Positions 1 to 44,102 of a stretch of DNA of 44,102 nt are shown here, one piece after another. Each line of letters begins with the position of its first letter. The first letter of the stretch is position 1. The notes under the pieces are model-generated. The model ran no database searches and was not told the DNA's origin. It saw only the letters and a list, made by a program, of their open reading frames with translations. Where the stretch lies: the IMG/VR virus record IMGVR_UViG_3300009506_001799, positions 1-44,102 of that record, one strand, 5' to 3'. Position numbers and translations under genes: made by a program. The DNA comes from a virus.

Positions 1-13
1 CGGTGTATCCGCC

Positions 14-35
14 TGCACTAATTCGCGGGGAAAAC
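14..35 (+). repeat. Left-end transposase-binding-type site L1
   Basis: A 22-base unit beginning TGCACTAATTCGCG, starting 10 bases from the proposed left terminus at base 4. It matches R2 at 11 of the first 14 bases (TGCGTTAATTCGTG on the opposite strand). Mu-type transposases bind tandem sites of about 22 bp inside each end, so this is read as the outermost left site. The role is inferred from position, period and inverted symmetry. Confidence 0.75.
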
Positions 36-57
36 TGCACTAACTAGGGTCGGACAA
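36..57 (+). repeat. Left-end transposase-binding-type site L2
   Basis: This second unit directly abuts L1 and begins TGCACTAACTAG, sharing the first 9 bases with L1 exactly. It starts 32 bases from the left terminus, the same offset as R2 from the right terminus. The inner half overlaps a GGGTCGGACA motif (47-56) that recurs in other intergenic regions. Confidence 0.7.
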
Positions 58-263
58 AACCTGACGCAGCGACGCAACTACTCAACTTACAGGATCGATC
101 CGCGCTCGGTCGACGCACTTCAGCGAGGTCCTCCGCGAGTCATAAGTCCAATATTGCCGTCGAAGGCCTACGGCACGAAGCGATCGCGTAAGTTGTGAAA
201 ATCCGTCGACGGTGAGCGCCCCTCCGCAGGTCCCTGGTCGGTTCCCGCTCGGGCGCGCTCGAG
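58..263. other. Left-end non-coding region
   Basis: About 200 bases between the terminal sites and the stop of the last late gene contain no convincing gene. It holds CTGACGCAG just after the GTCGGACA motif, a short inverted repeat GCCGT/ACGGC near 155-175, and a CCGTCGACGG palindrome near 207-216. On the minus strand that palindrome is followed by ATTTTC and could weakly terminate the leftward late transcript. The terminator reading is tentative. Confidence 0.4.
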
Positions 264-575
264 CTACGTCGCCGACGGCGCGCGGTACGGGATCGGCTCC
301 TCGTCAGGCCAACGCCAGTAGCCGCCGTGCGCCAGATGCGGCGCGCGGTGCGCGATTGACGTCACCCGATCGAGCTGCCGACCGTACTCGTCCGTGTACT
401 TCTCATCCTGCTGGCAGAAGACGAGGTTCGCACAGCCGATCTCCTCGGACAGATGCGAGCTGCCATCCTCTTCCTGAATCCAGCAACCGAAGTAGCACGT
501 TACGAGCGCGTTGTGCGCCTGACCATGCTGGTCATGGAACACAACAACGTCACCGACCTCTGGATGCCTTACCAT
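264..575 (-). CDS. Conserved phage hypothetical protein (103 aa)
   Basis: Function unknown. The sequence resembles a small protein family seen in phages, with a VGDVVVF start, an HNALVTCYFG core, a CANLVF segment and a DEYGRQLDRVTS tail. No membrane segment is visible. ATG at 575 is chosen over the in-frame GTG at 584 because an AAAGGGGG Shine-Dalgarno lies 8 bases before the ATG but directly abuts the GTG. It is the last gene of the leftward late operon, 18 bp after the GT9-like gene, so it is expected to be made late with the tail proteins. A virion or glycan-related role is possible but not shown. Confidence 0.7.
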   Translation of the reverse strand: MVRHPEVGDVVVFHDQHGQAHNALVTCYFGCWIQEEDGSSHLSEEIGCANLVFCQQDEKYTDEYGRQLDRVTSIAHRAPHLAHGGYWRWPDEEPIPYRAPSAT

Positions 576-602
576 GTCTCTCACCCCCTTTCTGTGGCTC
601 TC

Positions 603-1574
603 TCATGCCACCAGCCGAGCGACCGCCGCCGCGGCGACTCGCTCGGCCGGGATCCTGTTCATCGCCCAGCAGCCCTGATCGCAGAGCCGCGAAAAGCCCA
701 TCTGGGGGAAGCGGTAGCATGGCCGGCCGTGGCAGGGCAGTCCGAACGACTCGGCCGGGCCCGGCATGATCGCGAAATGTCTTGGGTAGTGCCTGCACAT
801 CAGGTAGCCGTTGGTCGCGCCAAACACGGCCACCGTCGGCGTACCGACGGCCGCGGCGACGTGGAAGAGCCCGGAGTCGACGCCCAGAAGCAGATCGCAG
901 CGTGCCACAAGCGCAGTGACGAGCTGGAGGTCCGCGCACGCGAATCCGTCGGCGCCGATGTCCTCGGCAATCGCCAGGCCGCGCCTGGTGTCCTTGTGGA
1001 ACACCAGAACCTGCGCACCGACGGCCCGGACCTCGCGCACTACCTGGGCCCACTGCAAATCCGGCCAGGAGCGATTCACGGACACGGACTCGATCTCGAT
1101 GCCGACCAGTTGCGTCCGGCCGAGGCCATGACACTCGAGCCAGCCTTGAGCGCGGCCGCGGAGCTCCGCGGGCAGCGCCAGCCACGCGAGCCGCGGCTCG
1201 AGCTCGATCCCAAGGACTCGCGACGCCGTTTGATGCCAGACGTCGATTCGATCGAGCTGCACCGCTCCGCAGGTGTTTCGCTCGTGCTGGAAAGCAGGGC
1301 AGTACTGATCTATCGTCGCGTCGAACGGTTCCCGGGACCGCAAGTATCGATGGATGCCCGGATCCGGTGTTGCGTCACGCGCGCGCCGCTCACCTCGGTG
1401 GACGTCGACCGTACGGTGCACATCCGGGCACAGCTGTACGAACTCGCTGTAGCCTGCCAGCGTGTAGAACCACACCTCGGCATCGGGAATGGCCTCGCGG
1501 ATGGCTCGGGCGACGCCCAGGCAGCGAACGACGTCGCCGAGGCCGCCGGCCTCTCTCAGCAGCCTGATGCGCAT
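603..1574 (-). CDS. GT9-family (heptosyltransferase-like) glycosyltransferase
   Basis: A 323-aa protein with the two hallmarks of ADP-heptose:LPS heptosyltransferase-type GT-B enzymes. The N-terminus has a glycine-rich loop, GGLGDVVR, followed by a helix LGVARAIREAIP and a strand. The C-terminal donor domain has LLLGVDSGLFHVAAAVGTP followed by TVAVFGATN. Length is typical of the family. These enzymes transfer a sugar from a nucleotide donor, usually to LPS, but acceptor and donor here are unknown. The start overlaps the end of the radical SAM gene by 19 bp, so the two are translationally linked. In a phage it may modify host surface glycan or glycosylate a tail protein. Family assignment is firm and role is inference. 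Confidence 0.8.
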   Translation of the reverse strand: MRIRLLREAGGLGDVVRCLGVARAIREAIPDAEVWFYTLAGYSEFVQLCPDVHRTVDVHRGERRARDATPDPGIHRYLRSREPFDATIDQYCPAFQHERNTCGAVQLDRIDVWHQTASRVLGIELEPRLAWLALPAELRGRAQGWLECHGLGRTQLVGIEIESVSVNRSWPDLQWAQVVREVRAVGAQVLVFHKDTRRGLAIAEDIGADGFACADLQLVTALVARCDLLLGVDSGLFHVAAAVGTPTVAVFGATNGYLMCRHYPRHFAIMPGPAESFGLPCHGRPCYRFPQMGFSRLCDQGCWAMNRIPAERVAAAAVARLVA

Positions 1575-2911
1575 TTCAGGACCTTCCGCGGCTCCTTCTT
1601 CTCCTCGGGAAGGCCCGGGCCGAGCAGCTCGAGCTTCTCCATGTCGCCCTCGAGCTCCACGATCGCGCGAATCGCCTCCACGATCAGGCTCCGCCTGACC
1701 ATGCAGTACGTCGAATCAGGAATCCCCTGGACGCCGCCGACCATGTCCGCGCGGCACGGTCCGCCGCAGGCGTTGCGCGCCCAGCACGTCGGGCACCGCT
1801 TCTGCGCGTACCAGCGGTTCTCGAGCCACGGCAGGCGCGCCGGCTCGTCGAGCCCGTAATGGACGTACCCGACGCAGCTGGTCTCCTTGTGACACGCGTG
1901 GATCTCCCCGGCAGCGTTCACCGCGATGTAGCCGCGCGCAGCAGCGCATTCTGACCCGCTCGGTGCACGGCCCATAAGGCGCTGGATCGTCTTCCACAGG
2001 TAGGCCCAGCGCCCGCGCCGACCTTCTCTGGCCTGGTCGATGCACCACCTCGCGCCCTCGGCGATCGCGCGCGCGATCGCGCCGGGCGCGTAGGGACGCC
2101 TCTCGATCGGGCAGCCCTCATGCGCGCCGATGATCGCCGCCTCGAGCGCGACGTTCGTCGCGCAGCCCTCCTCGCAGAGCTCGTTCATAAATGCGAGCCG
2201 CTCCGCGATGCGCGGTTCCTCGTCAGGCATCCACGTCCCGCGCAACGTCGTGCGACCGGCCTGAGATCGTCGCTGCTTGATCAGGTCGAGCCCGCGGCGG
2301 ACGTCGGACCAGGAGCCGGTCCCGTCGGTGTGCCTGCGGTGTCTGTCGTGGATCTCGGGCGGCCCGTCGACCGACACGATCATGGAGAAGGCCCACGTGT
2401 TGAGGAACTCGATCTTGTGTTCGTCCAGCAGCGTCCCGTTGGTCGTTACATGCATGTGGCAGCGCGCGCCAGCTGCCTCGGCGAGGTGGCCGGCACGTTC
2501 CGTTGCCCACACGAGCCGATCCCAGCACGAGAGCGGCTCTCCGCCGAAGAACCCGATGCCGAAGCGCTGCGGCGGCCGCTTGAAGAGCTCGAGGGCACGC
2601 ACGACCGTGTCTTTGGTCATGCGGGCGTCTCCGCCGAGTTCGTTGCGGACATAGCAGTAGTCACAGCCAAGGTTGCACCCGTGAGTCAGTGAGAGCACGA
2701 CGTAGCGCGGCGTCGAGAACGGCCGCGGCGGGATCTGCGGCACGAACGGAGCAACCGGCGGCGGAGTCTCGATCGGGTTCAGCCTATAGAGCGCCATACT
2801 GAGCGGATCGTAGGCAACCCGCCGTCCGTCGAGACAGAACACGCGCATGCTGTCGGCGGGTGCCGGTATGTGCTGCATGCGCGGCCTGTCGGGGTTGAGG
2901 ATTCGACTCAT
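1556..2911 (-). CDS. Radical SAM/SPASM peptide-maturase-like enzyme
   Basis: A 451-aa radical SAM enzyme. The [4Fe-4S]-SAM cluster motif is C79-x3-C83-x2-C86 in GCNLGCDYCY, with a GGEP motif at 123-126 and a TTNGTLL strand near 156-162. The C-terminus has a SPASM-type auxiliary cluster domain: C322, C340, C346, then C373-x2-C376-x5-C382-x3-C386 and C403. SPASM enzymes typically modify ribosomally synthesised peptides or proteins (thioether crosslinks, formylglycine, C-C bonds). An additional CASGC sits at the C-terminus. The gene starts 24 bp after the stop of the tail hub gene, whose last 113 residues contain 20 cysteines, with an AGGA Shine-Dalgarno. The tail protein is the obvious candidate substrate (inference). 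No sulfatase is encoded nearby. Confidence 0.88.
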   Translation of the reverse strand: MSRILNPDRPRMQHIPAPADSMRVFCLDGRRVAYDPLSMALYRLNPIETPPPVAPFVPQIPPRPFSTPRYVVLSLTHGCNLGCDYCYVRNELGGDARMTKDTVVRALELFKRPPQRFGIGFFGGEPLSCWDRLVWATERAGHLAEAAGARCHMHVTTNGTLLDEHKIEFLNTWAFSMIVSVDGPPEIHDRHRRHTDGTGSWSDVRRGLDLIKQRRSQAGRTTLRGTWMPDEEPRIAERLAFMNELCEEGCATNVALEAAIIGAHEGCPIERRPYAPGAIARAIAEGARWCIDQAREGRRGRWAYLWKTIQRLMGRAPSGSECAAARGYIAVNAAGEIHACHKETSCVGYVHYGLDEPARLPWLENRWYAQKRCPTCWARNACGGPCRADMVGGVQGIPDSTYCMVRRSLIVEAIRAIVELEGDMEKLELLGPGLPEEKKEPRKVLKCASGC

Positions 2912-2935
2912 CGGGGGAGTTCCTTTCGCTAGGGA

Positions 2936-5494
2936 TCAGGAGGACTCATCGCTCTCACACCCGCTCTCGCAATCGCCACATCCGGCGTCTCCCCCCTCAT
3001 TCAGGCACCGGAAGCAGGGAGCGATCAGCTGCACGTCGACACAAGGGCCGCATGCGATCTCGTCAGCCTGACAGTTGATGTTGCAGCCGATCATGAACCC
3101 GCTCTCGCAGTAGGGCAGCGCGCATAGCTCCTCGGCCGAGGTCTTGCAGCCGAACTCCTCGAGCGTCTGACACGTGCCCTCACAATCCCAGCAGTCCGTC
3201 GTCGGCTCGAACTCGCTCTCGCACGTCGTCTCGCAACCTGCCGTCTCGCAGTCGCCCTCGCAGGAGCGATCGCCGCAGCCGGCCCAGCGGTGCAGACGCG
3301 CGGACAGGCGCGTGCGTGAAGGACGACCGGGATGCAGGCCATGCTCGAGGCCGATCTCCACCACCTGGGCGGGCAGCATCGAGTACGGCAGCTGGCTGTC
3401 GTCGAGCGTGATGACGTCGGACGGCTCTATTCCCACGCCATGGATGCTCGCATCGAGGCTCACGACGTCGTGCAGGTGCGCGACGCGCTTCAGCATGAAC
3501 TTGGCGAGCGCCTGCGGGCACGTCACCGTGCCGTACGGCCATGCGTCGATCTCGAGCGTGCGCCGGCCGAAGCGGGATTCCGCCCCCGAGTCCGTCACGA
3601 GGTACCGGCGCTCGGTCCCCGCCTCGCGCCAGCGGACGAGGACCTCGGAGAATGCGACGTCGAGCAGCTCGCGCGAGAGTTCGATCGAATCGGGGAAGCG
3701 CTGGGCCGGTCCGATGGTGAGCGAAGACGTCCCGCCGTCGGCGAACTGGTAGACCAGCTCGGGCGCATCGCCGGACAGACGCAGACGACAGCGCGCAAGG
3801 AACGCGAGCTCGGCGAGCAGGTCCCAGATCGTGTACTCGATGTCGAGTGCGAAATCCATCTTCCAGTTCGCCAGACGAGTCTCGGCGTCGGTCGTCTCGA
3901 GCGTCAGGCCCGTGAACTGGTCGCAGATGTGGGCCATCACGGCCGCCGGGTTGCGTATGACGGTCTCGCCGTCCTTGGGGCCGTCGACGTCGACGAGGAT
4001 CTCGTCGGTGTCGACGACCCAGCGGCCGATCATGCTCGGCCGAGTGGCGATCTGTACGCCGGTGCACGTCTCGCCGTTGACGGTGATCGCCGCCTGCGAC
4101 CACAGCTCGGGGGCGAGCAGCACCCAATCGACCTTTGGCGCCTTGGGCACATCGAAGGTAGCCCTGGCAGCTCCCAGTGTCATGATATTCGCCGCGGCGA
4201 TCAGCGAGCCGAACGCCATCGGCCGCCCGCCGGGCTGCTGCAGCGTCTGGATCGGCCGGCGGTAGCCGTGGACGTAGACCTGCTTGATCGTGCAGCTCCC
4301 CCGCGCAACGAGGTACTTCACGGGAGAACGGACGAGGATGACGTCGTCGCCCTCCGTGTGCGCCTCGGCAAACGAACGAATCCGATACGTCGACCCCGCC
4401 TTGATGGTTGTTGTGTAGCCGTAGCTGACGAAGTTCCCGCCGGGCGTCTCGCCCAGCTCGTAATCGACGGTGAAAGGCATGGAGTACTCGATGGTGCCGG
4501 TGCTGCCGTCGAACCGAAGGATCTCGCGGCCCTGCCTGATCGCCTGATCGCCAGTCGGTAGCGCCGTCGTCTGCGCGATCGTGGATTGGAAGCCGATCGT
4601 GCAGTACGCGTTGCCGCCCGTGTCGGGGTCCAGGTCGATCTCGATGCCCTGGCCGACGTATGTGCCGTCCGCCGTACCGATGAGAGCCGAGTCGACGACG
4701 CGCTGTGTGCTCGGGCTGTCCTCGGTCGTCGACCCGGTATGGATGATCTTCCCGCGTTCGGTCGCCGTGAATACGTTGCCCGCGAACGACCCGACGATCT
4801 GCTCGAGGCCGATCTGAATCGTGATCTCTTCGCCCTGCGGGAAGCGGCTGGCATCGTCGACGTAGAGCGTGGTGTCCGCGCTGCTGATGTCGGCCGCGAG
4901 CTTGGCGGCGGCGCCGAGGTCCCAGCCGATGGCGCTGACCTTCTTCGCGTGACCGTAGACGAGCGGCACGATGCGGCCCTCGTCCTTCGGTTCGAGATAC
5001 TCGGACAGCTCGCGCGTCACGTAGAGGCCGGTCGTCTGATGATGCTGCGCGCTGATGTCGGCGAGCTCGACACGGATCATGCGGTCGGACTCGCTCCACG
5101 AGACGGGCGGGACTACGGTGCAGCTCAGTATGCTCGAGGCGTCTGACCACGACGGGCTGGCCTCGCCGGGCGTCCAGATACCCCAGCGCAGCTCGCCTGC
5201 CAGACGCTGGAACTCGATGTCGTCCCACCACTCGCGCAGCTCGCCGCTCTGATCGATGAGATTCACCGCGGCGCGCGACACGGTGAACGTCTTGTCGCGG
5301 TTGATTCGCTGGGCGAGCTCGCCCCAGTCCGAAACGACGCGGCGGAGGCTGCTCGAGGAGATGTCCGTCGGCTGCCAGCCCGAAGTGAAGTAGATGTCGC
5401 CGACGGCGCCGCCGAATGAGATCTTGAGACAGGCTACGCACTGGTAGCTGCGCAGCTGCCGCGCGGCGTCGGAGCTGGCCGTGAGTGTGCGCAT
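2936..5494 (-). CDS. Tail hub/tip protein with 20-Cys C-terminal extension
   Basis: An 852-aa protein placed directly after tape measure and one small tail gene, where siphophages encode their tail hub or tip. Residues 1 to about 735 look like a structural, beta-rich tail protein, including segments such as IWDLLAELAFLARCRLRL and SRELLDVAFSEVLVRW, typical of hub-fold proteins. Residues 740-852 are quite different: acidic, Gly/Ser/Glu-rich, with 20 cysteines in CxxC, Cx3C and Cx4C spacings such as CEGDCETAGC and CGDCESGC. ATG at 5494 overlaps the preceding stop (TGATG). The tail tip contacts the host surface, so the Cys-rich tail may be exposed. It lies next to a SPASM radical SAM gene. Hub identity is by position and composition. 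Confidence 0.72.
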   Translation of the reverse strand: MRTLTASSDAARQLRSYQCVACLKISFGGAVGDIYFTSGWQPTDISSSSLRRVVSDWGELAQRINRDKTFTVSRAAVNLIDQSGELREWWDDIEFQRLAGELRWGIWTPGEASPSWSDASSILSCTVVPPVSWSESDRMIRVELADISAQHHQTTGLYVTRELSEYLEPKDEGRIVPLVYGHAKKVSAIGWDLGAAAKLAADISSADTTLYVDDASRFPQGEEITIQIGLEQIVGSFAGNVFTATERGKIIHTGSTTEDSPSTQRVVDSALIGTADGTYVGQGIEIDLDPDTGGNAYCTIGFQSTIAQTTALPTGDQAIRQGREILRFDGSTGTIEYSMPFTVDYELGETPGGNFVSYGYTTTIKAGSTYRIRSFAEAHTEGDDVILVRSPVKYLVARGSCTIKQVYVHGYRRPIQTLQQPGGRPMAFGSLIAAANIMTLGAARATFDVPKAPKVDWVLLAPELWSQAAITVNGETCTGVQIATRPSMIGRWVVDTDEILVDVDGPKDGETVIRNPAAVMAHICDQFTGLTLETTDAETRLANWKMDFALDIEYTIWDLLAELAFLARCRLRLSGDAPELVYQFADGGTSSLTIGPAQRFPDSIELSRELLDVAFSEVLVRWREAGTERRYLVTDSGAESRFGRRTLEIDAWPYGTVTCPQALAKFMLKRVAHLHDVVSLDASIHGVGIEPSDVITLDDSQLPYSMLPAQVVEIGLEHGLHPGRPSRTRLSARLHRWAGCGDRSCEGDCETAGCETTCESEFEPTTDCWDCEGTCQTLEEFGCKTSAEELCALPYCESGFMIGCNINCQADEIACGPCVDVQLIAPCFRCLNEGGDAGCGDCESGCESDESS
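2939..3277 (-). other. Segment encoding the cysteine-rich C-terminal domain
   Basis: This part encodes residues 740-852 of the tail hub protein. Cysteine spacing from the first is 4, 3, 4, 3, 9, 2, 3, 7, 7, 4, 7, 3, 6, 2, 8, 2, 8, 2 and 3 residues. Many cysteines are followed by E and preceded by G or D. The spacing does not match one repeated zinc-finger unit, so disulfide, Fe-S or enzyme-made thioether chemistry are all possible. Confidence 0.8.
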
Positions 5495-5868
5495 CAGTCG
5501 CTTTCCGAGACTTCCTCGACCTCGAGCGTGAGCGAGTAGATGTCCTCGGCGTACTCTTCCCAGTCGAGCTCGTCGCTCATGAGGCGCACGAGATGCGGCG
5601 CGCCGCGCCAGTCGGTGTACGTGAACGTGTGAACCGAGCCGTTGACCTTGTCCGCGCCGAAGAAGTCCTCGAGATCGTCGTACGCGTCACCGTCGAGCTC
5701 GGTGAACTGCAGCGTCCGACGCCGGACTTGAATGCCCTTGTCCTCGATGATCGGCTCGCCGTCGGCCGTGCGGCCGCGGGCCTGGTGCTTCACCGTCGTC
5801 CAGCGGTTGCCGAGCTCCGGGCTCCGGATCTCGACTGAGTCGCCGCCGCGAGTGAAGGTGACGGACAT
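5494..5868 (-). CDS. Small tail protein between tape measure and hub
   Basis: A 124-aa protein, rich in acidic and aromatic residues, with no membrane segment. Residues around FTYTDWRGAPHLVRLM followed by a strand-rich end (DIYSLTLEVEEV) resemble minor tail or distal-tail proteins that sit between the tail tube end and the hub in siphophages. It is encoded between the tape measure gene (9 bp gap) and the hub gene (overlap), which fits that role. Sequence alone does not fix whether it is a Dit-like ring or a minor tail protein. Confidence 0.6.
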   Translation of the reverse strand: MSVTFTRGGDSVEIRSPELGNRWTTVKHQARGRTADGEPIIEDKGIQVRRRTLQFTELDGDAYDDLEDFFGADKVNGSVHTFTYTDWRGAPHLVRLMSDELDWEEYAEDIYSLTLEVEEVSESD

Positions 5869-5877
5869 GCGCCGCTC

Positions 5878-8031
5878 CTAGAATCCCGGTGCCGTCTGGC
5901 CGCGCTTGCCCATCAGCTGCATGCTACGCGACAGCCGTTCCTCCTGGCGCTTGTCGATGGGATAGTAGTAGTTGTTGTTGATGTGGGTCACCGACTTTGA
6001 GCCGGCCAGGCCGGCCAGTCCGCCCAGGCGGCCAGCGGCCTCCGTCGGGTCCCAACCACTCGTCCCGGACGCCTGACTCACGGCGTCGTTGCTCTGGCCG
6101 GCGATATTGCCGAGGGCGCCGCCAAGCTGCGTGGCGGGGCCGATCGCCCCCGGAAGCACATACCCGCCCGCGGTCACAGCAGCCTTCAGCCAGTCAGGCA
6201 GCGCCTGGTAGACGCCCTCGGCGATCGCGCCGCCTACGCTCGTACCCCAACTGACGGCCGCCTTCCACAGCTCGTTGTTCACCTCGAGCACCTTGGCCAG
6301 CATGAGTGTGACGGCCTTGGCTGCGTCCTCGACAGCGGACTTCCAGTCGTCGGAAAAGAGCTTCTTGAGCCACTCCCAGAACTTCAGGATCATCGGCTTG
6401 GCCTCTTCCCACGCCTTCGTGACCGTGGTCCAGGCGCCCGATGCTGCGGCGGTCATTGCGCTCCATATCGAGTCGTGCTCGCCTCTCAGTGGCGTCAGGA
6501 CCTCCTTCTGCAGGAACTCCCATGCGGTCGTGGCGGCGCTCTTCACTGCATCCCACGTAGTCGACGCCCCCGTCTTGAGCGCCTCCCAGACCGACCCGTG
6601 TTTCTTGCGCAGTGGCTCGAGCACGTTCTGGTCGACGTAGACCCACGCGTTCCAGGCGGCCGTCCTCACTTCGTACCAGAGGGTCTCGGCGATCGTGCCG
6701 ACTTCGTCGCCGTGCTCATTCCACCACTGAATGGCCAGATCGAGCCACTCCTTCACGATCTCAAAGGCCTCGCTGATGATCGGCGCGAACTGCTCGCCGA
6801 TGAGGCCGAGCAGCGTAAGCACCGACTGCTTCACCTGGTTGTAAGAGGTGGCCAGCGTCGTGGCCATCTTCTCGTACGCCTCGCTGGTCATCCCCGCCTT
6901 CGATGCCATGACATCGAGGTCCTTGGCAAAGCCCTCCATGTTCTTCAGCGCAGGCAGGATCCCGCGCAGCGCCCGTTGATTGGGGAACAGCCGCGCGAGC
7001 GCGTCGGCAGGTAGCTGGCTGATCTTCTGCAGTATGCCGTGCAGGCCCATCGTCTCGAGAGCCGTCGAGTTCATCTCGAAACCGAGCTCTGCCGCCAGCT
7101 CGACAGCCTCGTCGGTCGGCTTGAGGAACGAGGCGATGATGGCCTGCAGCGCGGTGATCGCGTTCTCGGTCTTCACGCCGGCACGCGTCATGGTCGCCAG
7201 CATGGCGCCCATCTCATCCATGGACACGCCGGCAGACGCCGCGGTAGTGGCGACGAGACCGATGTTCGAGGCGAGTTCGGCGAACGTCGTCTTGCCGCGC
7301 GCCACGGTGGCGAACAGCATGTCAGACACCTCGGATGCCTTCTCCGCCTCGAGCCCGTATGCGTTGAGGATCGTCGTGATCGCGTCGGCGGCCGTCTTCG
7401 TGTCGGTGAGCCCCGCCTTCGCGGCCATCGTAGAGACCCGGAGCACGTCCAGAGCCTTGGCCGCGGGGATCGACGCGGAGAGGATATCGTACAGGCCGCC
7501 GGACAGCGCCGCCGTCGACTCGCCGAACTCCATGGCGAGCTCGCGGATGCCGGCCTTGAACTGCCCCATGAATGCGTCGGGATCCGAGAGCATCGTGGAC
7601 ACGTTGGCCAGCTGAGTCTCGAAGTCGGCCCACACCTTGGTCCCGCCGAGGACTGCGGCCGTCACCGCGAGCATGCCGCGCTTGAACTGCGTCCACGCGA
7701 AGCTGGCGAGCTTCCGAGCGAGACTGGCCGCGTAGCTCGCCGCGGTGGCAAGTGCGCTGCCGAGCATGCGCACCGGTGCGAGGTAGATCGAGGCTGCGCT
7801 CCCGATGACCGAATACGCCGTCGAGGCGGCTTGCCCGACGGCGCCCAGGTAACTGACCGCGGACTTCGCCGACTTGCCGAGGGCAGTCATGGCGTCCGCG
7901 CCGGCCACTCCCGCCTTTTCGACGGCGCGCCCGGCAGTGGCGGCGATCTGTTTGACCCGGTTCATATGCCGCTGGTAGTCGGTGATATCAGCGCCGACCT
8001 TTGCGACCAGCGCCTCTGCCAGGGTGCTCAT
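5878..8031 (-). CDS. Tail tape measure protein
   Basis: A 717-aa Ala-rich, largely helical protein with the conserved core of TP901-type tape measures near residues 135-320 (WADFETQLANVS, followed by SGGLYDILSAS and LFATVARGKTTFAELA). Alternating hydrophobic helices and W-rich repeats follow (VWEALKTGASTTWDAVK and similar). It sets tail length and is ejected on infection. At the usual 1.5 angstrom per residue this length would predict a tail of roughly 100 nm. The start at 8031 lies inside the frameshifted end of the tail chaperone gene, the classic arrangement. No lysozyme or peptidase domain was recognised in it. Confidence 0.92.
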   Translation of the reverse strand: MSTLAEALVAKVGADITDYQRHMNRVKQIAATAGRAVEKAGVAGADAMTALGKSAKSAVSYLGAVGQAASTAYSVIGSAASIYLAPVRMLGSALATAASYAASLARKLASFAWTQFKRGMLAVTAAVLGGTKVWADFETQLANVSTMLSDPDAFMGQFKAGIRELAMEFGESTAALSGGLYDILSASIPAAKALDVLRVSTMAAKAGLTDTKTAADAITTILNAYGLEAEKASEVSDMLFATVARGKTTFAELASNIGLVATTAASAGVSMDEMGAMLATMTRAGVKTENAITALQAIIASFLKPTDEAVELAAELGFEMNSTALETMGLHGILQKISQLPADALARLFPNQRALRGILPALKNMEGFAKDLDVMASKAGMTSEAYEKMATTLATSYNQVKQSVLTLLGLIGEQFAPIISEAFEIVKEWLDLAIQWWNEHGDEVGTIAETLWYEVRTAAWNAWVYVDQNVLEPLRKKHGSVWEALKTGASTTWDAVKSAATTAWEFLQKEVLTPLRGEHDSIWSAMTAAASGAWTTVTKAWEEAKPMILKFWEWLKKLFSDDWKSAVEDAAKAVTLMLAKVLEVNNELWKAAVSWGTSVGGAIAEGVYQALPDWLKAAVTAGGYVLPGAIGPATQLGGALGNIAGQSNDAVSQASGTSGWDPTEAAGRLGGLAGLAGSKSVTHINNNYYYPIDKRQEERLSRSMQLMGKRGQTAPGF

Positions 8032-8218
8032 GCTTGCCCGCGTCCTTCAGTGCCTTCTGGACCTCTGCCTTTCCCAGCTCCGACTCCACGCGAGCGAACG
8101 CCACAAGCATCACCTGCTCATGCCGGGGGAGGGCCATGACATCCGCGAGCCGCATGCCCCACATCCGAGCCGCGCAGCCGATCGCAAACAGCTGCGTCGG
8201 CTTGCCGTCTACGCGGAA
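7988..8218 (-). CDS. Tail chaperone -1 frameshift extension (gpT-like)
   Basis: This open frame has no start of its own. It continues the upstream chaperone after a -1 shift on a TTTTT run (8217-8221 on the plus strand) just before the 0-frame TAG at 8209. The 0-frame reads GGT TTT TCC GCG TAG. A -1 slip gives GF-FRVDGKPTQLFAIGC and then 76 residues in total after the shift, ending at TGA 7988 inside the tape measure gene. The content (RMWGMRLADVMALPRHEQ) is protein-like. The fusion would be 227 aa. Siphophage tail assembly chaperones are commonly made this way (lambda G/GT). The exact slip mechanics are inferred. Confidence 0.75.
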   Translation of the reverse strand, partial: FRVDGKPTQLFAIGCAARMWGMRLADVMALPRHEQVMLVAFARVESELGKAEVQKALKDAGKHEHPGRGAGRKGRR

Positions 8219-8670
8219 AAACCCTCGGCGGCAGAGAGTTCCTCCTCGCTGATGCCATCGGACTGCGCGATGGCCTTTACGATGCGGGTCACATCGCGCT
8301 GCGTCATGCCGGATGACTCGATCTCCTTCGCAAGCTGCTCGGCGAAGGCGCGGTCCGGGCCGTTGGGCCCCGGCGTCGTCTCAAACTCGATGTCCTTGTG
8401 ATCCTTCAGCGCGAACCAGACCATGATGCAGGACTGCAGATGGCTGGCGAAAGCCTCCTGCGCCTTGAAGTCCGGGTCGTGCTCGTTCACCAGGTACGCG
8501 GGCGGCGCCCCCTTCTGCTTGATGAGCTGCTTCGGGGGGGCCGGTGGCGGGACGATCATGAGCGCGCGCTGCGCCGTGCCTGCGGGCGGTACGACGAACT
8601 CCAGCTCGACGCCGTCGCTGAGTTGGACGGTTGCCGTCTTGCGGCGGAACGCCTGGCCCTTCATCTTCAT
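8209..8670 (-). CDS. Tail assembly chaperone (gpG-like)
   Basis: A 153-aa protein directly upstream of the tape measure and downstream of the tail tube, the standard position for the shorter tail assembly chaperone. It begins with MKMKGQAFRRKTATV and ends ISEEELSAAEGFSA at a TAG just after a T5 run where a -1 shift can produce a longer fusion. Chaperones of this type coat the tape measure while tube subunits assemble and are absent from the virion. Identification rests on position and the frameshift signature more than on sequence. Confidence 0.75.
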   Translation of the reverse strand: MKMKGQAFRRKTATVQLSDGVELEFVVPPAGTAQRALMIVPPPAPPKQLIKQKGAPPAYLVNEHDPDFKAQEAFASHLQSCIMVWFALKDHKDIEFETTPGPNGPDRAFAEQLAKEIESSGMTQRDVTRIVKAIAQSDGISEEELSAAEGFSA

Positions 8671-8696
8671 CGGGGGAGCTGTCCTTCCTGTCGCTA

Positions 8697-9197
8697 CTAG
8701 GCTGCGGGGCGCGTCACGGCGACCGACATCGCCGTGCCACGTACGCGCAGCGTGTTGGCCTCCTCGCCCTCGGCGAACTCAACCTCATCGGCGTGGAAGT
8801 CGGTGAACGTGTGCAGCTCGTTCTTGCCGCCCGAGACGGGGTTCGCGACGGTGAACGCGAGGTCGACGCAGTACGAGTCATCGCTGGCCAGGCGCGTGCT
8901 CACCCAGGCTGCGGCGTTGCCCTTCTGCTTGAGAGCCTCGTACGGCGTCGGGGTCTCGCTGGCCCCGGTGTCCGAGATCATCGTCGAGTACTCCATGGAG
9001 AACTCGACCTCGACGAACTGCGCCGGGGGCTCGCGGAAACCGGCGGCCGCGCCTCGGTCGGTGCGGCGTATGGCGGTCGCGTTCTCGGTGTAGCTCAGGC
9101 CGCCGTTGTCGTTGATCACCGTGACCGAGTTCGAGTCGTCATCCGAGATGACGAGCGTTCCGTCCTTCAGATTCCGCTGTACCGGGTCGTACGCCAT
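8697..9197 (-). CDS. Major tail tube protein
   Basis: A 166-aa, beta-strand-rich protein without cysteine clusters or membrane segments, located between the tail terminator-like and chaperone genes. Sequence such as VEVEFSMEYSTMI and LHTFTDFHADEVEFAEGEEANTLRVRGTA fits the tube-fold pattern. It would polymerise into the tail tube around the tape measure. No sheath protein is encoded next to it, which argues for a non-contractile tail. Confidence 0.7.
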   Translation of the reverse strand: MAYDPVQRNLKDGTLVISDDDSNSVTVINDNGGLSYTENATAIRRTDRGAAAGFREPPAQFVEVEFSMEYSTMISDTGASETPTPYEALKQKGNAAAWVSTRLASDDSYCVDLAFTVANPVSGGKNELHTFTDFHADEVEFAEGEEANTLRVRGTAMSVAVTRPAA

Positions 9198-9212
9198 CTC
9201 ACACCTCCGTGG

Positions 9213-9890
9213 TCACGAGCTCTGGTATCGCCCCGCGACTCTCACCAGGACCTGCTGCTCCTCGCGGTCCAGGACCTGCCCCTCGAGCGACGGCTTCTTG
9301 AGGCGCAGGATCTTCCCCGTGCTGATGTGGAAGTCCTGCTCCTCGAGCGTCGCGCGAACCATCTCTGCGATCTCCCACGCCCTGCCGAGATTCGTCACCT
9401 TCTTCACCACGGCGTAGGCGTCGATTCCGAACTGCGATCGCCTCTCTCCCGCGCGCCCGCCGGACGGGCCGAGCGTCGACGGGAAGACCTGGATCCGTTC
9501 GTCATACGCCTCGGGGTTGAACGTCGCCCACGGGTACCAGATCGCGATCCCGCTTATAGATTCGGACAGTTCGGCACAGACTGCAGCGAGAATCTGCCGC
9601 GGTTCGCCACCGCTGCCGTCGCTCACGATGCAGCGGATCGGCGTGCTCGGCTTCGAGACGCTGCCGCCCTGCTCCGCTATGCCGAGGAACTCGTTCACGC
9701 CCGCGGTGAGCCCGGTGATCTGCTTCGTCCCGGACCCGGTGAGCGTGGTCCCGAACGTCGACCAGCCGCCATCGGCCAGCCGGTACTCGAACGAGATCTC
9801 GTCGGCCGGGTCCCCGGCGACCACGGTCAGCGTCGCCGAGGTCCCCGTCTCGTCGTCGGCGGCCGCGGTGATCTGCGGTCTATCGGGCAT
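9213..9890 (-). CDS. Tail terminator-like protein with N-terminal Ig/FN3-like domain
   Basis: A 225-aa protein. Residues 1-90 look like a fibronectin-III or Ig-type domain (repeated strands ATLTVVAG, ISFEYRLADGGW, KQITGLTAGVNEFLGIAEQ). Residues about 95-225 resemble tail terminator/completion proteins (LAAVCAELSESISG then an alpha/beta segment ending LVRVAGRYQS). It is encoded just upstream of the tail tube, where tail terminators usually lie. Ig-like modules on virion proteins often bind surface carbohydrate weakly. Both domain calls are by pattern. Confidence 0.55.
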   Translation of the reverse strand: MPDRPQITAAADDETGTSATLTVVAGDPADEISFEYRLADGGWSTFGTTLTGSGTKQITGLTAGVNEFLGIAEQGGSVSKPSTPIRCIVSDGSGGEPRQILAAVCAELSESISGIAIWYPWATFNPEAYDERIQVFPSTLGPSGGRAGERRSQFGIDAYAVVKKVTNLGRAWEIAEMVRATLEEQDFHISTGKILRLKKPSLEGQVLDREEQQVLVRVAGRYQSS

Positions 9891-10071
9891 GGTTCACCTC
9901 GTACTTCTTCCCGTTCCCGTTCTGGCGGCGGTACCGGTTCCGCCGCTTCCGGGCCTTCGACAGCTCCGCGGCGATCTCCGCGGCCTTCTGATCGAGCCCT
10001 GCCGCGCGCGCCAGGGCGAGGTCGAGCTCGAGCATGGAGACGCGCGCGGAATGCATGGGCTCGTGGTTCAC
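9880..10071 (-). CDS. Small basic hypothetical protein (63 aa)
   Basis: Unrecognised. The protein is helical and basic, with an Ala-rich stretch (LALARAAGLDQKAAEIAAEL) and an RKRRNRYRRQNGNGKK segment. It overlaps the next gene by 11 bp and the previous one by 4 bp (10068-10071), so it sits in the same late transcript. It is supported by this tight packing and by sensible composition. Confidence 0.5.
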   Translation of the reverse strand: MNHEPMHSARVSMLELDLALARAAGLDQKAAEIAAELSKARKRRNRYRRQNGNGKKYEVNHAR

Positions 10072-10523
10072 TTCTTCCGGCTCCTCTTCGGCTTCATCGG
10101 CGCCGGCTGGGCCGGCTTCGTTTCTTCGGCCGGCTGGTCCTTCTTCGGCTCGAGGACCTCCGCTTCGTCGCCAGCGATGTCCCCGGTCTTGTAGTCGATC
10201 AGGTGCGGACGCACGCCCAGCTGCTTCGCGAGGGAATTGATCTCGTTGTCGACCGCCCGGTTCGAGGTGCGGACGTCCTTGTGGAGCTTCTGCAGCTTCT
10301 CCGCTTCGGCGAGGGTGAGTTCCTTCACGATCTTCTCGCCCTCGAGCGGGTCGACGATCGCGCCGAGGACGTGATGGACCTGGCGCTTGAACACCCTGTA
10401 CTTCTTCGCGAGCCGCTCGCGCTCCTCGTCGAGCGCGTCGACGGCCTTCTCGACCTTCTTCGTCAGGCCGTCCAGCTTCCAGTACGCCTCACCGCTGATG
10501 CACCGCTTCTTCTTCTCCGGCAT
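10068..10523 (-). CDS. Coiled-coil, Lys-rich late protein (151 aa)
   Basis: Unrecognised function. Residues about 15-110 form a long charged helix or coiled coil (KKVEKAVDALDEERERLAKK, then EAEKLQKLHKDVRTSNRAVD). The end is a Pro/Lys/Ala-rich tail finishing KPKRSRKK. A short RBS-like stretch (AAGGATCC) precedes the ATG. It lies in the connector-to-tail part of the late operon between two other unknown small genes, so a head-tail assembly role is plausible. Confidence 0.6.
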   Translation of the reverse strand: MPEKKKRCISGEAYWKLDGLTKKVEKAVDALDEERERLAKKYRVFKRQVHHVLGAIVDPLEGEKIVKELTLAEAEKLQKLHKDVRTSNRAVDNEINSLAKQLGVRPHLIDYKTGDIAGDEAEVLEPKKDQPAEETKPAQPAPMKPKRSRKK

Positions 10524-10538
10524 CGGGGGATCCTTTCG

Positions 10539-10943
10539 TCAGTGCTTGTCCCAAAGATCGACCACGACCTCCGTCGGGATCTTCGCCTTAAACTGCGCCA
10601 GCACGGACGCAAGCGCGCCGCGCGCGATGTCGTACGCCTGGCGGAACTTCGTCTCGTGGTACGGCAGCCCGCGCTCCTCGCCCTCGGGCGCCTCGTCGTC
10701 GAGGTTCTCCGCGGGATCGTAGTCCTCGGGCTCGGTGATGTAGCCCTGCTCGAGCCAGCGCTTCAGCTCGCCGGGGTTGAGCGTGAGCTTCCGGCGCGGG
10801 CGATCGCGCCACGGCTTCCCCTGGTCGTCGACGAACTCGAGCACGAGCACCAGCTGCGAGCGCCGGTTGTCGCCCGCCGGCTCGGGGCCGACGCCGATGA
10901 TCTTGAAATCGGCCGGCTTGTTGGTGGGCCACTGAATCGCCAT
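10539..10943 (-). CDS. Hypothetical late protein (134 aa)
   Basis: Unrecognised. Acidic protein with a beta-rich first half (FKIIGVGPEPAGDN, LVLVLEFVDDQGKPW) and a helical second half (YHETKFRQAYDIARGALASVLAQF). It is preceded by the fibre-linked 98-aa gene with 1 bp between them. No motif points to catalysis. Position suggests a structural or assembly role. Confidence 0.6.
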   Translation of the reverse strand: MAIQWPTNKPADFKIIGVGPEPAGDNRRSQLVLVLEFVDDQGKPWRDRPRRKLTLNPGELKRWLEQGYITEPEDYDPAENLDDEAPEGEERGLPYHETKFRQAYDIARGALASVLAQFKAKIPTEVVVDLWDKH

Positions 10944-10944
10944 G

Positions 10945-11241
10945 TCAGTCCTCCTTGATCCTGATCAGCCCGCGCTCCGCCAATGCGCGCGCGAGGTCCT
11001 GTGCGAGCGTCGGCGACGAGAGCGAGAGCTCGCCATCCTGCCGTGGCGGAACGGGCGTCACGTGCCACACGCCATCGACGAACCGCAGCACGGTGTGCGG
11101 CTGCGCGGCCGGCGGCTCGAGGTCGGGGCCGGTGATCGGCACGCGCAGGTAGCGCGGCGCCTCGAGCTGCGGCTTGTGCCTCAAGTCGCCAATGTAGACG
11201 ACCAGGTTGTCGTCCTGTGTGTCGACGATGAACCCGCGCAT
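10945..11241 (-). CDS. Hypothetical late protein (98 aa)
   Basis: Unrecognised small protein starting MRGFIVDTQDDNLVVYIGD. ATG at 11241 is chosen because GGGAG lies 5 bases upstream. Longer upstream readings would run inside the fibre gene. Its start overlaps the stop of the tail fibre gene by one base, so expression is probably coupled to the fibre. A role as a fibre-associated or fibre-assembly protein is conceivable but not shown. Confidence 0.6.
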   Translation of the reverse strand: MRGFIVDTQDDNLVVYIGDLRHKPQLEAPRYLRVPITGPDLEPPAAQPHTVLRFVDGVWHVTPVPPRQDGELSLSSPTLAQDLARALAERGLIRIKED

Positions 11242-13739
11242 CACGGCTCCCTTCTGGTCATCATGCGAAAGCCGAAGACCTGGACGGTGAGCTGCGCCGC
11301 GCCGCTGTTCTCCTCGACCGCGTAATCGATCTGCTGTGATGCGTCGACCACCACCTGGGCGCGGCCGCCGAGCTCGTCGAAGTTCCCCGCGGTCTGGACG
11401 CGCATGCCCTGTGCGGTGTTCGTCCAGCTGCTCGGCGGCGTCGTGCGCCACCAGATGCTGCCGTCGTCAGTGCTGGACGAGGACGTGTTGGACAGCTTGA
11501 AGAAGCAGTCTGCCTGGCACTTCGGCGGTACCGAGGACAGCGTGCCGGTTTCCCAGACCTGATGAGCTAGCGAGACGTCGGTGATGTCGACCGGCGGATT
11601 CGTGGACGCGTCACCCAAATAGACGAACACGTCGTCGATCTGCAGGAAGCGTATGATGTCGGACGAGCTGTCCGTTTTCACAGCGCCGATCAGGCGTTTG
11701 TAGTCGTACGAGCCCGGCATGGTCGGAGCGCTGAAGCTCGTCGAGAACAGCGCATCGACCGTCCCCGACGACGAGTCCTTGATAAGCCAGACGGCATACA
11801 GCGTCGACGCGGCGATCGAGCCGGTGTCGAGCCCGCCTGCGTTCGTGCCCTCGGACCAACTCGCATCGAGCTGCTTCGTGAGGGCCGTGCCGAGCGACAT
11901 GTCCTGCGAGCCCGCGGCGTCCTTGCATTCGCCGACGGAGATATCGACGTCGGCGTCGGGGTCCGTTGCGTTGTACGACAGGATAAGGCCGGCGATGTGG
12001 CAGCGCGGCATGGCGTTCGTGTTGGTGGCGAGCTCGTGCTCGCTGCCGGCGCCGTCCTGGAAGTAGAGCTTGTTGTCGGACTTGGTGTAGAGCTTGCCGT
12101 AGCCGGCGTCGTCAGTCGGGGTGGTGGTTTCCTTCAGGCAGAGGACGCCGCCTTTGAGGGTGAGGTCGGCGTAGTCGGAGGGTGAGTTCGTGTTGATGCC
12201 GACGTGGCCTTCGGTCACTGAGAGTTCGATCGTAGCCGTGCTGTCCAACGCTCCGTCGCGCCCGACAAAGAACCCGTCGTTCGAGCCACCGTCGTCCGTA
12301 TCATAGAGGAAGTAGGTGGACGCCTTACTCGTGATCAGCGTCGTGTTCGTGCCCTGGCCGGCGATCCAGTTGCGGTTCTGGCCCGAGTACTTCCCGATGA
12401 TGAACCCATAGGACGAGTTCAGAATCCTCGCGTTCCCCGACACGTCCAGCGTGTAGGTGGGGGTCATGCCGATGCCAACGCCGCTTGCGCCCACCACCAT
12501 CACATTGGAATTAAAGCGTGCCGCAGTGGCATAGGCGATGTCAACGTAGCCGATCCCCCCTGCGTAGACGTACTCTGTACCTGCAGTCGTGCCAGAGGCA
12601 ACATAGTAGGTCCGCCGGGCATTGCTCATGACAATGTGGCCGGCGGAGTTCGTCCGCCACTGTTCAACGAATGCTGCCGTCGAGTCGTCGCGGTATCCGA
12701 CGATCAGCGAGTCGCCACCGTCGCGGGCGATACATGCCGCGTTCGACTCCTGCGAGATAGTGACAAATGCCTGAATGCTGTTGTCGACAATGCAGAACGT
12801 CGGGGATGAACCGGCAATGGTCAACGTGTGACTACCGTATACATCGAGAGCCGATGTGCCAATGCCTACGTCGCCCGCGAAGTAGTTCTTCGTGCCGGTA
12901 CCAGTCTGATAGACCCCCCAGTGATTCGTGATTGTGCCAGCACTGCTCAGGCCCTCAATGTAGACACCGTACGCATTGGTGATGGTCCGTTCGCCACTCG
13001 CGCCGGCCGAGTAGATCCCGGTCCGGGCCCAGATGGCCCTCTGGTCGGCGAGCGTGCCCTCAAAGCCGGAGTCGTTGATGTGCATCTGCGTCGCGTACCC
13101 AACGAGATAGCCGCTCTCAGTTTCACCGGCCGGGATGACAACGTTATGTGCCGCGACGTAGTGGATGATGTTGTAGTGGGTCCCGCTGGTCGTGAGCGTG
13201 ACGTTGAAGTCCTGGTAGAACGCGAACGTGCCAGCGTCGGTCTTGTCGACACGCATCTGCAGTGGATAGCTGGGGCTGACGCCGATTCCGATGTTGCCGT
13301 AGAACCGTGCGGATCCTGTCATGAAGCGATGTTGGGTCGCAGCGTAGTAATCCGAGTAGCCAGCACCGCCACTCGTGAGGACCTCGGTCCCCGAGAACTT
13401 GAACCCATCCGCCGTGATCGAGTAGCTGCCGACGTCCCAATCACCACTCAGCCCTCGCGTCCCGGCGCAGAGCACGTATTGCGTGTGATCGTCATCGCCG
13501 AGACCGAGCAGGCCGCCGTGGTCCGTGTTGCTGCCGTCGGCGTAGCCGAGCGCATGCTCGGCGCCGGCGCCGTCCTGGTAGTAGAGCGTATGGTCCGACT
13601 TGGTGTAGAGCTTGCCGCGGTCCGCGACCGCGTCGGGCGTGGTCGTCTCGTCGATCTCGAGGTAGAGCGAGTTCTTGACCGCGTACCCGCCGAGGTCGAG
13701 GTTGCGCGAGAGCGCGTAGTAGTCGTCGGGGAAGCCCAT
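11241..13739 (-). CDS. Tail fibre / receptor-binding protein
   Basis: An 832-aa protein, Gly/Ser/Thr-rich with low Lys, typical of fibres. It contains the phage-fibre style DDDHTQY motif near residue 80, many short Gly-Asn-rich beta repeats (GNIGIGVSPSYPLQM, GVGIGMTPTYTLDVSGNA, GHVGINTNSPSDYADL), and a duplicated unit GKLYTKSD..LYxQDGAG..H near residues 42-64 and 558-580. No chaperone-type peptidase end was recognised. The gene sits among connector genes upstream of the tail tube, rather than after the hub, an unusual place for a fibre. The base composition is visibly less GC-rich in its middle. It probably determines host binding. Confidence 0.75.
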   Translation of the reverse strand: MGFPDDYYALSRNLDLGGYAVKNSLYLEIDETTTPDAVADRGKLYTKSDHTLYYQDGAGAEHALGYADGSNTDHGGLLGLGDDDHTQYVLCAGTRGLSGDWDVGSYSITADGFKFSGTEVLTSGGAGYSDYYAATQHRFMTGSARFYGNIGIGVSPSYPLQMRVDKTDAGTFAFYQDFNVTLTTSGTHYNIIHYVAAHNVVIPAGETESGYLVGYATQMHINDSGFEGTLADQRAIWARTGIYSAGASGERTITNAYGVYIEGLSSAGTITNHWGVYQTGTGTKNYFAGDVGIGTSALDVYGSHTLTIAGSSPTFCIVDNSIQAFVTISQESNAACIARDGGDSLIVGYRDDSTAAFVEQWRTNSAGHIVMSNARRTYYVASGTTAGTEYVYAGGIGYVDIAYATAARFNSNVMVVGASGVGIGMTPTYTLDVSGNARILNSSYGFIIGKYSGQNRNWIAGQGTNTTLITSKASTYFLYDTDDGGSNDGFFVGRDGALDSTATIELSVTEGHVGINTNSPSDYADLTLKGGVLCLKETTTPTDDAGYGKLYTKSDNKLYFQDGAGSEHELATNTNAMPRCHIAGLILSYNATDPDADVDISVGECKDAAGSQDMSLGTALTKQLDASWSEGTNAGGLDTGSIAASTLYAVWLIKDSSSGTVDALFSTSFSAPTMPGSYDYKRLIGAVKTDSSSDIIRFLQIDDVFVYLGDASTNPPVDITDVSLAHQVWETGTLSSVPPKCQADCFFKLSNTSSSSTDDGSIWWRTTPPSSWTNTAQGMRVQTAGNFDELGGRAQVVVDASQQIDYAVEENSGAAQLTVQVFGFRMMTRREP
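12045..12098 (-). repeat. Intragenic fibre repeat, copy 2
   Basis: A 54-base segment nearly identical to 13563-13616, encoding the GKLYTKSDNKLYFQDGAG version of the duplicated fibre motif. The two copies are in direct orientation about 1.5 kb apart and could recombine to shorten the fibre. Confidence 0.7.
13563..13616 (-). repeat. Intragenic fibre repeat, copy 1
   Basis: The partner of 12045-12098, encoding GKLYTKSDHTLYYQDGAG near the N-terminus of the fibre. Most differences between the copies are isolated base changes. Confidence 0.7.
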
Positions 13740-13748
13740 GCGTGACCT

Positions 13749-13970
13749 CTACGGCCGCTGCTGCCTGTCGATCTTCGACTCGATACGATCGAGCTGCGCC
13801 TTGATCGTCTCGTACTGCGTCTCGAGCCGGGCGATGCGCTCACGGAGGTCGCCGACCTGGCAGCGGTTTTCGGTGGCCTGCGCCCACACGACGCCGCAGA
13901 CGCCCATGACGATCGCGAACGCGACGCCCGCCAGCCACACACGCCACTTGCCGTTGCCATTGCTGTTCAT
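13749..13970 (-). CDS. Small membrane-anchored coiled-coil protein (73 aa)
   Basis: After a short polar start (MNSNGNGKWR) there is one hydrophobic segment at about residues 11-30 (VWLAGVAFAIVMGVCGVVWA) and then a coiled coil (LRERIARLETQYETIKAQLDRIESKIDR). This single-span, coiled-coil-outside pattern occurs in phage lysis accessory proteins such as Rz-type inner-membrane spanins, but also in other small phage proteins. It is encoded between the fibre gene and a connector gene. It is the best lysis-related candidate in the late arm, at low certainty. Confidence 0.6.
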   Translation of the reverse strand: MNSNGNGKWRVWLAGVAFAIVMGVCGVVWAQATENRCQVGDLRERIARLETQYETIKAQLDRIESKIDRQQRP

Positions 13971-13971
13971 G

Positions 13972-14523
13972 TCAGTCCTCCCTCGTGAACCCGTCGAAGC
14001 TCTTCTCGACGTGGCGTCTGATGTGACGCATCGCCCGGTACAGAGCGAGCGACGGCCGCGTGCCGGGGTGGCGCACCTTCTTGCGGAACACGTAGGTCCC
14101 GTCGCTGCCGATGAAGCGCAGCGCCTTCGCGCGCCGCGCCGCGATCTCGTGCGGCTTCGAGCCGAGCTCGATCGGACGGATATACCGTACCGCGTTCGTC
14201 AGGATCACGTACGGCCGTGGCCCGGTCAGCCGCGCCTCGTATGATCCTTCCCGCATCCCCTTTGCGACGCCCGGGCCGCGAACGCCGATGTGAGCACCGA
14301 CGCTGCGCGCGAACGGGATCCAGCCGCCGCGCGCCCGACCGCTGACTCCGGGTGTCAAAGGGATCACCGAGCGCGTGAGGTCTATCGCCAGCTTCTTCAC
14401 CGCGATGCCGGCCTTCTCCGGCGCGATCACGCCGATGAATCGCGCGATCGATCGCTCGAAGCGGTCCGTCTCCATGTGGAAGACCGACTCGCGATAGCTC
14501 ACCGAATGCTCGCGCCAGCGCAT
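13972..14523 (-). CDS. HK97 gp10-like head-tail connector/tail completion protein
   Basis: A 183-aa basic protein. The central part (AIDLTRSVIPLTPGVSGRARGGW, then a segment ending YVILTNAVRYIRPIELGSKPHEI) matches the pattern of HK97 gp10-type proteins, which join head and tail. The start at 14523 follows a GAGGAAG sequence about 9 bases upstream. An internal ATG at 14475 lacks a good RBS. It lies 3 bp after the preceding connector-region gene. Confidence 0.6.
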   Translation of the reverse strand: MRWREHSVSYRESVFHMETDRFERSIARFIGVIAPEKAGIAVKKLAIDLTRSVIPLTPGVSGRARGGWIPFARSVGAHIGVRGPGVAKGMREGSYEARLTGPRPYVILTNAVRYIRPIELGSKPHEIAARRAKALRFIGSDGTYVFRKKVRHPGTRPSLALYRAMRHIRRHVEKSFDGFTRED

Positions 14524-14526
14524 GCA

Positions 14527-14886
14527 TCACGTCTTCCTCACGATGACGTCGTACTCGATCTGGTCCTGGTCGAGCGCGAACGACACCACGTACCACGTGT
14601 CCGAGCCGATGGCGATCTCGTCGTCGGCCTGAGGCGTCGACGTCAGGTCCGACGCGAGCACCTTGAAATGCTGATCGCCTTCGACCACACCAACGCCCGC
14701 CATGATCTCGCGCTTCGTCACCGGCCCGGCGCGGACGATCGTCACCGTGTCGTCGGTGAAGTCGGGCGTCTCCGTCAGCGTGGCGGCCGCGACCGAGTGA
14801 TCACCGCCGTGCTTCCACGTAGCGGACACGCCGCTGTCGGCGTAGACGAGTGCGGCGTCAGCGGCCGCTTCGTAGTCCAGGCTCAT
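14527..14886 (-). CDS. Head-tail connector region protein (119 aa)
   Basis: A beta-rich protein starting MSLDYEAAADAALVYADSG. Sequence such as VTKREIMAGVGVVEGDQHFKVL and IAIGSDTWYVVSFALDQDQ resembles small stopper or head-closure proteins of tailed phages. ATG at 14886 is preferred because GAGGGCGG lies just upstream and upstream readings run inside the neighbouring gene in another frame. Assignment is by position plus general character. Confidence 0.55.
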   Translation of the reverse strand: MSLDYEAAADAALVYADSGVSATWKHGGDHSVAAATLTETPDFTDDTVTIVRAGPVTKREIMAGVGVVEGDQHFKVLASDLTSTPQADDEIAIGSDTWYVVSFALDQDQIEYDVIVRKT

Positions 14887-14896
14887 GGCGCCGCCC

Positions 14897-15127
14897 TCAG
14901 ATCGCCGGATCCTCGAAGACCGTCTCTTCCTCACACGGCAGCGACTCGAGCTCTTCGCGGAGATCCTTCGCCAGTGCACGCAGCTCGCGCAGCCGCGCCG
15001 TCTTGTCGAACTTACGGCCGCCGGCTTCGTAGTTGATGAGCTTCCCGTCGGCATCGGCGACCAGCGCGGAGATCGCGGACTGCACCGCGTCGAGCTCCGT
15101 CTGGATGTCGTCTTCGGTCCTGGCCAT
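14897..15127 (-). CDS. gpW-like head-tail joining protein (76 aa)
   Basis: A small helical protein with the layout of gpW-type connectors: an N-terminal helix (IQTELDAVQSAISALV), a short hairpin around DGKLINYEAGGRKFDKTA, and a second helix (LRELRALAKDLREELES). Length matches the family. It is encoded immediately downstream of the major capsid gene, where gpW-like proteins of transposable phages often lie. Confidence 0.6.
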   Translation of the reverse strand: MARTEDDIQTELDAVQSAISALVADADGKLINYEAGGRKFDKTARLRELRALAKDLREELESLPCEEETVFEDPAI

Positions 15128-15158
15128 GATGCCTCCGGATCACGTCCGCCAAGTATTT

Positions 15159-15196
15159 GGGGCCGGGGCCGCACACATGGCGCCTGCCCCGGCCCC
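15159..15196 (-). terminator. Strong hairpin after the capsid gene, likely attenuator
   Basis: An 11-bp perfect inverted repeat GGGGCCGGGGC / GCCCCGGCCCC with a 16-base loop, in the only sizable gap (15128-15228) of this part of the late arm. It lies just after the major capsid stop. There is no clear U-tract on the transcript side, so it may be a partial terminator or an RNA 3'-end stabiliser that raises capsid expression over downstream connector genes. Function is inferred. Confidence 0.55.
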
Positions 15197-15228
15197 CTCC
15201 CCCGAATGGAGTTTGACCGTCCGCGCTG

Positions 15229-16413
15229 CTACGCGGTGCTCTTCACTACGTACGCGTCGTCGGTCGCGCTGACCTCGCCGTACTCGCTGGCGCGCACGCG
15301 GAGGACGACGTCCGCCTCGAACCAGCGCTCGCCCTGACGCAGCTCCTCGAGCACCCTGAGCAGCCACTTGTAGAACCAGCGGAACTGCTTCTTGAAGGCG
15401 CCGACGTACCAGGTGCTCGTGCTCTGCGCATCGAGCAGGTTGCTCGACAGCGGGCGCAGCCTGCCCCGGTACGGGTTGGACGCGCGCGTGATCGGGCCGG
15501 TGCCGCTGGACAGCGCGTCGTACTCGATCTCCGTCGCGTTGGCGACGCGGTGCGCCGTCGACTCGAGGGCCGACGGCACGAGCAGGATCATCTGCTGCGG
15601 GATGACGATCCGCTTGCCGGTGCCGTCGCGGTTCTTCGTGAACGCGGCGAACAGCGCCTTCGCGTTGTCGATGTCCGTCCAGTCGGCGAGTGCGTTCGTC
15701 GCGACGGCATTGACGCGGCTGGAGTTCGTGCCGGCGCTCGTGCGGTAGAGCGCCTCGGCCGAGCCCTGCGGCTGGAACACGGTGCTGTTGACGTCCTGCA
15801 CGCCGTCGAGGATCCGCGACTCCTTGTCGTCGGCCATGATCTCGCCGACGTCGCGCGCGCGGCCCAGCAGCTGGCCCGTCTGGTCCTCGAGGATCACGTC
15901 CTCGTTGACCTCGATGATGAGGCCCTTCTTGATCTGCTCGGCCGTGCTGTACCGCTCGGTCGCGAACGGCAGGACCGGGTACGTGGCGCCCGGCTTGACC
16001 GTGCCGGGCTCCGGCGCGCCTTCCAGGCCCGCGACCTTCACGTCGCGCCGGTTCTCCTGCTGCTCGGTGACGAGCTCCCGCCAGATGTAGTCCGGCGAGT
16101 TGTACTTCGCCTCCAGCTCGCTGGAGATCAGCTGCGTCGTGATCTGCTTGAAGGCGGACACGCCGACCTCTGCCTCGCGGATCTCCTGCTCGGACAGGCC
16201 GCGCAGCGGCGCGAAGCCCATGCCCTCGCGGATCATCTCGTATGCGGGGCGCTGCGTGAACGCCTCGAAGAGATACCGGATGCTCGGAAAGTCGGCAGCG
16301 CGGAGCCGGTTCGCGTTGTCGTCGGGAAGGCGAAGGGCCTCCATGATGTTCGCAGCGACTTCGCGCACGCCGGCCGACGCCACCGCTTCGCGGAGGTTCC
16401 TGATGGTCGCCAT
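15229..16413 (-). CDS. Major capsid protein
   Basis: A 394-aa protein downstream of protease, scaffold and decoration-like genes, with size and composition typical of HK97-fold capsid subunits. Recognisable features include a helical N-terminal arm (residues 1-110), an E-loop-like stretch near LVTEQQENRRDVKV, and the C-terminal segment FKKQFRWFYKWLLRVLEELRQ then WFEADVVLRVRASEYGEVSATDDAYVV, which ends like capsid proteins of many siphophages. It should form the icosahedral shell. A strong hairpin follows the gene. Confidence 0.85.
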   Translation of the reverse strand: MATIRNLREAVASAGVREVAANIMEALRLPDDNANRLRAADFPSIRYLFEAFTQRPAYEMIREGMGFAPLRGLSEQEIREAEVGVSAFKQITTQLISSELEAKYNSPDYIWRELVTEQQENRRDVKVAGLEGAPEPGTVKPGATYPVLPFATERYSTAEQIKKGLIIEVNEDVILEDQTGQLLGRARDVGEIMADDKESRILDGVQDVNSTVFQPQGSAEALYRTSAGTNSSRVNAVATNALADWTDIDNAKALFAAFTKNRDGTGKRIVIPQQMILLVPSALESTAHRVANATEIEYDALSSGTGPITRASNPYRGRLRPLSSNLLDAQSTSTWYVGAFKKQFRWFYKWLLRVLEELRQGERWFEADVVLRVRASEYGEVSATDDAYVVKSTA

Positions 16414-16487
16414 GGTCCGTCTCCCTTCGTCGCGGGCTCTGCCGGCTGGCCCTGCGTCTTACGAGTGTCTGCCCTCTCGGTCCGGCT

Positions 16488-17324
16488 CTAGTACTTCAGC
16501 AGGCGCAGTACGACGTGCGCGGCGCCCGCCGCGCTGGACGAGTCGGCGGCCGCGGTCTTGACCTTCAGGTCGAGCTGGTCGTCGACGTCGAAGTAGTCGT
16601 ATCCGTTGGCGTCGCTCACGGCCTGGCTGACGAAGGCGCCGCGCGCGGTCCCGTCCGGGATCGTGAGCGTGTCATCGCCCTCGTTGCTCCCGTTGAGGAA
16701 CGAGATGACCGGCGCGGTGGTGTCGGCCGCGACGGTCGTCTCGACGACGCCCTTGATCGCGAGGATCTTGCAGCGCCACGGGAAGAGCCAGTTCGTGACG
16801 CTCGGGTCGTTCGCCGCCGTGAGGTCCAGCTGCGTGGGGAACGGCTGGTCCACAACGCGCGCGCCTGCCAGCGACCCGCGCAGAGCCGTCGGCCACAGCT
16901 TGAGCTTGACCTTCGTGTCCGCGGAGCCCTTGCGGTCGACGGCGTAGCCGATCGCCTCCCACGGGTTGGTCACCTTCTGGAGCTTGTCGCTGTCGAGGTA
17001 GTTGCCCGACGCGTCCTTCTCCGGGCCGAACATGTCGCCGTGCTCGTACGTGGTCGAGGTGCACGGCATCTCGACGACGCCGTCGGTGAGGACGCGGACC
17101 TCGTCCGTGTCGCCGCTCTCCGAGCGATCGAGGAAGACGCCGAGGAACTTCGCGCAGAACTTCGCGCGGGTCGTCGCCTCGTCGGTGTCCCACGTGAACG
17201 AGTACGCCTTGCGGGCGTCGTCGGTGTTCAGCCACGCGAGATCGCCGCGCTCGCACGTCTGGGCGGAGTCCATCGCGAAGAACTGCTCCTCGTTGTACGA
17301 CTTCTCCACGGGCACTATCGCCAT
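16488..17324 (-). CDS. Capsid-associated (decoration-like) protein
   Basis: A 278-aa protein between scaffold and major capsid. It starts MAIVPVEKSYNEEQFFAMDS and has beta-rich segments and a Ser/Ala-rich C-terminus ending AHVVLRLLKY. Proteins in this position are commonly head decoration or structural head proteins. No catalytic motif was seen. Assignment rests on position and length. Confidence 0.6.
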   Translation of the reverse strand: MAIVPVEKSYNEEQFFAMDSAQTCERGDLAWLNTDDARKAYSFTWDTDEATTRAKFCAKFLGVFLDRSESGDTDEVRVLTDGVVEMPCTSTTYEHGDMFGPEKDASGNYLDSDKLQKVTNPWEAIGYAVDRKGSADTKVKLKLWPTALRGSLAGARVVDQPFPTQLDLTAANDPSVTNWLFPWRCKILAIKGVVETTVAADTTAPVISFLNGSNEGDDTLTIPDGTARGAFVSQAVSDANGYDYFDVDDQLDLKVKTAAADSSSAAGAAHVVLRLLKY

Positions 17325-17393
17325 TGGAATGCTCCCTTCGCGTCAACCCTCGCGTGCGTCATCCGCCTGGTGGCGGCTGGTCGCTGCCGGCTG

Positions 17394-17816
17394 CTACCCC
17401 TTGACCACCTTCACGGTCTCCTCGACCGTGATGGCCTTCTTCTCGTCGCCGCCGCCCGTGCGCTCGTCGGAGCGCGGCTTGCCGGCGGCCTTGAGATACT
17501 GCGCCTCGGCGACGGCCAGGACGGCCTTTGCCTCGTCGACCGTCTTCGCGTTCTCGACGGCCTCGGTGAGTTCCGTCGTGCGCGCGGCCTCCGGGATCTT
17601 CGAGTCCTTGAGGAGCTTCGCGACCTCGGTCTTGCGCTCGGCGTCCTTCGTCGCCGCCTCGAAGCCGGCGACCTTCGCCTTCGCCTCGGCGAGGTCGGCC
17701 TCGAGCTGCTTCGTCTTCTCGTCGCCCTTCGCCTCGGCGAGGCCGGCGTCGCGCCCTTCCTTGATGACCTGGGCGTACAGCTCCGGGTGCTTCGCCTTGA
17801 GCTCCTCGAGGTTCAT
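17394..17816 (-). CDS. Scaffold protein from internal start
   Basis: A 140-aa product starting MNLEELKAKHPELYAQVI, preceded by AAGGAG 6 bases upstream of the ATG at 17816. The chain is highly charged and helical (ADLAEAKAKVAGFEAATKDA), as expected of capsid scaffolds, and ends with a basic segment. It lies entirely inside the longer protease-tail frame, the same nested protease/scaffold logic as Mu I and Z. The scaffold would organise capsid assembly and then be degraded. Confidence 0.75.
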   Translation of the reverse strand: MNLEELKAKHPELYAQVIKEGRDAGLAEAKGDEKTKQLEADLAEAKAKVAGFEAATKDAERKTEVAKLLKDSKIPEAARTTELTEAVENAKTVDEAKAVLAVAEAQYLKAAGKPRSDERTGGGDEKKAITVEETVKVVKG

Positions 17817-17927
17817 GGCAGTCTCCTTCTTGTCCTGGTCCTTCGATTCGCGGAGGCTCGACGTCGTGGCCGGATCCACGACCACATCGACCGACTCGAC
17901 CTTCATGATCTTCGTGACGCGCTTCAT
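17394..17927 (-). CDS. Second half of split protease-scaffold (177 aa)
   Basis: This frame begins at an ATG that overlaps the stop of the protease gene (ATGA). Its first 30 residues (MKRVTKIMKVESVDVVVDPATTSSL) look like the region that in related prohead proteases directly follows the catalytic serine segment in the same polypeptide. In this phage the family's usual single protease-scaffold chain is therefore divided into two frames joined by a 4-base overlap. Coupled re-initiation or a frameshift could both supply the second part. A sequencing or assembly indel cannot be excluded. Confidence 0.65.
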   Translation of the reverse strand: MKRVTKIMKVESVDVVVDPATTSSLRESKDQDKKETAMNLEELKAKHPELYAQVIKEGRDAGLAEAKGDEKTKQLEADLAEAKAKVAGFEAATKDAERKTEVAKLLKDSKIPEAARTTELTEAVENAKTVDEAKAVLAVAEAQYLKAAGKPRSDERTGGGDEKKAITVEETVKVVKG

Positions 17928-18307
17928 GCCACCTGCCCCGAGATCACATGCGACATGCCGACGGCCGACGGGTTCGTGTCCGCGACCCACAGGAGCTTGT
18001 CGCCGTCCTCGCCGGGGCCGACATGAACATCGCCCCGCATGCCGGCGACGTCCTTCTCCATCACGTAGCGCGGACCACGCACGAAGGCGACCATCTTCAG
18101 CGGGCCGCGATCACCGTCGTGGCCGGCGTAGATCGGCTTGCCTTCGTAGAGAGGGACTGCTTCGCGGATCGCATCGCGGTCGTATGAGTAGCCATTCGCC
18201 GAGTGTTCGTTGAGCAGCTTGACTCCGTAGATGATCCGTTTCTCAACGTCCACCCTGAAGCCATCGCCGCTCAGTTCGATTGCCTCGCGAATGGTCTCTT
18301 CGGCCAC
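17924..18307 (-). CDS. Prohead protease catalytic domain
   Basis: A 127-aa protein with the features of Mu I-type/S78-like prohead proteases: a GKPIYAGHDG segment carrying the likely catalytic His and AVGMSHVISG carrying the likely catalytic Ser near the C-terminus. It starts at GTG 18307, with GGAGG 9 bases upstream. It processes scaffold and capsid proteins during head maturation. The chain stops right after the Ser motif, shorter than usual, and the expected following sequence is in the overlapping next frame. It is the first gene after a short intergenic region with regulatory repeats. Confidence 0.75.
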   Translation of the reverse strand: MAEETIREAIELSGDGFRVDVEKRIIYGVKLLNEHSANGYSYDRDAIREAVPLYEGKPIYAGHDGDRGPLKMVAFVRGPRYVMEKDVAGMRGDVHVGPGEDGDKLLWVADTNPSAVGMSHVISGQVA

Positions 18308-18334
18308 GTGTCCGGACCTCCGCCTTCACTCGTG

Positions 18335-18366
18335 ATAGATTCGGACAGGAGGGTCGGACAGAAGGG
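18335..18366 (-). promoter_or_regulatory. Tandem TCGGACA repeats upstream of the head gene block
   Basis: Two direct 13-base units on the plus strand, TCGGACAGGAGGG (18341-18353) and TCGGACAGAAGGG (18354-18366), occupy most of the 72-bp gap between the Mu F-like gene and the protease. Read leftward toward the genes they show TTCTGTCCGA and then CTGTCCGAATCTATC. Similar elements precede the first late gene at 25.6 kb. They are read as a late promoter or operator, which is inference. Confidence 0.6.
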
Positions 18367-18379
18367 TGGCAATCGCGCA

Positions 18380-19489
18380 TCAATTCGCGACGCGCTTGAG
18401 GTCGCGCAGGGGACGGGAGCCGCCCCCCGGTGCCGGCAGGTCGTCGTACGTGATCCTGCCCTTCGTGATGAGTTCGTGTCGGCCGGCACCGAGGACGCGG
18501 CGCTGCGTCGCTGCGGGTTGTCTCCTGATCCACTGCCGCCAGGTCGTGCGTCCGCGAATGAAGCGGCCCCCCGAGAGCATGCGCCCCGGCGGCTCGATTT
18601 CGTCCATGGGGATCCCGAGCTCGCGCCAGGTCCTGGCTACCGGCGCGTAGGTGCACCCGCACTGCGGATGCAAAGGGATCGACGGGCGATCCTCATTGGC
18701 TCCGAAGACGCGCCCGTCGTATGAGCCGCACTCGACACACGTGTTCTCCCAGGTGGCGATGAACTCGTACCCGGCGATCACGTCGGAGAACGCCTTGAGT
18801 GCCTTCTCCTTCGCTTGTGCCGCACAGCGCGCGAGCTCGGTCCGCGCGATCGAGCGCGCGCGGTACTCGTCGCCATCCACCAGGCCGCGGATCGCGCGCG
18901 CCAGATCGTCGACGGAATCACCGCGCGCGAACGCCATGCTCGTCTGCGAGAGAACCTCCCGCGTCGACTCGGCCGCGATCCTCGTGAACCGTTTCGGCCA
19001 GGCGACGCCATCGACCGGTGCGAACGCCAGCTCGGCCGCCTGCGCCTCGGTGAACACCGGCGAGCCGAGACGCATGCCGACCTGGCCGGACGTCTGGATT
19101 CTCTTCGCGAAGTCGTCGAGCTCGGGCTCCTCCAGGTCGTCGATGGTGTACGCGTCATCGTCCTCGCGAAGGCGCGACTCCATGACGGGCGCGGGCATCG
19201 CCGAGCGCAGCTGCTCGCGCAGAACTGAATCGACGTCCCGGACCTCATCGACCAGCCGGCGCGCGAGCCATTCCCGCAGTCGATCGAGCGCGCGCGTGAT
19301 CTCGGTCCGTACATAGAACGCCTCGACGGGCGCGCGCACAGCCCGCTGCATGAGCACGTGCGAGAGCACCCGATCGGCAACGCCGTCCCAGACGACGCGC
19401 TGCAGGGCGAGCTCGTCGGCCCAGCGATACAGCCGAGCTCCCTGGTCGGCGATGACTGCGTCGGAGAGTGATGCGCGCGGGTAGGTCAT
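18380..19489 (-). CDS. Mu F-like / SPP1 gp7-like head morphogenesis protein
   Basis: A 369-aa protein. The C-terminal half has the family signature: a helical repeat region (SIARTELARCAAQAKEKAL), then CVECGSYDGRVF and HPQCGCTY, a Cys-pair pattern typical of Mu F/SPP1 gp7 minor head proteins. These are present in few copies in the head and may help genome ejection. ATG at 19489 overlaps the stop of the glycosyltransferase gene (ATGA), which defines the start. In most relatives this gene directly follows the portal. Here a two-gene glycan cassette separates them. Confidence 0.8.
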   Translation of the reverse strand: MTYPRASLSDAVIADQGARLYRWADELALQRVVWDGVADRVLSHVLMQRAVRAPVEAFYVRTEITRALDRLREWLARRLVDEVRDVDSVLREQLRSAMPAPVMESRLREDDDAYTIDDLEEPELDDFAKRIQTSGQVGMRLGSPVFTEAQAAELAFAPVDGVAWPKRFTRIAAESTREVLSQTSMAFARGDSVDDLARAIRGLVDGDEYRARSIARTELARCAAQAKEKALKAFSDVIAGYEFIATWENTCVECGSYDGRVFGANEDRPSIPLHPQCGCTYAPVARTWRELGIPMDEIEPPGRMLSGGRFIRGRTTWRQWIRRQPAATQRRVLGAGRHELITKGRITYDDLPAPGGGSRPLRDLKRVAN

Positions 19490-20496
19490 GCCCGAAGCAG
19501 CGCCTCCCTGAAGGAATCCCGCACCGACTCGGGCGAGAACTGGGACTTCCGCGCATCGGCAACGGCAACGACCTGGTCCCAGTAGTCCCTGCTGCGCGGC
19601 AGCTCCCGCAACCACGCGTCGATCATCTTCTCGTGACCGTACATGCACGAGATCTCCGGGAAGAGCCACCCCTGGAACATCGTCTCGCGATAGCCGACGC
19701 ACGGTACGCCGACGGCCGCGCAGTCCGCGGCGAATCGACCGAGGCTGTAGTCGGGGTCGAGGTGGATCGCGGCCCTGCACTGTGCCAGGCGCGACAGGAA
19801 CTGCGAGTACGGCAGAACGTCGACGAAATGCCCGTCGAACAGAGCGCGCAGACGGCCGCCGACGATGGCATCATGCTCGGGCCGATGACGATCACGCAGC
19901 GTCATGATCCTCCAGTCGTCGTTCGGCAGCGCGGCGCGCGCGATCGCCAGACTCAACAGGCCCCCGCGGTGTGCGGTCGGACTGGCGCCGACGAAGATCC
20001 AGTTGCGCCGGTCGTCGGGCGTTCTGCGGTGCAGCTCGGCGTCGCGCGGGAATGGGAAGAGCAGGTAGCCGATCGGTCGCTTCGTAAAGAACTTCCATGT
20101 GCCGATCAACTCGGGATTCTGCACGAGCACCAGTCGCGCGGCGCGCAGCGCCTTGATGTAGCGCTCACGGTCGCCGAGCGGCAGCGTGTTCCAGATACAG
20201 CCCGGCCCCTCCTGGAAGACGGCGACGAAGTCGTGGACGCGCGTGAGTTCGAGGACGGCCTTCGCGAGCGCCGCGTGCAGGTCCACGAGGACGACGTGGT
20301 ATGCGGACAGCGCCTCGATCGCTTCCTGGTCGAGCTCGGTGCCGATGAACATGTCCGCCCCGATACAGGCGGCGATGCCCTCGACGGAGCAGAGGTGCTC
20401 CTGATTCTCTGGCGGTCGTGCATCCCACCTCTTGCGGATCGGATGCGGATCACCGGTGTAGCACGACACGAGAGCGGTTCGGGGGAGATCGCTCAC
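19486..20496 (-). CDS. GT-B-fold glycosyltransferase (GT4-like)
   Basis: A 336-aa protein with the outline of GT-B glycosyltransferases: an acceptor half with Rossmann-like segments (ALVSCYTGDPHPIRKRW, VVLVDLHAALAK) and a donor half with WIFVGASPTAHRGG and AAIHLDPDYSLGRFAADCAAVGVPCVG, matching the usual nucleotide-sugar pocket region. The donor and acceptor are unknown. It lies between an O-methyltransferase and a head protein gene within the head operon, overlapping the latter by 4 bases. It may glycosylate virion proteins or alter host surface sugars late in infection. Confidence 0.65.
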   Translation of the reverse strand: MSDLPRTALVSCYTGDPHPIRKRWDARPPENQEHLCSVEGIAACIGADMFIGTELDQEAIEALSAYHVVLVDLHAALAKAVLELTRVHDFVAVFQEGPGCIWNTLPLGDRERYIKALRAARLVLVQNPELIGTWKFFTKRPIGYLLFPFPRDAELHRRTPDDRRNWIFVGASPTAHRGGLLSLAIARAALPNDDWRIMTLRDRHRPEHDAIVGGRLRALFDGHFVDVLPYSQFLSRLAQCRAAIHLDPDYSLGRFAADCAAVGVPCVGYRETMFQGWLFPEISCMYGHEKMIDAWLRELPRSRDYWDQVVAVADARKSQFSPESVRDSFREALLRA

Positions 20497-20508
20497 GCCG
20501 TCCTCCGT

Positions 20509-21222
20509 TCAGCAGTAGATGGCCTTGCGAATCACGCACTGATCAAGTGCCGACACGTTCAGCATGGCGAGCTCGCCGTTCTTCGGGCCCGACGCGTTCG
20601 TGCCGATGAAGAAGGCGCGTGCCTCGCCTGCGTCCTGTATGCGCTCGGCCAGCGAGGCGATCGCGAGGCCGAAGTAATCCGCGATCGCCTGCGCGACGCC
20701 CGGGCACTTCGTCCAGCCGAAGTCGTCACAGATGATGGAGCCGCCGAGCGGCAGCCGGGGCCAGAAGTACTCGAGCCCCGCCTTCGTGGACTCGTACAGA
20801 TCGCCGTCGAGATGCACGCATGCGAAGCAGAGAGAGTCGACGTCGGCCGTCGTCTCAGGGAACCGGCCGACCTTCAGATGATGCCGGTGCAGCGACCCCG
20901 TCCGGGCCGCGAGCCACGAGAGGACCTCCTGCGCGGACGTGTCGCCGAAGTCGCCACGCTGGTGCACGTCGACCGACGAGGGCTCCGGCATCCCGGCGAA
21001 CGTGTCGAACAGATACAGATCCTTGTCCGGGGCTGCCAGTGACATGAGGCAGGCCGTGCCGCCACGCCACACGCCGAGCTCGGCGAAGTCGCCGGGGAGT
21101 TTCCGGGCGCGCCGCGCCTCGCGCCAGATGGACGCGCACCGGTCCGCCGGAGCGCAGCATCGGTCCTTCGCAGTCGCATACGCCGCCGCAAAGTCCGAGA
21201 GGGGGGTCTCGCTCGTCACCAC
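20509..21222 (-). CDS. TylF/MycF-like sugar O-methyltransferase
   Basis: A 237-aa SAM-dependent methyltransferase of the TylF type. Motifs include GDFAELGVWRGGTACLMS (SAM-binding loop), LYLFDTFAGMPEP, a DLYESTKAGLEYFWPRLPLGG segment and IICDDFG, the acidic metal/substrate site of this family. TylF-like enzymes methylate sugar hydroxyls, often on surface glycans. The start is taken at GTG 21222, with GGAAAGG 5 bases upstream. A second GTG follows directly. It pairs with the adjacent glycosyltransferase (12 bp gap), suggesting transfer and then methylation of a sugar. Confidence 0.78.
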   Translation of the reverse strand: MVTSETPLSDFAAAYATAKDRCCAPADRCASIWREARRARKLPGDFAELGVWRGGTACLMSLAAPDKDLYLFDTFAGMPEPSSVDVHQRGDFGDTSAQEVLSWLAARTGSLHRHHLKVGRFPETTADVDSLCFACVHLDGDLYESTKAGLEYFWPRLPLGGSIICDDFGWTKCPGVAQAIADYFGLAIASLAERIQDAGEARAFFIGTNASGPKNGELAMLNVSALDQCVIRKAIYC

Positions 21223-21274
21223 AATGGCCTTTCCCGGGCCGGAAACCCGGTTCAGAAAGTTTCAGAAACGCTCC

Positions 21275-22801
21275 CTAGTCTTCCCGGTCGTCGCCGTTCC
21301 GATCGCCGCTCTGAGGCGGCGTATCGCGCGAATCGTCGGCCCGATCCGGGGGGCCCTGGTCGCCATCGCCGCCGCGATCGCCGTCCCCCTGGCCCCACTC
21401 CGGATAGCTCCTGCGCTCCTCCTCGTCGGCCATATTCGAGTTCTCGACGTCGGGGTCGAGGCCGTCACGGATGGCAGCCGTGCGCTTCGACATCCAGCCA
21501 CCGCTCACGGCGATCGAGTCGCCCTTCACGTCCGGCAGTCTCTCGCCGCGGGGGAAGCGCGGCCCGATGATCTTGGCCTTGCGCACGAGCTCCTTAACCC
21601 GCTCCGGGCCGCCGAGGAGTTCGACGCGCGACATGAGCACCTGCCGCATGGCCGGACGCTGAACGCGCTCGGCCAGACGGCGCTGCCAGCGCCGGATCGA
21701 GACCTGCGACGCCGTCTGGCTGATCATGACGCCCGCGTACGTCGCCGACTGCGCGTCCATGCGCGAGAGATACTCGGCCATCCGCGATCCCTGCGAGAGG
21801 CGCAGGCCGAGCTCGCGCCCGACGTTGACCAGGTCCTTCGCATCGACGTTCGGCGAGAGGTATTCGTAGTCGGTGTTGTTCGTGTCGATGATCGTGCCGC
21901 CGCGGTATCGGCGACGCCTGACGCTGCGCTTCGAGCCGCTGGCCGTCTCGTTCGTCGTGCCGGTCTTCTGCGCGTCGGCGAACGTCCGGACCTGTCCCGG
22001 CGTCGCGCCGAGGTGCTTGCGGATCATGACGATCGCCGTGCGCATCCTGACCAGCAGCAGCAGGTCGTACAGCCATTGCCCGTAGCTCTTCACCGTGTCG
22101 CTCGACGCGAAGAGCAGCGGGAGGCCCCGTTTCACGTTCGACTGCGTGCCGATCTTCCACCACGTACAGGCGGTCGCGTCGACGGGGACGATCTCGTTAC
22201 CGTACTCGATGTTGAACCGCAGGATGGTCTCGACGTCCTCGGGATCCGTCTCGATGGGGTCGACGCCCTGCCGCGGCGCCTTGAGCTTCTCCGGGTCGAC
22301 GAACCGCTGCTTGAGATCCACGCCGTCCCAGAACCAGCGCATGAGCATCTCGCCGTCGACGAGCACACGCTCGAAGGCCTCGTCGATCCTGTCGACCCAC
22401 AGCGTCTCGTCCGACCATTCGTCCCAGAGCTGCTGCGCGGTCTCGGCCAGCTGCTGGTCGTCGTGCTGGAACGTGGTCGTGAGGCCGGAGTCCTGAAGCG
22501 AGAGGTCGATGATGCAGTTGATCAGGCCCAGGTACGTCTCGTCGAGCAGGAACAGGTCGCGCGACTTCGCGCGCGCCATCTCGAGGCTCTTGGCCGGCCC
22601 GCGCCACGGCAGCATGCTCTTCGACCTCGTGGATCCCCAGTCGCGATCGTCGTCGTCTTCGTAGTCCGACCAGGCCTCCATCACGCGGCGCCAGTCGTTG
22701 AACGCGCGCTCCGCCAGGGCAACGCTGGCCTCGGCCTCGAGCGCATCGGCACGCGCGGCGGCCCGCCACGCGCGGTACTTGTCACGGATCAGTCCGAACA
22801 T
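21275..22801 (-). CDS. Portal protein
   Basis: A 508-aa protein directly downstream of the large terminase. ATG at 22801 is preceded by AAGGGGAG and overlaps the terminase stop. Features typical of portals include an N-terminal helical stem, a core with VDGEMLMRWFWDG and GLPLLFASSDTVKSYGQWLYDLLLLVRMR, and a disordered acidic Gly/Asp-rich C-terminus. The dodecameric portal would dock terminase and later the connector. I could not decide between portal families from sequence alone. Confidence 0.8.
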   Translation of the reverse strand: MFGLIRDKYRAWRAAARADALEAEASVALAERAFNDWRRVMEAWSDYEDDDDRDWGSTRSKSMLPWRGPAKSLEMARAKSRDLFLLDETYLGLINCIIDLSLQDSGLTTTFQHDDQQLAETAQQLWDEWSDETLWVDRIDEAFERVLVDGEMLMRWFWDGVDLKQRFVDPEKLKAPRQGVDPIETDPEDVETILRFNIEYGNEIVPVDATACTWWKIGTQSNVKRGLPLLFASSDTVKSYGQWLYDLLLLVRMRTAIVMIRKHLGATPGQVRTFADAQKTGTTNETASGSKRSVRRRRYRGGTIIDTNNTDYEYLSPNVDAKDLVNVGRELGLRLSQGSRMAEYLSRMDAQSATYAGVMISQTASQVSIRRWQRRLAERVQRPAMRQVLMSRVELLGGPERVKELVRKAKIIGPRFPRGERLPDVKGDSIAVSGGWMSKRTAAIRDGLDPDVENSNMADEEERRSYPEWGQGDGDRGGDGDQGPPDRADDSRDTPPQSGDRNGDDRED

Positions 22802-24537
22802 CCGAACTCCCCTTCTCTCGCGGGCTCGTGCACCTCTTCGCGGTCGAACGTCTCGACGCGCGGGACGAAGAAACCGCCGATCTTGCATGCCAGCAGTTCG
22901 TAGGCGCTGGCGAAGCGCTGGTGGTCCTTGCCCTTGCTCCAGACGTAGCGGATGTCGCCGGACGGCGTCTTCTTCGCCAGGCGCTCGGGCTTGCAGAGCT
23001 CGTCATAGAACTCGCCCTCGAGCAGCGTCGCGGCGTCGCGCGGCAGCTCGACCTGACGCCTGATGTAGGTCTGCTGATCTGCGTCGAGGAGCGAGGTGCG
23101 GTCGACGCGCACGATACCCTTCTGTTCGTCGACCGTGACACCAGCGAGCGAGTCGCCCTGAAGGAAGTCGCAGCGCCAGAGCCGCCACCACCACCCGGAC
23201 GGCTCGCCATCCTTCGTGTATCCGGTGACGCCGTGCTCGAGCTCGCGCTGGAACTCCTCGAGCAGATGCGTCTCGGGCCGCGCGTCGGCGACGACCAGCG
23301 CAACGTTGTAGCGGTCGAGCAGCTCGCGCACCTGCCGCTTCGACCGCAACTTGCCGGCGAACACCAGGCGCCGCTGACTGCCGCCGGGACAAACTGATAT
23401 CCGCAGGTCGAAGCGCGCGCCGATGTCGAGTCCCGCGACCGCGTGCACCGCAGCATCGGGCATCGTGTAGTTGCGCACGCAGCGGCTGAGCATCTCGGCG
23501 GTCAGCCGCGATCCCGGCGCGGCGTACGGCAGGCCGAGGCGCTCGTTGTAGAAGACCTCCATGGAGGCGACGTCGTCTTCGGCCTTCTGGAACTCCTCGA
23601 CGAGCCTCCGCAGCGGCACCGAGGCGAGGAACAGCTGGCTGAAGTGGTAGCTCCTTCGCGTCGCGCCCGTGTTGGTCGGCTTCCAGAATGCGAACGCCGG
23701 GTCGCGCTCGAGGCGGTCTATCGGACTTGCGCACGTGCGGCAGTAGATGTGGGGATCTGAGCCGGAGCCCTTCTGCCACTTCGGGTCGAGCAGCTCGTAC
23801 CCGATGACCTGGCCCTCCTCGTCACGGAGCGTCTTCACGACGTTGACGAACCAGTCGAGCGGTTGCTCGTCGCCGCACTGTCGGCACTTGATGTGCCACT
23901 CGCGCTTGTCGCCCTGCTCGTACACTTTCGCGATCCCGACGTCGGGGTGCGTCGGGTTGGCGATGTGATACACGATGCGGTACTGCGAATGGTCGAGCCG
24001 GCCGAGCGCCAGCTTCAGGTTCTCCTGGTCGCACTCGTCGTATTCCTCGACCACCAGCATGTCGACGGGGATCTCGCGGAAACTGCGGCGGGTCTCGGCC
24101 GAGGCGAAGTTGATCACGCCGTGGCCGAAGGCCTTCAGGCCGACGTTGTCGACTTCATCCGGGGCCGCCTTGAGCAGATCGCGATACCGGTCGACGTATT
24201 CGAGCGGTCGATCGATGCGGTTGTGGACGTACCTGCCGCGCTGATCGTATGTCGGGAGCACGACCATCACGCCGAGGCCGCTGGAGGCCGCGGCCAGGAT
24301 CATCGGGATCGTCGTCTCGGTGACGCCGCACTGCACGCACTTCATGATGTCGGCGCCCAGCGGGATCTCGTTGATCAGCTCGCGCTGGTAGGGGGCGTCG
24401 TCGAAGCGCAGCATCTGGTTCGAGTGCGTGCGGTGGATCCGCGTGAACTCCAGCCGCCGCGAGGCGATCTGCTTCATCGCCAGCAGCAGCGCGAGGCGCT
24501 CGCGATCGACCCGTTCCTGATCAGATGCGCCGGGCAT
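22789..24537 (-). CDS. Terminase large subunit (GpA-like)
   Basis: A 582-aa packaging motor. The ATPase has a deviant P-loop near residues 65-76 (IMKCVQCGVTET) and a Walker B with catalytic Glu at VDMLVVEEYDE (158-168). Two CxxC knuckles follow (CRQCGDEQP and CRTCASP), as in GpA-type terminases. The nuclease half contains the acidic strands AVAGLDIGARFDLRI and VALVVADARPE. It cleaves and pumps DNA into the prohead. The gene overlaps the small terminase by 17 bp and the portal start by 13 bp. Mu-class phages package headful from integrated copies. Confidence 0.88.
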   Translation of the reverse strand: MPGASDQERVDRERLALLLAMKQIASRRLEFTRIHRTHSNQMLRFDDAPYQRELINEIPLGADIMKCVQCGVTETTIPMILAAASSGLGVMVVLPTYDQRGRYVHNRIDRPLEYVDRYRDLLKAAPDEVDNVGLKAFGHGVINFASAETRRSFREIPVDMLVVEEYDECDQENLKLALGRLDHSQYRIVYHIANPTHPDVGIAKVYEQGDKREWHIKCRQCGDEQPLDWFVNVVKTLRDEEGQVIGYELLDPKWQKGSGSDPHIYCRTCASPIDRLERDPAFAFWKPTNTGATRRSYHFSQLFLASVPLRRLVEEFQKAEDDVASMEVFYNERLGLPYAAPGSRLTAEMLSRCVRNYTMPDAAVHAVAGLDIGARFDLRISVCPGGSQRRLVFAGKLRSKRQVRELLDRYNVALVVADARPETHLLEEFQRELEHGVTGYTKDGEPSGWWWRLWRCDFLQGDSLAGVTVDEQKGIVRVDRTSLLDADQQTYIRRQVELPRDAATLLEGEFYDELCKPERLAKKTPSGDIRYVWSKGKDHQRFASAYELLACKIGGFFVPRVETFDREEVHEPAREGEFGCSD

Positions 24538-25213
24538 CGAGTTCCCTCGATTCGCGCTCGATGTCCCGGACCAGGTCTGCCTTCGTGCCCTTCGCCGCGC
24601 GTTCCTTCGGGCTGTCGATGTGCGTGTGCACGTGCACGCTGCGCGCGTCGACCGTCGGGACCGGCGACTGCGACTTGCGGCCGAGGCCGAGGATGTTGTG
24701 CAGCTCCTTCACGATCTTTGGCAGGGAGTACGCGAGATCCGGCGCCTTGAGATCGCCGTCCTCGATCTTCGCGGCGAGAGCGCGCAGCGCCTTCGGCATC
24801 ATGTCCGAGGACACCTTCGCCAGCTCGATGAGGCCCTTCATGTGCGTCCGCTGGACCTCGACCTCGAGCAGCGCCATCTCCTCGGCCAGCTTCTCGCGCG
24901 ACTCCTTCGCCACCGCTCGATCGATCTCTTCTTTCCGTCGCAGCCAGTCCTCGCGGTGCTCGGCGAAGATGCTGCGCAGCGTGTTCTCGGCGATGGAATC
25001 GAACTCCTCCATCATGCGCAGCTTGCGGAGCGTGCCCTTGATCGTGCCCGTCTGCAGCCAGACCGCGAAAATCTTCTCGGCCTTGTCGATGCCGCCGTAG
25101 TAGGTGCGGGGCATCTTCTTGTCCCGCTTCTTCGCGGTGGGCTTCTTCGCAGCCGCGCGCCTGCGCTTCGGCGCCGCCTTCTTCTTCGCGGTCTTGCGGG
25201 TGCGCTTCGCCAT
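24521..25213 (-). CDS. Terminase small subunit-like protein
   Basis: A 230-aa protein upstream of the large terminase. The first 33 residues are a Lys/Arg/Ala-rich tail, then a helical DNA-recognition-type region (IFAVWLQTGTIKGTLRKLRM, resembling HTH of small terminases) and a long coiled coil (EEIDRAVAKESREKLAEEMALLEVEVQ) that could build the ring. The C-terminus is charged and less ordered. Position and architecture support recognition of the packaging start. The basic tail may add non-specific DNA binding. Confidence 0.7.
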   Translation of the reverse strand: MAKRTRKTAKKKAAPKRRRAAAKKPTAKKRDKKMPRTYYGGIDKAEKIFAVWLQTGTIKGTLRKLRMMEEFDSIAENTLRSIFAEHREDWLRRKEEIDRAVAKESREKLAEEMALLEVEVQRTHMKGLIELAKVSSDMMPKALRALAAKIEDGDLKAPDLAYSLPKIVKELHNILGLGRKSQSPVPTVDARSVHVHTHIDSPKERAAKGTKADLVRDIERESRELDARRI

Positions 25214-25219
25214 GGCGGG

Positions 25220-25600
25220 CTACTCCAGGCCGAGCCTCCGGCGCACGATCCGGCGCAAGCCCTGGCCGATCGTCCGGCCGATCGTCTTGCGCTCGCCCTT
25301 GGCTTCCTTCGCGGCGCTGTCGATGGTCTTCGTGACGGATGACGGGTCGTTGTTGCTGTTGTCCTCGAGCAGGCCCTTGATCAGCTCACCGCCGATTGCC
25401 GCGCTCCGCTTCTCGACCAGCGGCGCGTCGATCGCCGAGAAGTTGCCCTTGCGCACCTGCTGGACAACGCGCGCGACGGCGACCAGCGACTTCCAGGTGA
25501 TCCAGCCACGACGCAGCGCGATAAACAGCGCCACGACCAGCACGAGCTCGACGACGGAACGGACGTTCCACACTTCAGGCAGGAGTGACTCGAGGCCCAT
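25220..25600 (-). CDS. Membrane protein at the head of the late operon (126 aa)
   Basis: First gene of the leftward late arm, with ATG at 25600 preceded by AAGGGAG. It has one hydrophobic segment (residues about 15-29, VVELVLVVALFIALR), a second weaker one (around WITWKSLVAVARVV), then a charged C-terminus ending RRIVRRRLGLE. In Mu-like phages lysis genes lie near the start of the late region, so a holin-like role is possible. The protein does not match a holin family I recognise, so function stays open. Confidence 0.6.
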   Translation of the reverse strand: MGLESLLPEVWNVRSVVELVLVVALFIALRRGWITWKSLVAVARVVQQVRKGNFSAIDAPLVEKRSAAIGGELIKGLLEDNSNNDPSSVTKTIDSAAKEAKGERKTIGRTIGQGLRRIVRRRLGLE

Positions 25601-25609
25601 GGGGGAGCT

Positions 25610-25649
25610 CCCTTCTGTCCGGGTACATCTATGAGTTCGGACAGAAGGG
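25610..25649 (-). promoter_or_regulatory. Perfect 12-bp inverted repeat at the late-operon start
   Basis: CCCTTCTGTCCG (25610-25621) and CGGACAGAAGGG (25638-25649) form a perfect inverted repeat separated by 16 bases, directly upstream of the first late gene. The right arm is the same TCGGACAGAAGGG element found upstream of the protease. The left arm overlaps the ribosome-binding region. It could be a dimeric operator or part of the late promoter. As RNA it would also fold into a hairpin over the Shine-Dalgarno. Confidence 0.7.
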
Positions 25650-25690
25650 GCGTAACTGCAGGGGGATTCGGGGGGAGAATAGGAGACGGG

Positions 25691-27010
25691 CTAGGGTCCG
25701 TCCCATTCGCAGATGTATCCGACCGGCGCGCCCCAGTTGTGCTGGACGTCATCCCACTTCTTTGTTGCAGCCACAATGCATCCGCAGTCTTGAATGCCGC
25801 CGCCATCATTGGGCTCGTTCGTTGCCCAATCGGCGTATGCGACCTTCGTGCCGTCGAGCCAGCGCCAATCGCCTTCAACCTCTGCATCTGATGCGCCAAG
25901 CCAGAAGCGATCCCAGCGACCATCTTCCGGGACCAAGGACGCAACAAAGCGGGCCTCGTCTTCGGTTTCGATAATCACAAGGTGGCCGCCGACCGCAATA
26001 CATGCGTCACGCGCTTCCTCCCACGTCACATGCTTCTCGACCAGCCGATATCTGTGCCCTCGGAACGTGCGGTCAGTTAAGGCCCCCTGTGTGACCGGTG
26101 TCTCAACGAGGTATTGGACACCACGAGCCCCTCCCACCACGATTTGCGAAACACGGTCGGCGGAAAACCAGAAGAGCAGTCCATGGTCGTGGTAGTAGAT
26201 CCTCGAGGACGTCCCCAACACGTACAACATAGCGTCAGCACTCGTCATCTCCGCCTTGTCTCGCACGCGAACGATCGCCTTTGGCTGGCCATACCATGCG
26301 AGCACTGATGTCTTTGGCGAGCCCAGACCATAACCACTGCCGTTGAGACGCCATGGATATCCTCGATTGAAGTGGAGCTCATTCACATGACCGGTTTCCC
26401 CAATGCACACGTTGAGGTGCCATGCCGCTGAGTAGTCCAAGTAGATCCCGGTAGATCTCGCGCATGGTTCGCCGAGCACACGTTTGAGGTCGGCTTCCTT
26501 CATGCCGATGTGGATGCGCTTCCAGCCCCACCCCTCAACTATCATGTCGCCGCCGCTGTGCATCTCGTATCCGTTGCCGAATGACACCGACAGAAAACGA
26601 TGTAGATGGTTTCGCTTTGGACGAGCGGCATCGGAGTCTGCATAGTCGATCATCCATTGCCGCTGGCCGCGAAACAGACGGAGCGGAACGCAGGCGAGCT
26701 GTCGGCGCTGCTTGTCCAATGCCCACGGGGTTGCTGCTTGCGGAGCGGCGAGCAGCCTCGATCCGTCTGAGAAGAAGGCCGCCCTCAGGTCGGTCATCGG
26801 TACAATGCATGTCTCGTTGCCGACAACGCAGGTGAACACGTACCCAGTATCCACCCTATCGATACGCGCTACTACCGCTTCCCCACGCGGTCCGTCGGCA
26901 AAGACCAACTCATCCAACGAACCGATCTGAGCTCGAGTCAGGCCGTCAGTGTCGACAAATGGGCTGGGGTCACCCGCGGTCAACAGCACCGCCATCATGA
27001 GCGCGTTCAT
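25691..27010 (-). CDS. C-type-lectin-domain protein in the repressor operon
   Basis: A 439-aa protein. The start at ATG 27010 has GGAGGGA about 10 bases upstream and begins with a short hydrophobic stretch (MNALMMAVLLTAG) that may be a signal peptide. Residues about 300-439 are a C-type lectin domain: GHRYRLVEKHVTWEEARDAC, WDRFWLGASD, WRWLDGTKV, the calcium/sugar motif EPN at 399-401, WDD at 419-421 and a final YICEW. EPN is the mannose-type specificity motif of the family. The middle region is unrecognised. The first 41 bp overlap the repressor gene, so it is probably expressed in lysogens. Base composition is less GC-rich than its neighbours, suggesting acquisition. Confidence 0.82.
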   Translation of the reverse strand: MNALMMAVLLTAGDPSPFVDTDGLTRAQIGSLDELVFADGPRGEAVVARIDRVDTGYVFTCVVGNETCIVPMTDLRAAFFSDGSRLLAAPQAATPWALDKQRRQLACVPLRLFRGQRQWMIDYADSDAARPKRNHLHRFLSVSFGNGYEMHSGGDMIVEGWGWKRIHIGMKEADLKRVLGEPCARSTGIYLDYSAAWHLNVCIGETGHVNELHFNRGYPWRLNGSGYGLGSPKTSVLAWYGQPKAIVRVRDKAEMTSADAMLYVLGTSSRIYYHDHGLLFWFSADRVSQIVVGGARGVQYLVETPVTQGALTDRTFRGHRYRLVEKHVTWEEARDACIAVGGHLVIIETEDEARFVASLVPEDGRWDRFWLGASDAEVEGDWRWLDGTKVAYADWATNEPNDGGGIQDCGCIVAATKKWDDVQHNWGAPVGYICEWDGP

Positions 27011-27650
27011 CGGCACTCGTTCCCTCCATAATGAAACACACACCTACCACACGGTACACCTCAAGGAGTTCGTCGCGATGCTTCTCCAACGTTCGCTGGC
27101 CGCCCGCGATGTTGATGGGCTCAAGAATGAAGGTATCCGCACGCGTGACCAGCGACAGGCGTCGGAACAGCGCACGGGTCGGGTCAAGTTTGCACACGAC
27201 CAGGTTCGGCGGCTCAGGGTCCTTCGTGTCGCACATGACGTAGTTGCCGTCGACAGCAACAGGCGCCATTGAGTCGCCGATGACTCGAAGCGCCATGAGG
27301 CCCAGCGGTAGCCTCACGGCCCCCGTGGCGTTCTCATCGATTTCGATGTCGCTGCCATGGTCTTCGGGATTGCCGGCGCCGACCGTACCGAGGAGAGGCA
27401 CAGGGCCGAAAGGTGCTCCTAGCTGATTGACAGCGCCAGTCTGATGACCCAGATTGAGGTCAGCCATCCCCGGGTTCAGCAATCCAGATACGGACACGTC
27501 CAACGCAATGGCCAGTTTCTCGAGATTGGGAATACTGGGGACTTGTGCTCCTCGCTCCCAGTCACTGATGGTCGACCTATTGACGCCCAACTTTGTTGCT
27601 AGCTCGTCCTGGCTGACTTGCTTGTACCGACGCAGCAGCTTCAAACGCAA
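26970..27650 (-). CDS. S24/LexA-type phage repressor
   Basis: About 226 aa: an N-terminal XRE helix-turn-helix (SQDELATKLGVNRSTISDWERG) and a C-terminal S24 peptidase-fold dimerisation domain. An Ala-Gly cleavage-type site (LLGTVGAGNP) and the catalytic Ser in RVIGDSMAP are present. The Lys expected in the partner motif reads FRRL, so Arg replaces it. TTG at 27650 is preferred because the protein then begins as XRE repressors usually do. A TTG at 27689 is an alternative. Upstream lie three CCCAAC-N3-GTTG operators, one within this gene. It should repress the rightward early promoter and maintain lysogeny. Confidence 0.85.
   Translation of the reverse strand: MRLKLLRRYKQVSQDELATKLGVNRSTISDWERGAQVPSIPNLEKLAIALDVSVSGLLNPGMADLNLGHQTGAVNQLGAPFGPVPLLGTVGAGNPEDHGSDIEIDENATGAVRLPLGLMALRVIGDSMAPVAVDGNYVMCDTKDPEPPNLVVCKLDPTRALFRRLSLVTRADTFILEPINIAGGQRTLEKHRDELLEVYRVVGVCFIMEGTSADERAHDGGAVDRG
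27586..27600. promoter_or_regulatory. Operator copy O3 inside the repressor gene
   Basis: CCCAACTTTGTTGCT matches the operator consensus CCCAAC-N3-GTTGGG at 13 of 15 bases. It lies in codons of the repressor's own recognition-helix region. Site context (GCCCAACTTTGTTG) is identical to O1 over 14 bases. It could support looping or autoregulation, but may be constrained by coding. Confidence 0.5.
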
Positions 27651-27684
27651 CCCCTGAGCTTCCCACGGTCTAGCAGGGGAGGCG

Positions 27685-27699
27685 CCCAACTTTGTTGGG
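27685..27699. promoter_or_regulatory. Operator O1 (CCCAAC-TTT-GTTGGG)
   Basis: A 15-bp inverted repeat with perfect 6-bp arms and a 3-bp centre, located just upstream of the repressor's likely start and 32 bp (about three helical turns) from O2. This is the likely site for negative or positive autoregulation of the repressor. Confidence 0.75.
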
Positions 27700-27708
27700 T
27701 CTTCGCCA

Positions 27709-27737
27709 TTGACACGCCCAACATTGTTGGGTACATT
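27709..27737 (+). promoter_or_regulatory. Rightward early promoter
   Basis: TTGACA (27709-27714), a 17-bp spacer, and TACATT (27732-27737) form a near-consensus sigma70-type promoter. The spacer contains operator O2 in full, so bound repressor would block polymerase. Transcription would start near 27743-27745, only a few bases before the ATG at 27747. Confidence 0.82.
27717..27731. promoter_or_regulatory. Operator O2 (CCCAAC-ATT-GTTGGG)
   Basis: A perfect 6-bp-arm inverted repeat lying exactly between the -35 and -10 boxes of the early promoter. Three related copies in about 150 bp around the repressor start are far more than chance would give. This is the primary repression site for early genes. 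Confidence 0.82.
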
Positions 27738-27746
27738 CTGTTCGTC

Positions 27747-28115
27747 ATGGCTACCCCTGAGGCCATTCCCCCGAGGTCGTTTCCCCACGGTCTTCCCCCC
27801 TCGCCCGAGGGGCACCAGGGACCAGCCCACCGAACGTTTCAGGGGCGTGAGGTGAGCGCTGGTCCCGTGACGCCGACCTGCATTGGTAACGGTACGACGA
27901 AGCTGCAACGTCCCGCAAGCATACCGTGCAGGAATTCCATATTTCTCGCGGGAGGCCCGGACAAGATCCGCGAGACGGTGCGCGCGCTGCGGGCTGCGCG
28001 GTGGCCGGTGCACAGAATAGCCGACTTCTTCGGCATTCGCCAGTGCCGCGCCCGACGGCTCATCCGGGAGGTTGAAGGCACGACCTGGTCACGCTCGAAG
28101 GCGAGGTTGCGGTGA
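27747..28115 (+). CDS. First early protein with HTH-like C-terminus (Ner/Cro-like candidate)
   Basis: A 122-aa protein at the start of the early transcript. The first 70 residues are Pro/Gly-rich and probably disordered. Residues about 80-115 (DKIRETVRALRAARWPVHRIADFFGIRQCRARRLIREVE) form a likely helix-turn-helix. In Mu-like phages the first early gene encodes Ner, a small DNA-binding negative regulator, so that role is suggested. ATG at 27747 is only 2-4 bases after the predicted transcription start, implying a leaderless message. A GTG at 27852 with AGGGG upstream is an alternative start. It overlaps the next gene by 4 bases (GTGA). Confidence 0.6.
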   Translation: MATPEAIPPRSFPHGLPPSPEGHQGPAHRTFQGREVSAGPVTPTCIGNGTTKLQRPASIPCRNSIFLAGGPDKIRETVRALRAARWPVHRIADFFGIRQCRARRLIREVEGTTWSRSKARLR

Positions 28116-28534
28116 GCGACACGACGCAGGAGATCCGCCATCTCGTCGACATGCCGCTCGCCCAGCTGCGCGCGCGGTACGAAGAGATCTTCGGCGAATC
28201 CACCGACAGCCGTGACACCGCGTACCTCGCGAGGCGGATCGCCTTCGCGCTGATCACCAGGGAACGCGAAGACGAGCGCGACGAGCGACAGCGCAAGCCG
28301 CGCTTCACGGCCGCGGACATCGCCTCCGGCCGCGCGAAGATCCTGCGCTGCGACAAGTGCCGCCGGCCGCGCGTGGTGTCTGCCGAGTTCGTGGCGAAGC
28401 TCAAGCACATGGTCCCGAATCACTTCTACTGCTCCGAGTGCCGCAAGGACCACGCCCGCCGCGCCCCGGAGCGCGCCGGCCTCGAGCGGACCCGGAAGCA
28501 GATCGAGCGCGAGCGCGCGAGGAGGCCCCGGTGA
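28112..28534 (+). CDS. DUF2924-like protein with zinc ribbon
   Basis: A 140-aa protein. Its N-terminal half (LAQLRARYEEIFGESTDSRDTAYLARRIAFAL) follows the pattern of DUF2924 proteins, common in phages and integrated elements and of unknown function. Residues about 78-110 contain two Cys pairs (CDKC and CSEC) forming a probable zinc ribbon, then a charged tail. It starts at GTG 28112 overlapping the previous stop. Nucleic-acid binding is likely but unproved. Confidence 0.65.
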   Translation: MSDTTQEIRHLVDMPLAQLRARYEEIFGESTDSRDTAYLARRIAFALITREREDERDERQRKPRFTAADIASGRAKILRCDKCRRPRVVSAEFVAKLKHMVPNHFYCSECRKDHARRAPERAGLERTRKQIERERARRPR

Positions 28535-29043
28535 AGCGCGCGTTCCTCGTCCTCGGCCCGGAGAGCTCGGGCAGCCGCTTCGTGACGGAGCTGCTGGTCA
28601 ACGCCGGCTGCGAGGGATCCGCCGATCACCACCAGCCCTTCGACAACGACCCGCCTCGCGACCAGGAGCTCGTCGTCTGGCGTCGCAGCTATCCGCACGG
28701 CGAGGACTGGCCCGACGCGTTCGAGCTGATCGAGGACCTCCGCGTTCGTGGCTACAGCGTCGCGGCCGTCGTCTGTATGCGCGACTTCTACGCGATGTGC
28801 GCCTCGCAGGTCCGCGTGGAGCATGCTCCCAACACCACACAGGCCCTCACGGGCGTCCGCCACGCTTACCGCAGCATCTTCGCCGACATCACGCTGTGCG
28901 CGGTGCCGTACTGGATCGTCTCGTACGAGTCGCTCGTTGCGCGCCCGACGCGCGCCGCGCAGGCGTTCGTGCGGATGCTCGGCCTCGACATAGAGCCCGA
29001 GCGCATCCCCGAAGTGAAGGACGGCAATGCGAAGTACTACTAG
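28531..29043 (+). CDS. Sulfotransferase-like P-loop protein
   Basis: A 170-aa protein starting at GTG 28531 with GTGA overlap. The N-terminus (FLVLGPESSGSRFVTELLVNAGC) has the 5'-phosphosulfate-loop style of sulfotransferases, and RPTRAAQAFVRMLGLDIEP near the C-terminus resembles the conserved end of that family. It is short compared with typical sulfotransferases (about 250-300 aa). If active it would transfer sulfate from PAPS to a sugar or protein. It is an accessory gene at the end of the first early segment, followed by a 205-bp intergenic region. Confidence 0.55.
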   Translation: MKRAFLVLGPESSGSRFVTELLVNAGCEGSADHHQPFDNDPPRDQELVVWRRSYPHGEDWPDAFELIEDLRVRGYSVAAVVCMRDFYAMCASQVRVEHAPNTTQALTGVRHAYRSIFADITLCAVPYWIVSYESLVARPTRAAQAFVRMLGLDIEPERIPEVKDGNAKYY

Positions 29044-29057
29044 CGACCCCGACGCGA

Positions 29058-29120
29058 GGACGGCCGCGGAAACCGGGCTCGGCTCCCACCCCCCCAGGGA
29101 GTACCGGACTGCGGCCGTCC
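29058..29120 (+). terminator. Inverted repeat after the sulfotransferase-like gene
   Basis: GGACGGCCGC (29058-29067) and GCGGCCGTCC (29111-29120) form a perfect 10-bp stem with a 43-base spacer, 14 bases after the stop codon. A smaller CGGAC/GTCCG stem lies within the right arm. There is no strong U-tract, so it may be a factor-dependent or partial terminator separating this segment from the transposition genes. Confidence 0.45.
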
Positions 29121-29140
29121 GCGCGGGGGGCCGCATTCTG

Positions 29141-29236
29141 TCTGACGCGTCGGACATAACGCAGTGCGGGTCCGCCACAGAACGCCGCGAATCGCCAAAC
29201 GGCGGCCATCGCGACGTCTGACGGTCGGACACAACG
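29141..29236 (+). promoter_or_regulatory. Pair of TCTGACG-GTCGGACA-N-AACG elements
   Basis: Two copies (29141-29161 and 29217-29236) share TCTGACG, then GTCGGACA, one variable base, and AACG, 76 bp apart in the same orientation. The second ends just before the AGAGGAAG ribosome-binding site of the next gene. The same GTCGGACA-N-AAC core occurs at the left genome end, and related copies lie in the late intergenic regions. This is a likely regulatory region for the transposition block. Confidence 0.6.
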
Positions 29237-29248
29237 AGAGGAAGCGAG

Positions 29249-30193
29249 ATGGCCAGGTCACCGAAGAATGCAGAACCGGCAGTGGGCATGGCGTCGGCCG
29301 CAGCAATCGCACGTGCGGCGGGAGCGGTGGCGCGCGCCCGACTGGCTCGTGGTGCAGTCCACCTCCTCAGCGCCGCAGAGGCAGCGGCGCTCAAGGAGAT
29401 CCGGGACGCGAAGCTCTACAAGGGCCTTCCGGCCGAGGTCGTCTGCGAGATGGTCCCCGGCCTGCGGCCCGGCGACATCGACGGCACCTGCAACACATTC
29501 GAGGACTTCTGCAGGGCTCTCGGCTTCTCCCGGCAGCGCGTGTACGAGCGAATCCAGCAGCTCGAGAACTTCGGCGACGAGCTCGCCAGGTTTGATGAGC
29601 TGGGCGTCCCCAACCGGGTCATGCGCCTGGCGATGAGCGCACCCGACGCATCAAAGCAGCAGATCATCGAGATCGCGAAGCAGCCCGGGACGACGCGCGA
29701 CAGTCTTGTCGGCACCATCGAGTCGCTGGCGCGCGAGAACGGCGAGCTCGCGCGCGACAACGAGCACACGAAGGAGCTGCTCGCCGAGCGCGACAACCAG
29801 ATCGAGCGCGGCAAGAAGCAGCTGAAGAAGCTGCAGGACAAGACGCACAAGGCCGAGCAGGAGCTCGCCGCGTACCGCGCGGGCCGGAAGGTCGAGAAGG
29901 ACGACGAGGACGCGATCCGCGCCCTGGCCGACCTCACGACGCTCGTCACCTGCACGATCGAGCGCATCCGCAGCACGAAGTTCCGCAAGGAGGACCCGTG
30001 CGGCGTGGCGATCGCCGCGTACATCGAGCGCGAGACGGCCGAGCTCGTCGACGAGCTGTACAAGCAGCACGGCGCACCGCCGACCAGCCCCCAGTTCAAG
30101 AAGGTCCGCGATCGCATCGCACGGATGGCCGACGACGCGGTCGACGCGGTGAGCGGCGTGGCGGCGCTCAAGAAGAAGTCGAAGGGCAAGTAG
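29249..30193 (+). CDS. HTH/coiled-coil protein upstream of transposase
   Basis: A 314-aa protein with an Ala-rich N-terminus. The region FEDFCRALGFSRQRVYERIQQLENFGDEL (about residues 90-120) looks like a helix-turn-helix or DUF3102-like module. Residues 150-215 are a long coiled coil (ESLARENGELARDNEHTKEL, then KKQLKKLQDKTHKAEQEL). The C-terminus is basic. AGAGGAAG lies upstream of the ATG. Proteins of this build are found near transposition genes of Mu-like phages, but the function is not established. A DNA-binding accessory factor is plausible. Confidence 0.6.
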   Translation: MARSPKNAEPAVGMASAAAIARAAGAVARARLARGAVHLLSAAEAAALKEIRDAKLYKGLPAEVVCEMVPGLRPGDIDGTCNTFEDFCRALGFSRQRVYERIQQLENFGDELARFDELGVPNRVMRLAMSAPDASKQQIIEIAKQPGTTRDSLVGTIESLARENGELARDNEHTKELLAERDNQIERGKKQLKKLQDKTHKAEQELAAYRAGRKVEKDDEDAIRALADLTTLVTCTIERIRSTKFRKEDPCGVAIAAYIERETAELVDELYKQHGAPPTSPQFKKVRDRIARMADDAVDAVSGVAALKKKSKGK

Positions 30194-30223
30194 AAGCACT
30201 CCCTCCCCCGGGAGAGGACGCAC

Positions 30224-31921
30224 ATGGCAACGATCGACAACATGCAGCTCGAGTGGATCGCCGCGGAAGTCGGCGAGCTCGCCCCGCGCGCGGCCTCGGC
30301 CGCGGTGAAGCGCTGGGCGGAGACGCTCGGGGTGTCTGTCTCGACGATCAACCGCCGCCTGCGCGGCATGGGGATCCGCCGCCGCGGCGAGTCGCGGCGC
30401 AAGGGGAAGACGCGCGTTCCGCCCGAGGCGCTTCGGATGCTCGCGCACGTCATCTCGAAGACTGCGAAGTCGAAGGAAGACGTGCCGCTGATGTGTGTCC
30501 AGGACGCGCGCAACATCCTCGTTCGCAACGGCGTGGCGGCTCTGGAGGGCGTATCGGTGTCACGGCTGTCAGAGCTGCTGCGCGAGCACGGCATCTCCGC
30601 GCGGCAGGTGCGGCGCGTGCGCACGAAGTCGCCGGCCGTCTCGATCAGGACGGACGGCCCCAACCACATCCACTTCTTCGACGCGTCCGTCTGCCCGCAG
30701 TTCTTCTACGGCGGCAGCGGCATCACCTACCGCGCGGACCTGAAGGCGACGGTCTACAAGAACAAGCCGAAGAAGGTTCGCGCGGTCTACACCGACGCAC
30801 GCCTCATGATCCGGTACGGGATCGTCGACGCCGCCTCCGGTGCCTTCTACGTCGACTACTTCGAGGCGCCCGGCGAGCAGGCCGCCGATGCGATCGACTT
30901 CCTGTGGATGGCGTGGTCCCGCAAGAGCGACCCGCGTTTCCCGTTCCACGGTGTGCCGAAGATGGTCGTCGGCGACAAGGGCTCCGCGACGCTCAAGCCC
31001 GGCTCGCCGTGTCACCGCTTCGTCTCCAACCTCGGCGTGCGCGCCATCACGCACGCGCCGGGCAACCCGCGCGCCAAGGGCGCCGTCGAGCAGTTGATGA
31101 ACTGGTGGGAGCGTCGCTTCGAGTCGCGCCTCGCGCTCGAGGCCGCGCCCAACCTGGCCGAGCTGCGCGCACGTGCGCACGCCGTCCAGATCGAGCTGCA
31201 GAACGAGGCGGTCCACACCCGCCACAACATGACTCGCTTCAGCGCGTGGATGCGCATCGAGCAGGACTCCCTGCGCGAGCTGCCGCGCGACGAGCGCGTC
31301 AAGCGCGACGCCGCCAGCTACGCGCCGACCGAGCGCGTTGTCACCACGCAGGGCATCGTGAAGTTCGACGGCCGCGAGTGGCGCGCGCCGTCGGTCGAGC
31401 TCTACGGCCGGCCCGTGCTGGTCTATCGCGACCTGTGGGACCGCGAGCGCATCGAGGTCGTCCTCGCCGAGGACCAGACCGGCCCCCGGTTCGTCGCCGA
31501 GCCGCTCGCTCGCGACCAGTGGGGCTACGTGCTCGATGCGAAGTCCGAGTGGGGCGAGCCGCGCCGTCTGCCGGACACCGCGCAGCAGCGCGAGTTCAAG
31601 GACGCACTGCGCGCCCCCCTGCCCGAGGACCTCAAGGCGTTCCCCGAGACGACGCCCGTCGAAGACCAGCGCGTGGTGGCAATCCCGCGCGTCGGCGAGG
31701 AGATCTCGCCCGACGCCGCGGAGCGCCGCGTGTCCAACGCCAGGGCGATCGACGCCATTCGCGCCGAGCTCGAGGAGCGCGGCGTGTTCGAGCTGACGTC
31801 CGAGGACTGGTCTGCAATCTCCCGCCTCGGCGAGACGGTGACGCGCGAGGAGATCGACGCGGCGATCGAGCACATCGTCGCGACGCGGCTGAGCGGCGGG
31901 ACGAAGGAGGCGACGGCGTGA
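30224..31921 (+). CDS. DDE transposase, MuA type
   Basis: A 565-aa transposase. The N-terminus (residues about 10-55) has a Mu-type/rve-associated helix-turn-helix (LGVSVSTINRRLRGMG). The rve/RNase H core carries all three catalytic acidic residues: D153 in HFFDAS, D251 in VVGDKG and E289 in KGAVEQ. The C-terminal region includes a beta-barrel-like segment (VVTTQGIVKFDGREWRAPSVELYGRPVLVY) typical of MuA and its relatives. It would bind the end repeats at 14-57 and 44049-44092 and join them to target DNA during integration and replicative transposition. It is followed immediately by a zinc-ribbon gene (4-base overlap). Confidence 0.93.
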   Translation: MATIDNMQLEWIAAEVGELAPRAASAAVKRWAETLGVSVSTINRRLRGMGIRRRGESRRKGKTRVPPEALRMLAHVISKTAKSKEDVPLMCVQDARNILVRNGVAALEGVSVSRLSELLREHGISARQVRRVRTKSPAVSIRTDGPNHIHFFDASVCPQFFYGGSGITYRADLKATVYKNKPKKVRAVYTDARLMIRYGIVDAASGAFYVDYFEAPGEQAADAIDFLWMAWSRKSDPRFPFHGVPKMVVGDKGSATLKPGSPCHRFVSNLGVRAITHAPGNPRAKGAVEQLMNWWERRFESRLALEAAPNLAELRARAHAVQIELQNEAVHTRHNMTRFSAWMRIEQDSLRELPRDERVKRDAASYAPTERVVTTQGIVKFDGREWRAPSVELYGRPVLVYRDLWDRERIEVVLAEDQTGPRFVAEPLARDQWGYVLDAKSEWGEPRRLPDTAQQREFKDALRAPLPEDLKAFPETTPVEDQRVVAIPRVGEEISPDAAERRVSNARAIDAIRAELEERGVFELTSEDWSAISRLGETVTREEIDAAIEHIVATRLSGGTKEATA

Positions 31922-32181
31922 GCAAACGCGTCTATCGCCACGACACGCAGCTGTGCCCGGTTTGCGGCCACGCGATCGACAGCGCGACCGGAGTGGTGGG
32001 AAGCGGCAAGCCGCGGCCCGGCCTCTACTCCGTCTGTTTCTATTGCTTCGCCGCGCTGCGATTCGACGAGCAGATGCAGCTCACGCATGTGCCGCAGGAT
32101 CAGGTCCCCAACGACGTGAGCGAAATACAGGACGCGGCCGAGGCCTATGCGCTCGACCTGCAGCGGAAGGGCAACCGATGA
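31918..32181 (+). CDS. Zinc-ribbon protein between transposase and ATPase (87 aa)
   Basis: Starts at GTG 31918 inside the transposase stop (GTGA). It has two Cys pairs, CPVC (residues 13-16) and CFYC (around 41-44), separated by about 25 residues, consistent with one zinc ribbon. The C-terminus is acidic and helical. No known Mu homologue is recognised. Tight coupling to transposase suggests a role in, or at least co-expression with, transposition. Confidence 0.7.
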   Translation: MSKRVYRHDTQLCPVCGHAIDSATGVVGSGKPRPGLYSVCFYCFAALRFDEQMQLTHVPQDQVPNDVSEIQDAAEAYALDLQRKGNR

Positions 32182-32657
32182 AGTGCAAGAAGTGCGGCGG
32201 CAAGAGATCGACCGCGACGCGCGGTCCGGCAGGGACGGCCCGACTCCGTGGCCTCTGCTATCCGTGCCTGAAGGCCGAGCGCAACGCGACTGTTCCCGCG
32301 CAGAAGAAGGCGCCGCTCGGCGCAACACGTGCCGCCCCTATCGGCCGCGCATTCCGCGAGCTGGAGAAGTCGATGACCGACCTCGACAAGATGCTGAGCG
32401 GCCTGGTCGGCGACAGCGAAGAGCTGCTCGTCCGCGCCCGACGGCTCGCACATGAGGTCAACGAGCGGATCGGCCACGGGCGTTCGATGATCGAGCGCAT
32501 CGAGGCCTCGGTCCGCGAGGCGAACGCCGAGCTGCGCCGGCAGGCGGCGCACGGCTTCTCGCTGCGGGCCGACGTCCAGAAGGCGAAGAACGCGCTGCCG
32601 GGCGTTCCGCAGGGCCACCGATTCGACAAGGACGGCTTGAAGCCGAAGTCGCACTGA
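32178..32657 (+). CDS. Zinc-ribbon coiled-coil protein (159 aa)
   Basis: Starts at ATG 32178 overlapping the previous stop (ATGA). A CKKC / CYPC pair near residues 3-34 forms a likely zinc ribbon. A helical, charged region follows (FRELEKSMTDLDKMLSGLVG, IEASVREANAELRRQ). Unknown function. It belongs to the transposition segment between transposase and the MuB-like ATPase. Confidence 0.65.
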   Translation: MKCKKCGGKRSTATRGPAGTARLRGLCYPCLKAERNATVPAQKKAPLGATRAAPIGRAFRELEKSMTDLDKMLSGLVGDSEELLVRARRLAHEVNERIGHGRSMIERIEASVREANAELRRQAAHGFSLRADVQKAKNALPGVPQGHRFDKDGLKPKSH

Positions 32658-32671
32658 TCCGGAGATCTCAC

Positions 32672-34102
32672 ATGCCGATGCGCACCGACCCACACGTGAC
32701 GCGACGCTTCGAGCTCGAGCTGATGAACCGCGGGCTGTCGCTGGTCGAGTTCTGCGAGCGCCACAACCTGCCGCACAAGACGATCTGGCGGATCGCGCGC
32801 GGCGGCGCCTCGGCCGAGCATCCGGTCGTGCCGAAGCTGAAGAAGGCGTTGCGCAAGGAACGGGTCGACGGCAAGCGCGGTATGGAGCGCGTCCGCCGGC
32901 CGAAGTCGATCGAGAACGACGACGGCACGTTCCTGCACGGCGCGTGGCGCGGGAAACGGCGCGCCGACGTCGTGCGCTGCCGCCTCGGCGTGACGTTCAG
33001 CGAGATCGCGCGCGCCACGGACATCCCGAAGCCCACCGTGCACCACCTGCTCAGCGGCTACACGCAGGGCCACAAGCGGCGCTCGAGCGCCGCGGCCGCC
33101 GACGAGCGCAAGAAGCGGATCGCCGACTACCTGCGAGCGCGCGGCGCGTGCGACGAGGAGCTCGGCGTGCTGTGGGAGCCGGCCGTCACACCAGTCACCG
33201 AGCTCGAGGACGTCGAGCCGGAGTTCCGCCGTTTTCTCGAAGGAGGGCATCTCATGCTTTCAGAGGAATCCCTGAGCCGCTGGAAGCTCGCACGCGATCC
33301 GTTCGGCGAGTTCGCACGCGAGGGCGAGGGCCTCTTCTGGGGCCGCAACCAGAAGAAGGCGTCGCAGGCTCTGAAGCGCGCGGTACGCGAGCAGTACCTC
33401 GCGGCCCTGGTCGGGCGCGTCGGCACGGGCAAGACCGAGCTGTGGCGCCACGTGCAGCGCGAGCTCGAGCAGCTGCCGGGTGCGCGGCACATGTTCGTCT
33501 ACCTGCGCGACCTCACGCAGGAGAAGATCACGCCGCAGCAGGTGCAGGACGCGATGCTCGACGCGGTGCACGGACGCGACGTCTTCGCCAGCCGCCAGAA
33601 GCGGCTCAAGCTGCTCGTTCAGAGCCTGAAGATGCAGCGCGACCACGGCCGCATCGTGACGCTCGTCGTCGAGGAAGGCCAGCTGCTCAGCGATACGATC
33701 CTCCGCACCTTCAAGGGCCTCGCCGAGCTGTGCGACGGCTTCGCGAAGCTCGTCGGGATCATCCTGATCGCGCAGACGCAGATCGACGAGGTCCTGCGCT
33801 CGACCACCGTCGAGGAGGTCCGCCGCCGGCTGCGCGTGATCACGTACGCCGGGATCCATCACCTCGAGATCGAGCAGTACCTCGACACGCGGCTCACGTG
33901 GGTCGGCTCGCGTGCGAGCAAAGTCTTCGACGGCGACGCGCTGCGTGAGCTCGAGCACAAGGACTACCGCGTCGTGACGACCTCGCCGCTGGGCCTGGGC
34001 AACGTCGCCAGCCAGGCGATGGAGATCGCGCTGTACCGGAACCACTCGAAGGTGTCCCGCGCGGACATGGAAGAGGCGCTTCGGAGAGGGGACCGGGCAT
34101 GA
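32672..34102 (+). CDS. MuB/TnsC-type AAA+ target-DNA ATPase
   Basis: A 476-aa protein. N-terminal residues 1-190 include HTH-like segments (LVEFCERHNLPHKTIWRIARGG and FSEIARATDIPKPTVHHLLSG), as expected for MuB-like DNA binding. The AAA+ module has Walker A GRVGTGKT at 248-255 and Walker B TLVVEE at 330-335. It would bind target DNA, stimulate transposase and mediate immunity. An internal ATG at 33254 (Met195) has GGAGG 7 bases upstream and starts exactly where a stand-alone ExeA-like AAA domain would begin, so a shorter isoform is likely. Confidence 0.85.
   Translation: MPMRTDPHVTRRFELELMNRGLSLVEFCERHNLPHKTIWRIARGGASAEHPVVPKLKKALRKERVDGKRGMERVRRPKSIENDDGTFLHGAWRGKRRADVVRCRLGVTFSEIARATDIPKPTVHHLLSGYTQGHKRRSSAAAADERKKRIADYLRARGACDEELGVLWEPAVTPVTELEDVEPEFRRFLEGGHLMLSEESLSRWKLARDPFGEFAREGEGLFWGRNQKKASQALKRAVREQYLAALVGRVGTGKTELWRHVQRELEQLPGARHMFVYLRDLTQEKITPQQVQDAMLDAVHGRDVFASRQKRLKLLVQSLKMQRDHGRIVTLVVEEGQLLSDTILRTFKGLAELCDGFAKLVGIILIAQTQIDEVLRSTTVEEVRRRLRVITYAGIHHLEIEQYLDTRLTWVGSRASKVFDGDALRELEHKDYRVVTTSPLGLGNVASQAMEIALYRNHSKVSRADMEEALRRGDRA
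33254..34102 (+). CDS. Possible short ATPase isoform from an internal start
   Basis: In-frame ATG at 33254 preceded by AAGGAGG and 7 bases, giving a 282-aa AAA-only protein that begins MLSEESLSRWKLARDPFGEF, as in ExeA/TnsC-like ATPases. The HTH-containing 194 residues would be missing. This is predicted from the ribosome-binding site and domain boundary only. Confidence 0.5.
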   Translation: MLSEESLSRWKLARDPFGEFAREGEGLFWGRNQKKASQALKRAVREQYLAALVGRVGTGKTELWRHVQRELEQLPGARHMFVYLRDLTQEKITPQQVQDAMLDAVHGRDVFASRQKRLKLLVQSLKMQRDHGRIVTLVVEEGQLLSDTILRTFKGLAELCDGFAKLVGIILIAQTQIDEVLRSTTVEEVRRRLRVITYAGIHHLEIEQYLDTRLTWVGSRASKVFDGDALRELEHKDYRVVTTSPLGLGNVASQAMEIALYRNHSKVSRADMEEALRRGDRA

Positions 34103-34377
34103 CGGTCGTCGTCGAGTTCAACGGTCGCCGCTGCGTCCACTGCGTGCTGATGCCGAGCGAGACAACCCTCGGCGAGATCGCAGACACCACCGCGCAGTAC
34201 TTCGGGCAGCCTGTGTTCGATCGCAAGAGCCCGTATCACCTGCGCTCGCCGAAGGGGGAGCTGCTGCGTCGAGACGCGCTGCTGTCGTTCCGTGAGCAGT
34301 ACGACCGCAACGAATCGGGCGTGCCGAGCTATCGGCTGAGCGTGCAGCCGAGGAAGGACGCCCATGCGACCGCGTGA
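34099..34377 (+). CDS. Small beta-grasp (ubiquitin-like) candidate (92 aa)
   Basis: Unrecognised by family, but the predicted order of strands and helix (VVVEFNGR strand, VHCVLMP strand, TTLGEIADTTAQYFG helix, then YHLRSPKGELL, LLSF and YRLSV strands) fits a beta-grasp, ubiquitin-like fold. It has no C-terminal diglycine. It starts at ATG 34099 overlapping the ATPase stop (ATGA). A DUF6527-like protein is encoded 8 kb downstream. From memory, such proteins occur near bacterial ubiquitin-like systems. Fold call is pattern-based. Confidence 0.5.
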   Translation: MTVVVEFNGRRCVHCVLMPSETTLGEIADTTAQYFGQPVFDRKSPYHLRSPKGELLRRDALLSFREQYDRNESGVPSYRLSVQPRKDAHATA

Positions 34378-34684
34378 GTTCGTCGACCGCATCACCGAAC
34401 ACCCGCATCTCGTGCCCGGCAGTGGGCCGCGGGACGATCGAATCTACATCGTCCACTTCGACCCGGACGTCGGCGTCGAGACCGGCTGGGAGATCGAGCT
34501 CGAGACGATCCGGGCGCACCCATGGGAGACGCTTGAGGCCGTCCTCACGGGCAAGCGCCGGCCCGAGGTGATGAATCACATCACCAGGATCGTCGGCTAC
34601 TACAGCAACATGCGCAACTGGAACCCGTCGAAGCTCGCCGAGCTGCGCGACCGGCACAAGGGGAGCTATGTCATCCCGGAATGA
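34364..34684 (+). CDS. Small protein with NRDD C-terminus-like motif (106 aa)
   Basis: Its C-terminal third (HITRIVGYYSNMRNWNPSK, then ELRDRHKGSY) resembles the conserved end of anaerobic ribonucleotide reductase (NRDD), where RVxGYxxxxxxWNxxKxxE occurs. The reductase's active-site and zinc cysteines are absent, so reductase activity is not expected. The N-terminus is a compact alpha/beta segment (REFVDRITEHPHLVPGS, IYIVHFDPD). It overlaps its neighbours by 14 and 17 bases. Function unknown. Confidence 0.55.
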   Translation: MRPREFVDRITEHPHLVPGSGPRDDRIYIVHFDPDVGVETGWEIELETIRAHPWETLEAVLTGKRRPEVMNHITRIVGYYSNMRNWNPSKLAELRDRHKGSYVIPE

Positions 34685-35240
34685 CAACCTCGACGATGCC
34701 GACCTTGCGTGGGCGCGCAATCTCGCGAAGCGCTACTGCGCGAGGGCGGGGATCCGCGTCACCGCCGAGCTCCTCCACGCGGCGCAGGTCGGCCTGTGGA
34801 TCGCACTCGTGAAGTTCGAGCCGGCGCGCGATGTCTCATTCCGCGGATGGGCGTGGCGCTTCGTTCGCGCGCAACTGATCGACGAGACCCGGCGCACCCA
34901 CGGCAGGAGCGACCGACGCCATGCCCGGAAGCTGCATCAGCCCATGTCTCATTCGCAGACCGTCTCTGATGGCCAGGGCGACGAGGTACCGCTGTCCGAC
35001 CTGCTGCCAGGGAAGAACGGCGATCCTGCGCCGCACCTCGAGGACGACGAAGCCGCTGTCGGGCTGCTGACGGAGCTCCACGCCCGCTGCACCGATCGCC
35101 AGCGCCAGGTCCTGGACCTGCTCATCGACGGGCTGACGCCGACGCAGATCGCCAAACGCCTCGGCGTCACCGTGTCTGACATCTCAATGCACAGGGCCGC
35201 AATCAAACGGAAGTGCGGGCGGGTGCTCGCACGCAGATAG
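34668..35240 (+). CDS. Phage RNA polymerase sigma-70-family factor
   Basis: A 190-aa sigma factor. Region 2 is visible as ELLHAAQVGLWIALVKFEPARDVSFRGWAWRFVRAQLIDETRR (about 36-75), including the polymerase- and -10-contacting helices. Region 4 appears as TDRQRQVLDLLIDGLTPTQIAKRLGVTVSDISMHRAAIKRK (about 138-180), a HTH for the -35 element. It is like ECF/FliA-size factors. No sensor domain is seen. It is made early, with transposition genes, and is a good candidate to turn on the late arm, perhaps at TTCTGTCCGA-type promoters. Confidence 0.85.
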   Translation: MSSRNDNLDDADLAWARNLAKRYCARAGIRVTAELLHAAQVGLWIALVKFEPARDVSFRGWAWRFVRAQLIDETRRTHGRSDRRHARKLHQPMSHSQTVSDGQGDEVPLSDLLPGKNGDPAPHLEDDEAAVGLLTELHARCTDRQRQVLDLLIDGLTPTQIAKRLGVTVSDISMHRAAIKRKCGRVLARR

Positions 35241-35253
35241 AAGGAGGCCGCAC

Positions 35254-35661
35254 ATGGCGAAGAGGAAGATGACGAAGGACGAGGCGCTCTCGATCCTCCC
35301 GCGGCGCTGCCGCAGGTGGAAGCAGATCAGCGAGGCGGCGGAGCAGCTGAAGGCGAAGCTGAAGCCCGTCGTGTCCGAGATCAAGACGGCCGTCGCCGTC
35401 GTCCCGGGCAAGCAGTTCGAGGGCGCGGGCGTGCGGGCGAAGTTCGTCGAGGTCGAGGCGGTGCAGAAGGCCGACGAGGGCAACCTCGCGCTGATCGCGT
35501 CGCAGGTCCGCGCGGATGAGCTCGACGTGATCTGTCCGCGCACGATCGACGTGAAGCAGCTCGAGTCGCGCTACCCCGATCTCGTCGAGAAGCTCAGCCA
35601 CAAGAAGTCGAGCCGGTTCGAGATCGACATTCTGCAGGTCGAGATGCCGAAGTCGGCGTGA
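35254..35661 (+). CDS. Hypothetical early protein (135 aa), helical then beta-rich
   Basis: Starts with ATG 35254 after AAGGAGG. The first half is a charged helix (KQISEAAEQLKAKLKPVVSE), the second half alternates strands (FEIDILQVEMP). In Mu-like early regions this place is often taken by a Gam-like end-protecting protein, but the sequence is not convincing enough to call it. It is followed by a 103-bp structured gap. Confidence 0.55.
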   Translation: MAKRKMTKDEALSILPRRCRRWKQISEAAEQLKAKLKPVVSEIKTAVAVVPGKQFEGAGVRAKFVEVEAVQKADEGNLALIASQVRADELDVICPRTIDVKQLESRYPDLVEKLSHKKSSRFEIDILQVEMPKSA

Positions 35662-35666
35662 CCGCC

Positions 35667-35759
35667 GGGGCGACAAGCCCCGTGATGCCCCGTGCCTCGG
35701 CCAGTGAGCGCTCAGCTGAGGACAGTCCCACGGGGCACCACGAGGCGGGTCGTCCCGCC
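35667..35759 (+). ncRNA. Three-hairpin structured intergenic element
   Basis: The 103 bases between two early genes hold three consecutive stems: GGGGC/GCCCC (35667-35671 with 35677-35681), TGCCCCGTG/CACGGGGCA (35686-35694 with 35729-35737) enclosing CCTC/GAGG and the palindrome TGAGCGCTCA, and GGCGGG/CCCGCC (35744-35749 with 35754-35759). The first and second stems share sequence and could exchange partners. It ends just before the next start codon. It may be a cis-acting RNA, a processing site or a small RNA. No family was recognised. Confidence 0.5.
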
Positions 35760-35764
35760 GGGGG

Positions 35765-35965
35765 GTGCCGGTGATCGTCAGGTGTTCATGGTGCGGCCGC
35801 GTTCGGATCACGGGTCATTGCACGCCCATGGTCACGGAGAAGGGCGAGCCCCAGCTGTGGGCGAAGCTCGACGACCCCGCGCCGAAGAAGTCGCACGAGA
35901 TCACCGACGGGATGTGCCCCGAGTGCGGCAAGAAGCTGCTCAAGAAGTCGGGGGTGAACGAGTGA
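35765..35965 (+). CDS. Small zinc-ribbon protein (66 aa)
   Basis: Begins at GTG 35765 directly after the structured element (GTG at 35771 is an alternative). CSWC (residues 7-10) and CPEC (51-54) are the two halves of a probable zinc ribbon. It is coupled to the downstream GemA-like gene by a GTGA overlap. Unknown function. Confidence 0.6.
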   Translation: MPVIVRCSWCGRVRITGHCTPMVTEKGEPQLWAKLDDPAPKKSHEITDGMCPECGKKLLKKSGVNE

Positions 35966-36648
35966 GCAAGACACCGATCCACGTTCTCAGAGCCATCTGG
36001 GCCGCGGCCCGTGCGCGCTTCGGCGACGGCGCGGAGCAGATGATCCGCCAGCTCGTCGCCCAGGAGACGGACGGCCGCACGAGCTCAACGAAAGAGCTCA
36101 CGCGGTACGAGGGGCACCGGGTGCTCGACCGGCTCAACGAGAAGGACCCGGCCGCCGAGGACAAGATGCGCGCCAGCTACCACGGCGCGATCCGGCGCGG
36201 CCAGAAGGGCCGGCGGCGATCGCGGCGGAGCCCCGAAGAAGCCGACAAGGCCTCGAAGATCATCCGCGCCGCGGCCTCCGAGCAGACCGAGCTGATCCGC
36301 AAGATCGCGTTCGAGGTCGGCATGAGCGTTCAGGAATCGCCCGGCGTGTACCGCCTGGCCGACAACCAGGTCGCGAGCTGGGTTGACCGCAACTTCAAGG
36401 TGCGCTGGCGACCCGGGCAGCCGCTGCGCGAGGACCTCGCGCTCAAGATCATCTCGGCGCTGAAGTACTGGCACCGCACGCGTATGCGGAAGTGGCGCGC
36501 AGCGTGGAGCCAGAAGGTCGCGGCCCGCGCGGCTGAGATTGGCCTGCCATACCGCCACGACACCGAGGGCTGCACGATCCCCGAGTCGGCTCAGCACCGT
36601 TTCGAGGACCTCGGCGTCGTGTTCAGCGGCGGAGGGAGCGCATCATGA
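35962..36648 (+). CDS. GemA/DUF1018-like regulatory protein
   Basis: A 228-aa protein. The N-terminal half (IHVLRAIWAAARARFGDGAEQMIRQLV, then TSSTKELTRYEGHRVLDRLN) follows the GemA (Mu gp16, DUF1018) pattern: a helical domain with a conserved S..LT and a hydrophobic end. GemA in Mu affects host gene expression and DNA relaxation. The C-terminal half (residues about 95-228) is helical and basic and differs from the short Mu protein. The start is GTG 35962 with 4-base overlap. Family match is moderate. Confidence 0.6.
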   Translation: MSKTPIHVLRAIWAAARARFGDGAEQMIRQLVAQETDGRTSSTKELTRYEGHRVLDRLNEKDPAAEDKMRASYHGAIRRGQKGRRRSRRSPEEADKASKIIRAAASEQTELIRKIAFEVGMSVQESPGVYRLADNQVASWVDRNFKVRWRPGQPLREDLALKIISALKYWHRTRMRKWRAAWSQKVAARAAEIGLPYRHDTEGCTIPESAQHRFEDLGVVFSGGGSAS

Positions 36649-36818
36649 TCGGCGAGCTGACCGGAGAAGTGATCGCACTGTCCATGACGGTCGCCGCCGT
36701 CGTGACCGTGGTCATCGTCGACGTCGCCCGGCGCTGGTACATCCGGCGCAGTACCGAACGCAGGCGCCGCGAGTGGCAGCTGCTCTCGCGCCAGCCGTGG
36801 AACAGGTGGCACCGGTGA
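36645..36818 (+). CDS. Single-span small membrane protein (57 aa)
   Basis: ATG 36645 overlaps the GemA-like stop (ATGA) and the frame ends at 36818. After MIGELTGEV comes a hydrophobic span (IALSMTVAAVVTVVIVDVA) and then a strongly basic tail (RRWYIRRSTERRRREW). This predicts an N-out or N-in single-pass membrane protein. The overlaps on both sides support it as a real gene. Function unknown; it might act at the cell envelope. Confidence 0.55.
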   Translation: MIGELTGEVIALSMTVAAVVTVVIVDVARRWYIRRSTERRRREWQLLSRQPWNRWHR

Positions 36819-37249
36819 TCGAGCTGCCGGCCATCACGCTCTGGGCGCCGTGGGGATCTCTGATCGCGGCGCTGTTCAAGCAGATCGAGACGCGCACGCA
36901 TGACCGGTTCCGCAGCCTGGTCGGGCAGCGCATCGCGATCCACCAGGGCCTGAAGCTGGACAGCCTCGGGCACGTCTGCTATGAGCTCGCGACGCTCGGC
37001 CGCGACGACGCGCTCGCCTGGCTGCCGACGCGGCTACGGTCACTTCCGCGCGGTGCCGTCGTCGCGACGGCATACGTCGCCGCGCATCGCGAGCTGCACG
37101 TCTGGGACTGCTGGCATGCCTGCTGCAACTGCATCGGCCTGTACGGCCTGTTCCTCAAGCACGTGAAGCCGCTCGAGACGCCGATCGCCATGCCCGGCCA
37201 TCAGGGCATCTGGCGCTGTCATCTGCCTGAGTCCGCCGTAGCTGCGTAG
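36815..37249 (+). CDS. ASCH-domain-like protein (144 aa)
   Basis: Starts at GTG 36815 (GTGA overlap). The N-terminus ITLWAPWGSLIAALFKQIETRTHDRF followed by QRIAIHQGLK fits the ASCH domain, a PUA-like fold linked to RNA binding or RNA-modification, with its typical W/P-W-A-S..G.K.iEtR signature partly changed. The C-terminal part has a Cys/His cluster (CWHACCNC). Such proteins are common in phage early regions. Role unknown. Confidence 0.65.
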   Translation: MIELPAITLWAPWGSLIAALFKQIETRTHDRFRSLVGQRIAIHQGLKLDSLGHVCYELATLGRDDALAWLPTRLRSLPRGAVVATAYVAAHRELHVWDCWHACCNCIGLYGLFLKHVKPLETPIAMPGHQGIWRCHLPESAVAA

Positions 37250-37281
37250 CCAACTCCTGGGGGGGAGATTGGATATGCGAC

Positions 37282-37605
37282 ATGTCGAACGCGCGCACGT
37301 TCGGCCCCGCGTACGACGAGGCCCTCGACGGTAAACGGCTCCACACGCAGTTCAAGACCATCCTCGGGTTCATGCTCTCGGGTACATGGCGCACGCTCGC
37401 GGAGATCTCCGCGAAGCTCGGCTACCCCGAAGGATCGATCTCCGCGCAGCTCCGTCACGCAAAGAAGCCGGAGTTCGGCAGCTACCGCCTCGAGAAGCGC
37501 CGCCGCGCCGGCAAGGGCACGTGGGAGTATCGGCTGCTGCCGCCGCTGCCGGGCGAGCCGGGCAAGCAGGAGATGCTCTTCAACACCAACGGGAGGCCGC
37601 GATGA
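37282..37605 (+). CDS. Winged-helix-like early protein (107 aa)
   Basis: A conserved phage-type protein: RLHTQFKTILGFMLSGTWRTLAEISAKLGYPEGSISAQLRH is a winged helix-turn-helix, followed by KRRRAGKGTWEYRLL, the wing. Proteins of this family occur near replication or early genes of many siphophages. DNA binding is likely, target unknown. It starts at ATG 37282, 32 bp after the previous gene. Confidence 0.65.
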   Translation: MSNARTFGPAYDEALDGKRLHTQFKTILGFMLSGTWRTLAEISAKLGYPEGSISAQLRHAKKPEFGSYRLEKRRRAGKGTWEYRLLPPLPGEPGKQEMLFNTNGRPR

Positions 37606-37772
37606 ACGAGGCGACGTGCACCCGATGCCACATCCGCTATCGCTGGGAGAAGGACCGGAGCCGGCCGTTCACGCGCGCGCGATGCGTCGTCTGCGGCCAG
37701 CCGCTGAAGCGCGTGCAGGCCGTGTATGAGCTCTCACCAGACCAGCCCGTCTTTGAGGAGCGATCGCGATGA
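37602..37772 (+). CDS. Small zinc-knuckle protein (56 aa)
   Basis: ATGA overlap with the previous gene. CTRC near residue 6 and CVVC near residue 28 form a Cys4 ribbon. The rest is basic and Pro-containing. Typical of the many minimal zinc-binding proteins in this arm. Function unknown. Confidence 0.5.
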   Translation: MNEATCTRCHIRYRWEKDRSRPFTRARCVVCGQPLKRVQAVYELSPDQPVFEERSR

Positions 37773-37939
37773 GGTACCGCTGGCGCTGGTCAACCTGCGG
37801 CGGGAAGTACCCCGAGCTCGGCGCGCGCCGGGGCGAGCGTTGCGAGCTCGTCGCACGCGGTGCGATGAACAGCTGCCGGATCCGCTTCGCCGACGGCGCC
37901 GAGTTCATCACGAGCAGGAACGGGCTGGTGCGCGCATGA
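37769..37939 (+). CDS. Small protein (56 aa), KTR-like beta domain
   Basis: Starts ATG 37769 within the previous stop. Sequence MRYRWRWSTCGGKY, then RGERCELVARGAMNSCRIRFADGAEFITSRNGLVRA, suggests a small beta-barrel of the SH3-like/KOW kind (strand-turn-strand with F-A-D-G). Such small phage proteins are of unknown function. It is supported by overlaps on both sides. Confidence 0.5.
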   Translation: MRYRWRWSTCGGKYPELGARRGERCELVARGAMNSCRIRFADGAEFITSRNGLVRA

Positions 37940-38271
37940 GCGTCTACGTCGACGACCTGTTCCGCTGTCGGTGGGGACCGCGCAACCAGTACACGCACGC
38001 TGCCCATCTCATCGCCGACTCGATCCCCGAGCTTGTCGAGTTCGGCCGGAAGATCGGCCTCAAGCGGAAGTGGCTGCAGAACGAGCACGACGTCAGACGC
38101 ATTCCGCACTTCGACGTGACGCCCGGCAAGCGCGACCTCGCGCTGGCTTTCGGCGCGCGGGCTGTCGACCGGTACGAGTTCGTCGCAATCACCAGACGGA
38201 TCCGCGAGCAACGGCTCGCACAGAAAGGAGCAGGGCATGGCGCAGTTCAACATGGAGAACGGAGAGGCTGA
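37936..38271 (+). CDS. DUF4031-like protein (111 aa)
   Basis: ATGA overlap with the previous gene. MSVYVDDLFRCRWGPRN, AAHLIADSIPELVEFGRKIGLKRKWLQ and HFDVTPGKRDLALAFGARAVDR match the DUF4031 pattern closely (a small alpha/beta domain found in phages and bacteria, function unknown). The C-terminus runs 35 bases into the next gene. Confidence 0.75.
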   Translation: MSVYVDDLFRCRWGPRNQYTHAAHLIADSIPELVEFGRKIGLKRKWLQNEHDVRRIPHFDVTPGKRDLALAFGARAVDRYEFVAITRRIREQRLAQKGAGHGAVQHGERRG

Positions 38272-38701
38272 GTTCAACGAATTCACCGAGGACGACGTTC
38301 TGGAAGGCACGCTCGACCCCACGATCAAGCCCAGCGAGGAGCTCGATGACGTGCCGACGACCATCGAGCTCGGAGAGGCCGACCAGGTCGACGAGGAGGC
38401 CGAGAAGCTCGCTGCCGCCGTGAAGGCCGATGAGGAACAGGAAGCACAGCTCCTGGAACTCGCGGCCGAGTACACGAAGGAGGCCACCGCCCAGCACGCG
38501 ATGCAGGAGGAGCTCTGCCGCATCACGCGCGTCGTGCGCGAGGGCGACGAGGCGCTCGAGAAGAAGCGCAACGTCCTGGTGAAGCGCGCGGCGCTCTCGC
38601 AACAGAAGCCGTCGCGGACCGTCGAGGTCGAGATCGACGGGACGCGGTTCCGCGTCGAGATCGCGCGCCTCGGCGTGAAGGTCGAAGAGGTGCCCTTCTA
38701 G
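38237..38701 (+). CDS. Acidic early protein (154 aa)
   Basis: Unrecognised. ATG 38237 is preceded by AAAGGAG. The first 60 residues are strongly acidic (EFNEFTEDDVLEGTLD, ADQVDEEAEK), the middle a coiled coil, and the last 30 residues beta-rich (RTVEVEIDGTRFRVEIARLGVKVEEV). The acidic face could mimic DNA, a common way phages inhibit host DNA-binding proteins, but this is speculation. Confidence 0.5.
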   Translation: MAQFNMENGEAEFNEFTEDDVLEGTLDPTIKPSEELDDVPTTIELGEADQVDEEAEKLAAAVKADEEQEAQLLELAAEYTKEATAQHAMQEELCRITRVVREGDEALEKKRNVLVKRAALSQQKPSRTVEVEIDGTRFRVEIARLGVKVEEVPF

Positions 38702-38983
38702 ATGGACGATCGCACGACAGCCACGAATAGCAGCAGCGACCGCGACGGAACGACGACGAACTACGATCCGTATGACGATGTCGCCGAGCAGAAGGAGGCC
38801 GAGTACGAGGCGGCCTGCTTCTTCGTGGCGTACGTGCTGTTCATCGACGGCGAGCGCTTCTACTTCACCCGGACCGGCCATCTGCACCGGCGGGACGCGC
38901 ACACGCGCGTCTTCCCATACCAGACGGGGGCTGCCGCGGTGGGAGAGTGCGGCCGACGGGAATTCCCCGTCGGCGAGGTGTGA
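38702..38983 (+). CDS. Acidic hypothetical protein (93 aa)
   Basis: Starts at ATG 38702, one base after the previous stop. Ser/Thr/Asp-rich N-terminus, then a hydrophobic strand-like core (CFFVAYVLFIDGERFYFTRTGHLHRRD). Unknown function. The 101 bp after it include a run of CAC/CAT codons with no good start. Confidence 0.5.
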   Translation: MDDRTTATNSSSDRDGTTTNYDPYDDVAEQKEAEYEAACFFVAYVLFIDGERFYFTRTGHLHRRDAHTRVFPYQTGAAAVGECGRREFPVGEV

Positions 38984-39084
38984 GGCATCGCCACCACCAT
39001 CACCATCAAGCGCGAAGAGGGCGAGGGCGGGGGCGCGGCTCATATCGGCAGCAGCGCTCTCGCCCGAGCCGCCGAGAGGACCAG

Positions 39085-39861
39085 ATGCGATTCATCAACT
39101 ACCACGTCAGAGAGACGCCGAATCTTGGCGACCGCGTCTCCGCGCCCCTGATGTATTGGGGCGCGTGCGTTGTCCTCGAGGACCTCGGCGCAGCCGATCG
39201 CGACGAGCTTCAGGACGACGACGTGGTCGTGATCGGTGGCGGCGGCCTCCTCTTCGACAAGCTCGGCCCGCTCGAGCAGATCATCGTCGACCTCCTCGAG
39301 CAACCGCGGCAATACAAGGTCGTGGTTTGGGGAGCCGGCCACAACAGCTCCCGCGACGACGGCGTCTACCCGGCGTGGCTCGAGCTCGCCGACCTGGTCG
39401 GCGTGCGCGACTGGCGCGGGGGGTACACCTGGGCGCCGTGCCCGAGCTGTATGGCGCCGCTCTTCGATGATGCTCCGCCGCCGCGGTACCCGGTCGTGAT
39501 CTATGACCACTACCCGCGGCCGGTGCCGTTCATGCCGAATCGCTCGATGCCGCGCGCGTCGAACTACATGTTCCGGACGTACAGTGCGGCGATCGAGTTC
39601 CTCGCAGCCGGCGAGACCGTGGTCACCTCGTCGTACCACGGCGCATATTGGGCGACGCTGCTCGGCCGGCGCGTGATCACCTACGGGCATAGCTCGAAGT
39701 TCCGCCAGATGCGCCACACCCCGCTGCACCTCGACGACGACACGCCCTGGCAGCCGATGGTCGAGTCGGCGCCGCGGTACCCCGACGCGCTGCTCGACTG
39801 CATCCGCGCCACGATGTCATTCGGCCAGCAGGTCGTCGAGCTGGCAGGAAAGAGGAGATGA
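39085..39861 (+). CDS. Polysaccharide pyruvyl transferase-like enzyme
   Basis: A 258-aa protein with the CsaB/WcaK-type (PF04230) pattern: NLGDRVSAPLMYWGA near the N-terminus, VVIGGGGLLFD, VVVWGAGHN, LADLVGVRDW and a late VVTSSYHGAYWATLLGRRVI. Members transfer a pyruvyl group from PEP to cell-surface polysaccharide sugars. Length is on the short side. ATG 39085 has AGAGGA upstream. A GTG at 38980 overlapping the previous stop would add a His/Arg-rich 35 residues. The gene could alter the host surface, perhaps blocking superinfection (inference). Confidence 0.75.
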   Translation: MRFINYHVRETPNLGDRVSAPLMYWGACVVLEDLGAADRDELQDDDVVVIGGGGLLFDKLGPLEQIIVDLLEQPRQYKVVVWGAGHNSSRDDGVYPAWLELADLVGVRDWRGGYTWAPCPSCMAPLFDDAPPPRYPVVIYDHYPRPVPFMPNRSMPRASNYMFRTYSAAIEFLAAGETVVTSSYHGAYWATLLGRRVITYGHSSKFRQMRHTPLHLDDDTPWQPMVESAPRYPDALLDCIRATMSFGQQVVELAGKRR

Positions 39862-40715
39862 TGGGACTCAAGAGCAAGATCGCGTGGACAGACCACACGT
39901 GGAACCCGTGGACGGGCTGCTCGCCCGTCTCTGAGGGTTGCCAGCACTGCTACATGGAGCGCTGGGCCGAGCGCAGCGGTCGCAATGCGCAGGAGGTGAA
40001 GCGCTCGAGCGACAAGGTCTTCATGTTCCCGCTGAACAAGCGCGTAAAACCGGGCGACCACGTGTTCGTCTGCTCGCTCTCCGACTTCTTCCATCCCGGC
40101 ATCCCGGATGAAGCGCGCGACCAGGCGTTCGCCCTGATGGCGATGCGCGACGACGTGCGGTTCCTGCTGCTGACCAAGCGGGTCGGCTACATGCACCGGT
40201 ACATGTACCAGCTGGGCGCCGGCATGCGCAACGTGGCAGGCCAGGCCGGCAGGATCGCCGGGCCGATCGCCGCGGCGGGCGCTGCGGTGCTTCTGGAAGT
40301 CGGGCTGCCGAATGTCTGGCTCGGTGTCACGGCGGAGAATCAGAAGCGAGCGGAGGAGCGGCTCCCGCTGCTGCTCGACATCAAGTGGCCGGGCAAGCGG
40401 TTCGTCTCGATCGAGCCGATGCTCGGACCCGTGGACATCGAGCCGTTCCTCCCGGCGTTCGTGCCGCTTTCGACCCCGGACCGACCAGGTCCACAGCCCA
40501 CCGAGTACGCTCCCGGCCTCGACTGGGTGATCGTCGGCGGCGAGAGCGGTCGCGGATGCCGGCCCATGGATCTCGCCTGGGCCGAGGTACTGCGCGACCA
40601 CTGCGCCCGAGAACGCGTGCCGTTCTTCATGAAGCAGCTCGGCGGCTGGCCCGACAAGCGCGACCAGCTCGAGGACCTGCCGGAGGACCTGCGGGTGAGG
40701 GAGGTGCCGGAGTGA
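39858..40715 (+). CDS. DUF5131 (phage Gp37/Gp68) radical-SAM-like protein
   Basis: A 285-aa protein of the DUF5131 family, frequently encoded by phages. Its N-terminus SKIAWTDHTWNPWTGC, then C21-x6-C28-x2-C31 (CSPVSEGCQHC), resembles a radical SAM cluster motif of the photoproduct-lyase type. The rest has the family's VFVCSLSDFFH, LLLTKR, WLGVTAEN and VIVGGESG segments. Reaction and substrate are unknown. ATG 39858 overlaps the previous stop, and the next codon is also ATG (39861). It is tightly coupled to the pyruvyl-transferase-like gene. Confidence 0.82.
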   Translation: MMGLKSKIAWTDHTWNPWTGCSPVSEGCQHCYMERWAERSGRNAQEVKRSSDKVFMFPLNKRVKPGDHVFVCSLSDFFHPGIPDEARDQAFALMAMRDDVRFLLLTKRVGYMHRYMYQLGAGMRNVAGQAGRIAGPIAAAGAAVLLEVGLPNVWLGVTAENQKRAEERLPLLLDIKWPGKRFVSIEPMLGPVDIEPFLPAFVPLSTPDRPGPQPTEYAPGLDWVIVGGESGRGCRPMDLAWAEVLRDHCARERVPFFMKQLGGWPDKRDQLEDLPEDLRVREVPE

Positions 40716-40879
40716 GCAAGAAGCCAAGGCTGTTGCCAATGCGCGAGTGTCATCACTACGAACACGGCGACCCGTCTCCGTGTGCGAACGATCGGTGCCC
40801 ACGCAAGAAGCGGTGCGAGGCACAGCGCCGCGAGGACGCGAGAATCGCGTACCTCGATCTGCTCGACACTGAGCCGTGA
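40712..40879 (+). CDS. Small Cys/His-rich protein (55 aa)
   Basis: GTG 40712 overlaps the DUF5131 stop. Contains MRECHHYEHG, PCANDRC and KKRCEAQ, so four or more Cys/His ligands could bind one metal. Basic overall. Function unknown. Confidence 0.5.
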   Translation: MSKKPRLLPMRECHHYEHGDPSPCANDRCPRKKRCEAQRREDARIAYLDLLDTEP

Positions 40880-40892
40880 ACAGGAGGCGTCC

Positions 40893-41177
40893 ATGAGCGT
40901 CCACTGCGAGTACTGCGGAACGGCGGCAGGGAAAGGCTACACCCTCAGCCACCGCGAGACCTGCCCCGAAGTCACGCAGCAAGGGAAGTGCGCCATATGC
41001 GGGAAGCGGCCAGGCCGCGAGTGGCGCTTCCCGATGTCGTGGTGCTGCCGCTGCGGATCGTGGGTATGCCCGGCCTGTCAGGATCTCCGTCACGGCCGGC
41101 CCCGAGGGGCTCACTATCAGTGCATCTGCAAGAGGTGTGGGACTGCCGACGTGAGCACGGGAGGCAAGAATGAGTAA
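40893..41177 (+). CDS. Multi-zinc-ribbon protein (94 aa)
   Basis: ATG 40893 with AGGAGG 5 bases upstream. At least ten cysteines occur in CEYC, CAIC, CCRC, CPAC and CKRC pairs, with two conserved His, suggesting two or three structural zinc sites. It overlaps the following gene by 8 bases. It is among the most Cys-rich of the many such proteins in this arm. Function unknown. Confidence 0.6.
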   Translation: MSVHCEYCGTAAGKGYTLSHRETCPEVTQQGKCAICGKRPGREWRFPMSWCCRCGSWVCPACQDLRHGRPRGAHYQCICKRCGTADVSTGGKNE

Positions 41178-41655
41178 GAAGGGAACCGAGGAGCACCTCA
41201 CGGAGATCGCCGCGGGCCTTCCCCGCGAGGCGCTCGAGCGGATTGCGGTCGTCGCGTGCCAGACGCTCGAGACCGTCGACAACTGGCTCGGCCAGGCGTC
41301 AACGCGCAACGCGGCCGCGGATGCGTTGTGGCGCCTGCGCCGGCTCCTGTGGGATGCCGACATGCGCGCCAACCCGTGGGAGGATCTCAAATGGCGGGGC
41401 TCAGTCTTCGAGTACCTGAAGCGCGCCGGCTTCCGCCTGGCGCCGGACGGCGTCCGCCAGGAGCTCAAGACCGACAAGCCATGGGAATGGCCGACGGGGC
41501 CGTTCCTCGAAGATGTGCTGAAGGAGCTGCGCGACACAGTCCACACGCTCAAAGCGAGCTCGGAGGCCTATGCCGAGCAGAAGTGTAAGGGATGGAGGCT
41601 GCGCGCGCTCGCGGCGGAGATGGCGCTCGAGGACGCGGTGAGAGGCAAGCCATGA
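41170..41655 (+). CDS. Helical hypothetical protein (161 aa)
   Basis: Unrecognised. Predominantly helical with several tryptophans (VDNWLGQASTRNAAADALWRLRRLLWDAD), then an amphipathic helix (LEDVLKELRDTVHTLKASSEAYAEQ). No catalytic motif. It overlaps both neighbours, supporting it as a gene in the early operon. Confidence 0.55.
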   Translation: MSKKGTEEHLTEIAAGLPREALERIAVVACQTLETVDNWLGQASTRNAAADALWRLRRLLWDADMRANPWEDLKWRGSVFEYLKRAGFRLAPDGVRQELKTDKPWEWPTGPFLEDVLKELRDTVHTLKASSEAYAEQKCKGWRLRALAAEMALEDAVRGKP

Positions 41656-42056
41656 AGCGCCCCGATACCTGCTGTGCGTGCGGTTCATACGAGCACCAGG
41701 TCCCGATGCCGCTGCGCGGCCGGCGCCAGGACATTGACATGTGCGTGGCGGACCTCGTCGCGGCGCTGAACGCTGCGGGCGTCATCACCACCGCATCCTG
41801 CTGCGGGCACAACGAACGACACGGCAGGATCCTGCTCGAGGACGGGCGCGTGCTGGTAGTTGTCAGCCCTGAATCGATCGAGCGTGTGGAGCGTAAGGAC
41901 GAGGTCGAGATCCTGTGGGGCTGCGCGTTCCATGCGCGAGACGTTCCACTCGCGGTCGGAGATTCGCGGCCGTGGACCACGTGCCCACAGTGCCACATCT
42001 CATATCGCCCAGCCGATGGCGAGCACGTTTGTCCGGTGTCGCAGAAACTGAAGTAG
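41652..42056 (+). CDS. Phage protein with SCCGH motif and Cys pairs (134 aa)
   Basis: ATGA overlap with the previous gene. CCACGSYE at the start, VADLVAALNAAGVITTASCCGHNE in the middle, and TCPQC / HVCP near the end. The LVAALNxxGVxTTASCCGH segment resembles a small protein family recurrent in phages and plasmids. One or two zinc sites are likely. Function unknown. Confidence 0.6.
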   Translation: MKRPDTCCACGSYEHQVPMPLRGRRQDIDMCVADLVAALNAAGVITTASCCGHNERHGRILLEDGRVLVVVSPESIERVERKDEVEILWGCAFHARDVPLAVGDSRPWTTCPQCHISYRPADGEHVCPVSQKLK

Positions 42057-42083
42057 AGGGGCATTCCAGTCTAGGGGTGAGTG

Positions 42084-42425
42084 ATGAAAGCAAAGCCATA
42101 TCGCGCCAAGTCTGCGGGCGGCACGCTCCGGGAGTGCACGCCGTCGGAGGCATCGCATGTCTGGTTGTGTACGCCCACGGGCAATCATCTCATCAGGGTG
42201 TCGTGGAAGGACGGCGACACGGTGGAGCGAGAGAAGGGGTATCCCTGCTGGGAGTGGAACGGTGACGTGGACAGGCCGACTATCACGCCGTCCATCCTCT
42301 GCGTGCGTCTCGGTAAGACTCCCCGCAACCACTTCTTCATCCGCGAGGGCAACGTCCAGTATCTCACCGACTGCGAGCATGAGTACGCCGGGAAGACGAT
42401 CCCGCTGCTCGATGTGGACATGTAG
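42084..42425 (+). CDS. DUF6527-like protein (113 aa)
   Basis: CTPTGNHLIRVSW, then CWEWNGDVDRPTITPSILC, RNHFFIREGNVQYLTDCEHEYAGKTIPL: this order matches DUF6527 proteins well (C..Cg.H, W.wnG...PT.tPSI, cH.fi.dG.iqfl.D..H). From memory, such proteins occur next to bacterial ubiquitin-like and adenylyltransferase genes, but also alone in phages. ATG at 42084 follows an in-frame GTG at 42081. It is coded after a short 27-bp gap. Confidence 0.65.
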   Translation: MKAKPYRAKSAGGTLRECTPSEASHVWLCTPTGNHLIRVSWKDGDTVEREKGYPCWEWNGDVDRPTITPSILCVRLGKTPRNHFFIREGNVQYLTDCEHEYAGKTIPLLDVDM

Positions 42426-42440
42426 TGGAAAGAGTATCCG

Positions 42441-42884
42441 ATGGCGACTGAGGCGATGGGACGCTCAGAGCAAGCAACGACCGATGCCCTCCAGGAGCTG
42501 CGCGCAGCGGCCGACAAGTGCAGGACCGCAATGCAGGCGTTGAAGGAGAGCGGCATACGACGGACCGCCCCGATCCGTCGCGCGCTCGAATGGTCCGCCG
42601 AGGCCGCGATGCGTGGCCACAAGGCGATTCTGATGGCCCTCGACAAGTGGGGCCGATATCGCAGAGAGGCTTTCGGCATGCGGTGCCACAAGTGCGGCGG
42701 AACGGACGGCGTGCAGATGGTCGAGCCGCGTTACGGGTTCGGGCCGTCCGCGGGGTGGAGCAAGAAGCGCCCCTGGTGCTGTCGATGTCGGCACCGAAGT
42801 CGTGGCCAGTGGCGTTGGCCACCGAGGGCCACAGCGGATCGCGGGCCGTATGTCCCGCGTGGCTACTTCGGCAAGGTGAAGTAG
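42441..42884 (+). CDS. Zinc-ribbon hypothetical protein (147 aa)
   Basis: The first 85 residues are helical (LQELRAAADKCRTAMQAL, then RRALEWSAEAAMRGHKA). The C-terminal third has MRCHKCGG and a CCRCRH pair, forming a likely zinc ribbon, then a basic tail. Function unknown. It is separated by 15 bp from the previous gene. Confidence 0.5.
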   Translation: MATEAMGRSEQATTDALQELRAAADKCRTAMQALKESGIRRTAPIRRALEWSAEAAMRGHKAILMALDKWGRYRREAFGMRCHKCGGTDGVQMVEPRYGFGPSAGWSKKRPWCCRCRHRSRGQWRWPPRATADRGPYVPRGYFGKVK

Positions 42885-42897
42885 AGGAGGCGTCGGA

Positions 42898-43083
42898 GTG
42901 AGGTCTGTGCTGCTCATGCTCGCGTGGCTGTGGGTTGCGGCGAATGTGGCGCGGTACGTTCGCGAACTACTCACTCGGCGGGTGTGGCGAGAGGAGGGGT
43001 CTGATGTCGAAGAAGCGCCGAATCGGATGTCTGAAGACGCGGCGTCCAAAGCGCCAGGAGACGCCGCCGAAGCGGACACGTAG
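42898..43083 (+). CDS. Small single-span membrane protein (61 aa)
   Basis: GTG start at 42898 with GAGGAGG a short distance upstream. The N-terminus is hydrophobic (VLLMLAWLWVAANVARYV), then charged. It overlaps the next gene by 80 bases in another frame, so it is less certain than its neighbours. If real it would sit in the inner membrane. Confidence 0.4.
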   Translation: MRSVLLMLAWLWVAANVARYVRELLTRRVWREEGSDVEEAPNRMSEDAASKAPGDAAEADT

Positions 43084-43330
43084 AGAGTCATGGCCAACGT
43101 GCCGGCACCCGGATCGCGACGCGCCGGGCACGATCTGCGGTTACCCGTTGCCCTGCCCCTATCACACGGCTACCATCGACTACACACGTGAGCCGGCTGA
43201 ACTCAGGATCCCGCTCCCCGGCACGCGGGCGATCCGCGCCCGCCAGCGCCTCGCCGAGATCGGAGCGGCCTTGGACGAGGAGACCGTCGACGTGGTTGTC
43301 CGCTCACGGTCCGGGAGGAAGAAGAGATGA
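43004..43330 (+). CDS. Basic Cys/His protein (108 aa)
   Basis: ATG 43004 is preceded by GGAGGGG. The first 40 residues are very basic (KKRRIGCLKTRRPKRQ), then CRHPDRDAPGTICGYPLPCPYH with four Cys/His groups, then a helical end. It may bind nucleic acid. Function unknown. Confidence 0.5.
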   Translation: MSKKRRIGCLKTRRPKRQETPPKRTRRESWPTCRHPDRDAPGTICGYPLPCPYHTATIDYTREPAELRIPLPGTRAIRARQRLAEIGAALDEETVDVVVRSRSGRKKR

Positions 43331-43527
43331 CACTGGTCACGATGCAGGTGCGGGAAGTCACCGGCAGATCCAAAGACACCGTCAATGCCACGCTCGGCAC
43401 CATGCCAGTTGGGGCGATCGGCATCGTGAGTCCGTTCGGCGATCGCGCGCCGCAGTCTCTAGATCGCATGCACGTGGCGATCCGAACACGGCTCGCTCAC
43501 GACCTTCGCGAGAGAGGAGGACCGTGA
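43327..43527 (+). CDS. Small hypothetical protein (66 aa)
   Basis: ATG 43327 overlaps the previous stop (ATGA). Sequence MTLVTMQVREVTGRSKDTVN and GAIGIVSPFGDRAPQSLDR. No family recognised. It overlaps the next start by one base, supporting an operon member. Confidence 0.45.
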   Translation: MTLVTMQVREVTGRSKDTVNATLGTMPVGAIGIVSPFGDRAPQSLDRMHVAIRTRLAHDLRERGGP

Positions 43528-43958
43528 TGCCTGTGCCGGGAAAGCGAGCCGAGTGCGCCGGCTGCGCCAAACGAACGCTCGGCCCATTGCCAGCCGGCGA
43601 TGACGAAGACAACTGGCTATGCGAGATTCCAGATCCTCTTGTGATGAAGGCCATCGACAAGAACACGTCATCCGGCAGGTGTCAACTCCGCGAGCAGAAT
43701 CGGTACATTGAACATGTTGGCGTTGCTACAGACGTCGTGTCGTCGGCTGCGGTTGAACTCAAGCTGATCCCTCACCCGCAACGGAAGATCCAGATCTTCG
43801 CTCGCGGAGATAGGTTGGTGATCCAACTGCTGTCTGCGCGAGGCAGCTATGAGTACGAGTTTCCGACCAAGCTGCCGATCGACTCTTTCCGCGAGCAACT
43901 CACCAGGTGCGCACCGCACTTTCTCACGGAATGGTTCCAACCTCCGTCTCAGTCATAA
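43527..43958 (+). CDS. Last early-arm protein, zinc-binding N-terminus (143 aa)
   Basis: ATG 43527 follows GAGAGGAGG by 6 bases. CAGCAKRTLGP begins the protein, with further Cys at about 37 and 57. The second half is beta-rich (IQIFARGDRLVIQLLSARGSYEYEF). Function unknown. It is the last gene before the right genome end. Confidence 0.5.
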   Translation: MPVPGKRAECAGCAKRTLGPLPAGDDEDNWLCEIPDPLVMKAIDKNTSSGRCQLREQNRYIEHVGVATDVVSSAAVELKLIPHPQRKIQIFARGDRLVIQLLSARGSYEYEFPTKLPIDSFREQLTRCAPHFLTEWFQPPSQS

Positions 43959-43978
43959 GTTTAATAACACCGTTGACC

Positions 43979-44027
43979 GGCTGCGGCACCCCGTGGCCCC
44001 CTGGTCCGCCGCCTCATTGCCGCAGCC
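43979..44027 (+). terminator. Inverted repeat after the last early gene
   Basis: GGCTGCGGCA (43979-43988) and TGCCGCAGCC (44018-44027) are a perfect 10-bp stem separated by 29 bases, 20 bases after the last stop and just before the right-end sites. No U-tract follows, so intrinsic termination is uncertain. It may stop early transcription running into host DNA. Confidence 0.45.
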
Positions 44028-44048
44028 GTCGCGCATTTGCCCCGACGA

Positions 44049-44070
44049 GGGTCGGACACGAATTAACGCA
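44049..44070 (-). repeat. Right-end transposase-binding-type site R2
   Basis: On the minus strand it begins TGCGTTAATTCGTG, 32 bases from the right terminus, matching L1 at 11 of 14 bases. It ends in the complement of GGGTCGGACA, as does L2's interior. Offset and period mirror the left end. Confidence 0.75.
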
Positions 44071-44092
44071 CGCGAAGCCGATCCTTGACGCA
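44071..44092 (-). repeat. Right-end transposase-binding-type site R1
   Basis: Minus-strand unit beginning TGCGTCAAGGATCG, starting 10 bases from the right terminus, directly adjacent to R2 with a 22-bp period. The first 8 bases fit the shared pattern TGC-R-Y-Y-AA. The terminal 10 bases (TGAGCCGGCC on this strand) partly match the left terminus (TGTATCCGCC). Confidence 0.7.
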
Positions 44093-44102
44093 GGCCGGCT
44101 CA

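Follow-up and report, generated by a model that had tools for sequence, protein, structure and literature searches.

Enzymes of the SPASM branch of the radical SAM family usually modify ribosomally made substrates, and several described systems resemble parts of the locus reported here. In the ranthipeptide (SCIFF) maturases, such as CteB/Tte1186 and PapB, the SPASM enzyme adjoins a Cys-rich ribosomal substrate, which is a small precursor bearing a leader; CteB is a Cys-thioether maturase. Triceptide enzymes form aromatic-x-Asp/Asn cyclophanes on bacterial peptides. The maturase of quinohemoprotein amine dehydrogenase, QhpD, is a SPASM enzyme that forms Cys-Asp/Glu thioethers in a protein subunit and not in a peptide (PMC8172795), and Asp/Glu are used as acceptors by both PapB and QhpD (PMC11002830, PMC8172795). 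The autotransporter heptosyltransferases TibC/AAH, which are related to glycosyltransferase family 9 (GT9), act on a repetitive surface protein (PMC4358343). In phages, a SPASM enzyme is encoded beside a repetitive protein in the tail-gene region of Thermus phages Cumys and phiMa; its partner carries H-x-D repeats instead of Cys and its third gene is DUF483 instead of GT9 (PMC11437467). The available part of that paper proposes DNA modification and does not discuss the repeats. No description of a phage radical SAM enzyme with a RiPP or tail system was found in the literature (open-access papers only).

The cassette described here was found in a 44-kb Mu-like phage (44,102 nt, the whole stretch analysed, referred to as the window) and consists of genes for a tail hub, a radical SAM/SPASM enzyme, and a GT9-type glycosyltransferase (Table 1). 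We consider it likely that these genes work together as a cassette for virion tailoring, in which the SPASM enzyme modifies the Cys tail of the hub, most probably with thioethers, and the GT9 enzyme probably glycosylates the same segment. In the proposed scheme the phage would produce a J-like tail hub with a Cys-rich C-terminal tail; the adjacent SPASM enzyme would act on this tail, the most likely reaction being the linkage of Cys sulphurs to nearby side chains (thioether cross-links, with Glu, Gln, Asp or Thr as likely acceptors); and the GT9-type enzyme would probably add a sugar to the same segment, giving a compact, stable, decorated extension at the host-facing tail tip. Tip exposure and a function in adsorption or stability are inferred, as is the modification itself, for which there is no direct evidence. 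Compared with the ranthipeptide maturases, the enzyme is predicted to act on the C-terminal end of a large virion protein, shows no full RiPP recognition element (RRE) in its predicted structure, and falls below the curated cut-offs; compared with QhpD, the predicted target is a tail protein with many more cysteines.

Table 1. Coordinates of the cassette genes, their segments, and the neighbour upstream of the hub
Feature	Position	Strand	Remarks
GT9-type (heptosyltransferase-like) glycosyltransferase, predicted second tailoring enzyme	603..1574	(-)	PF01075
Radical SAM/SPASM enzyme, predicted maturase of hub tail	1556..2911	(-)	451 aa; PF04055
Enzyme C-terminal CASGC, short substrate-like Cys motif	1559..1573	(-)	after low-confidence linker, pLDDT under 50
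SPASM auxiliary-cluster cysteines, C322 to C403	1703..1948	(-)	invariant in 18 homologues
SAM-cluster motif CxxxCxxC (C79, C83, C86)	2654..2677	(-)	invariant in 18 homologues
Tail hub gene	2936-5494	(-)	852 aa
Hub C-terminal Cys tail, acidic, predicted substrate	2936..3286	(-)	20 Cys in 113 residues
Tail hub body, residues 1-736, lambda J-like	3287..5494	(-)	profile match to J; 24-26% identity to other phage hub bodies
124-aa tail protein, conserved neighbour upstream of hub	5494..5868	(-)	homologues in other loci

The hub and its Cys-rich C-terminal tail

The first-pass annotation had called the 852-aa protein a tail hub ending in a segment with 20 Cys, and both statements hold. The family profile matches the lambda tip attachment protein J (8iyk, 9e7m; E 1.2e-5 to 1.7e-5; J residues 327-499), and a relative of the hub matches phrog_31 (E 1.4e-4); this sequence homology to the J hub domains is weak but consistent, and the protein is regarded as a J-like hub. 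In gene order it is found downstream of the tape measure and the 124-aa tail protein, homologues of which are located directly upstream of the hub in other loci (L155/L252, L157/L251, L149/L250, L248, L254, and L100). Searches with Pfam, PHROGs, or tblastn against phage records did not find a close hub relative, and the 106-aa ORF at 264-584 had no homologue in the compared loci.

The 20 Cys fall within residues 740-852, and the rest of the hub contains 9 Cys in about 736 residues; for at least 20 Cys in 116 residues the binomial P is about 3e-17, taking other structural proteins (1.2% Cys) as background. The Cys tail is genuine coding sequence (GC3 0.82, versus 0.88 for the body of the hub), and its 10-mer DNA complexity of 0.98 rules out a microsatellite. 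A junction of the same kind, W-[AG]-G-C-x-x-x-C-E, is found in homologous hubs. In the tails of the family, Glu or Gln stands directly after 77% of the Cys and most spacings are of four residues, a pattern that resembles what a recognition code would be expected to look like. The tail in the window is less regular than those of its relatives (Cys spacings 3-10, Glu/Gln after 10 of the 20 Cys). That this tail is the substrate is an inference.

The SPASM enzyme and the adjoining glycosyltransferase

The radical SAM gene starts 24 bp past the hub stop, with an AAAGGAA-like ribosome site ahead. The earlier assignment of its product as a radical SAM enzyme with CxxxCxxC and a full SPASM pattern is confirmed: PF04055 is matched with 68.1 bits (cut-off 29.5, E 1.3e-18), and the cysteines for the SAM cluster and for two auxiliary clusters (C322, C340, C373, C376, C382, C386, and C403) are all invariant among 18 homologues. 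The closest NCBIfam models are peptide maturases, the nearest families include the Cys-thioether formers PapB, QhpD, and SCIFF, and the nearest solved structure is CteB, both by profile (6e-80) and by fold (TM 0.70-0.76). Scores against the thioether-maturase models all stay below the curated NCBIfam cut-offs, both for ranthipeptide/SCIFF (TIGR03974, 108 vs 425; NF047865, 150.9 vs 340; TIGR04064, 156.7 vs 518.7) and for QhpD (TIGR03906, 142.2 vs 453 bits), although the latter match spans nearly the whole enzyme. At the N-terminus three short strands (residues 23-44) are predicted, not a full-length RRE. Like the enzyme itself, which terminates in CASGC, several relatives have CxxC or a comparable Cys motif at their C-terminus.

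The thioether chemistry is inferred from these neighbours, and the same substrate might be modified in another way (sactionine, epimerisation, formylglycine, a further modification, or activation of Cys for the glycosyltransferase), since SPASM enzymes perform many reactions, anSME (formylglycine) and ChlB are among the enzymes with a related fold, and characterised enzymes share little sequence identity with this one. This is a possibility to be kept in mind, but we hold it for the lesser one, because Cys-thioether maturases account for the nearest solved structure and for several of the closest profiles, the partner is Cys-rich, and formylglycine formation does not need tens of Cys.

Besides thioether formation on the hub tail, the cassette would provide a glycosylation step. 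The GT9-like gene was noted earlier to overlap the radical SAM gene, and the overlap is 19 bp. Its product is a member of glycosyltransferase family 9, with a PF01075 match of 62.6 bits (cut-off 22) and a GT-B fold (WaaF 1psw, E 9e-15). In an AlphaFold model (pLDDT 91) the closest folds are WaaF/WaaC, with TibC next; the phage enzyme is thus nearer to LPS heptosyltransferases than to TibC/AAH, and the cut-off for autotransporter heptosyltransferases (BAHT) is not met (TIGR04414, 18.7 vs 200 bits). A four-Cys cluster in the GT9 enzyme was considered as a sign of protein heptosyltransferases, by comparison with the iron finger of TibC (C339/C342/C358/C370); it does not serve as evidence, given its different spacing and the failed TIGR04414 cut-off. 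In about 14 of 16 loci from the family of the window, the GT9 gene stands immediately after the gene for the radical SAM enzyme, and this conserved place supports the view that it is part of the system; glycosylation of the same target is inferred.

Linkage of the Cys module and the enzyme

Among Cys-tailed hub homologues with readable downstream DNA, all six are accompanied by the enzyme (the window, L021, L248, L250, L251, and L252), versus none of four hub homologues without the Cys tail (Fisher P 0.005). Cys-tailed hubs routinely lacking the enzyme, which would have refuted the link drawn in the first-pass annotation, were looked for and not encountered. In L257, whose hub has no Cys tail, a radical SAM-like gene lies 6.8 kb away; it was discounted, as it codes for a short enzyme and is located in the head region. 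The numbers of distinct hubs compared are small, and because both genes sit in the tail module the linkage could partly be module inheritance.

Of 12 IMG/VR records in which a CxxxC-repeat gene is genuine, 10 contain PF04055 (9 over the cut-off), versus 2 of 23 random viral records (P 2e-5). The genuine repeats were first picked by eye with the enzyme column already seen; the list was then redone by a numeric rule, which retained the 11 by-eye records and added L105, scored negative. Raw DNA-pattern matches to CExxCExxCExxC were mostly microsatellites or wrong-frame ORFs and were discarded by a DNA-complexity filter; in the IMG/VR scans single sequences gave few relatives, and alignment-based scans succeeded. 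A same-strand Cys-rich gene was found within 4 kb in 53 of 80 viral SPASM loci (antisense control, 10/80) and in 32 of 42 SPASM clusters formed at 60% identity. The best bacterial-genome matches have the same pair (L260-L262, Planctomycetota and an unclassified bacterium; L278, Deltaproteobacteria). The MT83xxxx "phage" matches for the enzyme, mostly ordinary SCIFF clusters (GGCGECQTSCQSACKTSC) and probably bacterial DNA, were left out.

The Cys module is carried by a lambda J-like hub, by a P2 gpI-like tail protein (Tail_P2_I, PF09684 4e-11), and by a Hoc-like decoration protein (phrog_10993, to 3e-92). These carriers are unrelated, and therefore what the loci share is the combination of Cys module and enzyme. 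The Cys tail could otherwise be a tip domain that needs no help to fold, either binding metal or iron-sulphur or rich in disulphides, the radical SAM gene being a passenger of the tail module: Cys-rich segments, and the His/Asp-rich ones of the second class described below, are typical metal ligands, CxxC pairs are present in the tail of the window, and an Fe-S cluster can be present in lambda-like tail tips. We regard this explanation as unlikely, since the enzyme follows the Cys module over unrelated carriers and is absent next to homologous hubs without the tail, and the strict C-[EQ]-x-x repeat, as we infer, differs from known Fe-S or zinc sites. The pairing of a cross-linking-type radical enzyme with a Cys-tailed surface protein in many unrelated phages suggests a previously undescribed way in which phages harden or decorate their own particles.

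A second class of repeat partners

In a second class, SPASM enzymes are paired with H-x-D-repeat proteins, cultured Thermus phages included. With only somewhat better than even confidence, we propose a widespread, unrecognised form of phage virion maturation in which SPASM enzymes cross-link repeats grafted onto surface proteins: Cys thioethers in class 1 (C-[EQ]-x-x, often with GT9 glycosylation) and triceptide-like aromatic-x-Asp/Asn cyclophanes in class 2 (H-x-D, F-x-N). If this is true, RiPP-like radical chemistry would reach beyond secreted peptides and enzyme cofactors into the building of virus particles, phages would gain a route to protease-, redox- or heat-resistant tips, many natural repeat-protein substrates would be on hand for enzyme discovery, and one class of "auxiliary" radical SAM genes in phages, whose role is unknown, would be accounted for.

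Both classes bear on whether the enzyme might act on a different target, for example phage DNA or sugars of the host surface, with the Cys-rich gene incidental. Glycosyltransferases adjoin the enzyme, and DNA modification has been put forward for the related Cumys/phiMa module (PMC11437467). Such a target appears very improbable to us, because what constantly accompanies the enzyme in both classes is a protein with repeats, often from the virion module, and not a set of nucleotide-modification genes, and in Cumys the gene adjoining the enzyme encodes 54 H-x-D/N units.

The phage genome and the Cys tail of its hub

The IMG/VR record is complete, with the window spanning all 44,102 bases, and it encodes a Mu-like transposable phage. 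Its tail module is encoded on the minus strand, in the order of tape measure, 124-aa tail protein, hub (a lambda J-like tail protein), radical SAM gene, and GT9 glycosyltransferase gene. The first-pass annotation had claimed a hub ending in a 20-Cys tail with the radical SAM gene next to it, and both points hold: 20 Cys are found in the last 113 residues versus 9 in the remaining part, and the radical SAM gene starts 24 bp after the hub and shares 19 bp with the GT9 gene. The Cys tail is acidic (26 Asp/Glu versus 3 Lys/Arg) and is in-frame coding sequence with normal GC3 and no simple DNA repeat. A profile built from six hub bodies hits the hub region (residues 327-499) of lambda Tip attachment protein J (E ~1e-5), and in the window's hub the Cys tail is directly C-terminal to the matching region; by analogy with lambda J, it would be expected in three copies on the side of the phage tail that is distal and faces the host. 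Among 18 tails of the window's family, 547 Cys-Cys steps are exactly four residues, 77% of Cys are followed by Glu or Gln, and Lys and Arg are almost absent. The window's own tail follows this pattern less strictly (spacings 3-10; Glu/Gln after 10 of 20 Cys).

Coordinates of features in the window and in related loci
Feature	Position or loci	Strand	Remark
GT9 gene	603-1574	-	heptosyltransferase-like
Radical SAM/SPASM gene	1556-2911	-	451 residues
Hub	2936-5494	-	852 residues
Tape measure protein	5878-8031	-	
Weak match to Mtd second domain	11241-13739		possible variable receptor protein
Head morphogenesis protein	18380-19780		
TylF-like methyltransferase and adjacent protein without assignment	19486-21222		methyltransferase is a further sugar-type gene
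Portal	21275-22888		
Terminase	22789-24537		
C-type lectin domain protein (PF00059)	25691-27043		possible variable receptor protein
Transposase	30224-31921		
MuB-like protein	32672-34102		
Polysaccharide pyruvyl transferase	38947-39861		further sugar-type gene
GT9 after radical SAM gene	L013/L052, L014, L015 (two), L016, L018, L019, L020, L045, L248, L251, L252, L261, L262, window		
Second-class loci (H-x-D repeats)	L086:2680-6648; L340-L393; L395:4961-7251		L395, Thermus phage Cumys

Association of Cys modules with SPASM genes

The association of Cys module and enzyme is strong and general. Starting from the hub, alignment A3 was built from hub bodies without their Cys tails; its members except the window had been found by Cys pattern and not via the enzyme, and it retrieved 15 IMG/VR loci. 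Cys-tailed homologous hubs routinely lacking a radical SAM gene would have refuted the first-pass proposal that the phage modifies its own tail tip; this case was looked for, and a SPASM gene was present with all six distinct Cys-tailed hubs that have downstream DNA (window, L021, L248, L250, L251, L252; 6.7 kb downstream in L250), versus no SPASM gene adjoining any of the four hubs that lack a Cys tail (L255, L257, L258, L259; Fisher P 0.005). L100/L249, L247 and L254 are outside the count because the contig or stretch stops within the tail. Around the tail-less hubs the sole radical SAM-like match is in L257, where a short enzyme is encoded in the head region, 6.8 kb from the hub.

Starting from the enzyme, 80 IMG/VR loci were retrieved with an alignment of three phage SPASM enzymes; 53 of them have, no more than 4 kb away, a Cys-rich ORF on the same strand, with 9 or more Cys per 50 residues, versus 10/80 in the antisense control (P 1e-12). 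Clustering at 60% identity gave 42 clusters, 32 with a Cys-rich neighbour; one of these (L086/L091) really belongs to a His/Asp class, its Cys call being probably spurious, and L014, scored negative, has Cys-rich genes ~7 kb away. Repeat styles vary between loci (C-[EQ]-x-x, CTCTCTC, (N/D)C(N/D)C, and CxGTC types).

Some further arrangements were observed. In L024-L033 (about L026:7359-7931), 191-aa proteins with another Cys code, ending CECTCTCTCTCTCTCTC, overlap or directly precede the SPASM gene. Phage Phass-1 (L010:3962-5677), a recoded gut phage reading TAG as Gln, follows the same logic: no more than 4 bp after its SPASM gene lies the gene for a 174-aa protein whose C-terminus is rich in Cys. 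The unverified gut "bacteriophage" records L005-L009 and L011 (MT83xxxx) carry a SCIFF precursor and maturase and are probably bacterial DNA.

Starting from the cysteines, IMG/VR was scanned with a DNA pattern for C-E-x-x repeats, and 12 loci passed numeric thresholds for 10-mer complexity (0.9 or more), length (100 aa or more) and Cys density (11 or more in 50 residues). PF04055 matched in the records of 10 (9 above the curated cut-off), versus 2/23 records drawn with an arbitrary pattern (P 2e-5). L105 was entered as negative from the available stretch of its record only and is probably a wrong-frame ORF.

The Cys module sits on unrelated carriers, a spread that is not explained by shared inheritance of one tail gene: it is found on J-like hubs (L021, L149, L155, L157, L248, L260-L262), on a P2 gpI-like tail protein in L016 (PF09684, 4e-11) and, judged by the same layout, in L015, L019, L020, L052 and L125, and in other phages (L037, L039) on relatives of Hoc-like head decoration proteins (phrog_10993). 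Among 84,980 bacterial and archaeal genomes, the best matches were L261 and L262 (Planctomycetota), L260 (unclassified bacterium) and L278 (Deltaproteobacteria), and all of these encode a Cys-tailed protein close to the enzyme; lower-ranked matches are mostly ordinary bacterial enzymes. Most simply read, the Cys tail is the substrate of the enzyme; the chemistry, the sugar, the location in the virion and the function are not shown. A prior report in unpublished or subscription work is not excluded, literature cover being limited to open-access papers.

The SPASM enzyme and its glycosyltransferase neighbours

The full CxxxCxxC and SPASM pattern ascribed earlier to the enzyme was borne out, every such Cys being invariant across 18 homologues. 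Its closest NCBIfam models, all under cut-off, are nif11-type, PapB, QhpD and SCIFF maturases; the family profile has CteB (5wgg) as top match (E 6e-80), and the AlphaFold model (pLDDT 86.5) has CteB, anSME and ChlB as best fold matches. CteB, PapB and QhpD make S to C-beta/C-gamma thioethers with Thr, Asp or Glu, the QhpD substrate being a protein subunit (PMC11002830, PMC8172795). Because these relatives make Cys thioethers, thioether formation is the leading guess for the phage enzyme, its chemistry being inferred. Several family enzymes, including the window's, end in a short Cys motif behind a floppy linker. In L015:6720-9149 an intein-like insert splits the radical SAM enzyme within the CxxxCxxC motif.

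A GT9 homologue follows the radical SAM gene in about 14 of 16 loci of the window's family, GT2-like genes (by eye) often come next, and in L016 a GT25 gene lies between two Cys-tailed tail genes. By fold, the window's GT9 is nearest to WaaF and WaaC, then TibC. Protein glycosylation by GT9, suggested in the first-pass annotation, is plausible, its function being untested.

A second class with H-x-D repeat partners

In 46 of 54 loci, an enzyme related to that of L001/L086/L091 adjoins a protein with massive H-x-D repeats, versus 2 in the antisense control. The partners carry tens of H-x-D/N and also F-x-N repeats; the second residue after His is Asp/Asn in 97%, and Asn is the most frequent residue at this position after Phe. 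These repeats resemble the i, i+2 aromatic-x-Asp/Asn motif of triceptide cyclophane enzymes (PMC11002830), and the motif, as sequence, fits three-residue cyclophane formation, which it may undergo. An H-G-D or H-A-D motif is also found in the C-termini of many second-class enzymes. The same enzyme and repeat arrangement occurs in Cumys and phiMa, two cultured Thermus phages; this module was noted in a 2024 paper, with a guess that it acts in DNA modification (PMC11437467).

Enzyme C-termini were also seen to echo partner repeats, with HGD/HADHTD in the L383, L086, L001 class and CxxC/CxxxC in the window's class (1559-1573). One protein (L038:2680-4170) links both classes, combining CxxxC repeats with an HSDHSDHSD run, with three radical SAM genes overlapping its gene or lying after it.
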